Positions 1 to 64,000 of a DNA stretch of 64,000 nt are shown one piece after another (positions within the stretch are counted from its first letter, which is position 1; every line of letters begins with the position of its first letter). Both the position numbers and the translations under genes were made by a program. This DNA is from Chloranthus sessilifolius (taxonomy: Eukaryota > Streptophyta > Magnoliopsida > Chloranthales > Chloranthaceae), in contig CM037585.1 in NCBI GenBank assembly GCA_021018995.1, positions 127,128,831 to 127,192,830 on the forward strand, written 5' to 3'. Under the pieces are notes generated by a model that was given only the letters and a program-made list of their open reading frames with translations, made no database searches and was not told the DNA's origin.

Positions 1-836
1 ATTTCAGTTTAACATGTATAAATAAATAAATAAATAATTTAAGGGATCATGGGATCATGAGAATCATGAGTCTTTACCATTCCAATCATGTATAAAAAGA
101 TCTTGAAATCATGGGTCTTCCTTAAATCTTTTCAATTTTTTTAAATTTGTATGATTTTTGACACTTGCTTTAAACATCCTATGTATTGTTCTTTTTTTTT
201 ATGATTATAGATTTGAGATGCATTTGGATTATATAATACACTTATTTTCTTGCTTAAAAATATCATTTTAAATTTTGAATAGGTTATATCTTTTTTTATT
301 TTTTAATATTTATGCTTTATAATTGCTAGAATTTTTCTGAATTTTTTCCAAATCTTTCCCAAATTTATCCAACTTAAACCGCCTTGACCCTTGCTAAATA
401 GTTGTTGAATCCAAACTTGGTTAGTGTGCATAGTAGAGACAAATGGGTCATCCATAAGACTACAATATATAACACAAGGCTGACAAAATTGGGGTACATC
501 ACATTCAGCTAATCCCAAAGTTTTAAATTGGAGTCAGTCCACCAAATCCAATCAAAACAAAGTCAAAATAACAAAATCCATCAACATTTGATTGACCATC
601 GGATGAGTGTATTAAAACCGAAAATAATATTATGAACAAAAATTATAAGTTGTCAAAATTGAAATTTTCAAATCGATTCATCCAAACTTCTCTTCATCAT
701 GTGTAGGGTGGAAGTCATCTTATATACAACCATAACTGAACTTCATGTAAGGTCCTTATTTTTATTGTAAATTACACAAAAATATATAGGCGACAAAGGA
801 ATTAGATCCATCCACTGCCTTAGTGCATGGGTCTGG
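1..836. repeat. Outer inverted repeat, left arm, unit L1 (first part)
   Basis: AT-rich non-coding DNA. It recurs as a direct, diverged copy at about 7205-8000 and as inverted copies at about 20580-21375 and 50270-51065. The unit resumes at 6584 after the copia insertion. The inverted copy at 50240-50270 crosses the copia site without an insertion, which proves the empty site. A 71-codon open frame (303-518 minus, matching 50563-50778 plus) is shared between copies but carries a small deletion in the copy near 20950, so I do not call it a gene. The start holds an AAAT microsatellite. Confidence 0.85.
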
Positions 837-1545
837 TGTTAGATATTTTAAAGGTTTTAAAAAATAAGCTTTTGAAATTGGGATTTGTCCCACATCGTGT
901 AAACTCTTTTTTGGGTTTGGCTTATATATCTTTGTCTTGGCTCAAGGCTTGTAGCCTTCACCCAAGGGGCACCGAATTTTGTAGCTTCCACCGCCATGCA
1001 ACCCATCAGTCACACGCGCGCGCGCGCCGAGTCGAGTCGGGTCAGGACGGGCACGGGCACGAGCACGTGTATGTGTACGTGGCAAGGCGATACGGTAATT
1101 TAATTAAACTTTTGAATAAGTGTCTAACCGCCCATTTGAATTTTAAACGGATATGTCTTATCCGACCGTTCAGTTATATGCTACGGATATGTCCGTTCGG
1201 TTACACCTGTTTTACGGATATGTCTGTTCGGTTACACCTATTTTATCTATAAAAGGGCCCCAAGACCCCTCATTTGATACATTGCATTTTTTCGCAAATT
1301 TCTCTGCGACTTTAAGCTTTCTCCTTCTCAGAGTTCCGCTTTAGTTTTTTGGTGTTCTGATTGCGTGATCAAATTCACCAAATCCGATCACACGGATACG
1401 CTGCCGGTTCGTTGTATCCTGAAACCGATTTGCCGGTAACCTATTGGTGACCACTAGATCATAGTGGTAGGGGCAAATCTCGGTTTAAAGACAACGATAT
1501 TTAACGTGCCTCGAACCGGATCAACCCGAACTTATTTTTCTAACA
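837..1545 (+). repeat. Copia 5' LTR
   Basis: 709 bp, TG...CA. A TATAAAAG box lies at 1248-1255. Upstream are imperfect direct repeats built on ACGGATATGTC and GTTCGGTTACACC (1145-1235), which look like promoter-proximal enhancer repeats, and an alternating CA/CG run at 1010-1027. Two segments present here are absent from the 3' LTR: about 1094-1205 and about 1345-1500. Open frames inside it are not conserved and are not genes. Confidence 0.93.
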
Positions 1546-1562
1546 ATTTTAAATCGAAATTT

Positions 1563-2496
1563 ATGGCTCATATTCTGTCCTCCACTTCTGCTCTAGTGAA
1601 TGATAAGATTCATCCAGCGCTGCCTAACAACATCCACAAGTTAGACAGTTTTGATGGTTCGAATTTCAAACGGTGGCAACAGAAATTGCATTTTCTGTTA
1701 ACCACACTAAAAGTTGTATACGTTATCACAACTCCGTGTCTGACTATTACCGAATCATCCACCCTCGCTGAAGGCCGTAAAAAGCAGAAATGGGACGATG
1801 ACGACTACACTTGCAAAGGCTACATTTTGAATGCACCGTCGGATTCTTTGTTCGACGTCTACCGCTCTTACGATACTTCGAAGGAACTCTGGGATGCACT
1901 CGAGAAGAAATACAAAACTGAAGATGCAGGATATAATTCTTATCTTATCAGTCAGTTTTTTAATTTTACGATGGTTGATGATAAACCTATTCTTAGCTAA
2001 GTTCATGATTTTCAAGTTATTATTAATTATATGGTTGCTAATGGTTCTCATTTCGATGAGAATTTTTACGGTTAGTCTGTAATGTCCATCATGGAAAGAT
2101 TACCGAAAAATCCTTAAGCGTAATAATGAGAAGATTTCTATGGAAGATCTTCTCCTTCATTTACGTATTGAGGAAGAATCCCGAGTTAGGGACAAAACAG
2201 AAGATCACATTGATATGACATCAAAAGCACACTTGGTTGAGTCTAAGGTTGTTAGTGAACCGTCCAAGAAGAGGAAGAGAGGATATTCTCATTCTAAGGA
2301 GAATAAGAAATTCGCCAAGGAGAATAAGATCATGGTACCGAAGAATGGTGGTTGCTATCACTGTGGGAAACCCGGATATTTCAAACGGGATTGTCGCCTC
2401 TTCAAGAAGTTGAAGAATCAAGCGAATGCAGTGGAAGTGAAAAACAACTTCGTAGCCGTTCTTTCGGAAGTTAATCTGGTTGGTGACATCAATGAA
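1563..2496 (+). pseudogene. gag: Copia gag, broken
   Basis: Nucleocapsid/capsid region of a copia polyprotein. The start at 1563 is chosen because the protein then begins MAHIL and soon reaches the gag motif LDSFDGSNFKRW. The first frame ends at a TAA at 1998-2000; recognisable gag continues through more stops until a second frame from 2140. A retroviral-type zinc knuckle lies at 2353-2394 with cysteines in CX2C...C spacing, but the histidine is replaced by tyrosine (TAT at 2377-2379), so the knuckle would not bind zinc normally. A CAT to TAT transition explains it. Downstream, a TGA at 2497-2499 stands where the Trp before the protease D-T-G is expected. Confidence 0.88.
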
Positions 2497-2499
2497 TGA

Positions 2500-5400
2500 T
2501 GGATCGACACTGGTGCCACAAAACATGTGTGTAATAATCGTGACATGTTTGTGACTTATGACAAAGCTGATGATGATCAAGATCTCTTCATGGGAAACTC
2601 ATCTACGGCAAAGATTATAGGACGTGGAAAAGTGAAATTAAATTTCACATCCGGAAAAGTCGTTACACTCACTGATGTGCTCCATGTACCCAATATCCGT
2701 AAGAATCTTGTTTCGGGTGGTTTATTGATTAAACATGGTTTTAAACTTGTATTTGAATCAAATAAGTTTATCTTATCTAAAAATGGTGAATTTGTTGGAA
2801 AAGGATATGCCATGGGAGGCATGTTCAAACTCAATGTAACTGATCCCATCAATAAAATCTCATCTTCTTCTTACTTGGTCTATGTTTCTAATTTATGGCA
2901 TGATAGATTAGGACATATAAATTATAGGTCTATGAAATGTATGGGTAACTTAGATTTAATTTCAAAACATGAATCTTTTGCTAGTAGTGCTTGTAGTATA
3001 TGTGCTAAGACTAAAATTACTAGAAAACCTTTTCCTAGTGTTATTAGAAATTCATGTTTATTAGATTTAATACACAGTGATATTTGTGATTTAAATAATG
3101 TTCCTACTAGAGGAGGAAAACGATATTTTATTACTTTTATAGATGATTTTTCAAAATATACTCATATATATTTATTAAATACTAAAAATGAGGCTTTTGA
3201 AAAATTTAAGGTTTATAAAGCTTTAGTAGAAAATCAATTAAATAAAAGAATAAAAGTCATTAGATCTGATCGGGGTGGAGAATACATGTCAAATGAATTC
3301 TCCGATTTCTGTGAAATTCATGGAATTCGTCATGAGGTGACGGCTCCTTATACGCCACAACAAAACGGAGTTGTCGAGAGAAAAAATAGAACATTAGTAG
3401 AAATGACTAATGCATTATTAGTTAACGCTAATTCCGATAAAAATTTATGGGGTGAAGCTTTATTAACTGCTACTCATATTTTAAATAGAATTCTACATAA
3501 GAAAAGTTTAATTACACCTTATGAACTTTGGAAGAATCGAAAACCTAGTTTAGCCTATTTTAAAGTATGGGGGTGTAGGGCACTTGTTAAATTAGTAGAT
3601 CCTAAAAGACCTAAAATAGGGATTAAATCTATTGAGTGTGCATTTATTGGCTATGCACAAAATAGTAAAGCTTATAGATTTCTAGTTATGGAATCTAATG
3701 ATAACATCGATAAAAATACTATAATAGAATCTAGAGATGCTATATTCTATGAATCTAAGTTCACTACTCTAACTAATAAATTAAATATTAAAAGTAAATC
3801 TTATGAAGATGAAAAATCTTCTAAATCTAAAGAAGTTATTGAATCTTCAAGTGATGAAGAGGTCATCATTGAACCTCGACGAAGTAAACGTCAACGATTT
3901 GAAACTAGTCTTTCAAAAGACTATTATATCTATTTGATTGAAGGAAATAGGACCAAAAGTACTAAGAAACATTTGTGTCTAAATGTAGACGATGATCCTA
4001 TCACTTTTAACGACGCAATGAAATCTAGAGATAATGCTAGCTTTTTGGAAAGAAGCTATCAATAATGAAATTGATTCAATAATGGGAAACAAAACATGAA
4101 AATTAGTAGACTTATCAGAAGGATCTAAACCCATAGGATGTAGATGGATATTTAAAAGAAAACTTAGAACAGATAGAACTATAGAAAAATTTAAGGCACG
4201 ATTGGTTGCCAAAGGATATAGACAAAAGGAAGGTATTGATTATTTTGACACCTACGCTTACTTCTAGAATTTAATAAGACTTCTAATTGCCTTAGCTTCT
4301 ATACATAAGTTACAAATCCATCAAATGGATGTTAAAATCGCTTTTTTAAATGGTGATTTAAAAGAAGAGGTCTATATGGAACAACCAGAAGGATTTGTTC
4401 TACCTGGACAAGAAAAGAAAGTCTGTAAACTTATTAAATCTCTATATGGGCTCAAACAAGCACCAAAACAGTGGCATGAAAAGTTTGATAATACTATTAC
4501 CAATTTTGGATTCAAAACAAATGAAGCCGACAAATGTATGTATTATAAATTTTCTCATAATAATGGTGTTATTATATATCTTTATGTAGATGATTTACTT
4601 ATTTTTGGAACTAATTTAGAAGTTATTTTACAAACTAAAAACTTCTTAAGTTCATCTTTTAACATGAAAGATATGGGTCAGGCAGATCTAATTTTTGGAA
4701 TCAAAATTATAAGAAATGAAAATACATTAACTTTAACTCAATCTCATTATGTTGAAAAGATTTTGAAAAGATTTAATTATTTTGATTTGAAATCTGCCAA
4801 TACACCTTTAGATATTAATCTTAAATTGACTAAAAATGATGGACGATGTGTGCAACAGTTAGAATATGCAAGGGTTATTGGTAGCCTTATGTATGCAATG
4901 CATTGTACACGACCGGACATCGCATTTGCAGTAAGTAAGTTAAGTAGATTTACAAGTAATCCTAGTTTTGTTCATTGGAATGTTATTTCGCATGTTTTTA
5001 GATATTTAAAGGGTACTATTAATTATGGTTTACAATTTTCTGAATATCCTCACGTTTTAGAAGGATATAGCATGCAAGTTGGATATCTGGTTCAGAAGAA
5101 TCAAAGTCTACAAGTGGATGGATATTCACTTTTGGAGGTGCTGCGATCTCATGGGGATCAAAGAAGCAGACTTGCATCACACATTCCACTATGGAATCAG
5201 AATTCATTGCCTTAGCGGTAAGTAGAAAAGAAGCAGAATGGTTACGAAATTTACTACTAAAAATTCCAATTATGATTAAACCATTGCCACCTATCTCTAT
5301 ACATTGTGATAGTGAAGCAACACTATAAAAGTCTTATAGTCAAATGTATAATGGAAAAAATAGACACATTGGTCTAAGACATAGCTATGTAAAACAATTA

Positions 5401-5510
5401 CTTAGAGATGGAGTAATCTCAGTAATTGGGGTCGTCTCCTGAAAATAAAGATGAGATTAACAAAACTTCAATCGGGATGGGTTTAAAGCCATTAAACCTA
5501 AACAGCCACT
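2500..5510 (+). pseudogene. pol: Copia pol: protease, integrase, RT, RNase H, broken
   Basis: Protease motif WIDTGATKHVC lies right after the TGA at 2497. The frame 2527-4065 carries the GAG-pre-integrase motif WHDRLGH near 2900 and the integrase core with DDE residues (D in HSDICD, D in RSDRGGEY, E in NGVVERKNRT). Frame is lost around 4065-4320, where RT begins. RT continues at 4325-5215 with the catalytic YVDD at 4583-4594, and the RNase H part (motifs THSTMESEF and HCDSEA) continues in another frame from about 5160, with a TAA near 5326. Each domain is recognisable but the reading frame is broken at least four times, so no functional polyprotein can be made. Order integrase-RT is diagnostic of copia. 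Confidence 0.92.
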
Positions 5511-6049
5511 TATGATGGGAACCCTACCTAATATTTGTTTAATCAATGTTTAGGTTTAAAGGGAAAAACAAGTCAGAATCCGTGGCGCTACATTGAGGAC
5601 ACTACATTGATGAGAAATATATCTCATATACATCCCAGGAAGGGTAGTGTTTCACCTGTAATGGATAAGGGAGGTAGAGCATTGCTCTTAACAGTCATAT
5701 AACACTATGTGTTGAGATGTTACAGTTACAGGGACATCTCTTATAGGTCTGCCTATATAAGTGTGAAGGTGGAGCCGCTTTCAATGAGACTTGGCTTTAT
5801 CTCATAAACACTTACGAAAATCAGGGTACTAGCATAGGGTCTAAATGTGCTAACCTTTTATTGAACACCAAAATATGTGAAATATGTGTGTGAAATAATT
5901 CCGATTTGTCATATAAGATCGTTAGTTCAAGACTTAGTTTCACTAAAAATCTTGATAAATTTTGAATTATTTTCACTAAAGTGAAAATTCAAGTCTATAA
6001 GACATTTTCATTTATGCACATTTTCTAGCGTTGCTCTATTTCAAATCTT
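5511..6049 (+). other. Copia 3' internal non-coding region
   Basis: Between the RNase H remnant and the polypurine tracts. No open frame of note. This is the usual position of the copia 3' untranslated region. It contains short direct repeats of ATATGTGTGTGAAAT type near 5870-5895 and nothing else I can identify. Confidence 0.6.
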
Positions 6050-6126
6050 TAAAATAGTGGGGGATTGTTTATTTTTTTTAAGAAAAGTTTTTAATTTTAT
6101 TTTAAATCTTTAAAATAGTGGGGGAT
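6050..6126 (+). promoter_or_regulatory. Duplicated polypurine tract of copia
   Basis: The sequence AAAATAGTGGGGGAT occurs directly before the 3' LTR (6112-6126) and again about 60 bp upstream (6052-6066), each preceded by AAATCTTT. The polypurine tract primes plus-strand DNA synthesis; the copy adjacent to TGTTGGATA is the functional one by position. The second copy, followed by TTGTTTATTT, looks like a tandem duplication. Confidence 0.75.
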
Positions 6127-6583
6127 TGTTGGATATTTTAAAGGTTTTAAAAAATAAGCTTTTGAAATTGGGATTTGTCCCACATCGTGTAAACTCTTTT
6201 TTGGGTTTGGCTTATGTATCTTTGTCTTGGCTCAAGGCTTGTAGCCTTCACCCAGGGGGCACCGAATTTTGTAGCTTCCACCGCCATGCAACCCATCAGT
6301 TACACACACGCACGCGCGCCGAGCCGAGTCGGGTCGGGACGGGCACGAGCACGAGCACGTGTACGTGTACGTGGCAAGGCGATACGATAATTTATACACC
6401 TGTTTTACGGATATGTCCGTTCGGTTACACCTATTTTATCTATAAAAGGGCCCCAAGACCCCTCATTTGATACACTGCATTTTTTCGCAAATTTCTCTGC
6501 GACTTTAAGCTTTCTCCTTCTCAGAGTTCCGCTTTAGTTTAACGTGCCTCGAACCAGATCAACCCGAACTTATTGTTCTAACA
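6127..6583 (+). repeat. Copia 3' LTR, shortened
   Basis: 457 bp against 709 bp for the 5' LTR. It begins TGTTGGATA and ends TTCTAACA, with TATAAAAG at 6441-6448. It lacks part of the U3 repeat region and about 150 bp downstream of the TATA box; the second gap joins at TTTAGTTT/AACGTG, where short matching bases flank the deleted block. It is otherwise close to the 5' LTR. Confidence 0.92.
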
Positions 6584-8000
6584 TCTGGTACCTGATACCA
6601 ATCCTATACAAATTGTAGCTCAACTCAGAACTGAGCTTTCCTGAGCAAATTCCTTCGAAAACCATCCATCACTTTCAGCAAAAAATGCTCGAAAACACGC
6701 AACCCAAAGAAACTGAAGCTCCGAAAATGCTTAGGAAAGTGATTTTTGGTAGAAAATGCTCAAGGAAAGTCATTTCCTTGGCTCCCGAATGAGCCCTTTG
6801 GGCTCGTTCCGCAGTTTTTGCCCAGAACCTCATTTTCTCAAGAAAAAGGCTAGCTTAGTTTCTGCCCAGAAGCCCATTTTCTAAGGAAAGTCATTTTCTT
6901 GAGGGGGCGTTCTTGAGTTACTTACAAACTCATTTTCTTAGCATTTATGACATTTTCTTGTGTTCTACACTTTCTCAAGAAAATGTCAAGAAAGTGCATT
7001 GTGTTCTTCCACACTCTACAGCTGCACGTATTTATGACCTTCATCAAAAATGTTATATTGATCGGATGATCGTTAAAATTTATATACTTTAAATCGGTAA
7101 TGTGTTTAATACTTTAATCGGACAGATTCTCGAAATGTTGTCATAAACGTGTACATCAGTTCGGTTTCGATTTGAGAAACTAGAAATTGATAGTTATCAG
7201 TTCGATTACAGTTTAGCATGAATAAATAAATAAATAATTTGATGGATCATGGGATCATGGGAATCATGGTCTTTACCAACCCAATCATTCATAAAGAGAT
7301 CTTGAAATCATGAGTCTTCGTTGAATCTTTTCAATTTTTTTGAATTTGTTTTTTGGCACTTGCTTTAAACATCCTATGTATTGTTCTTCTTTTATGATTA
7401 TGGATTTGAGATGCATTTGGATTATATAATGCACTTATTTTCTTGTTTAAAAACATCATTTTAAACTTTGAATAGGTTATATCTTTTTATATTTTTTAAT
7501 ATTTATATTTTATAATCGCTGGAATTTTTCTAAATTTTTTTCAAATCTTACCCAAATTTATCATAATTAAATCGCCTTGACCCTTGCTAAATAGTTGTTG
7601 AATCCAAACTTGGTTAGTTACATAGTAGAGACAAATGGGTCATCCATAAGACTATAATATGTAACACAAGGCTAACAAAATTGGGGTACATCATATTCAG
7701 TTGATCCCCGAGTTTTAAGTTGGAGTCAGTCCACCAAATCCAATCAAAACAAAGTTAAAATAAGAAAATCCACCAACATTTGATTGACCATCGGATGAGT
7801 GTATTAAAACCAAAAATAATATTATGAACAAAAATTATAAGTTGTCAAAATTGAAATTTTCAAATCGATTCAACCAAACTTCTCTTCATCATGTGCAGGG
7901 TGGAGATCATCTTATATACATCCATACCTAAACTTCATGTAAGGTCCTTATTTTTGTTGTAAATTGCACCAAAATATATAAATGTCAAAGGAATTAAATC
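6584..8000. repeat. Left arm: end of unit L1 and start of unit L2
   Basis: 6584-7200 completes unit L1 (rich in TTTTCTTGAG/CTCAAGAAAA words), and 7205-8000 repeats 1-800 in direct orientation. The left arm therefore contains a tandem duplication with a unit of about 1.45 kb. Inverted counterparts are 21425-21827 plus 50069-50260 for L1 and 20580-21375 for L2. No coding content. Confidence 0.8.
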
Positions 8001-8161
8001 TACTACAAAAAATAAGACTATTAGCGGCAGGTATAAACTACCGCTATTAACAGAAAACAACCGCTAATACTCTTGCCGCTAATAATCTTAATAGTTTTTT
8101 GGTTAATAGCAGTAATTTTTTGTTGAAAAAACTACAGCTAATAGTCTTATTTTTTATAGTG
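8001..8161. mobile_element. CACTA-type MITE (left arm copy)
   Basis: 161 bp bounded by a 3-bp TSD, ATC (7998-8000 and 8162-8164). Terminal inverted repeats are based on CACTACAAAAAATAAGACTA; the first base of the left end is T instead of C here. A subterminal CCGCTA/TAGCGG pattern forms a hairpin. TIR and 3-bp TSD fit a non-autonomous CACTA (EnSpm) element. It is absent at the equivalent site of unit L1 (near 805) and present in the right arm at 20415-20576, so it inserted after the tandem duplication and before the inverted duplication. Confidence 0.88.
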
Positions 8162-8164
8162 ATC

Positions 8165-9450
8165 CGTCCACTGCCCTTGGTGCATGGGTGGGGTACTTCA
8201 TACCAATCCTATACAAATTGTAGCTCAGCTCAGAAATTGAGCTTTCCTGAGCAAATTCATCCGAAAATCATCAGTCACTTTCAGCAGAAAATGCTTAGAA
8301 AACACGCAACCAAAATAAACTCAAGAACATAAGAAAAGCTCAAGAAAACCATTTTTTACAGAAAATGCTCAAGGAAAGTCATTTTCTTGGCTCCCGAACG
8401 AGCCCTTAGAAAAAGAGAGAAAAGAAAGAGACTTTAAAACGAAGAAGAAAAAATTTTGAGGGAGAGATCAGCCAAAACGCAAGGGCGTTCATCTTTTTCT
8501 CTCAAGCTCTCTTTCTCAATTTCTTGCAAAGCAAAGCTTACGTAAGAAGCTTCATGCCCTTTTATTTTTGGGCCCGATTTCGGTGTTAACCTATAATACC
8601 AAAGCAAATGCTTTAGTCTTATCCACTTGTTTTGATTAGGTGTGAAGCTCACACACCCAAGTCGGTAATTATTACATATCTAAAGATCCTAATTCAGGCC
8701 CAAAGTCGGCCCAATTAGTCGACTCAAGCAATCGGCCTAATTAATCGGCCCAACTGGTCAAATAAGTTTTAATCATTAATAAACTTTTATTTTCCACAAA
8801 AAATTTTCCTTTAGGTTGCACATATGCACAGTGTGTTGTACCAGGCACACACACTTGGCCTGTGTGCAATGGCTTAAATTAAAACACGAATTTTGAGGGC
8901 GTCACACTTAAGGACGGTGTCGAAGGATTGCAATAATTGGGACATCTTGAGATTTATATAAAAGATGCTATCATAGGTAAAATCATACTTAATTAGATGG
9001 AATTCTTTGATCTTAAATAAAATCTTCATTAATTTTGAAGGTAGGGGCTTATTTCTTTTTTGCGTCCAGTCATTAATAATTTGATTACTATTTTTAGATA
9101 ATAGTGGATAGAGACAACACTCATAAGTTATAAGTAATTCTCCTTGTTTTTATAAGTAATTTATAGAGGCAGTCCATCAAGCATAGTTGGGGATTTAATA
9201 TTTGAAGTTGTTATCGTCTATGCTTCTCATACAACCTTTTCTATTCTATGCAGTGACATTTGCGGACGATCACTGGTGTCAAATAACAAAAAAAGTCCTA
9301 ACCAGGGAAACCCCACACACACTATTTAAACTTGGCCTCATAGAGGAATTTTAGGGTGTAATGATATTTCTTAAGAATAATTTTGTCTTATGGTAAAAAA
9401 AATGAGATTTATTTGGGAGACATTATGAAAATAGTAATTCTAGAAACAAA
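8165..9450. repeat. Left arm, non-coding
   Basis: No gene. Matches 19150-20411 in inverted orientation. The first part repeats L1 words (AGCTCAGCTCAGAAATTGAGC, CTCAAGGAAAGTCATTTTC). A short palindromic block of GTGTGT/ACACAC words lies near 8820-8870. Confidence 0.75.
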
Positions 9451-9452
9451 GC

Positions 9453-10206
9453 TCATAATTAGGGCTGCAACCGAGTCAAGCCAAGCCCGAGCTTGGGTCA
9501 GCTATAGCTTGGCTCTACCTTTTATACAAGCCGAGCTGAAACTTGGCTCTAGGCCATTCGACATTGAAAAGTTTGCACTATAATTCGGCTCTATCGAGCT
9601 TGATTAGAGTCGAGTTGAGCTTCGAGCTAAATAAAATTTATTAGAATTTTTTTTTGTGATGTTGTTTTAAACATTCTCTTCTTTTTTTAATAGATGAAAG
9701 CGTTAATAAAATTTAATAAATGAAAGCACTAATATATAATTTAATCCTTAGTCCTTTTGGATTTAACAGATCGATTGGATAAATAGGTGTTTAAATTTAA
9801 TGTGCTAAATATTGATTAAGAGCGTAGGTGTTGGTCGTAGGTGTTGATTGGTTAGTCAATTGTCGTGCTAGTAGTTACAACATTAATAATTGCAGAAAGA
9901 GGGAGAGAGCAAACTTCATAGATAATGTAACCATTACTATAAGGGGGAAAATAAAATAATCAAAATTATCTAAAATCAATTTTATTGTAAATAAAAGTAT
10001 TATATACTATTAATCAAACCGAGCTGAGCCAAACCAAACTTTACAAGTTTAGCTCTAGCTTAACATTACTTCAACCGAGTTTTAAATAAAAAGCTCGGCT
10101 CTGGCACTCGAGTTGAGCTTAAGAGAGAAATTACAGCTCTCATTTTCAGGCCAAGCCAAACCGAGCTATCGAACTAGCTCTAGGCTCTTATGCAGCCCTA
10201 ATTATA
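9453..10206. mobile_element. hAT-like non-autonomous element (left arm copy)
   Basis: Terminal inverted repeats ATAATTAGGGCTGCA and its complement at 10191-10206. Subterminal regions carry many GAGCTTGGCT/AGCCAAGC words in both orientations. TAGGGCTGCA-type ends are typical of hAT-derived small elements, but I could not find a convincing 8-bp TSD, so the superfamily is tentative. The inverted copy is at about 18387-19150. Confidence 0.55.
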
Positions 10207-10984
10207 AGTAATTATTATGGTCATCTTTGTCTCTCCGTCTAACCCCCAACTCTTCTAAAAACAAACCCATCTTGTGTGACCACATCGCGACCGTCGATCA
10301 AGAGATTGAAGACCATAAGTTTCCATCAACTATTAAAAGCTTCTCGTTTGACGTGAATGACTGTATCGATCAAGACATCTAAGATCATAGGAATCTTGCA
10401 GCATGAAATTTTTTCTCATATAATGTGACCACACCATTAATCAATGAAGTAGAAGAAAATCGATCCCATTTGAATGGGAAAAGCTAGCATTTGAAGAATT
10501 TCTATTTAAGAGATAGGAGATCGGTGATTTTGAAAATTTTCTCATCGTTTGTCAATAATTAGTATCAGATAGATTTTCTCGAAATAAATAACATCTTAAC
10601 TGACGTCTTACCCTTCATGATCATCGATCAAGAAATCAAAGACTATAGGAATTTATCAACTATAAAAATCATGCTTGTGTAACATAACGGTATCAAACAA
10701 GAGAAGTAAGAATATAATTTTTTGAAGTTAGTAAGGGGTAAAATAATTTAATGTTTTTTTGTTAGCGTCCGTCTCACAATCAAAGGCGGTCAGCAACAGT
10801 TTACTAAATCCAAGGGGTATTTACACTAAGAACACCAATCAAAGGGGCGGAAGGGTCACAGTTTAAATCATTAATGATGTAAGATTATTTAAACACCATA
10901 TTTAATTTTTAAATGGGTGGGGAGAGAGGGTTCCACAAGATACTAATGAATCCTAGATAAAAGAGTGGGGAAGTAGAGCCAAGA
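10207..10984. repeat. Left arm, non-coding
   Basis: Unique-looking AT-rich sequence apart from its inverted counterpart at about 17625-18386. Repeated words of the type GATCGATCAAGA and AAAATTTTCTC are present. No open frame or RNA gene seen. Confidence 0.6.
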
Positions 10985-11198
10985 GTAAAAATCTCGGGTA
11001 TCCAATACGTATCGTTCGAGCTCCAGACCAATACGTATCGGAACAGTAACTTATCGGACGATACATTGAATGTATCGTCCGGGCATTTGTATATAAAATG
11101 GACGCTACTGTACATTGAATGTACCGTATCGTCCTGATCTAATACCGGTACGTATCGTCTGATACATATCGGTATCGGACGAAATTTTGATCATGAGT
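10985..11198. mobile_element. Palindromic MITE with CGATACGTATCG words (left arm copy)
   Basis: About 210 bp. The ends are imperfect inverted repeats (AAAATCTCGGGTATCC near 10987 and the complement of GGACGAAATTTTGATC near 11195). The interior is packed with ATACGTATCG, GATACATTGAATGTATC and GGTATCGGAC palindromes and would fold into one long hairpin. The right-arm counterpart is at about 17405-17625. Superfamily not assigned. Confidence 0.6.
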
Positions 11199-11834
11199 AG
11201 AGCCAACATCATGCTCGTCCTCTTGTGCCATGAGAATGGGAACCCATTCTTGTTCCTGTCAAAAGTCATTTGTCTTATATGCATTTCATTTTCGACTTGG
11301 GAGCATTAGCTTCAACCAATGAGCATCTCTTTAATTATTGAGCAAATCAATGAAAGCCAAATCACTATTCTTGGACTTCACCAAAAGCCAAATCAAATTA
11401 TTCAGCATCTCAATGAATGCTTTTGCCTGTCCCACAACTAAGATAAATTAATTAAAGATACTTCCAAGAGAAAACAAAAGAAAGAAAATAAAAATACAGT
11501 GTTTTTGTCTTCACATGTTCCCCGTGCCTCTCTCTCTATATATTAGGGATGCAAGTTCGGTATATTGAATCGAACTGAACCTGAATATTTATGTGGATCA
11601 AATCGAGATCGGCAGATTGGATCGGGCGATCCCAGCACCAAAATTTATATGGTGATCTATGACATACGGAATCAAAAGTTGACCGTCTGATAGGTACCGA
11701 ACACTTTAGGTACTTCCGATTACTTTGATTGATTCCTAAACCTTTTTCTAACAACAAATGACATGATCTCAAGATCCATCTATTAGAAGTTTCTATTTTA
11801 GTGGCCGTCACTGTTGTCAATCCGTTGACCGGTG
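11199..11834. repeat. Left arm, inner end
   Basis: Non-coding. Inverse of about 16768-17400. Similarity between arms stops near 11834, which I take as the inner boundary of the large inverted repeat. Confidence 0.7.
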
Positions 11835-11974
11835 AATGGTGTAAGATCAATCTTGAGATGTGTAATTGCTAATTCGGTGAGTTTGAAGAGAATAAACAAC
11901 TAATAGGTAAGTCTTTTAGTTATGGTATGATTGTAATTTCTAATCCCAATATAATTAGTAATTCAAGTCCTTAA

Positions 11975-14053
11975 GGCCCTGTTTGATACCAATGAAACTC
12001 CAAAGAGGAAATGAAATCAACTTCTTAATCGATTTCCTTTAGAAATGGATTTTCCACTATTTGATTAGTGTGTTTGAGAAATGAATTTCATTGGAAATTG
12101 ATTTCTCTTGTTTAATTAGTATCTGTGAAAATGAATTTTTAAATTTTGATCATTTATTATTAAAGTGAAATATTAACCAATAATTTTTTTACTGATATTC
12201 TATTATATTACAAATTAATACTATCGTAATCACTATTTATTACTAAATTACATAAGTTATAGTTTGAAAAGTCAAATTTTGACCAAACTTAAAATTTTGA
12301 TAAAAAAAAATATGTAAAGCTAAATAGCAAAGTTGTAAATTCTAGTATCTACTGTAAGTTTATATGTTAAAATGAAATTAAATTTCTATAAAAGTCAAAC
12401 TTTGGCTAAAATTTTAACTTTGGCCAAAAATTTTATTTGCAATGTACCAACAAGTTATAAAAGTCCAATTGTAAATTAATATAACAATATTCATATATAT
12501 CTTTAGGTTACACTAGTCAAAATTTGATCAAATATTCACTTTTAATAAAAGTCAAACTTTGACTAAACGTAAAACTTTGATTAATAATATTTTTTAAGAC
12601 TAAAGTACAAAGTTATATAGTAAATGCTAGTCTGTATTATATATTGAAACAAAATTAAAATTTTAAACTTGAAAGAAAATTCAATTTTTTTTAAAAGTCA
12701 AACTTTGACTAAATTTTTTTACTTTGACCAATAAAAAATTCGACAATCTATCGCCAACCTACAAATTAATATAACAGTATTCATATTCATCGCTAGGTTA
12801 CACTAGTAAAAACTTTGACTAAATATCAACTTTTAAAAAAGTCAAACTTTGACCAAATATAAAAAAAAATAAAAAAAAATTTAGTAATGTACTAGAAAGT
12901 AAGAAATTAAAAAAATGATAATCTCATTGGAGATACAGAAGTTCAAAAAAATCAAATTGTGTTTAAAAGTCAAAGTTTGACCAAATATCAAACTTTGACT
13001 GATTAAAATTTATATTACAAAAATATAAATAATAACAGTAATAATCACTATTTACTATCAATATACACTTCTCAACTTTTGACTAAAGTCAATATTTGAA
13101 TAAAAGTCAAATTTTGACTAAAAGTCAAACTTTGACCAATAAAAATGAGGCAATGTATTTTTAAATTATAAATGAAAATAATGATAGATATTTTTAATTA
13201 TAATATTTTACTAATAAAAATCTATAACATTTTATAGAAAATTGAATTTTGACCAAGAAAAAATTGTACTGATACAATATAAATTTATTTAGTAGCAGAC
13301 TCTATTTATAAGCAGGTTTCAAGTTTGACTAAAAATAAAATTTGTGTAAAAGTCAAAGTTTGACCAAAAGTCAAAGTTTGACTAAAGGTCAAACTATTGA
13401 CTAATACAATTGAGAATCTAGTATCAAATTATACATCAATACGGCAGTATCCTTTTTTCATCAACAAATTATTAGAGTCTAAGTTTAATAAAAAATAAAT
13501 TTTAATTAAAAGTCAAAGTTTGACCCTAAGTCAACCTTTGACCCTTAAAATTTTGATAATATATTACTAACTTACAACTTACTATCATGTTTCAGTAGTC
13601 AAAGTTTCATCAAATGTCAAAACTTTATATAGCTTATAAATCCAATTAAAGTTTGATTAAAATTCAACCTTTGACCAAAGTCAAATATTAGCTGAAAAGA
13701 GTATGATCTTGATAATGTAGTGATCATAGTGATCGTACTGGTATGATGGTCATAGAAATTGAAGTTACTTTTTAATAATCAATTTTTTTTTTGTTGCTTT
13801 TAGGTTTTTTACAAGTAACTTTAGATTTCCAATAACAAAACATTATTATTTTGTTAGTAGGAAACTCAATTTCACCCATTTGAAGGGTTGAAATGATTTC
13901 CTCCTAAAATGATTTGGTGTATGGAAATTCAATTTCCATGCGGGACGACTTAATTTTATTTGCATCTCCTTAAATAGCTATCAAACAATAACAATTGGAA
14001 ACTAAGTTTTATTTCCACAATGAAATTACATTTCCATGTTATCAAATAAGACC
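11975..14053. mobile_element. PIF/Harbinger-like non-autonomous element
   Basis: 2,079 bp with TSD TAA at 11972-11974 and 14054-14056. The ends are GGCCCTGTTTGATACC and, inverted, GGTCTTATTTGATAAC. TWA target site and GGSC...TTTGATA ends fit the PIF/Harbinger (Tourist-like) group. There is no transposase; the interior is AT-rich and filled with about twenty degenerate AGTCAAA-CTTTGACTAAA units in both orientations. Outer segments match each other as long subterminal inverted repeats (AATGGATTTTCC / GGAAATTCAATTTCC words). Confidence 0.8.
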
Positions 14054-14056
14054 TAA

Positions 14057-14580
14057 TGGGAAATGACTATTTGGTTATAAATATATGGGATGTTTGGTCC
14101 CAACGATTGCTCGACACAATTCAATCATCCCTATTAGCAAAAGCATCCCCATTGTGCTAGGAGATATTGAAAGCGAGAAGATCGTTGAAAATCGGCAATC
14201 TACCATTAATGGCTCACATTCAAAGTACGCACATATTTTTAATTTATGAATTGCTGTTTATTATTTTTGATTGATCATGTGCCTAGATTCTATGACATAT
14301 ATTTGGATGGTTGGATCAATAGATCCATAAAGATCCATCAATTGGTATCAGAGCCATGATTGGTATTTGATCGGTCAAAGCATAAGTATATGAGTTTTAT
14401 CTTGGTGTTTGATTTTAGGTTTTAAATAAATTTTGATTTTCCGATTCAAGATGATGTGATCTTCGCTCATGCAAAAGAGTTGTGCCTCTTGTTGGCGATT
14501 TGCCATTTATGGGTGATTTTGTGGATCCATTCGAATAAGAGGGTTTACCTCTTGTTGGCGATTTACCATTTAAACCCCAG
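14057..14580 (+). mobile_element. Copia E leader remnant with primer-binding site
   Basis: TGGTATCAGAGC at 14343-14354 is an exact match to the primer-binding site complementary to plant initiator tRNA-Met used by many LTR retrotransposons. The upstream block (14060-14340) has the look of LTR R/U5 sequence ending GATCCATCA. The downstream leader contains two copies of CCTCTTGTTGGCGATTT (near 14486 and 14549). No 3' LTR is present; the element is truncated at the inverted-repeat boundary. Confidence 0.65.
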
Positions 14581-14850
14581 AAAAACCATGCTAGAGGTAT
14601 TCATATCTTGACCTCTGCCTTCTTTTTTGTGTTTCTTGCTCATCAAACTACCCAAAATTTGGCAAGTACGGTGAATTCTGAGGGAGACTTGGGGACGACT
14701 ACAATGGGTATAGTGTATCTGTCCTACACTTTGTTTTATTTAGTGGCTTCACCAGTGGTCAGGGTGCCTGGATTGAAGAACGCTTTGGTCTTGGGGACTA
14801 TTGGCTATTGGTTATTCATTGCATCTAATTTGAAATACACAATGGTTCTT
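14581..14850 (+). pseudogene. Captured fragment of a UNC93-like protein gene
   Basis: Translation in the frame of 14608 gives residues typical of the N-terminal part of plant UNC93-like (MFS-type) membrane proteins: RGIHILTSAFFFVFLA, then QNLASTVN, GDLGTTTMGIVYLSYT, SKNALVLGT-like GLKNALVLGTIGYWLFIA, and SNLK...YTMV. This covers about two predicted membrane helices. A CCCCAG just before 14581 could be the original splice acceptor, so the piece looks like one host exon. Three residues expected between LK and YTMV are missing, and after 14850 the similarity stops. It lies between the primer-binding site and the gag of the copia E remnant, so it was probably captured by that element. Not a functional transporter gene. 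Confidence 0.72.
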
Positions 14851-16039
14851 GAAGAAGACGACCAACCAGTGTCTCCTTTACTTGTACGATGGGTCTAAAG
14901 GCCCAGTGATCTGACCCATTATGCAAGTCTATATGATGGACCCATATAAGTACTAGACCCGACCTAGTTTGTGACCTGGTCCAACCGATAATCGGACTCG
15001 AGTTATGACACGGTCCAGTCCATGGCCCGATCCAGTTCATGACCCGATCCAGTCCATGACCCGGTTTGACTCGTTTGATATGACCCATTTGTTCTTAAGG
15101 CCCATTTTGACTCGTATTATTCCTTATTCTTTTCGGACAATTTATGAGCTATCTATAGGTCAGACTTTCGAACATTATATATAGATTTTGACTTTCTCGG
15201 ACATTTCGGATCTATTTTTGAAGTCTATTTTTAACAATAAGTTCTCTGTTGTGACATTTTTTTTATCTGACGTCTTTTTGATAATTTTTCATCGGATAAT
15301 TATTGTATATCTTGGGTGCCTTTAATTAAAGTAGGGTATTGGAGGTTGATCTCTAGCACCAAGACTAGTACTTAAATAATGTTACCCGATTATTATTAAT
15401 ATTTTTTTTACACTTACCTACAACATGGTCTAGATTTGGCTACTTGCATCTCTTAAGTGGCTTAATTTTTTTTTATTTTCACCATTTTTTTTACCATCTT
15501 AAATATTATAAAACTCAAATAGAAAACATGACTTTGAATGATTCTTCTGTCAAATGGTGATGATCTTTCCTAGTATCATAATTTTCATAGTGAAGTTTAA
15601 TTTTGTACAAGACCGTATTACAAATTTAGTGAAAGTGTGTAGTAAATATTGACATCACAACTTAAAGGATTACTTCTGTCTAACGGTGATGAATCACTTA
15701 ATATTGTGTGATGATTGTATTTTACTATTCATTATTTTGTGTGTGGGTACTCCTCACGTGTTGTAACTCGGCCCAACGGAGGGTCATAACGATACAATTA
15801 ATATCACAATCATTAATGAAAATTGAGAAAGCGGCTAGTGTGTTATGATTCGACCCAACGAAGGGTTATAATGATACAAATTGCTTCTCAATAAAATCAC
15901 ATTGGTTTTAATTTCTATTATATTCCTTGACATATTTTAACTCTTGCGTCACATACTATAATTGTAACCTTGTGGAATTGATATTACTTCAATTGTATGT
16001 GAACATAATAAAGCCCTTGATTATTGTGCAGCATTGAAC
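14851..16039. other. Spacer between captured fragment and copia gag
   Basis: No gene. 14940-15085 is a run of imperfect repeats built on GACCCGATCCAGTCCATG. 15530-15720 has two AATGATTCTTCTGTCAAATGGTGATGA-like copies, and 15755-15870 has two copies of a block built on CCCAACGGAGGGTCATAA. These are likely leader sequence of the copia E element. Confidence 0.55.
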
Positions 16040-16767
16040 ACATCTTCTATTACTAATATGATTAGTGGAATTGAACTTTTAAGTGGCTCAAATTATGACA
16101 ACTGGAAGGAACAAGTTGCAATTGTTTTAGGCTGCATGGATCTTGACTATGCTATATGATCTGATAAATCCAAGGTGCTCACCACTGATGTCTCAACTGA
16201 GGATTTCGCAGTGAACAATATGGATTTGAAAAAATGGGATAGATCAAATCGTATGAGTCTCATGATCATAAAGAGTTTCATTACTGATGTGATCCGGGGA
16301 GGTATTCTTGGCTCGCATAATATAAAGGAATACGTGCAAGCCATTCAGGAATAATTTCATGGTACTTTTAAGGCACTTGCCAATAGTATTATTGTTAAAA
16401 TGGGAACCATGAAATATGATGATCATAGTAGCGTACGGGACCACATTATGAGAATGAGTGGCATGACGACTCAATTGAAAGAAATTGACATGAGTTTTTC
16501 TTAGGGTTATCTTGTTCACTTCATTAAGACTTCTCTTCCTACACAATTTGGCCCGTTCAAGATTAATTATAACACGCAGAAAGAGAAATGAAAAATGAAC
16601 GAGCTAATCGCTCAATGTACAAGAATAAGAAAGACTTCGGGCTGAAAAACCTGAAAGTGCTCATTACCCCGCTCTTGAACCATCGAAAGAAAGTTTCAAA
16701 CGAAAAAAAGGACCATATAAAGGAAATAATGTAAAAGTTTCTTCACCATAAACCAAACAATGAGAAG
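16040..16767 (+). pseudogene. gag: Copia E gag fragment
   Basis: Frame around 16061 reads LLSGSNYDNWKEQVAI, then KKWDRSNRMSLMIIKSFI, MGTMKYDDHSSVRDHIMRM, YLVHFIKTSLPTQFGPFK and NYNTQKEK. These are the successive motifs of the copia gag domain (UBN2 type). Stops interrupt it at 16158, 16351, 16502 and later. Toward 16760 it reaches a GDQWID-like sequence expected just before the protease, and there the right arm of the inverted repeat begins. It is a truncated, dead fragment. Confidence 0.82.
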
Positions 16768-17404
16768 TTGGCGATCAATGGATTGACCACAGTGACGACC
16801 ACTAAAATAGAAATTTCTAACAGATGGATCTTGAGATCATGTCATTTGTTGTTAGAAAAAGGTTTAGGAATCAATCAAAGTAATCCGAAGTACCTATAGT
16901 GTTCGGTACCTATCAGACGGTCAACTTTTGATTCCGTATGTCACAGATCGCCATATAAATTTTGGCGCTGGGATCGCCTGATCCAATCTGCCGATCCCGA
17001 TTCAATCCACAGAAATATTCGGGTTCAGTTCGATTCATTATACCGAACTTGCATCCCTAATATCTACAAAGAGAGGCACGGGGAACATGTGAAGACAAAA
17101 ACACTATATTTTTATTTTCTTTCTTTTTTTCTCTTAGAAGTATCTTTAATTAATTTATCTTAGTTGTGGGATAGGCAAAAGCATTCATTGAGATGCTAAA
17201 TAATTTGATTTGGCTTTTGGTGAAGTACAGGAATAGTGATTTGGCTTTTATTGATATGCTCAATAATTAAAGAGATGCTCATTGGTTGAAGCTAATGCTC
17301 CCAAGTCGATAAAGAAATGCATATAAGACAAATGACTTTTGACAGGAACAAGAATGGGTTCCCATCCACATGGAACAAGAGGACGAGCATGATGTTGGCT
17401 CTAC

Positions 17405-17625
17405 TCATGGGTCAAAATTTCGTCCGATACCGATACGTATCGGATGATACGTACTGGTATTGGACCAGGACGATACAGTACATTCAATGTATAGTATCGT
17501 CCATTTTATATACAAATGCCCGGACGATACATTCAATGTATCATCCAGTAAGTTATTGTTCCGATACGTATCGATTTGGAGCTCGAATGATATGTATCAG
17601 ATACCCGAGATTTTGACCCTTGGCT
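17405..17625. mobile_element. Palindromic MITE (right arm copy)
   Basis: Inverted counterpart of 10985-11198, with the same CGATACGTATCGG and GATACATTCAATGTATC palindromes. Open frames across it are by-products of the palindromes. Confidence 0.58.
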
Positions 17626-18386
17626 CTACTTCCCCACTCTTTTATCTAGGATTCATTTGTATCTTGTGGAACCCTCTCTCCCCACCCATTTAAAAATTAA
17701 ATATGGTGTTTAAATAAACTTACATCATTAATGATTTAAATTGTGACCCTTCCGCCCCTTTGACTGGTGTTCTTCGTGTAAATACCCCTTGGATTTAGTA
17801 AACTGTTGCTGACCGCCTTTGATTGTGAGACGGACGCTAACAAAAAAACATAAAATCATTTTACCCCTTACTAACTTCAAAAAATTATATTCTTATTTCT
17901 CTTGATTGATTCCGTTATGTTACACAAGCATGATTAGTTGATAGATTCCTAGTCTTTGATCTCTTGATCGATGATCAAGATGGGTAAGACGTCACTTAAG
18001 ATGTTATTTATCTCGAGAAAATCTATCTGATACTAATTATTGACAAACAATGAGAAAATTTTCAAAATCACCGTTCTCCTATCTCTTAAATAGAAATTCT
18101 TCAAATGCTAGCTTTTCCCATTCAAATGGGATCGATTTTCTTCTACTTCATTGATTAACGGTGTGGTCACATTATATGAGAAAAAATTTCATGCTGCGAG
18201 ATTCCTATGATCTTAGATGTCTTGATCGATACAGTCACTCACATCAAACGAGAAGCTTTTAATAGTTGATGGAAACTTATGGTCTTCGATCTCTTGATCG
18301 ACGGTCGCGATGTAGTGACATAAGATGGATTTGTTTTTAGAAGAGTTGAGGGTTAGACGGAGAGACAAAGATGACCGTAATAATTA

Positions 18387-19150
18387 CTTATAATTAGGGC
18401 TGCAAAAGAGCCTAGAGCCAGTCCGACAGCTCGGCTCGGCTTGGCCTGAAAATGAGCGCTGTAATTTCTCTCTTAAGCTCAACTCGAGTGCCAGAGCCGA
18501 GCTTTTTATTTAAAACTCGGTTGAAGTAATGTTAAGCTAGAGCTAAACTTGTAAAGTTCGGTTCGACCCAGCTCGGTTTGATTAATAGTATATAATACTT
18601 TTATTTATAATAAAATTGATTTTATATAATTTTGATTTATTTTTTTATTTTATTTTCCCCCTTATAGTAATGGTTACATTATCTATGAAGTTTTCTCTCT
18701 CCCCCTTTCCGCAATCATTAATGTTGTAACTACTAACACGACAATTGACTAACCAATCAACACCTACGGCCAACACCTACGCTCTTAATCAATATTTAGC
18801 GCATTAAATTTAAACACCTATTTATCCAATCGATCCGTTAAATCCAAAAGGACTAAGGATTAAATTATATATTAGTGCTTTCATTTATTAAATTTTATTA
18901 AAGCTTTCATCTATTAAAAAAAGAAGAGGCTGTTTAAAACAACATCACAAAAAAAAATTCTAATAAATTTTATTTAGCTCGAAGCTCAACTCGACTCTAA
19001 TCAAGCTTGATAGAGCCGAATTATAGTTCAGACTTTTCAATGTCGAACGGCCTAGAGCCAAGTTTCAGCTCGGCTCGTATATAAGGTAGAGCCAAGCTAT
19101 AGCTGACCCAAGCTCGGGCTTGGCTTGACTCGGTTGCAGCCCTAATTATG
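18387..19150. mobile_element. hAT-like element (right arm copy)
   Basis: Begins ATAATTAGGGCTGCA and ends TGCAGCCCTAATTAT, with GAGCTTGGCT-type subterminal words. Inverted counterpart of 9453-10206; superfamily tentative for the same reason. Confidence 0.55.
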
Positions 19151-20414
19151 AGCTTTGTTTCTAGAATTACTATTTTCATAATGTCTCCCAAATAAATCTA
19201 ATTTTTTTACCATAAAACAAAATTATTCTTAAAAAATACCATTACACCCTAAAATTCCTCTATGAGGCCAAGTTTAAATAGTGTGTGTGGGGTTTCCCTG
19301 GTTAGGACTTTTTTTGTTATTTGACACCAGTGATCGTCCGCAAATGTCACTGCATAGAATAGAAAAGGTTGTATGAGAAGCATAGACGATAACAACTTCA
19401 AATATTAAATCCCCAACTATGCTTGATGGACTGCCTCTATAAATTACTTATAAAAACAAGGAGAATTACTTATAACTTATGAGTGTTGTCTCTATCCACT
19501 ATTATCTAAAAATAGTAATCAAATTATTAATGACGGGACGCAAAAAAGAAATAAGCCCCTACCTTCAAAATTAATGAAGATTTTCTTTAAGGTCAAAGAA
19601 TTCCATCTAATTAAGTATGATTTTACCTATGATAGCATCTTTTATATAAATCTCAAGATGTCCCAATTATTGCAATCCTTTGACAGCATCCTTAAGTGTG
19701 ACGTCCCCAAAATTCATGTTTTAATTTGAGCCATTGCACACAGGCTAAGTGCGCGTGCCTGGTACAACACACTGTGCATATGTACAACCTAAAGGCAAAT
19801 TTTTTATGGAAAATAAAAGTTTATTAATGATTAAAACTTATTTAATCAGTTGGGCCGACTAATCAGGCCGATTGTTTGAGTCGACTAATTGGGCCGACTA
19901 TTTGGACCGACTTTGAGCCTGAATTAGGATCTTTAGATATGTAACAATTACCGACTTGGGTGTGTGGGTTTCACACCTAATCAAAACAAGTGAATAAGAC
20001 TAAAACATTTGCTTTGGTATTATAGCTTAACACCGAAAACGGGCACAAAAATAAAAGGGCAAGAAGCTTCTTACCTAAGCTTTGCTTTGCAAGAAATTGA
20101 GAAAGAGAGAGCTTGAGAGAAAATGATGAACGCCCTTGCGTTTTGGTTGATCTCTCCCTCTCTTTTTCTAAGGGCTCGTTCGGGAGCCAAGGAAATTACT
20201 TTCCTTCAGCATTTTCTGTAAAAAATGATTTTCCTGAGCTTTTCTTATGTTCTTGAGTTTATTTTGGTTGCGTATTTTCTAAGCATTTTCTGCTGAAGTG
20301 ACGGATGATTTTCGGATGAATTTGCTCAGAAAAGCTCAATTTCTGAGCTGAGCTACAATTTGTATAGAATTGGTATCAGGTACCCAACCCATGCACCAAG
20401 GGCAATGGACGGAT

Positions 20415-20576
20415 CACTACAAAAAATAAGACTATTAGTGGCAGTTTTTTTCAGCAAAAAATTACCGCTATTAACCAAAAAACTATTAAGAGTATTAGCG
20501 GCAACAGTATTAGCGGTTGTTTTCTGTTAATAGCGGTAGTTTATACCTGCCGCTAATAATCTTATTTTTTGTAATA
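20415..20576. mobile_element. CACTA-type MITE (right arm copy)
   Basis: Starts CACTACAAAAAATAAGACTA and ends with its inverted repeat. TSD GAT (20412-20414 and 20577-20579) is the complement of the ATC at the left-arm copy, as expected if the insertion predates the inverted duplication. Confidence 0.86.
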
Positions 20577-21827
20577 GATTTAATTCCTTTGACATTTATA
20601 TATTTTGGTGCAATTTACAACAAAAATAAGGACCTTACATGAAGTTCAGGTATGGATGTATATAAGATGATCTCCACCCTGCACATGATGAAGAGAAGTT
20701 TGGTTGAATCGATTTGAAAATTTCAATTTTGACAACTTATAATTTTTGTTCATAATATTATTTTCGGTTTTAATACACTCATCTGATGGTCAATCAAATG
20801 TTGGTGGATTTTCTTATTTTAACTTTGTTTTGATTGGATTTGGTGGACTGACTCCAACTTAAAACTCGGGGATCAACTGAATATGATGTACCCCAATTTT
20901 GTTACCCTTGTGTTACATATTATAGTCTTATGGATGACCCATTTGTCTCTACTATGCAACTAACCAAGTTTGGATTCAACAACTATTTAGCAAGGGTCAA
21001 GGCGATTTAATTATGATAAATTTGGGTAAGATTTGAAAAAAATTTAGAAAAATTCCAGCGATTATAAAATATAAATATTAAAAAATATAAAAAGATATAA
21101 CCTATTCAAAGTTTAAAATGATGTTTTTAAACAAGAAAATAAGTACATTATATAATCCAAATGCATCTCAAATCCATAATCATAAAACAAGAACAATACA
21201 TAGGATGTTTAAAGCAAGTGCCAAAAAACAAATTCAAAAAAATTGAAAAGATTCAACGAAGACCCATGATTTCAAGATCTCTTTATGCATGATTGGGTTG
21301 GTAAAGACCATGATTCTCATGATCCCTCAAATGATTTATTTATTTATTTATTTATTTATTCATGCTAAACTAAAATCGAACTGATAACTATCAATTTCTA
21401 GTTTCCCAAATCGAAACTGAACTGATAAAAATTGTTTTCAAGTAAATCCCCATCGACGTACACGTTTAAGACAGCATTTCGAGAATCTGCCCGACTAAAG
21501 TGTTAAACACACTACAAATTTAAAGTATATAAATTTTGACGATCATCCAATCAATATAACATTTTTGATGAAGGTCATAAATACGTGCGGCTGTAAAGTG
21601 TGGAAGAAAACAATGCACTTTCTTGACATTTTCTTGAGAAAGTGTAGAACACAAGAAAATGTCATAAATGCTAAGAAAATGAGTTTTTGAGTAACTCAAG
21701 AACGACCCTCAAGAAAATGACTTTCAGCAGAAACTGAGCTAGCCATTTTCTTGAGAAAATGGGGTTCTGTGCAGCAATTGCTGAACGAACCCTAAAGGCT
21801 CATTCGGGAGCCAAGGAAATGACTTTC

Positions 21828-23494
21828 TGTAATATCCCAAAAAATTGCGTTGAACAGTGACCTCGAGATCCGTGCTTGATTGGTCATAGGTTTGACCAAG
21901 TGGAAGTCCACAAGTGACTCGAGAGTGATGAACGGATATGATGTGAATATGATGTAAGTGTGTGTAGTGTAATGTTTATCTGGAGTCGCATATACATATT
22001 TTGGGTGTATGTGCTTAACACCAAGACATGGGGGATATAAGGGTTTAATAACCCTAAATTCATTATTTTGGGTTGTTGAAAAGAGTTAAGAGAGAGAGAT
22101 GTAAAGAGGGTTGTTGAACAAAAAGTAAATGCAAGCTAAGGGAGGGGGATTCGAGCAATAAACCCCGGATTCAACGCGAGGGATCCTTTGGAGCCAAAGC
22201 TGGATCCCTAGCCATTCCAACCTTGTGATCCAATCAAATTAAGATTTGATTGAGGTAAAATTTTGGTGAATTAAATGCATAGATCATAGAGGTTTAGTTG
22301 TAGTAAAAAATACTTAAAATCATAGGATAAAGGCTTAGAAAAAGAAAGAGAAATTGTTGAGAATGATTTGGAAGATCAGCCCGAGAGGGGGCTGAATCTG
22401 ACCAAATCGATTAATCGAAATTGGAGTTCGATTAATCGATTTTGGTCTGAAAGTTGAAAAGTCAAGTAAGCTCGATTTCGATTAATCAAAATTGTTTTCG
22501 ATTAATATTTTTGGATTTCGATTAGTCGATTTCGAAATCGACTAATCGACTGGGTACCTCCAGTGGCAGGAGAAACAAGACCTGAGGAAATCGACTAATC
22601 GACTTGAGAAATCGATTAATCGATTTTGGATTTTGATTAATCGATTTGGAAATCGACTAATCGATTTCGGACTTCGACTACTCGATTTAAGAATCGACCA
22701 TGCTATGCCAGGAAATTCGATTAAACGATTTGGGATCGATTAATCAATTTTGGCTTTCGATCAATCGATTTTGGGAATCGATTAATCGATTTGTGTTTCG
22801 ATTAATCGATTTTGGGAATCGATTAATGGATTTTGGCAGACTCAGTTGACTTTTAAATTTTTCTTTAAGATTAAGGGAGGGTCTAGGACCTTCTTTGTTA
22901 CATCTTTAGTGATGGATTGCATGTGTTATGTTGTACCATATGTGGTACATGTGAGCATGAGCACAAGGAATTGCGTGGGACCTTGATGCTTGAAATTTCA
23001 AAGACTTGAGGTAGGGAACACCTTGAACATGTACTTTAATTTTAAGAGCATGTATGTAGAGATATAATTATTAGATTTGAAGTTGTTTTAACTATGAAAA
23101 GCTTTGTGAAAATGAGTGCGTGTGTGACACCAAGAATGTGATAAAGGCATCGGTATGATGCAAGAAATTAAAAACAAGTAGTCTAATGAGATTGAGACAT
23201 CCCCAGGGGATGAGAAAGTAATAAAGGCATCAGGTGTGATGCGGGTATGTATACATCCCAAGGATGTATATGTATATACAACTGAATAATTACTGTTGAG
23301 GCCTAACTGATATAAGATAGCACACTTACACGGTGAACAAATATATGTAAAGCACATGATATTTTTGTTATTTGAGTTTTGATAGGATACCCCACCGACG
23401 TGACGGGATACCCACGACTAACGCGGCAGGATATCCGTGATCGGTACAACGGCCAATCCGTATACCAGTGCGGAGGTTTATCCGTAACAGTAAG
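21828..23494 (+). repeat. Element A 5' LTR, part 1
   Basis: First 1,667 bp of A's 5' LTR up to the insertion of B; it continues at 38908-39786. A candidate TATA box GATATAAGGG lies near 22033, and a palindrome array at 22405-22840. Near the end are the conserved CCCACCGACG...GGATATCC blocks shared with B and D. Confidence 0.92.
22405..22840. repeat. TCGATTAATCGA palindrome array, A 5' LTR
   Basis: A dozen or more copies and variants of the 12-bp palindrome TCGATTAATCGA at irregular spacing, some mutated (for example TCGACTAATCGAC). One embedded ACTGG-N6-CCAGT motif lies near 22548-22563. By position it lies in a putative LTR intron. Confidence 0.9.
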
Positions 23495-24079
23495 TGTAAT
23501 AGCCCGAAAAATCACGCTAAACTATGACCTCGGGATCCGTGCACGATCGGTCACAGGTTTGACCAATTAGGAGTTCGATAGTTAGCATTGAGTGTGATGA
23601 GCGATTGAGATGTGATGGGTTGAATGTCTATGTGGTGTGTGTTGTAAATGTGAAGTCGCATACACCTATCGCAGTGTATGTGCTCAACACACAAGAGAGG
23701 AAAGAGATAAAAGGGTTTAATAACCCTAAAATCTGAAATTGGTTGTTGAGAGAGGAGTAAAGAAGAGAGAGAGAGAGAGGAGTAAAGAGATTAAACAAGA
23801 GTTATTGGGTGATTGGGGGGGGGGATTCAAGCATTAAAGAGACCGATTCAATGCAAGGAATCCGTTCAAGCAAAGGCTGGAACCCTAGCCTTTCCAACCA
23901 CTCGATTGAAATCAATTTGAGATTGATTGAAGGTAAGATTTTTTATAATTTAAATGCATAGATTAGAAGGGTGAATAGTAGCTAGAAATGTTGTGAAATG
24001 TAGAACAAAGGGTTGGAAAAATGAGAGGAAAAAAAGTGTGGAAAAAGATTGGGAAGAACAGCTCGAAAAGGGCTGAATC

Positions 24080-24550
24080 TGACAATTTCGATTAATCGAA
24101 ATTGGCCAGGAAGTTGAAAAGTCAGAGGACCCCGATTTCGATTAATCGAATTGGAGTTAGATTAATCGACTTTGGATTTCGATTAATCGATTTGGGTATC
24201 GATTAATCGACTGGGAACCTCCAGTGGACCCAAGGGGGGCTGGAGGAAATGATTTGGGAAAATCGACTAATCGAAATGGGATTTCGATTAATCGATTTCA
24301 ATTTTTGATTAATCAATTTGGGATCGATTAATCGATTTTAGGAACTCGATTACTCGAATTGAGAATCGACTTGGCTGAACAGAGAATTTCGATTAATCGA
24401 ATTAGAATTCGATTAATCGAATGAGAATCTCGATTAATCGATTTGAAAATCGATTAATCGATATGGACTTTCGATTAATCGATTTTTGGAATCGATTAAT
24501 CGAATTTATTCGATTAATCGATTTTGGAGTTCGATTAATCGATCGAGATA
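24080..24550. repeat. TCGATTAATCGA palindrome array, B 5' LTR
   Basis: About fifteen copies of TCGATTAATCGA and close variants, with one ACTGG-N6-CCAGT motif near 24207. Compared with 34525-35010, one repeat unit near the start is missing, so array length has changed since insertion. Confidence 0.9.
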
Positions 24551-25527
24551 ATTATGTTGACCTTTGAGTTTGACTTTAAGATTCTTGGAGGGTCTTAGAC
24601 CTTCTTTATTGCATCATTTGTGATGTGTTTCACTGCTATGTGGTACCATAGGTGGTACGTAGAACTAGTGCACAAGGAGCCACGTGGGACCTTGATGCAA
24701 TGATCAAATGAAGACTTGAGGTAGGGAACACCTTGAACATGTACTTTATTTTACAAGAGCATGTATGTAGTGATATATAATTCAAATTCAAATGTTTTAT
24801 TGCTTAAGAATTGTGAAAAGTGTGTGTGTGTGACATCCATAAGAGTAAGTATAATGAGCCATCCCCATGGGATGATGAAGTGAAGATATGTGTGATGTAG
24901 TAAATGGATACATCCTGTGATGTATCCAAGATTGAATCATGTTTGATAGGGCCTAAATCGATAAGATAGCGCACTTACACGGTGAATAACTATATATAAG
25001 GCAATATATTTTTATTATTTGAGGTTTGATACGTGGTGGGATATCCTCGACACGGCAGGATATCCGTGATCGATACGGCTGCGAAACCGTAGGCTGCCAA
25101 GCGAGGCTTATCCAGACAAGTAGCACACCCTGTGGGTGTTGAATTGAGATAAGTGAAACCCCGCCACCAATCCCCAGGGGAAAGGGGCTTGGGTACTATA
25201 TTTGTATTCCCAGGGAATACGTTAAAAGTGTCTATATAGATGACGATGAAGGGTATCTCATCGGGGCTCGATGTTATATTGCTCGGGGATTACTTAAGTT
25301 GAAAGTTTAAGTTTTGCTTTAGGCCTTTTCAGCATCATTCATGAGTAAATGAAAACATAAGTAATCAACAGTAATGAAATGCTTTTTAACAGTTTTCATC
25401 AATAACTGCATAGACACATCATGCATGGCATATCATGGAATATATGTGAGTAATAATTTATATGTTTAACTGTGTTTGTTCCCTATTGAGCTAGGATGTA
25501 GCTCACCCTATAGACTATACGTCGCAG

Positions 25528-25631
25528 GTCCACTACTAGCAGCTGCCGAGGCTTTAGGAGACGCTGACCCCGGTGAGTCGGACCTTGCGGCCGGTGAAGA
25601 GTTGGAGCCACCTCCTGAGGACTTCTTCTAG
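25528..25631 (+). other. Conserved short open exon in LTR (B, 5' copy)
   Basis: Follows CTATACGTCGCAG, a good 3' splice site. Read with two leading bases it is open for 34 codons counting the stop. It encodes an acidic peptide that ends in PPEDFF-stop. Equivalent exons in A, C and D have the same phase and an acidic, aromatic C-terminus. No upstream exon with a start codon is conserved, so expression is unproven. Confidence 0.5.
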
Positions 25632-25748
25632 AGGACTCCGTTGTGCCACTTTGAGGGCTTTTTGAGAGAGTTTTGTACAGCTTGGTATGTCAAGCTTTGA
25701 TTTTGTTTAAACCATGTATATAAGGAGTTGGGATTATTCCTTTGGGAC

Positions 25749-25783
25749 GAACCATCCGTGATGATTGCTATCATCGATGGTTC
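25749..25783 (+). promoter_or_regulatory. Conserved LTR stem-loop (B, 5' copy)
   Basis: Outer stem GAACCATC/GATGGTTC (8 bp), a small bulge, inner stem GATGAT/ATCATC (6 bp), loop TGCT. The same structure occurs at the same LTR place in B 3' (38665-38699), A (39535-39571, 49812-49848), C (37707-37746) and D (53595-53635, 63197-63237), with compensating pair changes. Possible roles: RNA packaging or dimerisation, 3'-end formation or a protein site. Confidence 0.7.
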
Positions 25784-25988
25784 GGATCGGTTCTCCATTC
25801 ATGCAGAGGCATGAGGGTAGAACTGTCTTTTGGGGAGTTGCTTAGCATAGATTTAAATTCTGAAATTTCGTGTATTATTCTATTGCATGCTTGATATACC
25901 AATGTTCCGTGCTTAGCAAAGGGGCACGGTCAAGATGATCGTGCTGATGGCACAGGTTTTGGGGTGTCGAAATCCGGGCTGTCACAGT

Positions 25989-26000
25989 TGGTATCAAAGC
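25989..26000 (+). promoter_or_regulatory. Primer-binding site of B
   Basis: TGGTATCAAAGC, two bases after the 5' LTR. It differs by one base from the standard tRNA-iMet complement TGGTATCAGAGC found in A. Confidence 0.88.
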
Positions 26001-26078
26001 ATTTTCTTTTAGCAATTCTGACAATTGTCCTTTTTGGTCAGAACATAGGGGCTTCTGCTAACGAAACTCTAGTTTCAA

Positions 26079-27458
26079 ATGCAGCCGCAAATGTCATCTA
26101 GAGGAAGAGGCCGACCAAGGGGAGGCCAACAGAGGAGTCTACGTAGTGAAGATGATTACATCTCTCCTACTAATAGAGTGCCTTTAGGGGGTACTGAGGC
26201 CCCAGGGGGCAGTAGTAGTAGACAACATGATGAAGAGGATCGAGATCGGCAGGATCAAGATCTAAGAGAACAAGAGAGAGTGAGAGAAAGACAAGAAGAT
26301 AGAGAGGAGCGACAAAGGATGATGCACACTATGGAGACTATGGCAGCTGCCATGGCACAACAAGCCGCATCCTTTGCAGCTCATGCGTCAAGAGAACAGC
26401 AGCCACCTACACCACCTGTAGGACCTGCGTTGCCTGTGCCCTCATCTTTTACAGAATTTAGGAGGATGAGACCTCCTTCATTTTCTGGGCAGGCAGACAC
26501 AATGGCCGCTGAGAACTGGCTGATGGAGATGGAGAAAGTCTTTAGCGTGCTAACTTGCACGGAAGATGAGAGTGTGAGATGGGCAGCTTATATGTTGGAT
26601 GGGGAGGCTGGGCCTTGGTGGAAGTCCGTGATACGAACTCGGGCTCAAGAGACCCCAGAGTTGCCTTGGACTTGGGAGGAGTTTGTTAAGGAGTTCAACA
26701 AACAATATTTTCCAGAAGTGGTGAGGAACCAGCTTGAGATACAATTTCTACAGTTAGTGCAAGGGAGGATGACAGTGAGAGAATATGGGGTGGAGTTTCT
26801 ACGACTTGCCCGTTTTGCTCCGGATTACGTCGCTACTGAAGTGATGAAGTCCAAGAGGTTTCAGCAAGGTTTGAAGCCTGAAGTTAGGGGAGGCGTAGCT
26901 CCATTTCAGCTAAGGACCTATGAAGAGGTCATGAGTAAGGCGTTGGTTGTAGAAGAAGAAAATACAAATAGATATAGACAGAGAGAGCAACAGAGGGGAG
27001 GAAATGAACAAGGAAGATCCACTCTGAAAGGTGAACAAAAAGCCGAGGTTCAGAGCCCAAAATCGAGACCACAGTTCCCAAGGGGTTTGAAGACCAACAA
27101 CAACAACAACAGAGGTTTCCATTACTTGCGTGGGAGACCTTTTTCGCTATGAGAGCCCCGCCATGTCTCTCGGTGCCACTTTGTCACACGTGGTTCTCGA
27201 TCGCTTTCTTCAAGACCTCGGAGACTTGCGCAAAGTGTGGCAAGCCTCATAGGACGGTGGATTGTAGATTGGGAACTAGGGGTTGTTTCCGATGTGGCAA
27301 GGTGGGCCACTTGATCAAGGATTGCCCCGAGACGGATAAGAGAAAGACGGTTTCAGTTGCAGCACCACGACCCATTCAAGCAAGGAAGTCGATCGTTCAG
27401 GGGAGAGCCTATGCAGTGACTGCTCAGGAAGCAGGGAACGTGCATGACGTCATCCAAG
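26079..27458 (+). pseudogene. gag: Element B gag, one frameshift
   Basis: Capsid and nucleocapsid protein. ATG at 26079, with a second in-frame ATG at 26091 that aligns with A's start (MSSRGRGRPRGG); the second may be the real one. An Arg/Gly-rich start is followed by a charged coiled-coil-like stretch near residues 50-90, then the retrotransposon gag domain (FRRMRPPSFSG, AENWLMEMEKVFSVLTC, GPWWKSV, FNKQYFPEVVRNQ, VREYGVEFLRLARFAP). The frame is lost at about 27125-27200; the zinc knuckles follow in another frame (CAKCGKPHRTVDC, then CFRCGKVGHLIKDC at about 27280-27330). The gag frame runs into a splice donor at 27459 rather than a stop. Confidence 0.9.
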
Positions 27459-27625
27459 GTGAGACTCGTTAAAATTAAAGAAAATTTTCATTTCATTAAA
27501 ATTTTAGATAGAGAAGGAGCATGCATTAGAAATTGTATAGATTCTTTCTCAATATAAAAAGTTGTATGTGAATTAAGAGTGTAAATTGATGTGTAAATAA
27601 TTGTATGTATGTATGTATGCTATAG
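27459..27625 (+). other. Intron between gag and protease in B
   Basis: Donor CAAG|GTGAGA, acceptor GCTATAG|GT, 167 bp, AT-rich with GTAT repeats near the 3' end. Removing it joins the gag frame to the pol frame in phase (one base of a Gly codon before, two after). A has the same donor, acceptor and phase at 41270-41429. D has the equivalent at 55176-55325. Confidence 0.8.
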
Positions 27626-30600
27626 GTACTTTAAATATATATGAAAAAGGATGCTTCGGTGGATATGGAGCTCGAGTGTTGATAGACCCAGGGTCTACCC
27701 ACTCATTCGTCACTCCACGTTTCGTCAAGAAGATGAAGATTGTTCCAGAGGCGTTGGATTTCATCCTATCTGTGTCTATTCCGACTGGAGAGTTAGTAGA
27801 CACGGAGTTAGCTTGCAAATCCATCATTGTAACAGTTCGAGACTTAGAGGTGCATGAATTAGAAGCAAAGTTGATACTGTTAGACATGCAGGGGTTTGAT
27901 GTGATCCTTGGCATGGACTGGTTGGTGCAGCATTGTGCAACCGTCGATTGCAAGAATAAAGTAGTCATTTTCAAGGAGTGAGGTCGCTGTGCCTTGATCT
28001 CGAGAAGAGGGTAGAAAATGATCGAGAAGGGTTGCAGTGGATACTTAGCTTTCTTAAAGGAGGACAAGGAAGAAAAGAACGTCATTTCTGAGATAGCAGT
28101 TGTGCGAGACTTCGCCGACGTGTTTCCAGAAGAATTGCCTGGATTACCTCCAGAAAAAGAAGTAGAATTCGCCATTGACTTAGCACCAGGAACGGAGCCT
28201 ATTTCGAAAGCACCTTATAGAATGGCTCCTGCTGAGTTAAAGGAATTGAAGGAACAACTACAAGAACTTATGGACAAGGGTTTTGTTAGACCGAGCGTGT
28301 GTCCATGGGGAGCACCGGTCTTGTTTGTCAAGAAGAAAGATGGGTCAATGCGGCTATGCATTGACTATCGACAATTGAACAAACTCACTGTGAAGAACCG
28401 CTACCCTCTGCCTAGAATTGACGATCTATTCGACCAATTGCAAGGAGCAAGGTATTTTTCCAAGATCGACCTGAGATCTGGGTATCATCAGTTGCGAGTC
28501 AAAGCTGAGGACATTCAGAAGACAGCTTTCCGGACACGATATGGACACTATGAATTCCTTGTGATGCCGTTTGGATTGATGAATGCTCCGGCGTCGTTTA
28601 TGGATCTGATGAACCGAGTGTTTAAACCACACTTGGAGTCCTGCGTCGTAGTGTTTGTTGATGATATACTAATATACTCCAAATCCAAGACGGAACACGA
28701 AGAACACTTGAGGATTGCTCTACAGACGCTACGTGAACACCAATTGTACGCCAAGCTCAGCAAGTGTGAGTTTTGGTTGGAAGAGGTTAGCTTTTTGGGA
28801 CATGTTGTCTCAAAGCATGGTGTCACTGTAGATCCAGCAAAGATAAAAGCAGTAGTTAAATGGGAGTAGCCAAAGACAGTGACCGATGTTCGAAGTTTTT
28901 TGGGCTTAGCAGGCTAATATCGACGTTTCGTTGAGGGGTTTTCAAAGATATCGGGACCTCTCACAAAGCTGACACGAAAAGATTCAAGATTTGAGTGGAG
29001 TGAGGTATGCAAGAAGAGTTTTCAAGAACTCAAAACGAGACTCACTTCGGCTCCAGTGCTAGCGATTCCTTCAGGCAGTGGAGGATACGCCGTGTACAGC
29101 GACGAGTCATACAATGGCCTTGATTGTGTGCTCAACCAACACAAGAAGGTGATAGCTTACGGATCAAGACAACTGAAGGAACACGAGAAAAATTACCCGA
29201 CTCATTACTTGGAACTAGCAGCAGTCATTTTTGCGCTGAAGATTTGGAGACATTACTTGTATGGTGAGACTTTTGAAATTTTCACCGATCATAAGAGCCT
29301 CCGATATCTGTTTACACAGAAGGAGCTCAACATGAGACAGCGCAGGTGGATGGAATTCCTCAAGGATTACGATTGCTCCATACAATACCATCCAGGCAAG
29401 GCGAATGTAGTAGCCGATGCTTTGAGTCGGAAAGGTTCAGCTCAGTTAACTTGTTTGATTTTGGGTATGCACCGATGGAAATTATTGGAAGACCTGGCAT
29501 TCTATGATGCGAACATTGAGTCAAAGGACACCGGATCCTTTTTGGCTAACATATCAGTAAAGCAAGTGATATTTGAGCATATCCACGATCTACAGATGAA
29601 TGATTCGGCATTGACAAAGATTCATCAAGACGTGAAGGAAGGCATTAGGTCGGACTTCTCAGTAAAAGAAGATGGTTCTTTGTTGTTTAAAGGCCGTCTA
29701 TGCATTCCGGACAATGCCGATCTAAGGCGAACGATTCTTGATGAGGCCCATAAGTCAAATTATGCTATCCACCCTAGTAGCACCAAAATGTACCAAGATT
29801 TGAAAAAGAACTACTGGTGGAGAGGACTGAAGCAAGACGTGGCCGAGTACGTGTCACGGTGTTTGACTTGTCAACAAGTGAAGGTTGATCATAGACATCC
29901 TGCTGGACTATTACAACCTTTACCAATCCCAGAATGGAAGTGGGAATCGATCTCAATGGATTTCATTGTTGGATTACCCCGTACTACCAAGAGACACAAT
30001 GCCATTTGGGTCGTCGTAGACCGATTGACCAAATCAGCGCACTTTTTGCCGTACAATACTACGTATACGGCAGGAAGACTGGCAGACTTATACATGAAGG
30101 AGATCGTAAGATTACATGGGATTCCAAGCAGCATAGTTTCAGATCGTGATCCACTATATACGTCCAAGTTTTGGAAGAAATTTCAAGAAGGAATGGGAAC
30201 ACGACTAGACTTTAGTTCAGCTTTCCATCCTCAAACTGATGGACAGACAGAGCGAGTGAACCAAGTAATAGAAGACATGCTCAGGGCGTGCATGCTTGAT
30301 ATGCAAGGATACTGGGATGAGTATCTACCGATGCTCGAGTTCGCATATAACAACAGTTTTCAAACGAGCATTGGCATGGCACCGTATGAAGCTCTGTATG
30401 GCCGACGATGCAAGTCACCCCTCAATTGGGAGGAAACAGATGAGAAATTTGTGTTAGGACCAAAACTACTTGAAGATAACGCCACTGTCGTTCGAATAAT
30501 CAGAGAAAGGCTGAAGTCAGCACAGAGTAGACAGAAAAGTTACGCTGACATGAAGCAGACTAGTGTCGACTATAAAGTGGGTGAGCACGTGTTTGTGAAA

Positions 30601-31002
30601 GTGTCACCTATGAAAGGTGTAATGAGATTTGGTAAAAGAGGGAAGTTAAGTCCACGTTATGTTGGACCATTTGAAATTTTGGGACGCGTAGGTGAAGTTG
30701 CATATCGCATTGGTTTACCACCGCTATTTGATCGAGTACATAACGTGTTCCACATATCGATGCTCAGAAAGTACGTGAATGATCCGTCTCATGTATTAGG
30801 AAAGCAACCTATAGAGATGTGTGAGGACATGAGCATGATAGAGGAACCAGTGGAAATCTTGGATCGAAAGGAACAAGTACTGCGCACTAAAGTGATTCCC
30901 TTAGTGCTTGTTCGGTGGAACAATCATCCAAAAGAAGAGGCTACTTGGGAACGAGAGGCCGATGTGAAAGAACAATATCCAGCCTTGTTTCCAACGACGT
31001 GA
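27626..31002 (+). pseudogene. pol: Element B pol: PR, RT, RNase H, IN, chromodomain; three breaks
   Basis: Protease with [11 protein letters not shown] near 27675. The frame breaks near 27979, where a short block present in A is missing. RT is open from 28018 with [26 protein letters not shown] and the catalytic FVDD at 28654-28665. Two nonsense codons follow: TAG at 28867 (Gln expected) and TAA near 28915 (Tyr expected). From there to 31002 the frame is open (648 codons from 29056): RNase H ([22 protein letters not shown]), integrase zinc finger (H...H...CLTCQQ), integrase DDE ([34 protein letters not shown]) and a C-terminal chromodomain ([16 protein letters not shown]). The chromodomain targets insertion to chromatin in chromoviruses. 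Two RNase H residues, Glu for Ala and Asp for Gly, differ from A. Confidence 0.94.
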
Positions 31003-31204
31003 GAATTCAATGTAAACCACGAACGTGTTTGTGGAATCTCCACTATACTTATAATTCAATGGAAATTTTGATCCAATCTGATTTAAGGGACAGATTTATA
31101 TGTACATGATCAAGTGTATGCAACTCTATGGAACTATGAACCACTTGAGGTCATAAACTACTAAAAGAAATCAAAGAACCAAAGAAATAGAAAACCTGCA
31201 GAAA

Positions 31205-31915
31205 TTGGGCAAAACCGATTAATCAAATTTCAAATCGATTAATCGATTTGGAATTTCGATTAATCGATTTTGTTCGAGGATCGGAAATTGAAATGAGAGT
31301 TAGAACAGACATAGAACGCAATTTCGATTGATCGAGTTATAATTTTGATTAATCGATTTGGAATCGATTAATCGATTTTGGGAATTCGATTAATCGAACA
31401 AACTGGGAATGTTAGAAGAATTGGGAGTGAATTAATGAAATTTCGATTAATCGAAGCAGTGTCGACTAATCGATTTTGGATTTCGATTAATCGAACTGGA
31501 CCTCGATTAATCGATTTACTAAAGGGACTTGGAAGAAATTGAAGTCAGATAGACGATTTCGATTAATCGATTTTGAAATTTCGATTAATCGAAATGGATT
31601 CGATTAATCGAATAATTTAAGAATTACGAAATTTAGAAGTTATGCGATTTATTTCGATTAATCGAAGTGAAATTCGATTAATCGATTTTGGAATTTCGAT
31701 TAATCGAAATGGATTTCGATTAATCGACTGGCTCGCGCCAGTGAGCTTTAAAACTTAAATTTTTAAACGGATACGATTTTGATTAATCGAAATCTTTTCG
31801 ATTAATCGAATTTAACTTTCGATTGATCGATTTGGGAAATCGATTAATCGATTTTACGCGGCTTAACCTAGTTTTGAATCTCGATTAATCGATTCTGGAT
31901 TTCGATTAATCGAGC
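31205..31915. repeat. TCGATTAATCGA array upstream of aORF in B
   Basis: Roughly twenty copies and variants of the palindrome TCGATTAATCGA between pol and the aORF promoter, with an ACTGG-N6-CCAGT motif at 31728-31743. Same word as in the LTRs of A and B. The array ends a few bases before the TATA box. Confidence 0.92.
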
Positions 31916-31922
31916 CGGAGCC

Positions 31923-31935
31923 TATATATATAAAA
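31923..31935 (+). promoter_or_regulatory. Internal TATA box for the B aORF
   Basis: TATATATATAAAA, about 200 bp upstream of the aORF start. A has TATATATATAA at 45552-45562 and D has TATAAAAG at 59083-59090 in the same position. A dedicated internal promoter is inferred. Confidence 0.7.
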
Positions 31936-32138
31936 TTGGGGATTTCATTCCCCATTCAAAACCATTTTTCCTTGGGATATTTTCGGCGCTTCATCTCCTC
32001 TTTCTTCTCCGACCATCCGACGCTCTAGGGTTGGGATTGCCGTCGATTCGCTTCCGCAATCGCGTCCAAAACCACGGTAAACCCTAAAATTTTGCTTTTC
32101 CCTTCAAATTGAATTAGAAAAACCCTAGTTTTCTAAAA

Positions 32139-33687
32139 ATGCCGCCCAAAACCTGGTTGTCTTCAAAGAAGGCAACCTCTAAGCTCCCGGTTCGGCGTAA
32201 GAACGCCGCACCACCACCACCTACCCCATCGCCGGTGAGGACTCCATCACCGTCGGCATCGGAGACCACCTCCGGTTCGACGAGCGCATCCTCACGCGAG
32301 TCTTCCCGCGAATCGACCCCAATGCCCCCACCACCCACTAACGTGGTGCAACCAAACGAATGGTGGGCGGCAAAGACCTTTGAGGTCGAATATATTATCG
32401 ACCCTACCCTATTCACAAATCCCGATTTGTCGGGCGAGACCCAATGGGCTCGAAACTACCTCAACAACGCCGGTCTTGGCAATCTTCTCAAACCAATCCG
32501 GGGTTCTTACTACCCTAGGTTGGTTAGATTATTTTACCAAACGTGGTTAAGACCACCATAGAGGGTCGGGAGTACATAATCTCCCGTCACCACATACACG
32601 AGGTACTCGAATATTACCTCGATTTCACCCCAGAGACCACCCTATTCCCACCCTTCGAGGAGGACCCTCGATTTGAGGAGGTCATGACCCGCATGACCAA
32701 TGGCAAGAAGGGGTCGGGCTCCTCCATAAAGAGAGTTGACCTTCCCCACTATATGTGGATGCTCGACTCGGTGATAAAGTGCAATCTTTACCCAATGCGC
32801 CACGACACCGAGCGCGTGGACAAAGTGCAACAGGCACTTTATGCGGCCTTCTGTAGCCGATGGTTTGATGCTACTATGGTCATCCTAGAAGGGATGAGGT
32901 ACATCAAAGGAAAGCTGATGAAGGGCAACATGCGGCCCAAGGAGAAGATGCCATATGCTCGGCTCATCTCGAGCATGTTGGAGTGTTACTCCAATGATCC
33001 CTCCTACAGCATCTCGCCTCACGAGGTGAGGGCTACGGATCGCGCGAAGACGTTTTCGAAGTTTTCATGGACCCGTAGCTACAATTTATTAAAGCGGACC
33101 CTATCGGCTCCGGGTCCCGCTCCGGTAGCAGCAGCAGCAGCGGTAGCACCGCCACCACCCCCACCACCTCAGCAGGACCCACCCATGGGTGGGGCACACC
33201 CTATCCCCGCTGAGCCATCCGTGGAGAGGGTTCCCTCTCACACCGCAGCCTCACCGACGCCACCTACCCACTCCGCGCCCGCGACACCCACCTCATCCTA
33301 TCACGGGCGCCGCATCATCCGGGCCGAATTATCGAGGAGGTGTTGGCCGGTATGGAGGCCAACAACGAAAGGATGAACCGGAGGATGGACTTCCTTCTCT
33401 TTCACACCCTCCGCCACATCTATCCTACCGACTACCGCCGCTACCTCGCCCAAGAGGAGGAGTGGACGACGACCTTCCACAGAGGACCCGTCTTCCATCC
33501 CACCACTGCAGACGCGGCTCCTTCCACATCTACCTGCTCACCGAGACGCCAGCCATCCATCACTACCAAAGACATGGTCTCCACCACCGCTACCACACTG
33601 CCCAGAGACCACACCCTCAGCAGCACACCAGGCAGGGGACTATCTGTGTCTTGTATTTATTTTTGCATTTTGATTGTATACCTGTAG
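32139..33687 (+). pseudogene. Extra ORF (aORF) of B, frameshifted
   Basis: Sense-strand extra ORF between pol and the 3' LTR. The first frame (32139-32561) has a basic start (MPPKTWLSSKK), a Ser/Pro-rich linker and the domain onset (NEWWAAKTFEVEY, YYPRLVRLFY). A deletion near 32540 shifts the frame, and the domain continues at 32543-33376 (KRVDLPHYMWMLDS, HDTERVDKVQQALYAAFCSRWFD, EKMPYARLISSMLE, WTRSYNLLKRTL). A Pro-rich stretch follows, and a second shift near 33330 moves the C-terminal charged helix (EANNERMNRRMDF) to a third frame that ends at 33687. The domain order resembles the plant retroelement extra ORFs annotated as putative plant transposon protein; that match is from memory. Function unknown. 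Confidence 0.85.
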
Positions 33688-33910
33688 ATTTCTTTTGTAC
33701 GCCAACTTATTTGGCATTGTAAAAATTTTCAATTATTAATACAAATCAAAGTTTTTGTATAAATTGTTCAAATTCGTCAACTTTAAATTCTATGCCGGTA
33801 TTGTAATTATCTGAATGCGTCTGAGTCTACTCGACCACCTCACCTGCAAGTGTGGGGGAGAGACCAGACACCATGCCTTGGGTTATTTTCGAGGACGAAA
33901 ATTCCCAAGG

Positions 33911-33919
33911 TGGGGAGGA
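33911..33919 (+). promoter_or_regulatory. Polypurine tract of B
   Basis: AAGGTGGGGAGGA immediately before the 3' LTR start TGTAATAGCC. The same tract precedes the A 3' LTR at 47525-47537. The 33690-33910 interval before it is non-coding 3' untranslated sequence. Confidence 0.8.
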
Positions 33920-34524
33920 TGTAATAGCCCGAAAAATCACGCTAAACTATGACCTCGGGATCCGTGCCCGATCGGTCACAGGTTTGACCAATTAGGAGTT
34001 CGATAGTTAGCATTGAGTGTGATGAGCGATTGAGATGTGATGGGTTGAATGTGTATATGGTGTGTGTTGTAAATGTGAAGTCGCATACACCTATCGCGGT
34101 GTATGTGCTCAACACACAAGAGAGGAAAGAGATAAAAGGGTTTAATAAACCCTAAAATCTGAAATTGGTTGTTGAGAGAGGAGTAAAGAAGAGAGAGAGA
34201 GGAGTAAAGAAGAGAGAGAGAAGAGTAAAGAGATTAAACAAGAGTTATTGGGTGATTGGGGGTGGGAGATTCAAGCATTAAAGAGACCGATTCAACGCAA
34301 GGAATCCGTTCAAGCAAAGGCTGGAACCCTAGCCTTTCCAACCACTCGATTGAAATCAATTTGAGATTGATTGAAGGTAAGATTTTTTATAATTTAAATG
34401 CATAGATTAGAAGGGTGAATAGTGGCTAGAAATGTTGTGAAATGTAGAACAAAGGGTTGGAAAAATGAGAGGAAAAAAAGTGTGGAAAAAGATTGGGAAG
34501 AACAGCTCGAAAAGGGCTGAATCT

Positions 34525-35010
34525 GACAATTTCGATTAATCAAAATTGGGTTTCGATTAATCGAAATTGGCCAGGAAGTTGAAAAGTCAGAGGACCCCGA
34601 TTTCGATTAATCAAATTGGAGTTCGATTAATCGACTTTGGATTTCGATTAATCGATTTGGGTATCGATTAATCGACTGGGAACCTCCAGTGGACCCAAGG
34701 GGGGCTGGAGGAAATGATTTGGGAAAATCGACTAATCGAAATGGGATTTCGATTAATCGATTTCAATTTTCGATTAATCAATTTGGGATCGATTAATCGA
34801 TTTTAGGAACTCGATTACTCGAATTGAGAATCGACTTGGCTGAACAGAGAATTTTGATTAATCGAATTAGAATTCGATTAATCGAATGAGAATCTCGATT
34901 AATCGATTTGAAAATCGATTAATCGATATGGACTTTCGATTAATCAATTTTTGGAATCGATTAATCGAATCAGATTCGATTAATCGATTTTGGAGTTCGA
35001 TTAATCGGCT
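34525..35010. repeat. TCGATTAATCGA palindrome array, B 3' LTR
   Basis: Counterpart of 24080-24550 with one additional unit near 34545, and several copies decayed by single C-to-T or G-to-A changes (TCGATTAATCAA). Confidence 0.9.
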
Positions 35011-36060
35011 GAGATAATTTATGTTGACCTTTGAGTTTGACTTTAAGATTCTTGGAGGGTCTTAGACCTTCTTTATTGCATCATTTGTGATGTGTTTCAC
35101 CTGTTATGTGGTACCATAGGTGGTACGTGTGAACTAGTGCACAAGGAGCCACGTGGGACCTTGGTGCAATGATCAAATGAAGACTTGGGGTAGGGAACAC
35201 CTTGAACATGTACTTTATTTTACAAGAGCATGTATGTAGTGATATATAATTTAAATTCAAATGTTTTATTGCTTAAGAATTGTGAAAAGTGTGTGTGTGT
35301 GACATCCATAAGAGTAAGTATAATGAGCCATCCCCAGGGGATGATGAAGTGAAGATATAAGAGCATCAGGTGTGATGCAAGTAAATGGATACATCCCAGG
35401 GATGTATCCAAGATTGAATCATGTTTGATAGGGCCTAACTGATATAAGATAGCGCACTTACACGGTGAATAACTATATGTAAGGCACCGATATTGTAAAG
35501 ACCCGTATTTTGAACCCGAGTTAGACTGACCCTGTGTGTGTATTCGCCTCGGCAACCGACGTCACCATTTGTTTTGGATTTTTATCTAGATGTGATTGTG
35601 CGGACAGATTTTAATTTAGAGACCATTTGGACCCTCGTGCGAAAGTTGTGCACCGACCTCGGTGTAGCCGCTCAACACCGGACTTGAGTTTTAAAATTAG
35701 AAGTGTATAATACATAAGATGTGTGTGTGTGTTTTACTTTGTGAGCAATCATATTATAAGAAGGAATTGCATTCCCGTATTATACTAGGTTTTGTTAAGA
35801 GAGGATAGTTACCCAACCGTGTGAAACTCCTTCTTCTCTCTTCTTCAATCATCGTAGGAGATCGGTTTAGAAAACCTCCTTCTCTAGAACCCTCTTTGTT
35901 GAAAACACTTAAACCTTAGAAAGAATTTGAATCAACCTTGGATTCGTAGTTGGCTATTGGGAGAGGTTGAGATCATTGGGGGCGTGTTGGAGTTGTCTCT
36001 GTGAACTCGTGGGATCGATCGCGACGCGAATCGTTGAGGAAACCCATCGGTTTTTATCAT

Positions 36061-36690
36061 CGCTCGAGCAAGGTATCACCGAACTCCGACATTGCCTTAG
36101 TATTTTAGTCATAACTTTATATTCCGAACTCTGATTAAGACGATTCTTTTTGCGTTGGAAAGCTAATAGAAAAATCTACAACTTTCCTGTTTTGACCAAC
36201 TCATGAATCAATCGTCTTGATGGTTAAAAAAATATGAGAATGTTACGTCAAATAGCTCGAGCAAGCTATTATCATCGCTCGAGCGAGGTATCACCGAACT
36301 CTGATATTACCTTAGTATTTTAGTCATAACATTTTATACCGAACTCCGATTAAGACGATTCTTTTTGCGTTGGAAAGCTAATAGAAAAATCTACAACTTT
36401 CATGTTTTGACCAACTCATGAATCAATCATCTTGATGGTCAAAAAAATATGAGAATGTTACATCAAATCGCTCGAGCGAGCTATTATCATCGCTCGAGCG
36501 AGGTATCACCGAACTCCGGCATTGCCTTAGTATTTTAGTCATAACTTTTTATCTCGAACTCCGATTGAGACGATTCATTTTGCGTTGGAAAGCTAATATA
36601 AAAATCTACAACTTTCATGTTTTGACCAATACATGAATCAATCGTCTTGATAGTAAAAAAAATATGAGAATGTTACGTCAAATTCTAGGA
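36061..36690. repeat. 215-bp tandem repeat with CGCTCGAGCG palindromes in C
   Basis: Three direct copies start at 36061, 36276 and 36491, an exact 215-bp period, the third slightly short. Each begins with CGCTCGAGC(G/A)AGG, and a second copy of the palindrome precedes the second and third units. This occupies the LTR interval that holds the palindrome array in A, B and D. Confidence 0.9.
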
Positions 36691-37504
36691 TTGGCGCAAC
36701 TTGCCTGTTTTGACTTGTTTTTGAGGAAACACTTAAATAGGTCTATATTATTAGTAATTAGAGTTTATCTTTGAACGTATAGTTGTGATATTGGACCTTG
36801 CTTGACTATAACTCAGTTTTAGGTAGGAGAATCTCATCTTTACAAAGATTTTATTTTAATTTATGGATATTTTAAATTAAAATCTTTGAACTTGCATATG
36901 CCATTGAAATCACATCCAGAAATTGAAATTGATATGAATGACTAAAAATCTAAATCTACGAATCTCAAAACTGAATCGCTTAAGCTCAAGATCAAATCAA
37001 GAACCTTAACTATGTATAAGAGACTTCCATCGATTATATTAGTATACGCATTTGTTTTATGATTGACTAACGACCCCTCAAAATTCTGAACAACTTCGGT
37101 ACAGTTTCCCTCATTACGCAGGGCTTGTTGTATACGAAAAGGGTTCATGAACGACGATGGTAGGTAGGGGTTCCCATCGGCTATATTCCTGCTCTCGAGA
37201 TATAGTTTACTCGGGAGGTATTTTAAGTTGAGGATTAAGTCATGAATTACTGAACTTTGCATATAGAAGTTAGAGAAACTAAGACACTGAAATACTGCAT
37301 CTGTTCTTGAAACTGTTTTCACACATTTAGAAATAAATCTTACATATGATTTATGCACCTAAATTCAGTTTATTATCTGCTTATATGTTTGACAAGCTAT
37401 ATTCCGATATTTATTTTGAAACCATGTTAGTTAAAGTAAAATGCCGTAGATGTCTTTCTTCTACTGAGCTTTGTTGGTTAGCTCACTCCGACTATACGTC
37501 ACAG

Positions 37505-37605
37505 GTTCAGGTACTGACGTGGCTATTCAGGGCTGTGAGACTGATCCTGACTACGTGCCTGAGGAAGAGCTTGAGGTTCCTCCTGAGGAGTTTTTCCCAG
37601 TATAG
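37505..37605 (+). other. Conserved short open exon in LTR C
   Basis: After ACGTCACAG|, two leading bases, then an open frame to a TAG. The peptide is acidic and contains DPDYVPEEELEVPPEEFF, clearly related to the A exon. Confidence 0.5.
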
Positions 37606-38907
37606 AACTTACTGATTTTCTTATTTGTGGTGAGAGTTAGACTTGAATTTGTGGGCTCATTTTAGTTGGATACCATAGTTTTATATTTGACGTTGATTTC
37701 TGTTATGAGCCATGTTTCGATGATGGTTGGCCATCATCGGTGGTTCTTTACTTTTAATTGCTTCCGCATTTATTTTAGCTATGGATATTTATTGCGCTTT
37801 ACTCTGATATGTGCCCTATTTGTCCGGCTTATCGTTTATTCGATAGGTTGGCGAACTGGTCTTTCCTATACCTGAGGGATTGGAAAAGTCGGGTCGTCAC
37901 AGATATTTTTGTTATTTGAGGTTTGATAGGTTACCCCACCGACGTGGCGGGATATCCACGACTGACACGGCAGGATATCCGTGACCGATACGACGGCGAA
38001 ACCGTAGGCCAGTGCGGAGGCTTATCCGTACACAGTAAGCACACCCCATGGGTGTTGAATTGAGATAAGTGAAACCCCGCCACCAATCCCCAGGGGAAAG
38101 GGGCTTGGGTACTATATTTGTATTCCCAAAAAATACGTTAAAAGTGTCTATATAGATGACGATGAAGGGTATCTCATCGGGGCTCGATGCTATATTGCTC
38201 GGGGATTACTTAAGTTGAAAGTTTAAGTTTTGCTTTAGGCCTTTTCAGCATCATTCATGAGTAAATGAAAACATAAGTAATCAACAGTAATGAAATGCTT
38301 TTTAACAGTTTTCATCAATAACTGCATAGACACATCATGCATGGCATATCATGGAATATATGTGAGTAATAATTTATATGTTCAACTGTGTTTGTTCCCT
38401 ATTGAGCTAGGATGTAGCTCACCCTATAGACTATACGTCGCAGGTCCACTACTAGCAGCTGCCGAGGCTTCAGGAGACGCTGACCCCGGTGAGTCGGACC
38501 TTGCAGCCGGTGAAGAGTTGGAGCCACCTCCTGAGGATTTCTTCTAGAGGACTCCGTTGTGCCACTTTGAGGGCTTTTTGAGAGAGTTTTGTACGGCTTG
38601 GTATGTCAAGCTTTGATTTTGTTTAAACCATGTATATAAGGAGTTGGGATTATTCCTTTGGGACGAACCATCCGTGATGATTGCTATCATCGATGGTTCG
38701 GATCGGTTCTCCATTCATGCAGAGGCATGAGGGTAGAACTGTCTTTTGGGGAGTTGCTTAGCATAGATTTAAATTCTGAAATTTCGTGTATTATTCTATT
38801 GCATGCTTGATATACCAGTGTTCCGTGCTTAGCAAAGGGACACGGTCAAGATGATCGTGCTGATGGCACGGGTTTCGGGGTGTCGAAATCCGGGCTGTCA
38901 CAGTAAG

Positions 38908-39786
38908 CACATCCCAGGGATGTTGAGATGAGTTTTAACCCCGTCGCCTAGTGAGAAAGGAGCTTGGGTCGTATTCCCAGGGAATACATTTTTACAACTG
39001 TCTAATTAGATGACGATGAAGGGTATCTCATCGGGGCTCGATGATATATTGCTCGGGGATTACTTAAGTTGAAGATTTAAGTTTTGCTTTAGGCCTGTTC
39101 AGTATCATTCATGATAAATCAACAGTAAAGTAAGGCCTGCTAACTACCAGTAAACTTGAATGCAATTCATCAGATTTAAACTGTTTTTCTAGCAAAAGCA
39201 TAGACACACCATGCTTAGAGTATCATGGAATATATGTGAGTTTTAACTTATATGTTCATTGTGTTGTTCCCTATTGAGCTAGGACGTAGCTCACCCTTTG
39301 CACTATATGTCGCAGGTCCACTGATAGCAGCAGTTGAGGCTTCGGGAGACGTAGATCCGGGTGATTTGGATTACGTGCCTGGAGACGAGTTGGAGCCTCC
39401 ACCAGAGGACTTCTTCTAGGAGACTCTGCTGTGTACTTTGACAGAGAGTAGTTTTTGAGAGCTAGTTGTACGGCTTGGTATGTCAATCCTTTATTTTTTA
39501 TAAACATGTAATTAAATTGAATTATTCTTTTGGCGAACCATCTGGGGTGATCTGTTTATCACCGATGGTTCGGGTCGGTTCTCTGTTCATGCAGTGGCAT
39601 GAAAGTAGAACTGTCTTTTGCATATGCCAATTGGGCATATTAACTATTTCCGTTTTATGAAATTATTTGCTTTAATTTATTTAATTGTGCTTGTTATACC
39701 AATATTCCGTGCATAGTTTTGGGGCATGGTCTGGAGGATCGTGCTGATGGCACGGGTTTCAGGGTACCAAAATCTGGGCTGTCACA
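38908..39786 (+). repeat. Element A 5' LTR, part 2
   Basis: Resumes after B's TSD at CACATCCCAGGG and ends GCTGTCACA. With part 1 the LTR totals about 2,546 bp, against 2,526 bp for the 3' LTR. It holds the short open exon at 39316-39419 and the stem-loop at 39535-39571. Confidence 0.93.
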
Positions 39787-39788
39787 GT

Positions 39789-39800
39789 TGGTATCAGAGC
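39789..39800 (+). promoter_or_regulatory. Primer-binding site of A
   Basis: TGGTATCAGAGC, exact complement of the initiator tRNA-Met 3' end, two bases after the LTR. Confidence 0.92.
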
Positions 39801-39889
39801 TATTTCTTTTAGAAACTCTGACAATCGTTCTTTTGTCAGAACATAGGGACTTCTGCTAATGAAAAATTTGTTTTCACGTGCAGACCGTT

Positions 39890-41269
39890 ATGTCTTCTAG
39901 AGGAAGGGGCCGACCCAGGGGCGGCCATAGTAGAAGCTTACGTAGTCGAGATGATTTTATCTCGAACGTAAATAGAGAACCTATAGGAGATGGAGGGGCT
40001 TCTGGCAGTGGTGGCCAAGGAAGCCAAGATCAGGAAGAGAACCGTGATCGAGATCAGAGAGAGCAAGAAAGAGTTAGAGAGCGAAATGAGGATAGAGAAG
40101 AGCGTCAAAGGATGATGCACACAATGGAGACCATGGCAGCTGCTATGGCTCAACAGGCAGCGTCCTTGGCAGCTCACCTGACTCATGAGCACATCGACAC
40201 CGACACACTTCGGTGGCTCAAACACCGACATCATCTGCGTTTACTGAGTTTAGGAGGATGAGACCTCCTAGTTTTTCTGGACAGGGAGAGCCCATAGTGG
40301 CAGAGCATTGGTTGAGTGAGATGGAGAAGGTGTTCAGTGTTCTCACTTGTACCGAGGACGAGAGCGTCCATTGGGCAGCCTACATGTTAGACGAAGAGAC
40401 TGGGCCTTGGTGGAAGTCTGTTTCTAGGACTAGGGCTCAGGAGACTCTAGATATGCCCTGGACATGGGATGAGTTTGTCGAGGAATTTAACAAGCAGTAT
40501 TTTCCAGAGGTGGTGAGGAACCAGATGGAAATTCAGTTTTTACAATTAGTGCAAGGGAAGATGAGTGTGAGAGAGTATGGAGTGGAGTTCATGCGACTCG
40601 CTCGCTTTGCGCCTGACTACGTCATCACAAAGATGATGAGAGTAAAAAGGTTTCAACAAGGGTTGAGATCGGACGTGAGGGGAGGAGTAGCACCATTCCA
40701 ACTGAGGACCTATGGGGAGGTCATGAGCAAAGCCTTGGTGGTAGAGGAAGAAAATAACAACAAGTACAGCCAGAAGGAGCAACAAGGAAGGTGGAACACT
40801 GATCAGAGCAGAACGGGGAATTATGAATCAGTGAACAAAAAGCTGAGATTCATACCAAATAATCAGAAACCACCGTTTCAAAGAGGCTATGGAAGATCGG
40901 CGCAGCAAAGCAACCAGCAGAGATTTCCATTGCTCGCGTCGGGGAGACCGATACGCTACGAGAGCCCTGCTATTACTACCGGCGCTACAGTCACACAGGG
41001 GGCTTCTCGAGCAGCTTCTTCCACACCTCGTGAGACTTGTGCCAAGTGTGGCAAGCCTCACAAGACAGCAGACTGTAGGGTAAGCACTCGGGGTTGCTTT
41101 TGATGTGGCAAGGTGGGCCACTTGATCAAGGAATGCCCTGAGATGAACAAAGGGAAGACGGCTTCAGTACCTATTCCACGACCTATACAAGCAAGGTAGC
41201 CGATCGTACAAGGGAGAGCCTACATAGTCACAGCTCAAGAGGCTCAGAACACCAATGACGTGATTCAAG
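39890..41269 (+). pseudogene. gag: Element A gag, broken
   Basis: ATG at 39890 gives MSSRGRGRPRGG, matching B; an upstream GTG in frame is not used. A frameshift near 40205 separates the charged N-terminus from the gag domain (40213 onward: FRRMRPPSFSG, AEHWLSEMEKVF, YFPEVVRNQMEIQF). The zinc-knuckle region follows (CAKCGKPHKTADC). In the second knuckle the residue after CF is a TGA (41101-41103) where B has CGA, a single transition, and a TAG follows near 41198. The frame then meets the intron donor at 41270. Confidence 0.9.
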
Positions 41270-41429
41270 GTGAGCTTTCTTTTAAATAAAGAATTTCAAT
41301 TCTTGAAATTTTTAGATAGAAAAGGTGCATCTACATATAGAAAAATATAAGAGAAACTTGCATGTGATAAATTCTGGTATGATAATGAACAATATATATA
41401 TATGTGTGTGTGTGTGTATGTATGGTTAG
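41270..41429 (+). other. Intron between gag and protease in A
   Basis: Donor CAAG|GTGAGC, acceptor TGGTTAG|GT, 160 bp, with a GT microsatellite near the 3' end. Same position and phase as in B. Confidence 0.78.
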
Positions 41430-44400
41430 GTACATTACAAATTTATAAGAAGGGAAGCGACGTGACATACGAGGCTCGAGTGTTGATAGACCCAGGGTCT
41501 ACCCACTCATTTGTTACACCTCGCTTCACGAAGAGGATGAAAGTCGACCCAGAGGAGTTAGACTTCGTTTTAACCATGACTGTTCCTACTGGGAAAGCGG
41601 TTGATACCGAGAAGGGTTGCAACTCCGTGATCGTGAGGGTCATGGATGGAGACATCTTTGAGCTACTGGCGAACCTAATCCTTTTGTACATGCAAGGATT
41701 CAACGTGATCCTTGGCATGGATTGGTTATCGACTCACTGTGAGACAATAGATTGTAAGAATAAGGTCGTCATCTTCAGACCCAACACGAGGAGATCGTTT
41801 AGATTTCAAGGAGAGAGGTCGACACACCTACCACTTATCTTGGCAGTCAGGGCCGAGCGATTGATCAGAAAGGGGTGTAGTGGATACTTGGTGTTATTGA
41901 AGGAAAATAAAGAGGAGAAGAATGTTATATCTGAGATAGCAGTTGTGCGAGACTTCGCTGATGTATTTCCAGAGGAGTTACCTGGACTACCTCCAGAGAG
42001 AGAAGTAGAATTCGCCATCGACTTAGCACTAAGAACAGAGCCTGTTTCTAAAGAACCATACAGAATGGCTCCTGCTGAGTTGAAGGAGTTGAAAGAGCAG
42101 TTACAAGAGCTAATGGACAAGGGATTTGTTAGACCGAGCATGTCTCCATGGGGAGCACCGGTCTTGTTTGTAAAGAAGAAAGATGGGTCAATGCGTCTGT
42201 GCATTGACTATCGACAATTGAACAAACTTACCATCAAGAACCGATACCCTTTTCCTAGGATAGATGACTTGTTTGATCAACTACAAGGAGCGAGGTATTT
42301 CTCAAAGATCGATCTGAGATCGGGATACCATCAATTGAGAGTCAAGGCAGAGGATATTCAGAAGACTGCATTCAAGACTCGATACGGACACTATGAGTTC
42401 TTAGTGATGCCGTTTGGGTTGACAAATGTCCCGACGTCATTCATGGATTTGATGAATAGGGTGTTTAAACCACACCTAGAATCTTGTGTCGTAGTGTTTG
42501 TTGACGACACCTTGATTTATTCAAAATCAGAAGAAGAGCATGAGAAACACTTGAAAATAGCCCTACAGACTCTACATGAACACCAGTTATATGCCAAGCT
42601 CAGCAAATGTGAGTTTTGATTAGAAGAAGTTAGCTTTTTGGGACATGTCGTCTCAAAGCTTGGTGTCACTGTAGATCCAGCAAAGATCGAAGCAGTAGTG
42701 AATTGGGAGCAACCAAAGACAGTGACTGACATCCATAGTTTCCTTGGATTAGCAGGTTACTATCGATGTTTCATTGAGAATTTTTCAAAGATATCAGGAC
42801 CACTCACGAGACTTACACGGAAAGATGCAAGGTTCAAATGGAGTGAGGCATGCGAGAAGAGTTTTCAAGAACTCAAGAAGAGACTCACTTCAGCTCCAGT
42901 ACTAGCGATTCCTTTAGGCAGTGGAGGGTTTGCAGTGTATAGCGATGCTTCGTATACTGGTTTGGGCTGTGTGCTTAATCAACACAAAAAGGTGATAGCG
43001 TATGGGTCTAGACGGTTGAAAGAGCATGAGAAGAATTATCCGACACATGACCTGGAATTAATAGCGGTCATTTTTGCGTTTAAGATTTGGAGACATTAAT
43101 TGTACGGTAAGACTTTTGAGATTTTCACCGACCACAAGAGTCTCAGATATCTGTTTACACATAAGGAACTAAATATGAGGCACACAGATGGATGGAGTTT
43201 CTCAAGGACTATGACTGTTCTATACAATACCATCCAGGCCAGGCTAATGTAGTAGCCGACGCCTTGAGTCAAAAGAGTTCAGCTCAATTGGCTAGTTTAC
43301 TTTTGGGTATGCACAGATGGAAGTTGTTTGAGGATCTAGCACTGTATGATGCGAATATTGAGTCACAAGCTACAGGAGCCTTCTTGGCTAATATATCCGT
43401 GAGACCGATAATATTTGAGCACATCCATGAACTACAGATGAAAGACCCGACGCCAACAAAGATTCGTCAAGATGTGACTGAAGGCATTACATCTGAATTT
43501 TCAATCAAGGAGGATGGTTCCTTATTGTTCAAGGGTCGTGTCTGTATTCCGAACAATGTCGATTTACGACGAATAATTCTAGATGAATCACACAAATCAA
43601 GCTATGCTATCCACCCGGGAAGCACAAAGATGTATCAAGATTTGAAAAAGAACTACTGGTGGAGAGGCTTGAAACAAGATGTGACAGAGTACATGTCGCG
43701 GTGTTTGACGTGTCAGCAAGTCAAGATCGATCATAGACACCCCGCAGGTCTCTTGCAGCCTCTACCTATACCGGAATGGAAGTGGGAATCGATTTCAATG
43801 GACTTCATCGCTTGACTACCGCGTACTGCAAAGAAGTACAATGCCATATGGGTAGTAGTCGATCGATTGACCAAGTCAGCGCACTTCTTGCCTTACAACA
43901 CGATGTATACGGCGGGAAGACTAGCAGAACTGTATATGAAGGAGATTGTCCGTTTGCATAGGATTCCGAGTAGCATTGTTTCAAACCGTGACCCATTGTA
44001 TACATCAAAGTTTTGGAAGAAATTTCAAGAAGGAATAGGAGCGCGACTAGATTTTAGTACGGCATTCCATCCGCAAACTAACAAACACACTGAGAGGGCT
44101 AATCAGATCATTGAGGACATGCTTAGGGCATGTATGTTAGAATTGTAAGGATCGTGGGATCAGCACCTACCCTTGATCGAGGTCGCGTGTAACAACAGTT
44201 TTCAGACGAGCATTGGGATGGCACCATATGAAGCACTTTACGGATGACGATGTAGATCGCCCATCAATCGAGTAGGGGAAGTTACTTACCGCATTGGATT
44301 GCCACCGTTATTCGATTCAGTACACAATGTCTTCCATGTGTCTATGCTCAGGAAGTACCTTAATGACCCTGATCATGTGTTGAGCGGTTAATCATTTGAG

Positions 44401-44585
44401 ATGCATGAGGACATGACGATGATCGAAGAGCCGGTGGAGATTTTTGATCGAAAGGAACAAGTGTTGTGAACAAAGGTAATTCCATTAGTACTTGTTCGAT
44501 GGAAACACCATCCGGCCGAGGAAGCTACATGAGAACGAGAGGCCGATGTAAAAGAACAATATCCGGCCTTGTTTCCAACAACTTG
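41430..44585 (+). pseudogene. pol: Element A pol: PR, RT, RNase H, IN, chromodomain; heavily mutated
   Basis: Open from the intron to 42619: protease [11 protein letters not shown] near 41485; RT with [26 protein letters not shown] and FVDDT near 42500 (Thr where B has Ile). Stops: TGA 42617 (Trp expected), TAA 43097 (Tyr expected), TGA 43813, TAA 44146, and more in the C-terminus (near 44246, 44390, 44467 and 44529). There is a one-base deletion near 43180 in RNase H. Integrase motifs (HHCC, SNRDPLY, FHPQTNKHTERANQ) show replaced residues: Asn for the catalytic-region Asp in SDRDP, and lost DGQ. A deletion of about 270 bp at 44274 removes the region between integrase core and chromodomain. 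The sequence 44590-44850 after it is non-coding. Confidence 0.93.
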
Positions 44586-44849
44586 AGAGTCAATTGTACC
44601 CTCGCAAGCATGTTTGCGAATTTAAACTATGTGTTGTAACTCTATCGATTTTATGATCAATTTACTTAAGAGAACAGTTTTATCCACATAGAGCCGCCAA
44701 TACAGTGTTGGACACGAAATTGGAATTCATCATAGCCACGACATGGCCGTGATGATGTGTGTTGTAGAACCAATGACCATTTAATATCATAGTTTACCAA
44801 GGGAAACCAAAGAGATATGAAAATTTAAAATTCTGAAGAATTTGATCAA

Positions 44850-45545
44850 AACCGATTAATCGATTTTCAAATCAATTAATCGATTTGAGAATTCGAATAA
44901 TCGATTTTGGTCGATTAGTCGACTGGCATGTGCCAGTCACTGAAAATTGGAACAAGGTTCAGAAAAATGACAAAGTGGAATTTCGATTAATCGATGTTGG
45001 TTTTGATTAATCGAGTAACATAAAATTTTAGAAGAACTTGAAGGATTTTTATATGATTTCGATTAATCGAGGAAGAATTCAATTAATCAATTTGGAGTTT
45101 CGATTAATCGAACTGGAAGTTTGATTAATCGAGTAACTTAATGAATTTAGAAAATTTTGAAGTATGATATACGATTTCGATTAATCGAAGTGAAATTCGA
45201 TTAATCGATTTTGAATTTCGATTAATCGAACTGGGGGTTCGACTAATCAGTAACTTAAGGATTTTTTTGAAAAAAAATAAAATTTGGAAGGACTGCACGA
45301 TTTCGATTAATGGAAGTGAATTTCGATTAATCGATTTTGAAATTTTGATTAATCGACTGGCTCACACCAGTGAGCTCTAAAACTTAAAACTTTTAATGGA
45401 TACGATTTTGATTAATCGAAATGGCTTCGATTAATCGATTTTGAGTTTCGACTAATCGATTTTGGAAATCGATTAATCGATTTTGCGCGGCTTAACCTAG
45501 TTTTGAATCTCGATTAATCGACTTTGGAAATCGATTAATCGAGCC
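44850..45545. repeat. TCGATTAATCGA array upstream of aORF in A
   Basis: About twenty copies and variants of TCGATTAATCGA, with ACTGG-N6-CCAGT motifs near 44924 and 45357. Directly followed by the TATA box. Confidence 0.92.
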
Positions 45546-45551
45546 GGGGCC

Positions 45552-45562
45552 TATATATATAA
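45552..45562 (+). promoter_or_regulatory. Internal TATA box for the A aORF
   Basis: TATATATATAA, about 200 bp before the aORF start, in the same context (GAGCCGG(G/A)GCC) as in B. Confidence 0.7.
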
Positions 45563-45752
45563 GTCGAAGGGGAATTCTCCCCACTCGAAATCAAATTACT
45601 TTTTATTTTTTTGCGCGCCTTGCTCTCTTCTTCTCCAAGCGGCTTGAAGAGCTAGGGTTTTGGGCATTTCGAGTCGATTTCGGAATGAAATCGCGCTACG
45701 TTGAGTCACATACCTAAGGTAAAACCCTAGTTTTTGTGAAATTTTACCTAAA

Positions 45753-47249
45753 ATGCCACCTAAAAAGCGGTTGTCTTCGAAGAAGGCAACCACTAAACTC
45801 CCAGTCCGGCGTAAGAACGCCGCACCGTCGGCATCGGAGACTACCTCCGGGCTCGACGAAAGCACGCCTTCGCCGAAGTCTTCACGCCGAAGTTCACTCA
45901 TGCCGCCACCACCCACTAACGTACTTCAACCCAATGAGTGGTGGGAGGCTAAGACCTTTGAGATCAAGTACATTATCGATCCAACCCTATTCACCAACCC
46001 CGATGTACCGGGCGAGACCCAATGGGCTCGTAACTACCTCCAAAATGTCGGTCTCGATAATATTTTGAAACCAATCCGGGGTTCCTACTACCCGAGGTTG
46101 GTTAGACTGTTCTACCAAGGGCTAACGGACGGCCCTACCGACGACATTATTTTGACCAAAATAGAGGGACACGACTACACATTCACCCGTCGCCATGTCC
46201 ATGAGGTACTTGAGTGTTACCTCGACTTTAATCCCGAGACCACCCTCCTTCCACCCTTCGAGGGGGAGGTAAGATTCGAGGAGATCATGACCCGCATGAT
46301 CAACGGGAAGAAGGGGTCGGGATCCTCCATTAAGAGGGTCGACCTTCCCCACTACATGTGGATGCTTGATTCGATAAACAAGTGCAACCTTTACCCACTG
46401 CGCCACGACACTGAGCGTGTAGAGAAAGTGCAACAGGTACTTTACGCGGCCTTCTGTGGTCGTTGGTTTGATGCAACGATGTTCATCCTAGAGGGGATGA
46501 GGTACATCAAGGGCAAGTTAATGAAGGGCAACTTGAGGCCCAAGGAGAAGATGCCTTATACTCGGCTCATCTCGAGCATGTTGGAGTGTTACTCCGACGC
46601 TCCCGAGTACGCGATATCGCCCCATGAGGAGAGGGCAACGGACCAAGTGAAGACGTTTTCGAACTCTTCATGGAGCCATAGTTATAATTTTCTTAAGCGG
46701 ACCCTACCGGCTCCGGGTTCCGCACCAGCAGCAACAACAGCACCGCTAGCACCACCACCACCCCCACCACCACATCAGGACCCACCCATGGGTGGGGCAC
46801 ACCTAGTTGAGCCACCAGCAGAGGGGGCACCCTCCCATACCACCGCTTCACCTACGCCACCAGCGCAGTCCACGACAGCTACACCTACTTCTTCCTATCG
46901 TCGGCGAGCGGCTCGCCCAGCTCCGACGATCGAGGACGTGTTGGCCAGGATGGAGGCCAACAATGAGCGGATGAACCGGCGGATGGACTTTCTAATATAC
47001 CACACCATGCGGTACATCTATCCGTTGGACTACCACCAGCGCCTAGCTCAGGAGGAGGCGTGGACAGCAGGTCGGACTGCCTTCCATACGGGTCCAGTCT
47101 TCCACGCAGGTACCTCTACAGCCAACGCATCTGGCTCGGCGCCCCAGCAGCCCGAGAAGCCACCTGAGATGGAGACGACCCAGCCAGAGCCACCAGTCCA
47201 GCCAGAGCCTGCTCCGGCACGAGATCAACCAGGAGAGGGGACGGCATGA
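45753..47249 (+). CDS. Extra ORF (aORF) of A, intact, 498 aa, unknown function
   Basis: An uninterrupted 498-codon ORF between pol and the 3' LTR. ATG start, MPPKKRLSSKK; the aligned B start supports it. Regions: basic, Ser-rich N-terminus (residues 1-50) that could be a nuclear signal; a globular domain (about 60-320) with NEWWEAKTFEIKY, YYPRLVRLFYQGL, KRVDLPHYMWMLDS, HDTERVEKVQQVLYAAFCGRWFD, KEKMPYTRLISSMLE and WSHSYNFLKRTL; a Pro-rich linker (about 325-400); and a charged helix (EANNERMNRRMDF, about 405-445) likely to be a coiled coil. The D homologue keeps the same motif order despite strong divergence, which suggests protein-level selection. No catalytic motif recognised. It resembles extra ORFs of plant gypsy elements annotated as putative plant transposon protein. 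GC content is higher than in pol. Confidence 0.85.
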   Translation: MPPKKRLSSKKATTKLPVRRKNAAPSASETTSGLDESTPSPKSSRRSSLMPPPPTNVLQPNEWWEAKTFEIKYIIDPTLFTNPDVPGETQWARNYLQNVGLDNILKPIRGSYYPRLVRLFYQGLTDGPTDDIILTKIEGHDYTFTRRHVHEVLECYLDFNPETTLLPPFEGEVRFEEIMTRMINGKKGSGSSIKRVDLPHYMWMLDSINKCNLYPLRHDTERVEKVQQVLYAAFCGRWFDATMFILEGMRYIKGKLMKGNLRPKEKMPYTRLISSMLECYSDAPEYAISPHEERATDQVKTFSNSSWSHSYNFLKRTLPAPGSAPAATTAPLAPPPPPPPHQDPPMGGAHLVEPPAEGAPSHTTASPTPPAQSTTATPTSSYRRRAARPAPTIEDVLARMEANNERMNRRMDFLIYHTMRYIYPLDYHQRLAQEEAWTAGRTAFHTGPVFHAGTSTANASGSAPQQPEKPPEMETTQPEPPVQPEPAPARDQPGEGTA

Positions 47250-47524
47250 GCTACAGCGGAAGTTTCTATTTCTGTTATCTTTTGTATGCATATTTTTTAG
47301 AGCTGATATATGTATCAAACCAACTGTAAATTTTGATTAATGAATACAACATATTTTTGTCAACTTTTTCCAGTAGTATAAATCTTTTGTACAATATGTG
47401 TATGCTACTTGTTAGGATTATACAAGGGTAACTTACTGAGCCACCTCACCTACGTGTGTGTGTGGGGGGGGGGGGTTACCCCAAACGAAGCACCCTTGGG
47501 TTATTTTCGATAACGAAAATTTCC

Positions 47525-47537
47525 AAGGTGGGGAGGA
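47525..47537 (+). promoter_or_regulatory. Polypurine tract of A
   Basis: AAGGTGGGGAGGA immediately before TGTAATATC. The 47250-47524 stretch is non-coding and contains a G run at 47463-47474. Confidence 0.8.
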
Positions 47538-50063
47538 TGTAATATCTTGAAAAATTGTGTTGAACAATGACCTCGGGATCCGTGCCCGATTGGTCACAGG
47601 TTTGACCAAGTGGAAGTCTACAAGTGACTCGAGAGTGATGAACGGATATGATGTGAATATGATGTAAGTGTGTGGAGTGTAATGTAAATCTGGAGTTGCA
47701 TACACCTATTTTGGGTGTATGTGCTTAACACCAAGACAAGGGGGATATAAGGGTTTAATAACCCTAAATTCATTATTTTGGGTTGTTAAAGAGAGTTAAG
47801 AGAGAGAGAGAAGTAAAGAGGGTTGTTGAACAAGAAGTAAATGCAAGCTAAGGGAAGGGGATTCGAGCAATAAACGCCGGATTCAATGCGAGGGATCCTT
47901 TGAAGCCAAAGCTGGAACCCTAGCCATTCCAACCTTGTGATCCAATCAAATTGAGATTTGATTGAGGTAAAATTTTGGTGAATTAAATGCATAGATCATA
48001 GAGGTTTAGTTGTAGTAAAAAATACTTAAAATCATAGGATAAAGGCTTAGAAAAAGAAAGAGAAATTGTTGAGAATGATTTGGAAGATCAGCCCGAGAGG
48101 GGGCTGAATCTGACCAAATCGATTAATCAAAATTGGAGTTCGATTAATCGATTTTGGTCTGGAAGTTGAAAAGTCAAGTAAGCCCGATTTCGATTAATCA
48201 AAATTATTTTCGATTAATCGATTTAGATTTCGATTAGTCGATTTGGAAATCGACTAATCGACTGGGTACCTCTAGTGGCAGGAGAAACAAGACCTGAGAA
48301 AATCGACTAATCGACTTGAGAAATCGATTAATCGATTTTGGATTTCGATTAATCGATTTCGAACTTCGACTACTCGATTTAAGAATCGACCATGCTATGC
48401 CAGGAAATTTGATTAAACGATTTGGGATCGATTAATTGATTTTGTGTGTCGATCAATCGATTTTGGGAATCGATTAATCGATTTGGGTTTCGATTAATCG
48501 ATTTTGGGAATCGATTAATCGATTTTGGCAGACTCAGTTGACTTTTGAATTTTTCTTTAAGATTAAGGGAGGGTCTAGGGCCTTCTTTGTTACATCTTTA
48601 GTGATGGATTGCATGTGTTATGTTGTACCATAGGTGATACGTGTGAGCATGAGCATAAGGAGTCGCGTGGGACCTTGATGCTTGGAATTTTAAAGACTTG
48701 AGGTAGGGAACACCTTGAACATGTACTTTAATTTCAAGAGCATATATGTAGAGATATAATTATTAGATTTGAAGTTGTTTTAACTATAAAAAGCTTTGTG
48801 AAAATGAGTGCGTGTGTGACACCAAGAATGTGATAAAGGCATCGGTATGATGCAAGAAATTAAGAACAGTAGTCTAATGAGATTGAGACATCCCCAGGGG
48901 ATGAAAAAGTAATAAAGGCATAGATGTGATCCGGGTATGTATACATCCCAGGGATGTATATGTATATACAATTGAATAATTACTGTTGAGGCCTAACTGA
49001 TGTAAGATAGCACACTTACACGGTGAACAACTATATGCAAAGCACATGATATTTTTATTATTTGAGTTTTGATAGGATACCCCACCGACGTGACGGGATA
49101 CCCACGACTAACGCGGCAGGATATCCGTGACCAGTATGGCGGCCAATCCGTATACCAGTGCGGAGGTTTATCCGTAACAGTAAGCACATCCCAGGGATGT
49201 TGAGATGAGTTTTAACCCCGCCGCCTAGTGAGAAAGGGGCTTGGGTCGTATTCCCAGAGAATACATTTTTACAACTGTCTAATTAGATGACGATGAAGGG
49301 TATCTCATCGGGGTTCGATGCTATATTGCTCGGGGATTACTTAAGTTGAAATTTTAAGTTTTGCTTTAGGCCTGTTCAGTGTCATTCATGATAAATCAAC
49401 AGTAAAGTAAGACCTGCTAACTACCAGTAAACTTGAATACAATTCATCAAATTTAAACTGTTTTTCTAGCAAAAGCATAGACACACCATGCTTAGAGTAT
49501 CATGGAATATATGTGAGTTTTAACTTATATATTCATTGTGTTGTTCCCTATTGAGCTAGGACGTAGCTCACCCTTTGCACTATACGTCGCAGGTCCATTG
49601 ATAGCAGCAGTTGAGGCTTCGGGAGACGTAGATCCGGGTGATTTGGATTACGTGCCTGGAGACGAGTTGGAGCCTCCACCTGAGGACTTCTTCTAAGAGA
49701 CTCTCCTGTGTACTTTGACAGAGAGTAGTTTTTGAGAGCTAGTTGTATGGCTTTGTATGTCAAGCCTTTATTTTTTATAAACATGTAATTAAATTGAATT
49801 ATTCTTTTGGCGAACCATCTGGGGTGATCTGTTTATCACCGATGGTTCGGGTCGGTTCTCTGTTCATACAGTGGCATGAAAGTAGAATTGTCTTTTATAT
49901 ATGCCAGTTGGGCATATTAATTATTTCTGTTTTATGAAATTATTTGTTTTAATTTATTTAATTGTGCTTGTTATACCAATGTTCCGTGCATAGTTTTGGG
50001 GCACGGTCTGGAGGATCGTGCTGATGGCATGGGTTTCGGGGTATCGAAATTCAGGTTGTCACA
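47538..50063 (+). repeat. Element A 3' LTR
   Basis: 2,526 bp. Palindrome array at 48115-48535, short open exon at 49593-49696, stem-loop at 49812-49848; ends GTTGTCACA. Candidate splice donor GAG|GTAAAA after 47966. Confidence 0.94.
48115..48535. repeat. TCGATTAATCGA palindrome array, A 3' LTR
   Basis: A dozen or more copies and variants. It lacks a unit present in the 5' LTR near 22630-22670. Confidence 0.9.
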
Positions 50064-50068
50064 GTTTC

Positions 50069-51326
50069 CTTGAGTATTTTCTACCAAAAATCACTTTCCT
50101 AAGCATTTCAGAGCTTCAGTTTCTTTGGGTTGCTTGTTTTTCGAGTATTTTCTGCTGAAAGTGATGGATGATTTTCAAAGGAATTTGCTCAGGAAAGCTC
50201 AGTTCTGAGCTGAGCTACAATTTGTATAGGATTGGTATCAGGTACCACACCCATGCACTAAGGCAGTGGACGGATCTAATTCCTTTGGCGCCTATATATT
50301 TTTGTGTAATTTACAATAAAAATAAGGACCTTATATGAAGTTCAGTTATGGTTGTATATAAGATGATTTCCACCTTACACATGATGAAGAGAAGTTTGGT
50401 TGAATCGATTTGAAAATTTCAATTTTGACAACTTATAATTTTTGTTCATAATATTATTTTCGGTTTTAATACACTCATCCGATGGTCAATCAAATGTTGG
50501 TGGATTTTGTTACTTTGACTTTGTTTTGATTGAATTTGGTAGACTAACTCCAATTTAAAACTATGGCATCAGCTGAATGTGATGTACCCCAATTTTGTCA
50601 GCCTTGTGTTATATATTGTAGTCCTATGAATGACCCATTTGTCTCTACTATGCACACTAACCAAGTTTGGATTCAACAACTATTTAGCAAGGGTCAAGGC
50701 GGTTTAATTTGGATAAATTTGGGAAAGATTTGGAAAAAAATCAGAAAAATTATAGCAATTATAAAGCATAAATATTAAAAAATTAAAAAAGATATAACCT
50801 ATTCAAAATTTAAAATGATGTTTTTAAGCAAGAAAATATGTGTATTATATAATCCAAATGCATCTCAAATCTATAATCATAAAAAAAAAGAACAATACAT
50901 AGGATGTTTAAAGCAAGTGTGAAAAATCATACAAATTTAAAAAAATTGAAAAGATTCAAGGAAGACCCATGATTCCAAGATCTTTTTATAAATGATTGGA
51001 ATTGTAAAGACCCATGATTCTCATGATCCCATGATCCCTCAAATTATTTATTTATTTATTTATACATGTTAAACTGAAATCGAACTGATAACTATCATTT
51101 TCTAGTTTCTCAAATCGAAATCGAACCGACAAAAATCGGTTTTCAAGTAAGTCCCCATCGGTGTATACGTTTAAAACAACATTTCTAGAATCTGTTCGAC
51201 CAAAGTGTTAAACACATTACCGATTTAAAGTAAATAAATTTTAACAATCATCGGATCAATATAACCGCATTGATGATGGTCATAAATATGTGCGGCTGAT
51301 AGTGTGGAAGAACACAATACACTTTC
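50069..51326. repeat. Outer inverted repeat, right arm (outer part)
   Basis: Continues from 21827 after element A. 50069-50260 is the inverse of about 6590-6755 and 50260-51065 is the inverse of 1-800, without the copia element. 51066-51326 continues past the left edge of the window's arm and resembles 21365-21620. Interrupted by element D at 51327 and resumes near 63446. No genes. Confidence 0.85.
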
Positions 51327-52074
51327 TGTAACGACCCCGAAAATTAGAACACGTGCCTGACTGCTTTGATCCGCGTGCCCGGCGCGGAAACCGAGGTTAA
51401 TTTAAAAACTTTAAGGTTATATTAATTTAAATAATGTGGCACCGTGATGAGATGAGATCACGTGTGAAATTTCGTTTAGATCTGAGACGCGTAGAGGGTA
51501 GATGGAACACGTTGCGCAGAAGCAACTGTGTTCATACTTCACACCGGAATAGACACCAAGGGCAAAATAGAAATTTTGCTCGAGAGAAGTAGCTTATAGA
51601 GGAAGGATGGGGAGACAAGGGAAGAGAGACTTCATTCCCTCTTCTCCTTCATCACCTTGCCCTGTGTGCTCCATAGATTGGAGATTGATGCTAAGAAGTG
51701 TGAAAGAAATCATTGAGAGAGAGAAGAAGAAGGGTTAGCAAGAGAGAAGAGGAGAGATTCTAAGCTAGAGGAGCTAGACCTAAGGGTTTGAGTTACCTAG
51801 GGTTTGAGATTGTTGTGAGAGACCACGATGCATTGAACCAGAGCCGAGGAATTTCTCGCCGAATCCAGGCCGAAGAGAGATCTAGGTTTTGGAAACCCTC
51901 TTTTCGGGTCATTCGAACCCCAAGAGACCCACGTACAAGGTGAGTTGTGTGTGTTAAATAAGGTTAAATGAGTAGTTTAAAGGGTAGGTTTATGATGTAT
52001 TAATGGTGATTGCACAACCATTAATGGAGAGAGAGCAAAAATGGAAGGAAAGGTGAACTCCATTAATGACAGCT

Positions 52075-52510
52075 TTTGTCATTGGTGATCGATCACCAAG
52101 GTGGTGATCGATCTGATGAGTTAGTGATCGATCACCAAGGGTGTGATCGATCAATCATATAAGTTTATAGGAACAGAGAGTTGAAGTTGAGGCCGAGGGT
52201 GGTGATCGATCACCAAGGTGGTGATCGATCTACAATGAATCGGTGATCGATCACCAAGGTGGTGATCGATCTACAAAATGTTAGTGATCGATCACCAAGG
52301 TGGTGATCGATCAATTTGTATAAAATTTATGTGACGAGAGGGGAGTTTTGAAGCTTCGTGGTGATCGATCACGGTGGTGATCGATCTACAAGCTGATGAT
52401 CGATCTACAAAATTTGGTGATCGATCTACAAAAGTGATCGATCTACAAAGGTGGTGATCGATCTACAAAAGGATGATCGATCTCGATGGGTGGTGATCGA
52501 TCACTCACCC
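52075..52510. repeat. TGATCGATCA palindrome array, D 5' LTR
   Basis: About fifteen copies of GTGATCGATC followed by ACCAAG or TACAA. Adjacent units often form larger inverted pairs with 11-bp arms (GATCGATCACC and its complement) around AAGGT. Confidence 0.9.
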
Positions 52511-53342
52511 TCTTTTACTGTCTTGAATTCATGAAGTAGACACCGGATATTGTCTTGGGTAGTTCTCTGACATTCCTAACACTTAATGTCTTTGTGCATA
52601 TGGTATAGGATAAACCCGACACGTCGAAAAAGCTTTGGATTTGCTTAGAAGATAAACTGATCGAGGTAGGGAAAACTCAATTTAAGTGCATCTAGATTTA
52701 ATTGCATGATATCTTAACATTGTATTATATCTACGATTTTCGAAAGCATGCATATGCATTAAACTCGATTCCGTATTCGATATCTTTTACATTCTTTGCA
52801 TATGCTCGATAATGCTTTCGATAATCACGATATTACGCTTTCGATAATCGATTCATGAGGTAATAAGTATGTATTTGATTTGAGGTTTAACATTCGACGA
52901 TCCCCACCGACTCGGCGGTATATCCGCTTTCTTGCACAATGTGCGCTTGTTTGAAAATCCTAATATATGCACTCCATGTGTGGGCATTATTGCATTCTCA
53001 AAATTGTTCATTGAACGACGATTGGTTGGGGTTTCTATCAAGACAATCGCTACCACGTGATATATATACACGGGAGTTACTTAAGTTAGAGATATGTATG
53101 ATTTAAGTCATTTAAATCTAATAAGCACAGCATCTTGCTAATTCCGGAGTTCAGTTTACTTTTGCCAGTTATGCATTCTGATTTCCTGCATGTTTGAGCA
53201 TCAATCTATATCTGTTCAGTTTCGTTTCACTTGTCGATCTAAGATATGTTCTGCAATCATGTTTAATAATTTAGATGTAAATTAATTGAAATTCTTCTAC
53301 TGAGCTAGGATGTAGCTCACCCTGCTTTCTGAAATCTTTTAG

Positions 53343-53452
53343 GTTACGAGGTGCAGCGTTCGATCGAGAGCGATCCGGATTATCAGCCGGATCCCGAGGC
53401 CGAGGCAGAGGACGAGGAGACGGACGTTCAGGCGGACGAGTTCTATCCTTAG
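53343..53452 (+). other. Conserved short open exon in LTR (D)
   Basis: After AAATCTTTTAG|, two leading bases and then an acidic open frame (DPDYQPDPEAEAEDEE) ending DEFYP-stop. Same phase and position as in A, B and C; the sequence differs but the acidic/aromatic C-terminus is kept. The 3' LTR copy near 62942 is disrupted. Confidence 0.5.
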
Positions 53453-53854
53453 CCTGGGTATTGATACCCGATATTTTGTACTTTTGATCTTTTGGATTTA
53501 CTGTGTGCCTGGTGGCCACCTTTGTATAAACATATGTAGTTCTACCTTTATTTATTTCATGTTAGTCCACATTCCATTTCGGAACCACTATCGGGAACCA
53601 TTGTTTGGGTGATGTACGTCCATCACCGATGGTTCTTCCTGGTTCCTTTTTGGGAATGTGTATGTTCTTCCTTACATTTAAATATTGTTGACGTGTATTT
53701 AGTATAGAAATTGGTTGACCCCGACTACAGCTGCTCGGATGTGTCCACCTAGCTTCCGCTATACGCGCGGATACGTGTGATCGATCCGGGATCATCCAGA
53801 GTATGATCCTAACGGAGTTTACGGAAAGCGGAAATCCGGCCGCATGTACTGATT

Positions 53855-53866
53855 TGGTATCGAGCC
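53855..53866 (+). promoter_or_regulatory. Primer-binding site of D, degenerate
   Basis: TGGTATCGAGCC, about ten bases after the probable LTR end. It matches the tRNA-Met complement over TGGTATC and less well after. Confidence 0.65.
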
Positions 53867-53950
53867 TAGGAGGTTGAACGGGTTTAGAGAGGATTGTTTT
53901 CACAATCTATGTACTGATCAATGTTGTTGTTTTTCCAATGACAGACCAGT

Positions 53951-55175
53951 ATGGGCCCTAAGTTCAGAGGAGGGCATAGTGGAGGTAGAGCAGGACAGAG
54001 AGAGATTCCCCTGAGGGATGTGCCAGAGGTCACGTCTGGGCTTAGAGTTTCTCTCGCAACCAAATGTGGTTCTTGGGACCAAGAGGAGGAAGAAGAAGAA
54101 ATGAGGAGAGGATGGAGCGGTGTTGGAAGCATTAGCTACCAACGTCGCTCAACAAGCAAGCGTTGGCTCAGCAGTGACTAGACCACCCCATCAGCCTAGT
54201 GGGTTTGCGGAGTTTAGGAGAATGAGACCTCCTAACTTCTCGGGTCAAACGGATCCCATTGAAGCGGAAGGATGGATTGAAGAGATGGAAAAGCTCTTGA
54301 GGTGCTACAATGTAGTGATGAGGAGAAAGTGCGTTGGGCCACTTTCAAACTTGATGGTGACGCGGACCATGGTGGAAGTCGGTGTCACAAAATCGACAAG
54401 AGAATTCCCTCACACTCCTTGGACATGGGAGGAGTTCACGAGGTGTTTACCACAAATACTTCCGAAAATTGTGAGGCATCAGTGGGAAGTAAAGTTTATA
54501 GAATTGAGACAAGGCGCCATGTCGGTGAGAGACTATGGAGCAGAATTTGACAGGGTGGCTAGGTTTGCTCCTCAGCATGTAGCCACAGAATTGATGAGGG
54601 CTAGAAAGTTTCAACTTGGCCTTAGACAGAATCTACAAAAGGACGTCGCCATGTGGGAAATGGAGACGTATGAGGGAGTCATGGCCAAGGCTCTCATAAT
54701 GAGGAGAACCAAAACAATTTTCTTGGAGGGACAAGCGGGAGAGAGACCATTTCAAGGGCAATCTCGGGACACGGAACAAAACAAGAGGGCTAGGTTTGCT
54801 AGACCTCCGAGATACCCTACACACTCTCGACCGCGATATCTTGGTCCTAGTTCCTACCAGAGGGCGGCAGACTACTTCTTCTAGATCATTCGGACACCGA
54901 TCTTCCGGTAGCGGGGCCTCGGGGACCTTCAAGGATCTCATCCTTTACTCCGCGTGGTTTGTGCAAAGTGGGAAACAACACAAGGCGGAGGATTGTAGGA
55001 GAGATAAGGGCATGTTTGTGTGTGGCAAGATGCGCCACTTGGTTAGGGGTTGCCCTGGGGAGAGTAAGGTGCGGGCTGGATCGGTATCAGCACAGAGATC
55101 ATCTCGTCCAATCGCCCACGGTCGTGCTTATGCCGTCACCGCGACCGATGCTCGACATCGAGCGATGTCATCAAG
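53951..55175 (+). pseudogene. gag: Element D gag, broken
   Basis: ATG at 53951 (MGPKFRGGHSGGRAG). The gag domain appears in the frame 54120-54884 (FAEFRRMRPPNFSGQTDP, EAEGWIEEMEKL, WTWEEF, VRDYGAEFDRVARFAP), with one segment (DEEKVRWATFKLDGDA) in another frame at 54302. Zinc-knuckle remnants lie near 54960-55060. At least three frameshifts. Confidence 0.85.
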
Positions 55176-55325
55176 GTATGATTTGAGATTCAATGAATGT
55201 GGTTTAGTGATATAACGAATTAAGAATTTTGAAAAATATAGAAATTGTTGAGTAATTATGATGTAAATAGTATATGTATGCATGCATAGTTAAGACGTTG
55301 AGATAACATTGAAATTGGCGTATAG
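55176..55325 (+). other. Intron between gag and protease in D
   Basis: Donor CAAG|GTATGA, acceptor CGTATAG|GT, 150 bp. Position conserved with A and B; a one-base loss before the donor disturbs the phase in this copy. Confidence 0.68.
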
Positions 55326-58300
55326 GTGAACTGAAATTGTATAGGAGTTGCGACATTTGCTTTCACAGAGCACGAGCCTTGATAGATCCAGGCTCTACGC
55401 ACTCTTTCATCCGACCTCAATTTACTAAGAAATTGGGTGCCACTCCAGAACAGTTAGACTTTATTTTGACGGTGTCAGTTCCCACGGGTAATACTGTGAA
55501 CGCGCTCACCGTGTGCAAGTCAGTGATAGTGGCAGTGGAAGAACACGAAACACAGGCAGATTTGATTCTGTTGGATATGAAAGGATTTGATGTCATTATG
55601 GGAATGGACTGGCTATCCGCATACCGCGCAAGTGTGGATTGCCTTCGGAAGATAGTGGTTTTTCGTCCACCTAAGCGACGGTCATTTAGATTCCTTGGAG
55701 AGAAATCTAAGGTGGCTCCGTTGATATCCGCGATTCAGGCGGAAAAGATGATGAAGAATGGATGCAGCGGATATGTGGCTTTTCTACAAGAACAACGGGA
55801 AGAAACAAATGTGCTATCCGATATTCACGTCGTGTGTGAGTATTCCGATGTATTTCCGGAAGAATTGCCTGGATTACCACCAGTTAGAGAGGTGGAGTTT
55901 GCAATTAATTTAGCTCCAGGCACAGAACCAGTATCTAAGGCTCCGTATCGGATGGCTCCAACAGAATTGCAAGAGTTGAAAGAGCAACTTCAGGAACTGC
56001 TTGACAAAGGATTTATCCGGCCAAGTGTGTCTCCTTGGGGAGCACCGGTGTTGTTTGTCAGAAAGAAAGACGGTTCAATGCGCTTATGCATTGATTATCG
56101 GCAGTTGAATAAGCTGACGATTAAGAATCGGGATCGATGATCTATTTGATCAATTGCAAGGAGCGAGGTTCTTTACGAAGATTGACTTGAGATCAGGTTA
56201 CCATCAATTACGGGTCAAGGCTGAAGATGTGGAGAAGACGGCGTTCAGAACTAGATATGGGCACTATGAGTTCTTAGTTATGCCATTTGGATTGTGACGC
56301 ACCGCATCATTTATGGACCTGATGAACCGTATATTTAAACCACACTTGGACAAGTCGGTGGTTGTTTTCGTAGACGACATTCTTGTCTATTCCAAGACAA
56401 AGGAGGAGCACGAAGAACATCTACATGTGGTTTTGCGGACCCTTAGAGAACACAAATTGTACGCAAAGCTCGGAAAGTGTGAGTTTTGGTTGAACCAAGT
56501 GAGTTTCTTAGGCCATATCGTCTCCGCAAAAGGTATAACGGTAGATCCAACAAAGATCGAGGCAGTTGTGAATTGGGAACAGCCTAAGACAGTGACAGAA
56601 GTTCGTAGTTTTCTTGGTTTGGCAGGGTACTACAGGCGGTTTGTAGAAGGATTCTCTAAGCTATCGAGTCCACTCACTCAGCTCACAAAGAAAAACGCTA
56701 AGTTTGATTGGACGGAACAATGCGAGAAGAGTTTCCAGGAATTAAAGAGGCGTCTAACTACAGCCCCAGTGCTAGCTATACCTTCTGGCAGAGGAGGCTT
56801 TGCTATCTATAGTGACGCATCATATAGTGGGTTAGGTTGTGTCCTCAATCAGCATAAAAAGGTTATCGCATATGGCTCTAGACAACTGAAGGAACATGAG
56901 AAGAACTACCCGACTCATGACTTGGAGTTAGCAGCGGTGATCTTTGCTCTAAAAATTTGGAGGCACTACTTATACGGTGAGACATTTGACATCTACACCG
57001 ACCACAAAAGCCTAAAGTACTTGTTTACACAAAAGGACTTGAACATGCGACAGCGCAGGTGGATGGAGTTCTTAAAGGACTACGATTGTTCCATCCAGGA
57101 ACACCCTGGAAAAGCCAATGGGGTGGCGGATGCTTTGAGCGAAGTCTTGACTCAATTGGCACATTTGATCACAGTGCAAAGGTGGCATTCTTGGAAGACT
57201 GGCCTTATGTGATACGTTGATTGATGTTAAGGGTTCGAGTTCTTTGATGGCCACCATTGTGATACGGCCCACATTGTTTGATAACATACGTAAGCTCCAA
57301 ATGGTCGATGACGAGCTTATGACGATTAGAAGAGATGTGATCAATGGGATAAGGCCTGATTTTTCTATTAAGGATGATGGCACCTTGCTATTTCGAGATC
57401 GGACATGCATACCAGATACAAAAGATCTAAAGGACACAATTTTGGAAGAAGCGCATAAATCTACGTATGCTATACATCCGGGTAGCACCAAGATGTACCA
57501 AGATCTCAAACGAAGTTTTTGGTGGAGAGGATTAAAGAAGGACGTGGCGGAGTATGTTTCTCGGTGTTTGGTCTGCCAGCAAGTGAAAGTAGATCATCGG
57601 AATCCAGCAGGTTTGTTACAACCCTTGCCAGTACCAGAGTGGAAATGGGAAGCCATCTCTATGGACTTTATTTTAGGATTACCAAGTACACTGAGAAAGA
57701 ACAATGCAATATGGGTTATTATTGATCGTTTGACGAAATCCGCACACTTTCTACCATATCGGACTACAATCACAGCCAATAAACTAGCCGAGTTATATTT
57801 GAAAGAAATAGTTCGATTACATGGAATACCTGTCAGTATTGTGTGTGATAGAGATCCTCTGTATACGTCGCAGTTTTGGCGACGGTTCCAAGAAGGCATG
57901 GGTACAAAATTGGAGTTCAGCTCAGCGTTTCATCCTCAGACAGATGGGCAAACTGAGAGAGTGAACCAGATAATAGAGGATATGTTGCGAGCATGTATGT
58001 TAGACTTTCATGGCTCATGGGATCGACTTACCTTACCGATCGAAGTTCGCGTACAATAACATGCTATCGATCGAGCATTGGGATGGCACCTTATGAAGCC
58101 TTATATGGACGTCGATGCAAATCTCCATTGAATCGGGAAGAAATCGGTGAGAAGCTTGTCTTGGGACCGTAAATGGTAGATAGTACCACTAAAAACAAGA
58201 AGAAATGTCGTGAAAGGTTGAAGATGGCCCAAAGTCGCCAAAAGAGCTATGCCGATCTTCACCGAACACAAGTGGAATTTCGGTATAATCAATTACATTA

Positions 58301-58760
58301 ATGATATGACCATGATTAAAATTAAACTTGAAAGAATTGACCCTTGGTTTCGTGTTGGAGACAAGGTGTTTGTGAAAATTTCGCCAATCAAAGGCGTCAT
58401 GCGTTTTGGGAAGCGCGGAAGCTAAGTCCTCGGTACTTTGGACCATTTGAAGTACTTGGACGGGCGAAGTAGCATATCGGATCGCCACCATCATGAGCTA
58501 GCAAGCATGCATAACGATTCCACGTATCCATGCCGCCATTACGACGCGATCCGACTCACGCCTTGGATTTCCAACCGATAGAGCTTCAGGAGGATATGAC
58601 GACGATTGAGGAACCGATCGCTATTTTGGATCGACATCAAGTCCTACGGACCAAATTAATTCCAGTACTAGTGAAGTGGAGGAATCATTCGACGCCGGTT
58701 ACTTGGGAGAGAACAACGAAATCCGTGAGAAGATGTCCGCATCTGCTCACGATGAAAAAG
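55326..58760 (+). pseudogene. pol: Element D pol: PR, RT, RNase H, IN, chromodomain; broken
   Basis: Protease [11 protein letters not shown] near 55375; RT to 56140 with [16 protein letters not shown], then a deletion of a few codons near 56130, a TGA near 56296, and RT/RNase H again at 56313-57212 ([34 protein letters not shown]). RNase H loses frame at about 57200. Integrase at 57217-58059 keeps HHCC (CLVCQQ) and DDE ([34 protein letters not shown]). After 58059 the reading is scrambled by many indels, with chromodomain traces (LVKWRNH, TWER) near 58665-58715. The interval 58760-58930 is non-coding. Confidence 0.9.
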
Positions 58761-58929
58761 GTAAGTCTCAAGATTTCATCCTGGAATTCGTTGCCATAAT
58801 TATAAATTGGTGTGAGCATATGCTTGACGAATTTATCTTTTGGAATACTCTATGTGGCATGTATGAATTAGTAGTTTTAAAATCCGGACCATCAAATTAA
58901 GGAGATTGACGGATGAAATGCAATTATTC

Positions 58930-59075
58930 GCACGTGATCGATCTACACCAATTGGTGATCGATCTACAAGGACCGTGATCGATCTACACCTTGGTGATCG
59001 ATCAATGAATCGAGTTGAACTTAAAGATTTTCGGTGATCGATCACCAAGAGGCCGTGATCGATCACCAATGGGAC
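58930..59075. repeat. TGATCGATCA array upstream of aORF in D
   Basis: Six copies of GTGATCGATC(A/T) within about 145 bp, followed directly by the TATA box. Same word as in D's LTRs and different from A and B. Confidence 0.9.
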
Positions 59076-59082
59076 GTTGGGT

Positions 59083-59090
59083 TATAAAAG
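59083..59090 (+). promoter_or_regulatory. Internal TATA box for the D aORF
   Basis: TATAAAAG, about 200 bp before the aORF ATG, right after the palindrome array. Confidence 0.72.
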
Positions 59091-59284
59091 AGGGGGGAAC
59101 CCGAGGGGTCATTTGCAACATTCTAACCGCAAGAGACCAAAGGGGTTTTCGATTTTCGGCCTTCCTCAACCATTTTCGTTCGTTCTCCGGCGCGATTTGA
59201 GTGTGCGTCGCCACATTCACCGGTAAATCTTCCGTTTCCTTAACTTTCGATTCCTTTTTCTTGCATTTCGCCCAAATCTAGACC

Positions 59285-60717
59285 ATGGGACCACGCACGA
59301 AGAATCCTTCGCGTAAGGTACCCACATCCCGCCTGCACTCTCGCCTTCTATTCCAAATCCCCCGCCGTCCGTGCCACCCATGGCACCGGCTTCGACCTCT
59401 ACCCCGCCCGTTCCCGCATCCGCATCGCTCACTATCGAGCGTGAAATCCCCAACACGTGGTGGGCTTCCAAAACATTCCTACCGGAATACGTTTTTGTGT
59501 CCTCACTATATGAGGACCGACCCGAAATGGCTTGGGCCAAGGGTTACATACAAAAGCTAGGGCTTAAACCCCTACTCGCGCCCTTCCATGACCATTACTG
59601 CCCACGTATTGTGCGGCTTTTCTTTCAAAACCTCAAATGGGGTGATAGTCGCCATCGACTCGTCACCACCATCGATGGCCTTGAGTATAAATTTAACCAT
59701 TTTCATGTCGCGGCGGCACTTCAATGCTCGTCCGCGTACCTCGAGACCAGTGGCCTCGAGCCTCCGTATGCCGATGTGGTCGCCAAGATGACCCAAGGCC
59801 AACACGGTAGGGGCCAATCCATTTCTAGGGCCCAACTACCTGACCGGTTGTGGATGCTTGATACCTACATCAAGTGTGCCCTCAACCCTTTCCTGCACAA
59901 GTCCTCACGGACTGGAGTAGTGCAACAAGCACTATTCTCTGCCTATGAGAACCGTTGGTTCTCTATGGCAGATCTGGTCATTGATGGCATCATAAACGCC
60001 AATGACCTGATGTCTGAGAAGGCGTCTGGGCAGAAACAGATCCCCTATGCACGCCTCGTCACCAAGCTTGTGGAGCAGTATGCTGCTCTACGCGAGGCCT
60101 ACGTTTTGGCTCCCCAGGAGCCTCGTTTGACCAACAACACTAGGGTCTTTCATCTGAAAGACTGGACAAAGAGCTACAATTTGTTGGTTAAGCGTCTTCC
60201 TGAGGAGGAGGAGGGCGCTGGCCGAGCCTGTTCCCCTGCAGAAAGCGAAGGTTCACCCTCCAGAGCGAGGTTCGATGCGCCGACTACAGAGGGCGAGACA
60301 CCACAGGACCTACCACCCGGCGAGCCATCCGCCTGACCAGCCCCTATTCCACCCGTCGATCGTCACACGCACCACCCTCCCCACCGTCTTCCTCCGACGA
60401 CGTCATGCGATGCCAGCGAGGTGGTGGAGAGCAACCGCCGCATCCACGTGAGACTAGATGGGGTTGAGGCGTTCCAGCGACAGATGCATCGTCGTCTGGT
60501 CTCTCACGCGGGTATGCATGAGCTAGTCATGCAAAGACTCTATGCCACGCCCACGTCCGCGCGATTGCACGCCCGCCTACAGGTGGATCCACGCGACTAT
60601 CATTCACCTCACGCGTCCCTGACGCCTGATCGATCACGCTGCCCATCCGATGCTCCCGCAGTATTACTGCATCTACTATTGCTTATTAGCCATTTATATG
60701 TACACGTATCTCTCTAA
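59285..60717 (+). pseudogene. Extra ORF (aORF) of D, two frame breaks
   Basis: ATG near 59285 (MGPRTKNPSRK), frame lost near 59350. The main domain is open at 59371-60336: NTWWASKTFLPEY, CPRIVRLFFQNL, RAQLPDRLWMLDTYIKC, VVQQALFSAYENRWFS, KQIPYARLVTKLVE and WTKSYNLLVKRLP, each aligning with the A aORF in order. A Pro/acidic stretch follows, and after a stop at 60334-60336 the charged helix (VESNRRIHVRLDGVEAF) continues in a frame at 60421-60717. GC-rich compared with pol. Function unknown. Confidence 0.83.
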
Positions 60718-60900
60718 TTATATTTCGTTGCATATTGCATATATTATTTCATACTTTAATTACGCTCGCAATATATAAACTCGTAAATCTTTTAGTTACC
60801 ATGCATGACACTTAGATCAATTTCACATTAGTTTAGCATGTGAGTCTTAAAACTACAAAATCCTCTACGCCTCTTAGACATTTTCGAGGCGAAAATTCCT

Positions 60901-60911
60901 AAGGGGGATAA
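60901..60911 (+). promoter_or_regulatory. Polypurine tract of D
   Basis: AAGGGGGATAA immediately before TGTAACGACC. The 60718-60900 stretch is non-coding. Confidence 0.75.
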
Positions 60912-63443
60912 TGTAACGACCGAAAATTAGAACACGTGCACGATCGCTTTTGATCCGCGCGTCTTGCCTTGAAACCGAGGTTAATTTAAAAACTTTAAGG
61001 TTATATTAATTTAAATAATGTGGCACCGTGATGAGATGAGATCACGTGTGAAATTTCGCTTAGATCCTAGACGCCGTAGAGGGTAGATGGAACACGTTGC
61101 TAGAAGCAATCGTGTTCATACTTCACACCTATAGACACCAAGGGCAAAATAGAAATTTTGCTCGAGAGAAGTAGCTTATAGAGGAAGGATGGGAGACAGG
61201 AAGAGAGACTTCATTCCTCTTCTCCTTCATCACCTTGCCCTGTGTGCTCCATAGATTGGAGATTGATGCTAAGAAGTGTGAAAGAAATCATTGAGAGAGA
61301 AGAAGAAGGGTTAGCAAGAGAAGAGGAGAGATTCTAAGCTAGAGGAGCTAGACCTAAGGGTTTGAGTTACCTAGGGTTTGAGATTGTTGTGAGAGACCCC
61401 GATCACTGAACCAGAGCCGAGGAATTTCTCATGAATGCGTCGAAGAGGAGCTCCGAGATCTAGGTTTTGAAACCCTCTTTTCGGGTCATTGCCGGAACCC
61501 CAAGAAACCCACGAACAAGGTGAGTTGTGTGTGTTAAATAAGGTTAAATGAGTAGTTTAAAGGGTAGGTTTATGATGTATTAATGGTGATTGCACAACCA
61601 TTAATGGAGAGAGCAAAATGGAAGGAAAGGTGAACTCCATTAATGACTTTCTTTGTCATTGGTGATCGATCACCAAGGTGGTGATCGATCTCTGATCAGT
61701 TAGTGATCGATCACCAAGGGCCGTGATCGATCAATCATATAAGTTTATAGGAGCAGAGTTGAGAAGTTGAGGCCGAGGTGGTGATCGATCACCAAGGTGG
61801 CGATGCATCTACAATGAGTCTGGTGGCTGGTCCCCAAGGTGGGGATCGATCTACAAAGGTGTTGGTGATCGATCACCAAGGTGGTGATCGATCAATTTGT
61901 ATAAAAATTTATGTGGACGAGAGGGAGTTTTGAAGCTTCGTGGTGATCGATCACCAGCCGGTGATCGATCTACAAGGGTCGTGATCGATCTACAAAAGGG
62001 TGATCGATCTACAAAGGCAGTGATCGATCTACAAAGGCTGGTGATCGATCTACAAAGGCTGGTGATCGATCTACAGTGGGTGGTGATCGATCACTCACCC
62101 CTGCTTTTGCCTGTCTTGAATTCATGAAGTAGACACCCCGGATATTGTCGTAGTTCTCGACATTCCTAACACTTAATGTCTTTGTGCATATGGTATAGGA
62201 TAAACCCCGACGTCGAAAAAGCTTTGGATTTGCTTAGAAGATAAACCGATCGAGGTAGGGGAAAACTCAATTTAAGTGCATCTAGATTTAATTGCATGAT
62301 ATCTTAACATTGTATTATATCTCTGATTTTCGAAAGCATGCCTGCATATGCATTAAACTCTGATTCCCGTATTCTGATATCTGTTTCTGTTCTTTGCATA
62401 TGCTCTGATAATCTGCTCTGATAATCGCCTCGATATTCTCGCTTCATGAGGTAATAAGTATGTATTTGATTTGAGGTTTAACATTCAGACGATCCCCACC
62501 GACTCGGCGGTATATCCGTTTCTTGCACAATGTGCAGTTGTTTGAAAATCCTCGGCAATATATGCACTCCATGTGTGGGGCATTATTGCATTCCTGAAAA
62601 TTGTTCATTGAACGACGATTGGTTGGGGTTTCCTATCGGCACAAATCTGGCTACCACGTGATATATATACACGGGAGTTACTTAAGTTAGAGATATGTAT
62701 GATTTAAGTCATTTAAATCTAATAAGCACAGCATCTTGCTAATTCCGGAGTTCAGTTTACTTTTGCCAGTTATGCATTCTGATTTCCTGCATGTTTGAGC
62801 ATCAATCTATATCTGTTCAGTTTCGTTTCACTTGTCGATCTAAGATATGTTCTGCAATCATGTTTAATAATTTAGATGTAAATTAATTGAAATTCTTCTA
62901 CTGAGCTAGGATGTAGCTCACCCTGCTTCAAATCTTTTTAGGTTCTCGAGGCAGTGCACGTCTAGATCGAGAGCGATCCCGGATTATCACCGGATCCCGA
63001 GGCCGAGGCAGGACGAGGAGACTGGACGCTCAAAGTGACGAAGTTCTATCCTTAGCCCGGGTATTGATAACCATATTTTGTACTTTTGATCTTTTGGATT
63101 TACTGTGTGCCTGGTGGCCACCTTTGTATAAACATATGTAGTTCTACCTTTATTTATTTCATGTTAGTCCACATTCCATTTCGGAACCACTATCGGGAAC
63201 CATTGTTTGGGTGATGTACGTCCATCACCGATGGTTCTTCCTGGTTCCTTTTTGGGAATGTGTATGTTCTTCCTTACATTTAAATATTGTTGACGTGTAT
63301 TTAGTATAGAAATTGGTTGACCCCGACTACAGCTGCTCGGATGTGTCCACCTAGCTTCCGCTATCTGGATCGCGGATCGATCCTGATCGATCCGGGATCA
63401 TCAGTATGATCCTAGCAGTGCGGGTTTTAAGCGGAAATCGGCA
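60912..63443 (+). repeat. Element D 3' LTR
   Basis: About 2.5 kb. It matches 51327-53844 but with many one- and two-base differences concentrated at CG- and C-rich sites (for example 62325-62455 against 52735-52860). Palindrome array at 61660-62095, stem-loop at 63197-63237. Confidence 0.86.
61660..62095. repeat. TGATCGATCA palindrome array, D 3' LTR
   Basis: About fourteen copies of GTGATCGATC with ACCAAG or TACAAAGG tails; two units near 61800-61850 are corrupted. Confidence 0.88.
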
Positions 63444-63450
63444 TTATTTC

Positions 63451-63652
63451 TTGATATTTTCTTGAGAAAGTCTAGAATACAAGAAAATGTCAGAAATACT
63501 AAGAAAATAAAATTTTGAGTAACTCAAGAACAACCTTCAGGAAAGTGACTTTCCTCATAAAATGAGTTTCTGGGCAGCAACTGAGCTAACCATTTTCTTG
63601 AAAAAATGGGTTTCTGGGCAGAAACTGCCGAGCGAGCCCTTAGAAAGTGTCA
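63451..63652. repeat. Outer right arm, resumed after D
   Basis: Resembles 21615-21800 (TTGACATTTTCTTGAGAAAG-type words) and ends at CGAGCCCTTAGAAA, which also occurs at 8398-8411. Confidence 0.75.
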
Positions 63653-64000
63653 CACTTACTTTTTCACGTATATTTTATTCAAAAATTGTGAGCGCCTGGT
63701 AACAAAGCGCTAACACCTCGGCAGCGAAACGCCGACACCTCGATAGCGAGGCGTTGGCACTTCAGCACCGGGGGTGTCGACGCTTCTATATTGAGGTGTC
63801 AACGCTTTACTAAAAAAAAAAAATAATGGAGCGTCGGGACCTCGTTTCGGGGGCGTCGGTGCCTCTAAATCGAGGTGTTGGGGCTTCGATAAAAAAAATA
63901 AAAAATAAATTTAGCGAGGCGCTGACACCCTAGTGCCGGTGTCCTAGCGCCTCTTTTCAAGGTGTCGGCGCTTCGCTGCCAAGGTGCTAGCGCTTCGATA
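63653..64000. repeat. GC-rich field of short inverted repeats
   Basis: No ORF. Many degenerate copies of GCGCTGACACCTCG and its complement CGAGGTGTCGGCGC, alternately oriented, with A-runs at 63809-63822 and 63890-63908. Could be the subterminal repeat field of a DNA transposon running out of the window, or a foldback element. Unassigned. Confidence 0.5.

Follow-up and report, generated by a model that had tools for sequence, protein, structure and literature searches.

The window, i.e., the whole 64-kb stretch of DNA analysed, contains three LTR retrotransposons (A, B, and D) in which one palindromic word is arrayed in the LTR and again directly 5' of the TATA box of an extra ORF (aORF). Elements A and B use TCGATTAATCGA and element D uses TGATCGATCA. 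For the extra ORFs that plant LTR retrotransposons carry, an envelope role remains unproven, according to the available text of PMC2829016 and PMC11728184. If extra ORFs read element-specific palindromes, very abundant elements would carry their own transcription switches.

All features lie on the plus strand. The 5' LTR of element A is split by element B. Its first part (21828..23494) carries an array at 22407-22830, and its second part (38905..39788), in which a count of palindromic 10-mers revealed no array, is followed by the PBS TGGTATCAGAGC at 39789. The gap between pol and the aORF of A contains an array of TCGATTAATCGA (44852..45542) of 23 sites (at most two mismatches to the 10-mer core), 12 of them exact, mostly in steps of 20-21 bp. 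Ten nucleotides past the last 10-mer core lies TATATATATA (45552..45561), a putative internal promoter of the stop-free aORF of 498 aa (45753..47249), whose product has a basic N-terminus and a weak match to PF20167 (Transposase_32). The 3' LTR of A (47538..50065, its end being accurate to a few bases) again carries an array of TCGATTAATCGA (48119..48522). Element B, nested in the 5' LTR of A and flanked by the target-site duplication GTAAG, consists of a 5' LTR (23495..25988; array at 24088-24542), a gap array of TCGATTAATCGA (31215..31913) in which 18 of the 10-mer cores are exact and after which TATATATATA stands at 31923, an aORF region with broken frames (32139..33722), and a 3' LTR (33920..38904; array at 34532-35008) with an insert at approximately 35494-37898. 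Element D carries arrays of TGATCGATCA in its 5' LTR (51327..53811; array at 52086-52503) and its 3' LTR (60912..63414; array at 61663-62093). Its gap array (58935..59065) is short, with six sites, three being exact TGATCGATCA and three having the TGATCGATCT ending, in steps of 19-21 bp and one of 40 bp. A TATAAA (59083..59088), again a putative internal promoter, precedes the frame-broken aORF region of D (59285..60336), which is open over 59317-60336 (339 aa) with an ATG at 59285 in a different frame. A single TGATCGATCA is found inside the D aORF region, at 60627.

Chance as the origin of the arrays was ruled out. Allowing at most one mismatch, the whole window contained 109 sites of TCGATTAATCGA against 0.20 expected and 21 sites of TGATCGATCA against 0.10 expected, and in the same scan the gag-pol regions of the window elements were free of both words. 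When no word was preset, the commonest palindromic 10-mer was CGATTAATCG in the gaps of A and B, in both LTRs of B, in the 3' LTR of A, and in the first part of the A 5' LTR; in the LTRs and gap of D it was TGATCGATCA. When the complete window was scanned blindly for palindromes, the arrays of A, B, and D emerged together with one more, a 215-bp tandem near 36 kb; five shuffled windows contained none. Exact copies amounted to 5 and 7 in the LTRs and 12 in the gap of A, 14 and 12 in the LTRs and 18 in the gap of B, and 9 and 8 in the LTRs and 3 in the gap of D. Genome-wide, TCGATTAATCGA occurred 241,617 times, compared with 55 times for its reversed control. Among the papers searched, the letters of TCGATTAATCGA are printed in one, on Vibrio, and the name PF20167 likewise occurs in one.

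A search of the whole genome extended this layout to further copies and families. Of the 30 A-like copies, window A included, every one had the LTR array and 29 had the gap array as well; similarly, all five D copies carried theirs at both places. Family E, of the Ty1/copia type, uses CGGACGTCCG, present at both places in 30 of 33 copies (a count that leaves out L070, L073, L085, and L086), and the gypsy-like family F uses CTCGCGAG, seen in two gaps and one LTR, all decayed. Family G (L086), a single copy with a divergent aORF and examined at its gap, shares the core of the A word, so that words and readers do not pair strictly one to one. The word-by-family matrix, from which L085 and G were left out, was diagonal for A/B, D, E, and F: gaps and LTRs contained 3.3-27.9 copies of their own word per kb and 0-0.05 per kb of the other three words. 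Between the subfamilies D1 and D2, the letters flanking the word differed in the same way at LTR and gap. The sequence-only reading had proposed that A and B share one word between the LTR and the position before the aORF TATA box, that D uses another word at the same two places, and that the word thus changes between families while being common to both places within each; these claims held in the examined copies and extend to E and F. The outcome which that reading had named as refuting, a mismatch of words between LTR and gap, was absent from all examined copies with words in both, a few copies missing one of the arrays.

The carriers belong to different types of retrotransposons. Profile matches assigned the pol of A, B, and D to the gypsy type (RVT_1, RVP_2, and RT_RNaseH), the chromodomain of B being near the threshold (Chromo, E=2.3e-5, 24.7 bits, cut-off 25.1), and that of E, in the one copy examined, to copia (RVT_2, 6.4e-36). 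Family F has an integrase core, pieces of which matched the gypsy pol of the window at 1.6e-10 and 1.5e-4, compared with 8.5e-4 and no match in the comparison of F with copia pol. The ATHILA model PF03078 had no match in the genome, a result that carries no information because the control genomes likewise gave none. Several unrelated retrotransposons share a layout as if each encoded a reader of its own DNA.

For the three different words of A, D, and E, the distance between sites peaked at 19-22 bp; the sites of F were irregularly spaced. In all 29 A-like copies with an array in the gap, window A included, the last word was followed by a TATA box, at a distance of 10 nt in 27 copies, 12 nt in one, and 14 nt in one, which points to a putative internal promoter of the A aORF with a TATA box at a near-fixed place. 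Similarly, the boxes in the LTR of E stood directly before a TATA box in all 28 loci with a site. The LTR arrays of A had a TATA box within 60 nt in none of 30 copies, and TATA-like sequences occurred on both sides of the arrays in the LTRs of A and D. The TATA-proximal position is hence nearly constant in the A gap and the E LTR, although descent alone could maintain this.

An aORF of the PF20167 type is a common feature of the gypsy (A, B, and D), copia (E), and gypsy-like (F) carriers. The scores were above the gathering cut-off of 45 bits for E (L061, 63.4 bits) and F (L073, 53.3 bits) and under it for A (25.4 bits, significant at 1.5e-5), the piece of B (19.6 bits), and D (16.5 bits). Direct profile comparison of the E aORF gave a probability of 9.8% with A and 0.5% with D, so that E is tied to A via Pfam only. 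Profile searches recognised no DNA-binding domain in the aORF, and comparison with a structure database returned no significant relative of solved structure. The aORF evolves faster than pol, as A or B share 35-36% identity with D in the aORF and 63-80% in pol. The aORFs of A and B are 75% identical, yet have one common word, and a single word is likewise retained among E copies whose aORFs are 55-60% identical. The median dN/dS of the aORF was approximately 0.21 (ranges 0.14-0.37 for A and 0.08-0.73 for E), for a sample of long-open copies only (8 of 30 A-like and 15 of 33 E), which biases toward low values; the median excludes pairs with a dS of at most 0.02, one such E pair having a value of 2.78, and the median dS of E was returned as not-a-number.

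Given the arrays, their two places, the identity of the word within families and its diagonal distribution between them, the spacing, the conservation of word and aORF, the faster evolution of the aORF than of pol, and the PF20167-type aORF common to carriers of different types, each array may represent sites at which the protein encoded by the extra gene of that same element binds, a proposal that we consider evenly balanced. The aORF would have an internal promoter of its own, situated between pol and the 3' LTR, in the order array, TATA box, aORF, and its PF20167-type protein would return to the nucleus to read its own palindromes in the LTR and the internal promoter. It would probably bind as a dimer, since the sites are two-fold symmetric, along rows of sites set about two helical turns apart in promoter and LTR. 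Binding would have a positive outcome, either activating transcription, as foamy-virus Tas does, or removing silencing, as VANC does; in either case, a family with its own word would be switched on by itself only. If true, escape from silencing without waking other families could be tested directly with a few DNA words and proteins. Several findings count against such a reader: G shares the core of the A word, E keeps one word, the aORF has no recognised DNA-binding domain, its link between E and A runs via Pfam only, F spacing is irregular, and the A LTR array lacks a nearby TATA box, to which come the separate occurrence of boxes and extra gene in some published Sireviruses, the sharing of spacers in B, and the equal raw divergence of words and spacers in A described below.

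A first alternative is that the palindromes are read by transcription factors of the host, with a different host site captured by each family as an enhancer of its LTR and aORF promoter and the aORF playing a role elsewhere, e.g., envelope-like or as a silencing suppressor. The E word CGGACGTCCG includes GACGTC, which we take to be a bZIP-type core. Moreover, Bousios et al. (2010; PMC2829016) took the boxes of Sireviruses in this way, and their search of PLACE gave mainly sites of stress factors. In the available text of the same paper, four RM elements lacking the extra gene retain LTR boxes, and six elements carry the extra gene but no boxes, indicating that gene and boxes are separable. However, four unrelated words occupy the same two places, with a spacing of approximately 20 bp in three of the four families, so that a number of host factors would all have to share one geometry, and the other three words are essentially missing from a given family's gaps and LTRs. 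The host-factor explanation is hence possible, but less probable than an element-encoded reader.

A second alternative needs no reader, the LTR and gap arrays being matched by homogenisation at the DNA level (template switching, gene conversion, or slippage). The gap array of A aligns with itself at an offset of approximately 117 bp, and the gap and LTR spacers of B share 33 6-mers, more than in any shuffle (maximum 26). In A, D1, D2, E, and F, however, the words are shared and the 6-mer sharing of the spacers stays within the shuffled range, mostly above the shuffled mean, with few 6-mers and low power for D1 and E. Copying of an array from one place into the other is thus unsupported in these five, whose gap and LTR arrays do not resemble duplicates, and positive in B. 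Between A and B, gap-gap and LTR-LTR pairs of spacers have many 6-mers in common. Divergence between copies was compared after leaving out L029 for A, in which the gap array is absent, and L039, L051, L052, L057, and L062 for E. At non-CpG sites, the ratios of word to spacer divergence were 0.37, 0.55, and 0.52, the words thus changing at about half the spacer rate, with the interval for the E gap touching 1.00. At CpG sites, divergence was likewise lower in words than in spacers (ratios 0.67, 0.47, and 0.40), which may reflect a motif-dependent loss of DNA methylation but also fits selection. With CpG sites not split off, divergence in A was equal (0.0766 for words and 0.0745 for spacers in the gap; 0.0686 and 0.0699 in the LTR), as the words are CpG-rich and their conservation emerges only after the split. 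This lower divergence of the words argues against homogenisation, as does the near-constant position next to the TATA box in the gap of A and the LTR of E, though descent could suffice for the latter. Homogenisation is therefore already weakened and appears improbable.

Perfect palindromes of 10-12 bp without a loop would form poor hairpins. Hence, the idea that the palindromes work through CpG richness or through DNA or RNA structure (CpG islands or small-RNA hairpins), not as protein sites, appears improbable, despite the CpG in all four words and the small-RNA hotspots in palindrome-rich LTR regions of Sireviruses (available text of PMC5311732), as it also leaves the identical letters at two places unexplained.

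The preferred reading, an element-encoded reader, can be put in a more general form, which we hold tentatively and at somewhat short of even confidence: PF20167-type extra ORFs, some of them called envelope-like, would be self-encoded, sequence-specific DNA readers common to plant copia and gypsy retrotransposons, reading rows of palindromes spaced by two helical turns in the LTR and in their own internal promoter, with word change isolating families from each other and from host silencing. The sequence-only interpretation is partly supported overall. Its proposed co-divergence of motif and reader agrees with the change of words between families and not with the words shared by A and B, among E copies, and with G. 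Its statement that no such system had been described in Tekay-type elements agrees with the literature searched, in which none was found for Tekay; for copia, a counterpart was published in 2010 (PMC2829016).

This counterpart, the RM boxes of Sireviruses (Ty1/copia), clearly anticipates what is seen here in copia. According to the available text of Bousios et al. 2010 (PMC2829016), these boxes are palindromic, present in high copy in the upper LTR just before the TATA box and 5' of the ENV-like gene, and differ between elements, all of which except one have a CGG-CCG core; among 13 elements with boxes, linker boxes were present in all nine with an ENV gene and in none of the four without, and the published box of Usier is GTCGGACGTCCGAC. 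Family E, with its word CGGACGTCCG, looks to be of this kind. Boxes at the LTR and 5' of the extra ORF are likewise found in A-like (29/30), E (30/33), and D (5/5) copies. In contrast with the published boxes, given as Sirevirus-specific, the RM-like layout occurs here beyond copia, in gypsy elements A, B, and D and gypsy-like F, whose words lack the CGG-CCG core. In addition, the genes of the present carriers are linked by PF20167. The extra ORFs of sunflower Tekay elements have a predicted nuclear localisation, and the Athila ORF(+) partly matches PF20167; unlike the present aORF, that of sunflower Tekay is located 5' and had no match to known domains, and the term palindrome is absent from the main text (PMC11728184, as available).

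The window carriers are LTR retrotransposons, and their aORF product is a candidate reader. VANDAL elements of Arabidopsis are, in contrast, Mutator-like DNA transposons. Their VANC motifs, established by ChIP-seq and gel shift, have a single orientation and resemble the present words in being short, clustered in non-coding parts of the element, family-specific, accompanied by a TE-encoded protein, and subject to fast array turnover (available text of PMC5735166 and PMC10398659). The present words differ in being palindromic, a term absent from the available text of PMC5735166. For foamy viruses, which are animal retroviruses, the likeness to A, B, and D is one of layout, namely an internal promoter (putative in the window elements) 5' of the 3' LTR together with an accessory gene. 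The sites of Tas in the two promoters are not known to have a single palindrome in common. As described in the available text of PMC4929722, the internal promoter of the accessory gene lies before the 3' LTR, and the Tas protein binds both this promoter and the LTR. If the proposed reading is true, PF20167-type readers would be to retrotransposons what VANC is to VANDAL elements and Tas to foamy viruses.

Three LTR retrotransposons of the window (A, B and D) possess an additional open reading frame (aORF) between pol and the 3' LTR, and in each element one short palindrome, or word, is arrayed both in the LTRs and in the interval between pol and the aORF (the gap). This had been claimed by the sequence-only reading and was confirmed by a count of palindromic 10-mers with no word preset, which returned CGATTAATCG as the top palindrome of A and B and TGATCGATCA as that of D, in LTRs and gap alike. 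The second part of the split 5' LTR of A was the only LTR part without an array, and neither word occurred inside gag-pol of these elements. A blind palindrome scan of the whole window returned only the LTR and gap arrays and one unrelated tandem, at most 0.2 sites per window being expected by chance for either word. The most frequent step between neighbouring sites was 19-22 bp.

Element A comprises a 5' LTR split by B (21828-23494 plus 38905-39788), a primer-binding site (TGGTATCAGAGC; 39789), an open aORF of 498 aa (45753-47249) and a 3' LTR (47538-50065). Element B (23495-38904; target-site duplication GTAAG) is nested inside the 5' LTR of A, and its aORF, between pol and 3' LTR, has broken frames. 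An insert in the 3' LTR of B (35494-37898) holds three tandem 215-bp units containing another palindrome, CGCTCGAGCG. Element D extends from 51327 to 63414, with an aORF at 59317-60336 and an ATG at 59285 in another frame. Over aligned pieces, the two LTRs of A shared 94-96% identity, those of B 94-95% and those of D 91%. The gag, protease and reverse transcriptase (RT) are of the gypsy type; the name Tekay is a label from the sequence-only reading, and the chromodomain match in B (24.7 bits) is just below the Pfam cut-off of 25.1. An inverted pair of approximately 5 kb (6765-11831 and 16772-21827; 93% identity) has related pieces at 1-837, 50065-51327 and 63447-63640; copies of this repeat seem to have served as insertion sites for A and D.

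The same layout was retrieved elsewhere in the window's own genome (2.17 Gb). A search with the A aORF gave 86 scored matches from 54,969 first-look candidates. Flanks were obtained for 30 of these 86, including the window's A itself; CGATTAATCG ranked first among palindromes in the LTRs of all 30 copies and in 29 of the gaps, the remaining copy (L029) having no gap array. The D search gave 119 scored matches; D's word was present at both gap and LTR in all five copies examined (two of subfamily D1, three of D2), namely the window's D and four fetched ones. Furthermore, the A aORF matched Pfam PF20167 weakly but significantly (1.5e-5), and a genome search for PF20167 yielded 150 scored matches from 13,856 first-look candidates, of which 37 were inspected: 33 of a family E, two of a family F (L070 and L073), and L085 and L086. 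The ORFs of family E are 55-100% identical to that of L061, which exceeds the Pfam cut-off at 63.4 bits and has a Ty1/copia pol upstream (RVT_2, 6.4e-36), the sole E pol inspected. With one mismatch allowed, the E word CGGACGTCCG had at least two gap sites in 32 of the 33 copies, at least one site beyond the ORF in 31, and sites in both places in 30. Family F is gypsy-like, with an integrase core closest to the window's gypsy pol. Its gap word, CTCGCGAG, has seven exact sites in L070 and is decayed in L073; decayed sites also lie ahead of a TATA box in one fetched downstream stretch, interpreted as LTR. In both copies, the F gene region seems to extend about 2 kb past the PF20167 domain as proline-rich, partly broken coding sequence. 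L085 and L086 are known from 661-base pieces upstream of the ORF (for L086 also 159 bases of ORF). L085 carries six exact copies of E's word. L086 (family G; G000:C10:19400150-19400810) has a divergent PF20167 ORF piece weakly like D, F and A, and its 661 bases contain eight copies of A's core CGATTAATCG mixed with three of CGATGCATCG, with outer letters mostly C/G in place of A/T and several steps of 21-23 bp. This mixed array is possibly an intermediate between words.

In a matrix of A, D1, D2, E and F, drawn up before G was found, each group carried its own word at 3.3 to 27.9 per kb (one mismatch), against 0 to 0.05 per kb for foreign words among the four. Within the aORF itself, A and E were almost word-free (maximum 0.51 per kb, one-mismatch TGATCGATCA in that of A). 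A Ty1/copia pol of another element in the window (1458-5215; Pol_BBD, integrase, RVT_2) contained no exact copies of the four palindromes. Genome-wide, exact counts were 241,617 for TCGATTAATCGA (55 for the reversed word), 102,427 for TGATCGATCA (1,418), 11,252 for CGGACGTCCG (421) and 8,590 for CCTCGCGAGG (248). The idea that motif and aORF diverge together held in so far as the word differs among A, D, E and F. However, G departs from one word per family, combining A's core word with a divergent ORF piece, and E copies with aORF identity down at 55-60% have one word in common; the G case indicates that the relation is not strictly one-to-one. A protein reader would perhaps recognize TCGA half-sites plus flanks.

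Had the gap array been copied recently from the LTR array, matching spacers (the DNA between words) would be expected. Gap and LTR spacers of B did exceed shuffles (33 shared 6-mers; mean 14.6, maximum 26), but those of A fell within them (20; mean 13.6, maximum 26), and sharing in D1, D2, E and F was not above shuffles, with few 6-mers for D1 and E. As descent predicts, A and B had 81 spacer words in common between their gap arrays (shuffled mean 36.0) and 39 between their LTR arrays (7.5). Outside the GATCGATC core, ACC and TAC predominate in D1, AAT and AAC in D2, each subfamily keeping its own flanking letters at both gap and LTR. The pattern is real and recurrent in this genome, and copying is an unlikely cause. 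By raw count, words and spacers diverged equally between nearest copies of A. When CpG was split from other sites (disjoint pairs of nearest copies, bootstrap over pairs), words proved less diverged than spacers: the non-CpG word/spacer divergence ratio was 0.37 (0.23-0.54) for the A gap, 0.55 (0.36-0.76) for the A LTR and 0.52 (0.23-1.00) for the E gap; the CpG ratios were 0.67, 0.47 and 0.40, respectively.

Spacing modes were 20-21 in the A, D and E arrays. Steps of 18-23 bp made up 0.66 of the total in the A gap and 0.72 in the A LTR, 0.71 and 0.80 in D (fetched copies), and 0.48 in the E gap and 0.66 in the E LTR, the latter with a second peak at 16; F is irregular (1/17 in the gap, 0/7 in the LTR). 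In the A gap, all 29 array-bearing copies have a TATA box after the last word, at 10 nt in 27; in the E LTR it lies 11-15 nt past the word at all 28 loci having a site. TATAWA occurred within 60 nt in 10/29 E gaps and 0/30 A LTRs. Based on these counts, the arrays are clearly promoter-proximal in the A gap and in the E LTR, although the constant distance inside one family may reflect simple descent. By eye, the stretch ahead of the array in the LTRs of A (47750-47960) and D (61170-61525) shows a sequence resembling a TATA box, a leader that looks like an exon, and a possible splice donor, so that these arrays may be downstream of a transcription start.

The aORF median dN/dS was 0.21 (A-like) and 0.22 (E) among copies selected for long open frames. 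Between A/B pieces and D, identity was 63-80% for RT, RNase H and integrase, 37-45% for gag and 35-36% for the aORF. Relatedness is clear among the aORFs of A, D and F, with hhalign probabilities of 98.7-100; the E aORF is connected to them solely via PF20167, direct hhalign comparison giving no link (probability 9.8 against A, 0.5 against D and 18.2 against F). No DNA-binding domain was recognized in the aORF proteins, a result that speaks against a DNA reader. Those of A, D, E and F start with stretches rich in lysine and arginine (direct reading; for D, beginning at the out-of-frame ATG), as would suit proteins that enter the nucleus. The most economical explanation, to which we would give an even chance, would be that the aORF protein reads the palindromes. 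Somewhat more tentatively, PF20167-type extra ORFs might encode self-encoded, sequence-specific DNA readers in plant copia and gypsy elements.

A comparable arrangement is described by Bousios et al. 2010 (PMC2829016): Sirevirus LTRs carry palindromic RM boxes before the TATA box, found also upstream of the ENV-like gene; the authors found support for an internal promoter of ENV and turned to host factors. Four published Sireviruses without the extra gene retain the LTR boxes and six with it have no boxes, which counts against an aORF reader. Family E appears to belong here as a further member. Beyond the RM boxes as presented there, the window's genome has this arrangement in gypsy elements as well, where the words are different and the extra gene is linked to PF20167. 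No description of a gypsy version was found in the literature searched, which took in a minority of subscription papers; the novelty proposed for Tekay-type elements may hold for gypsy and yields to the 2010 report for copia. PMC4977677 refers to an internal promoter region of Athila6A, and a 2026 sunflower paper asks if LTR-element ORFs could shape methylation, citing VANC as an example (PMC12844716). Together, VANC (PMC5735166) and foamy-virus Tas (PMC4929722) give natural precedent for both halves of the proposed circuit, in which the aORF protein would bind its own element's palindromes.
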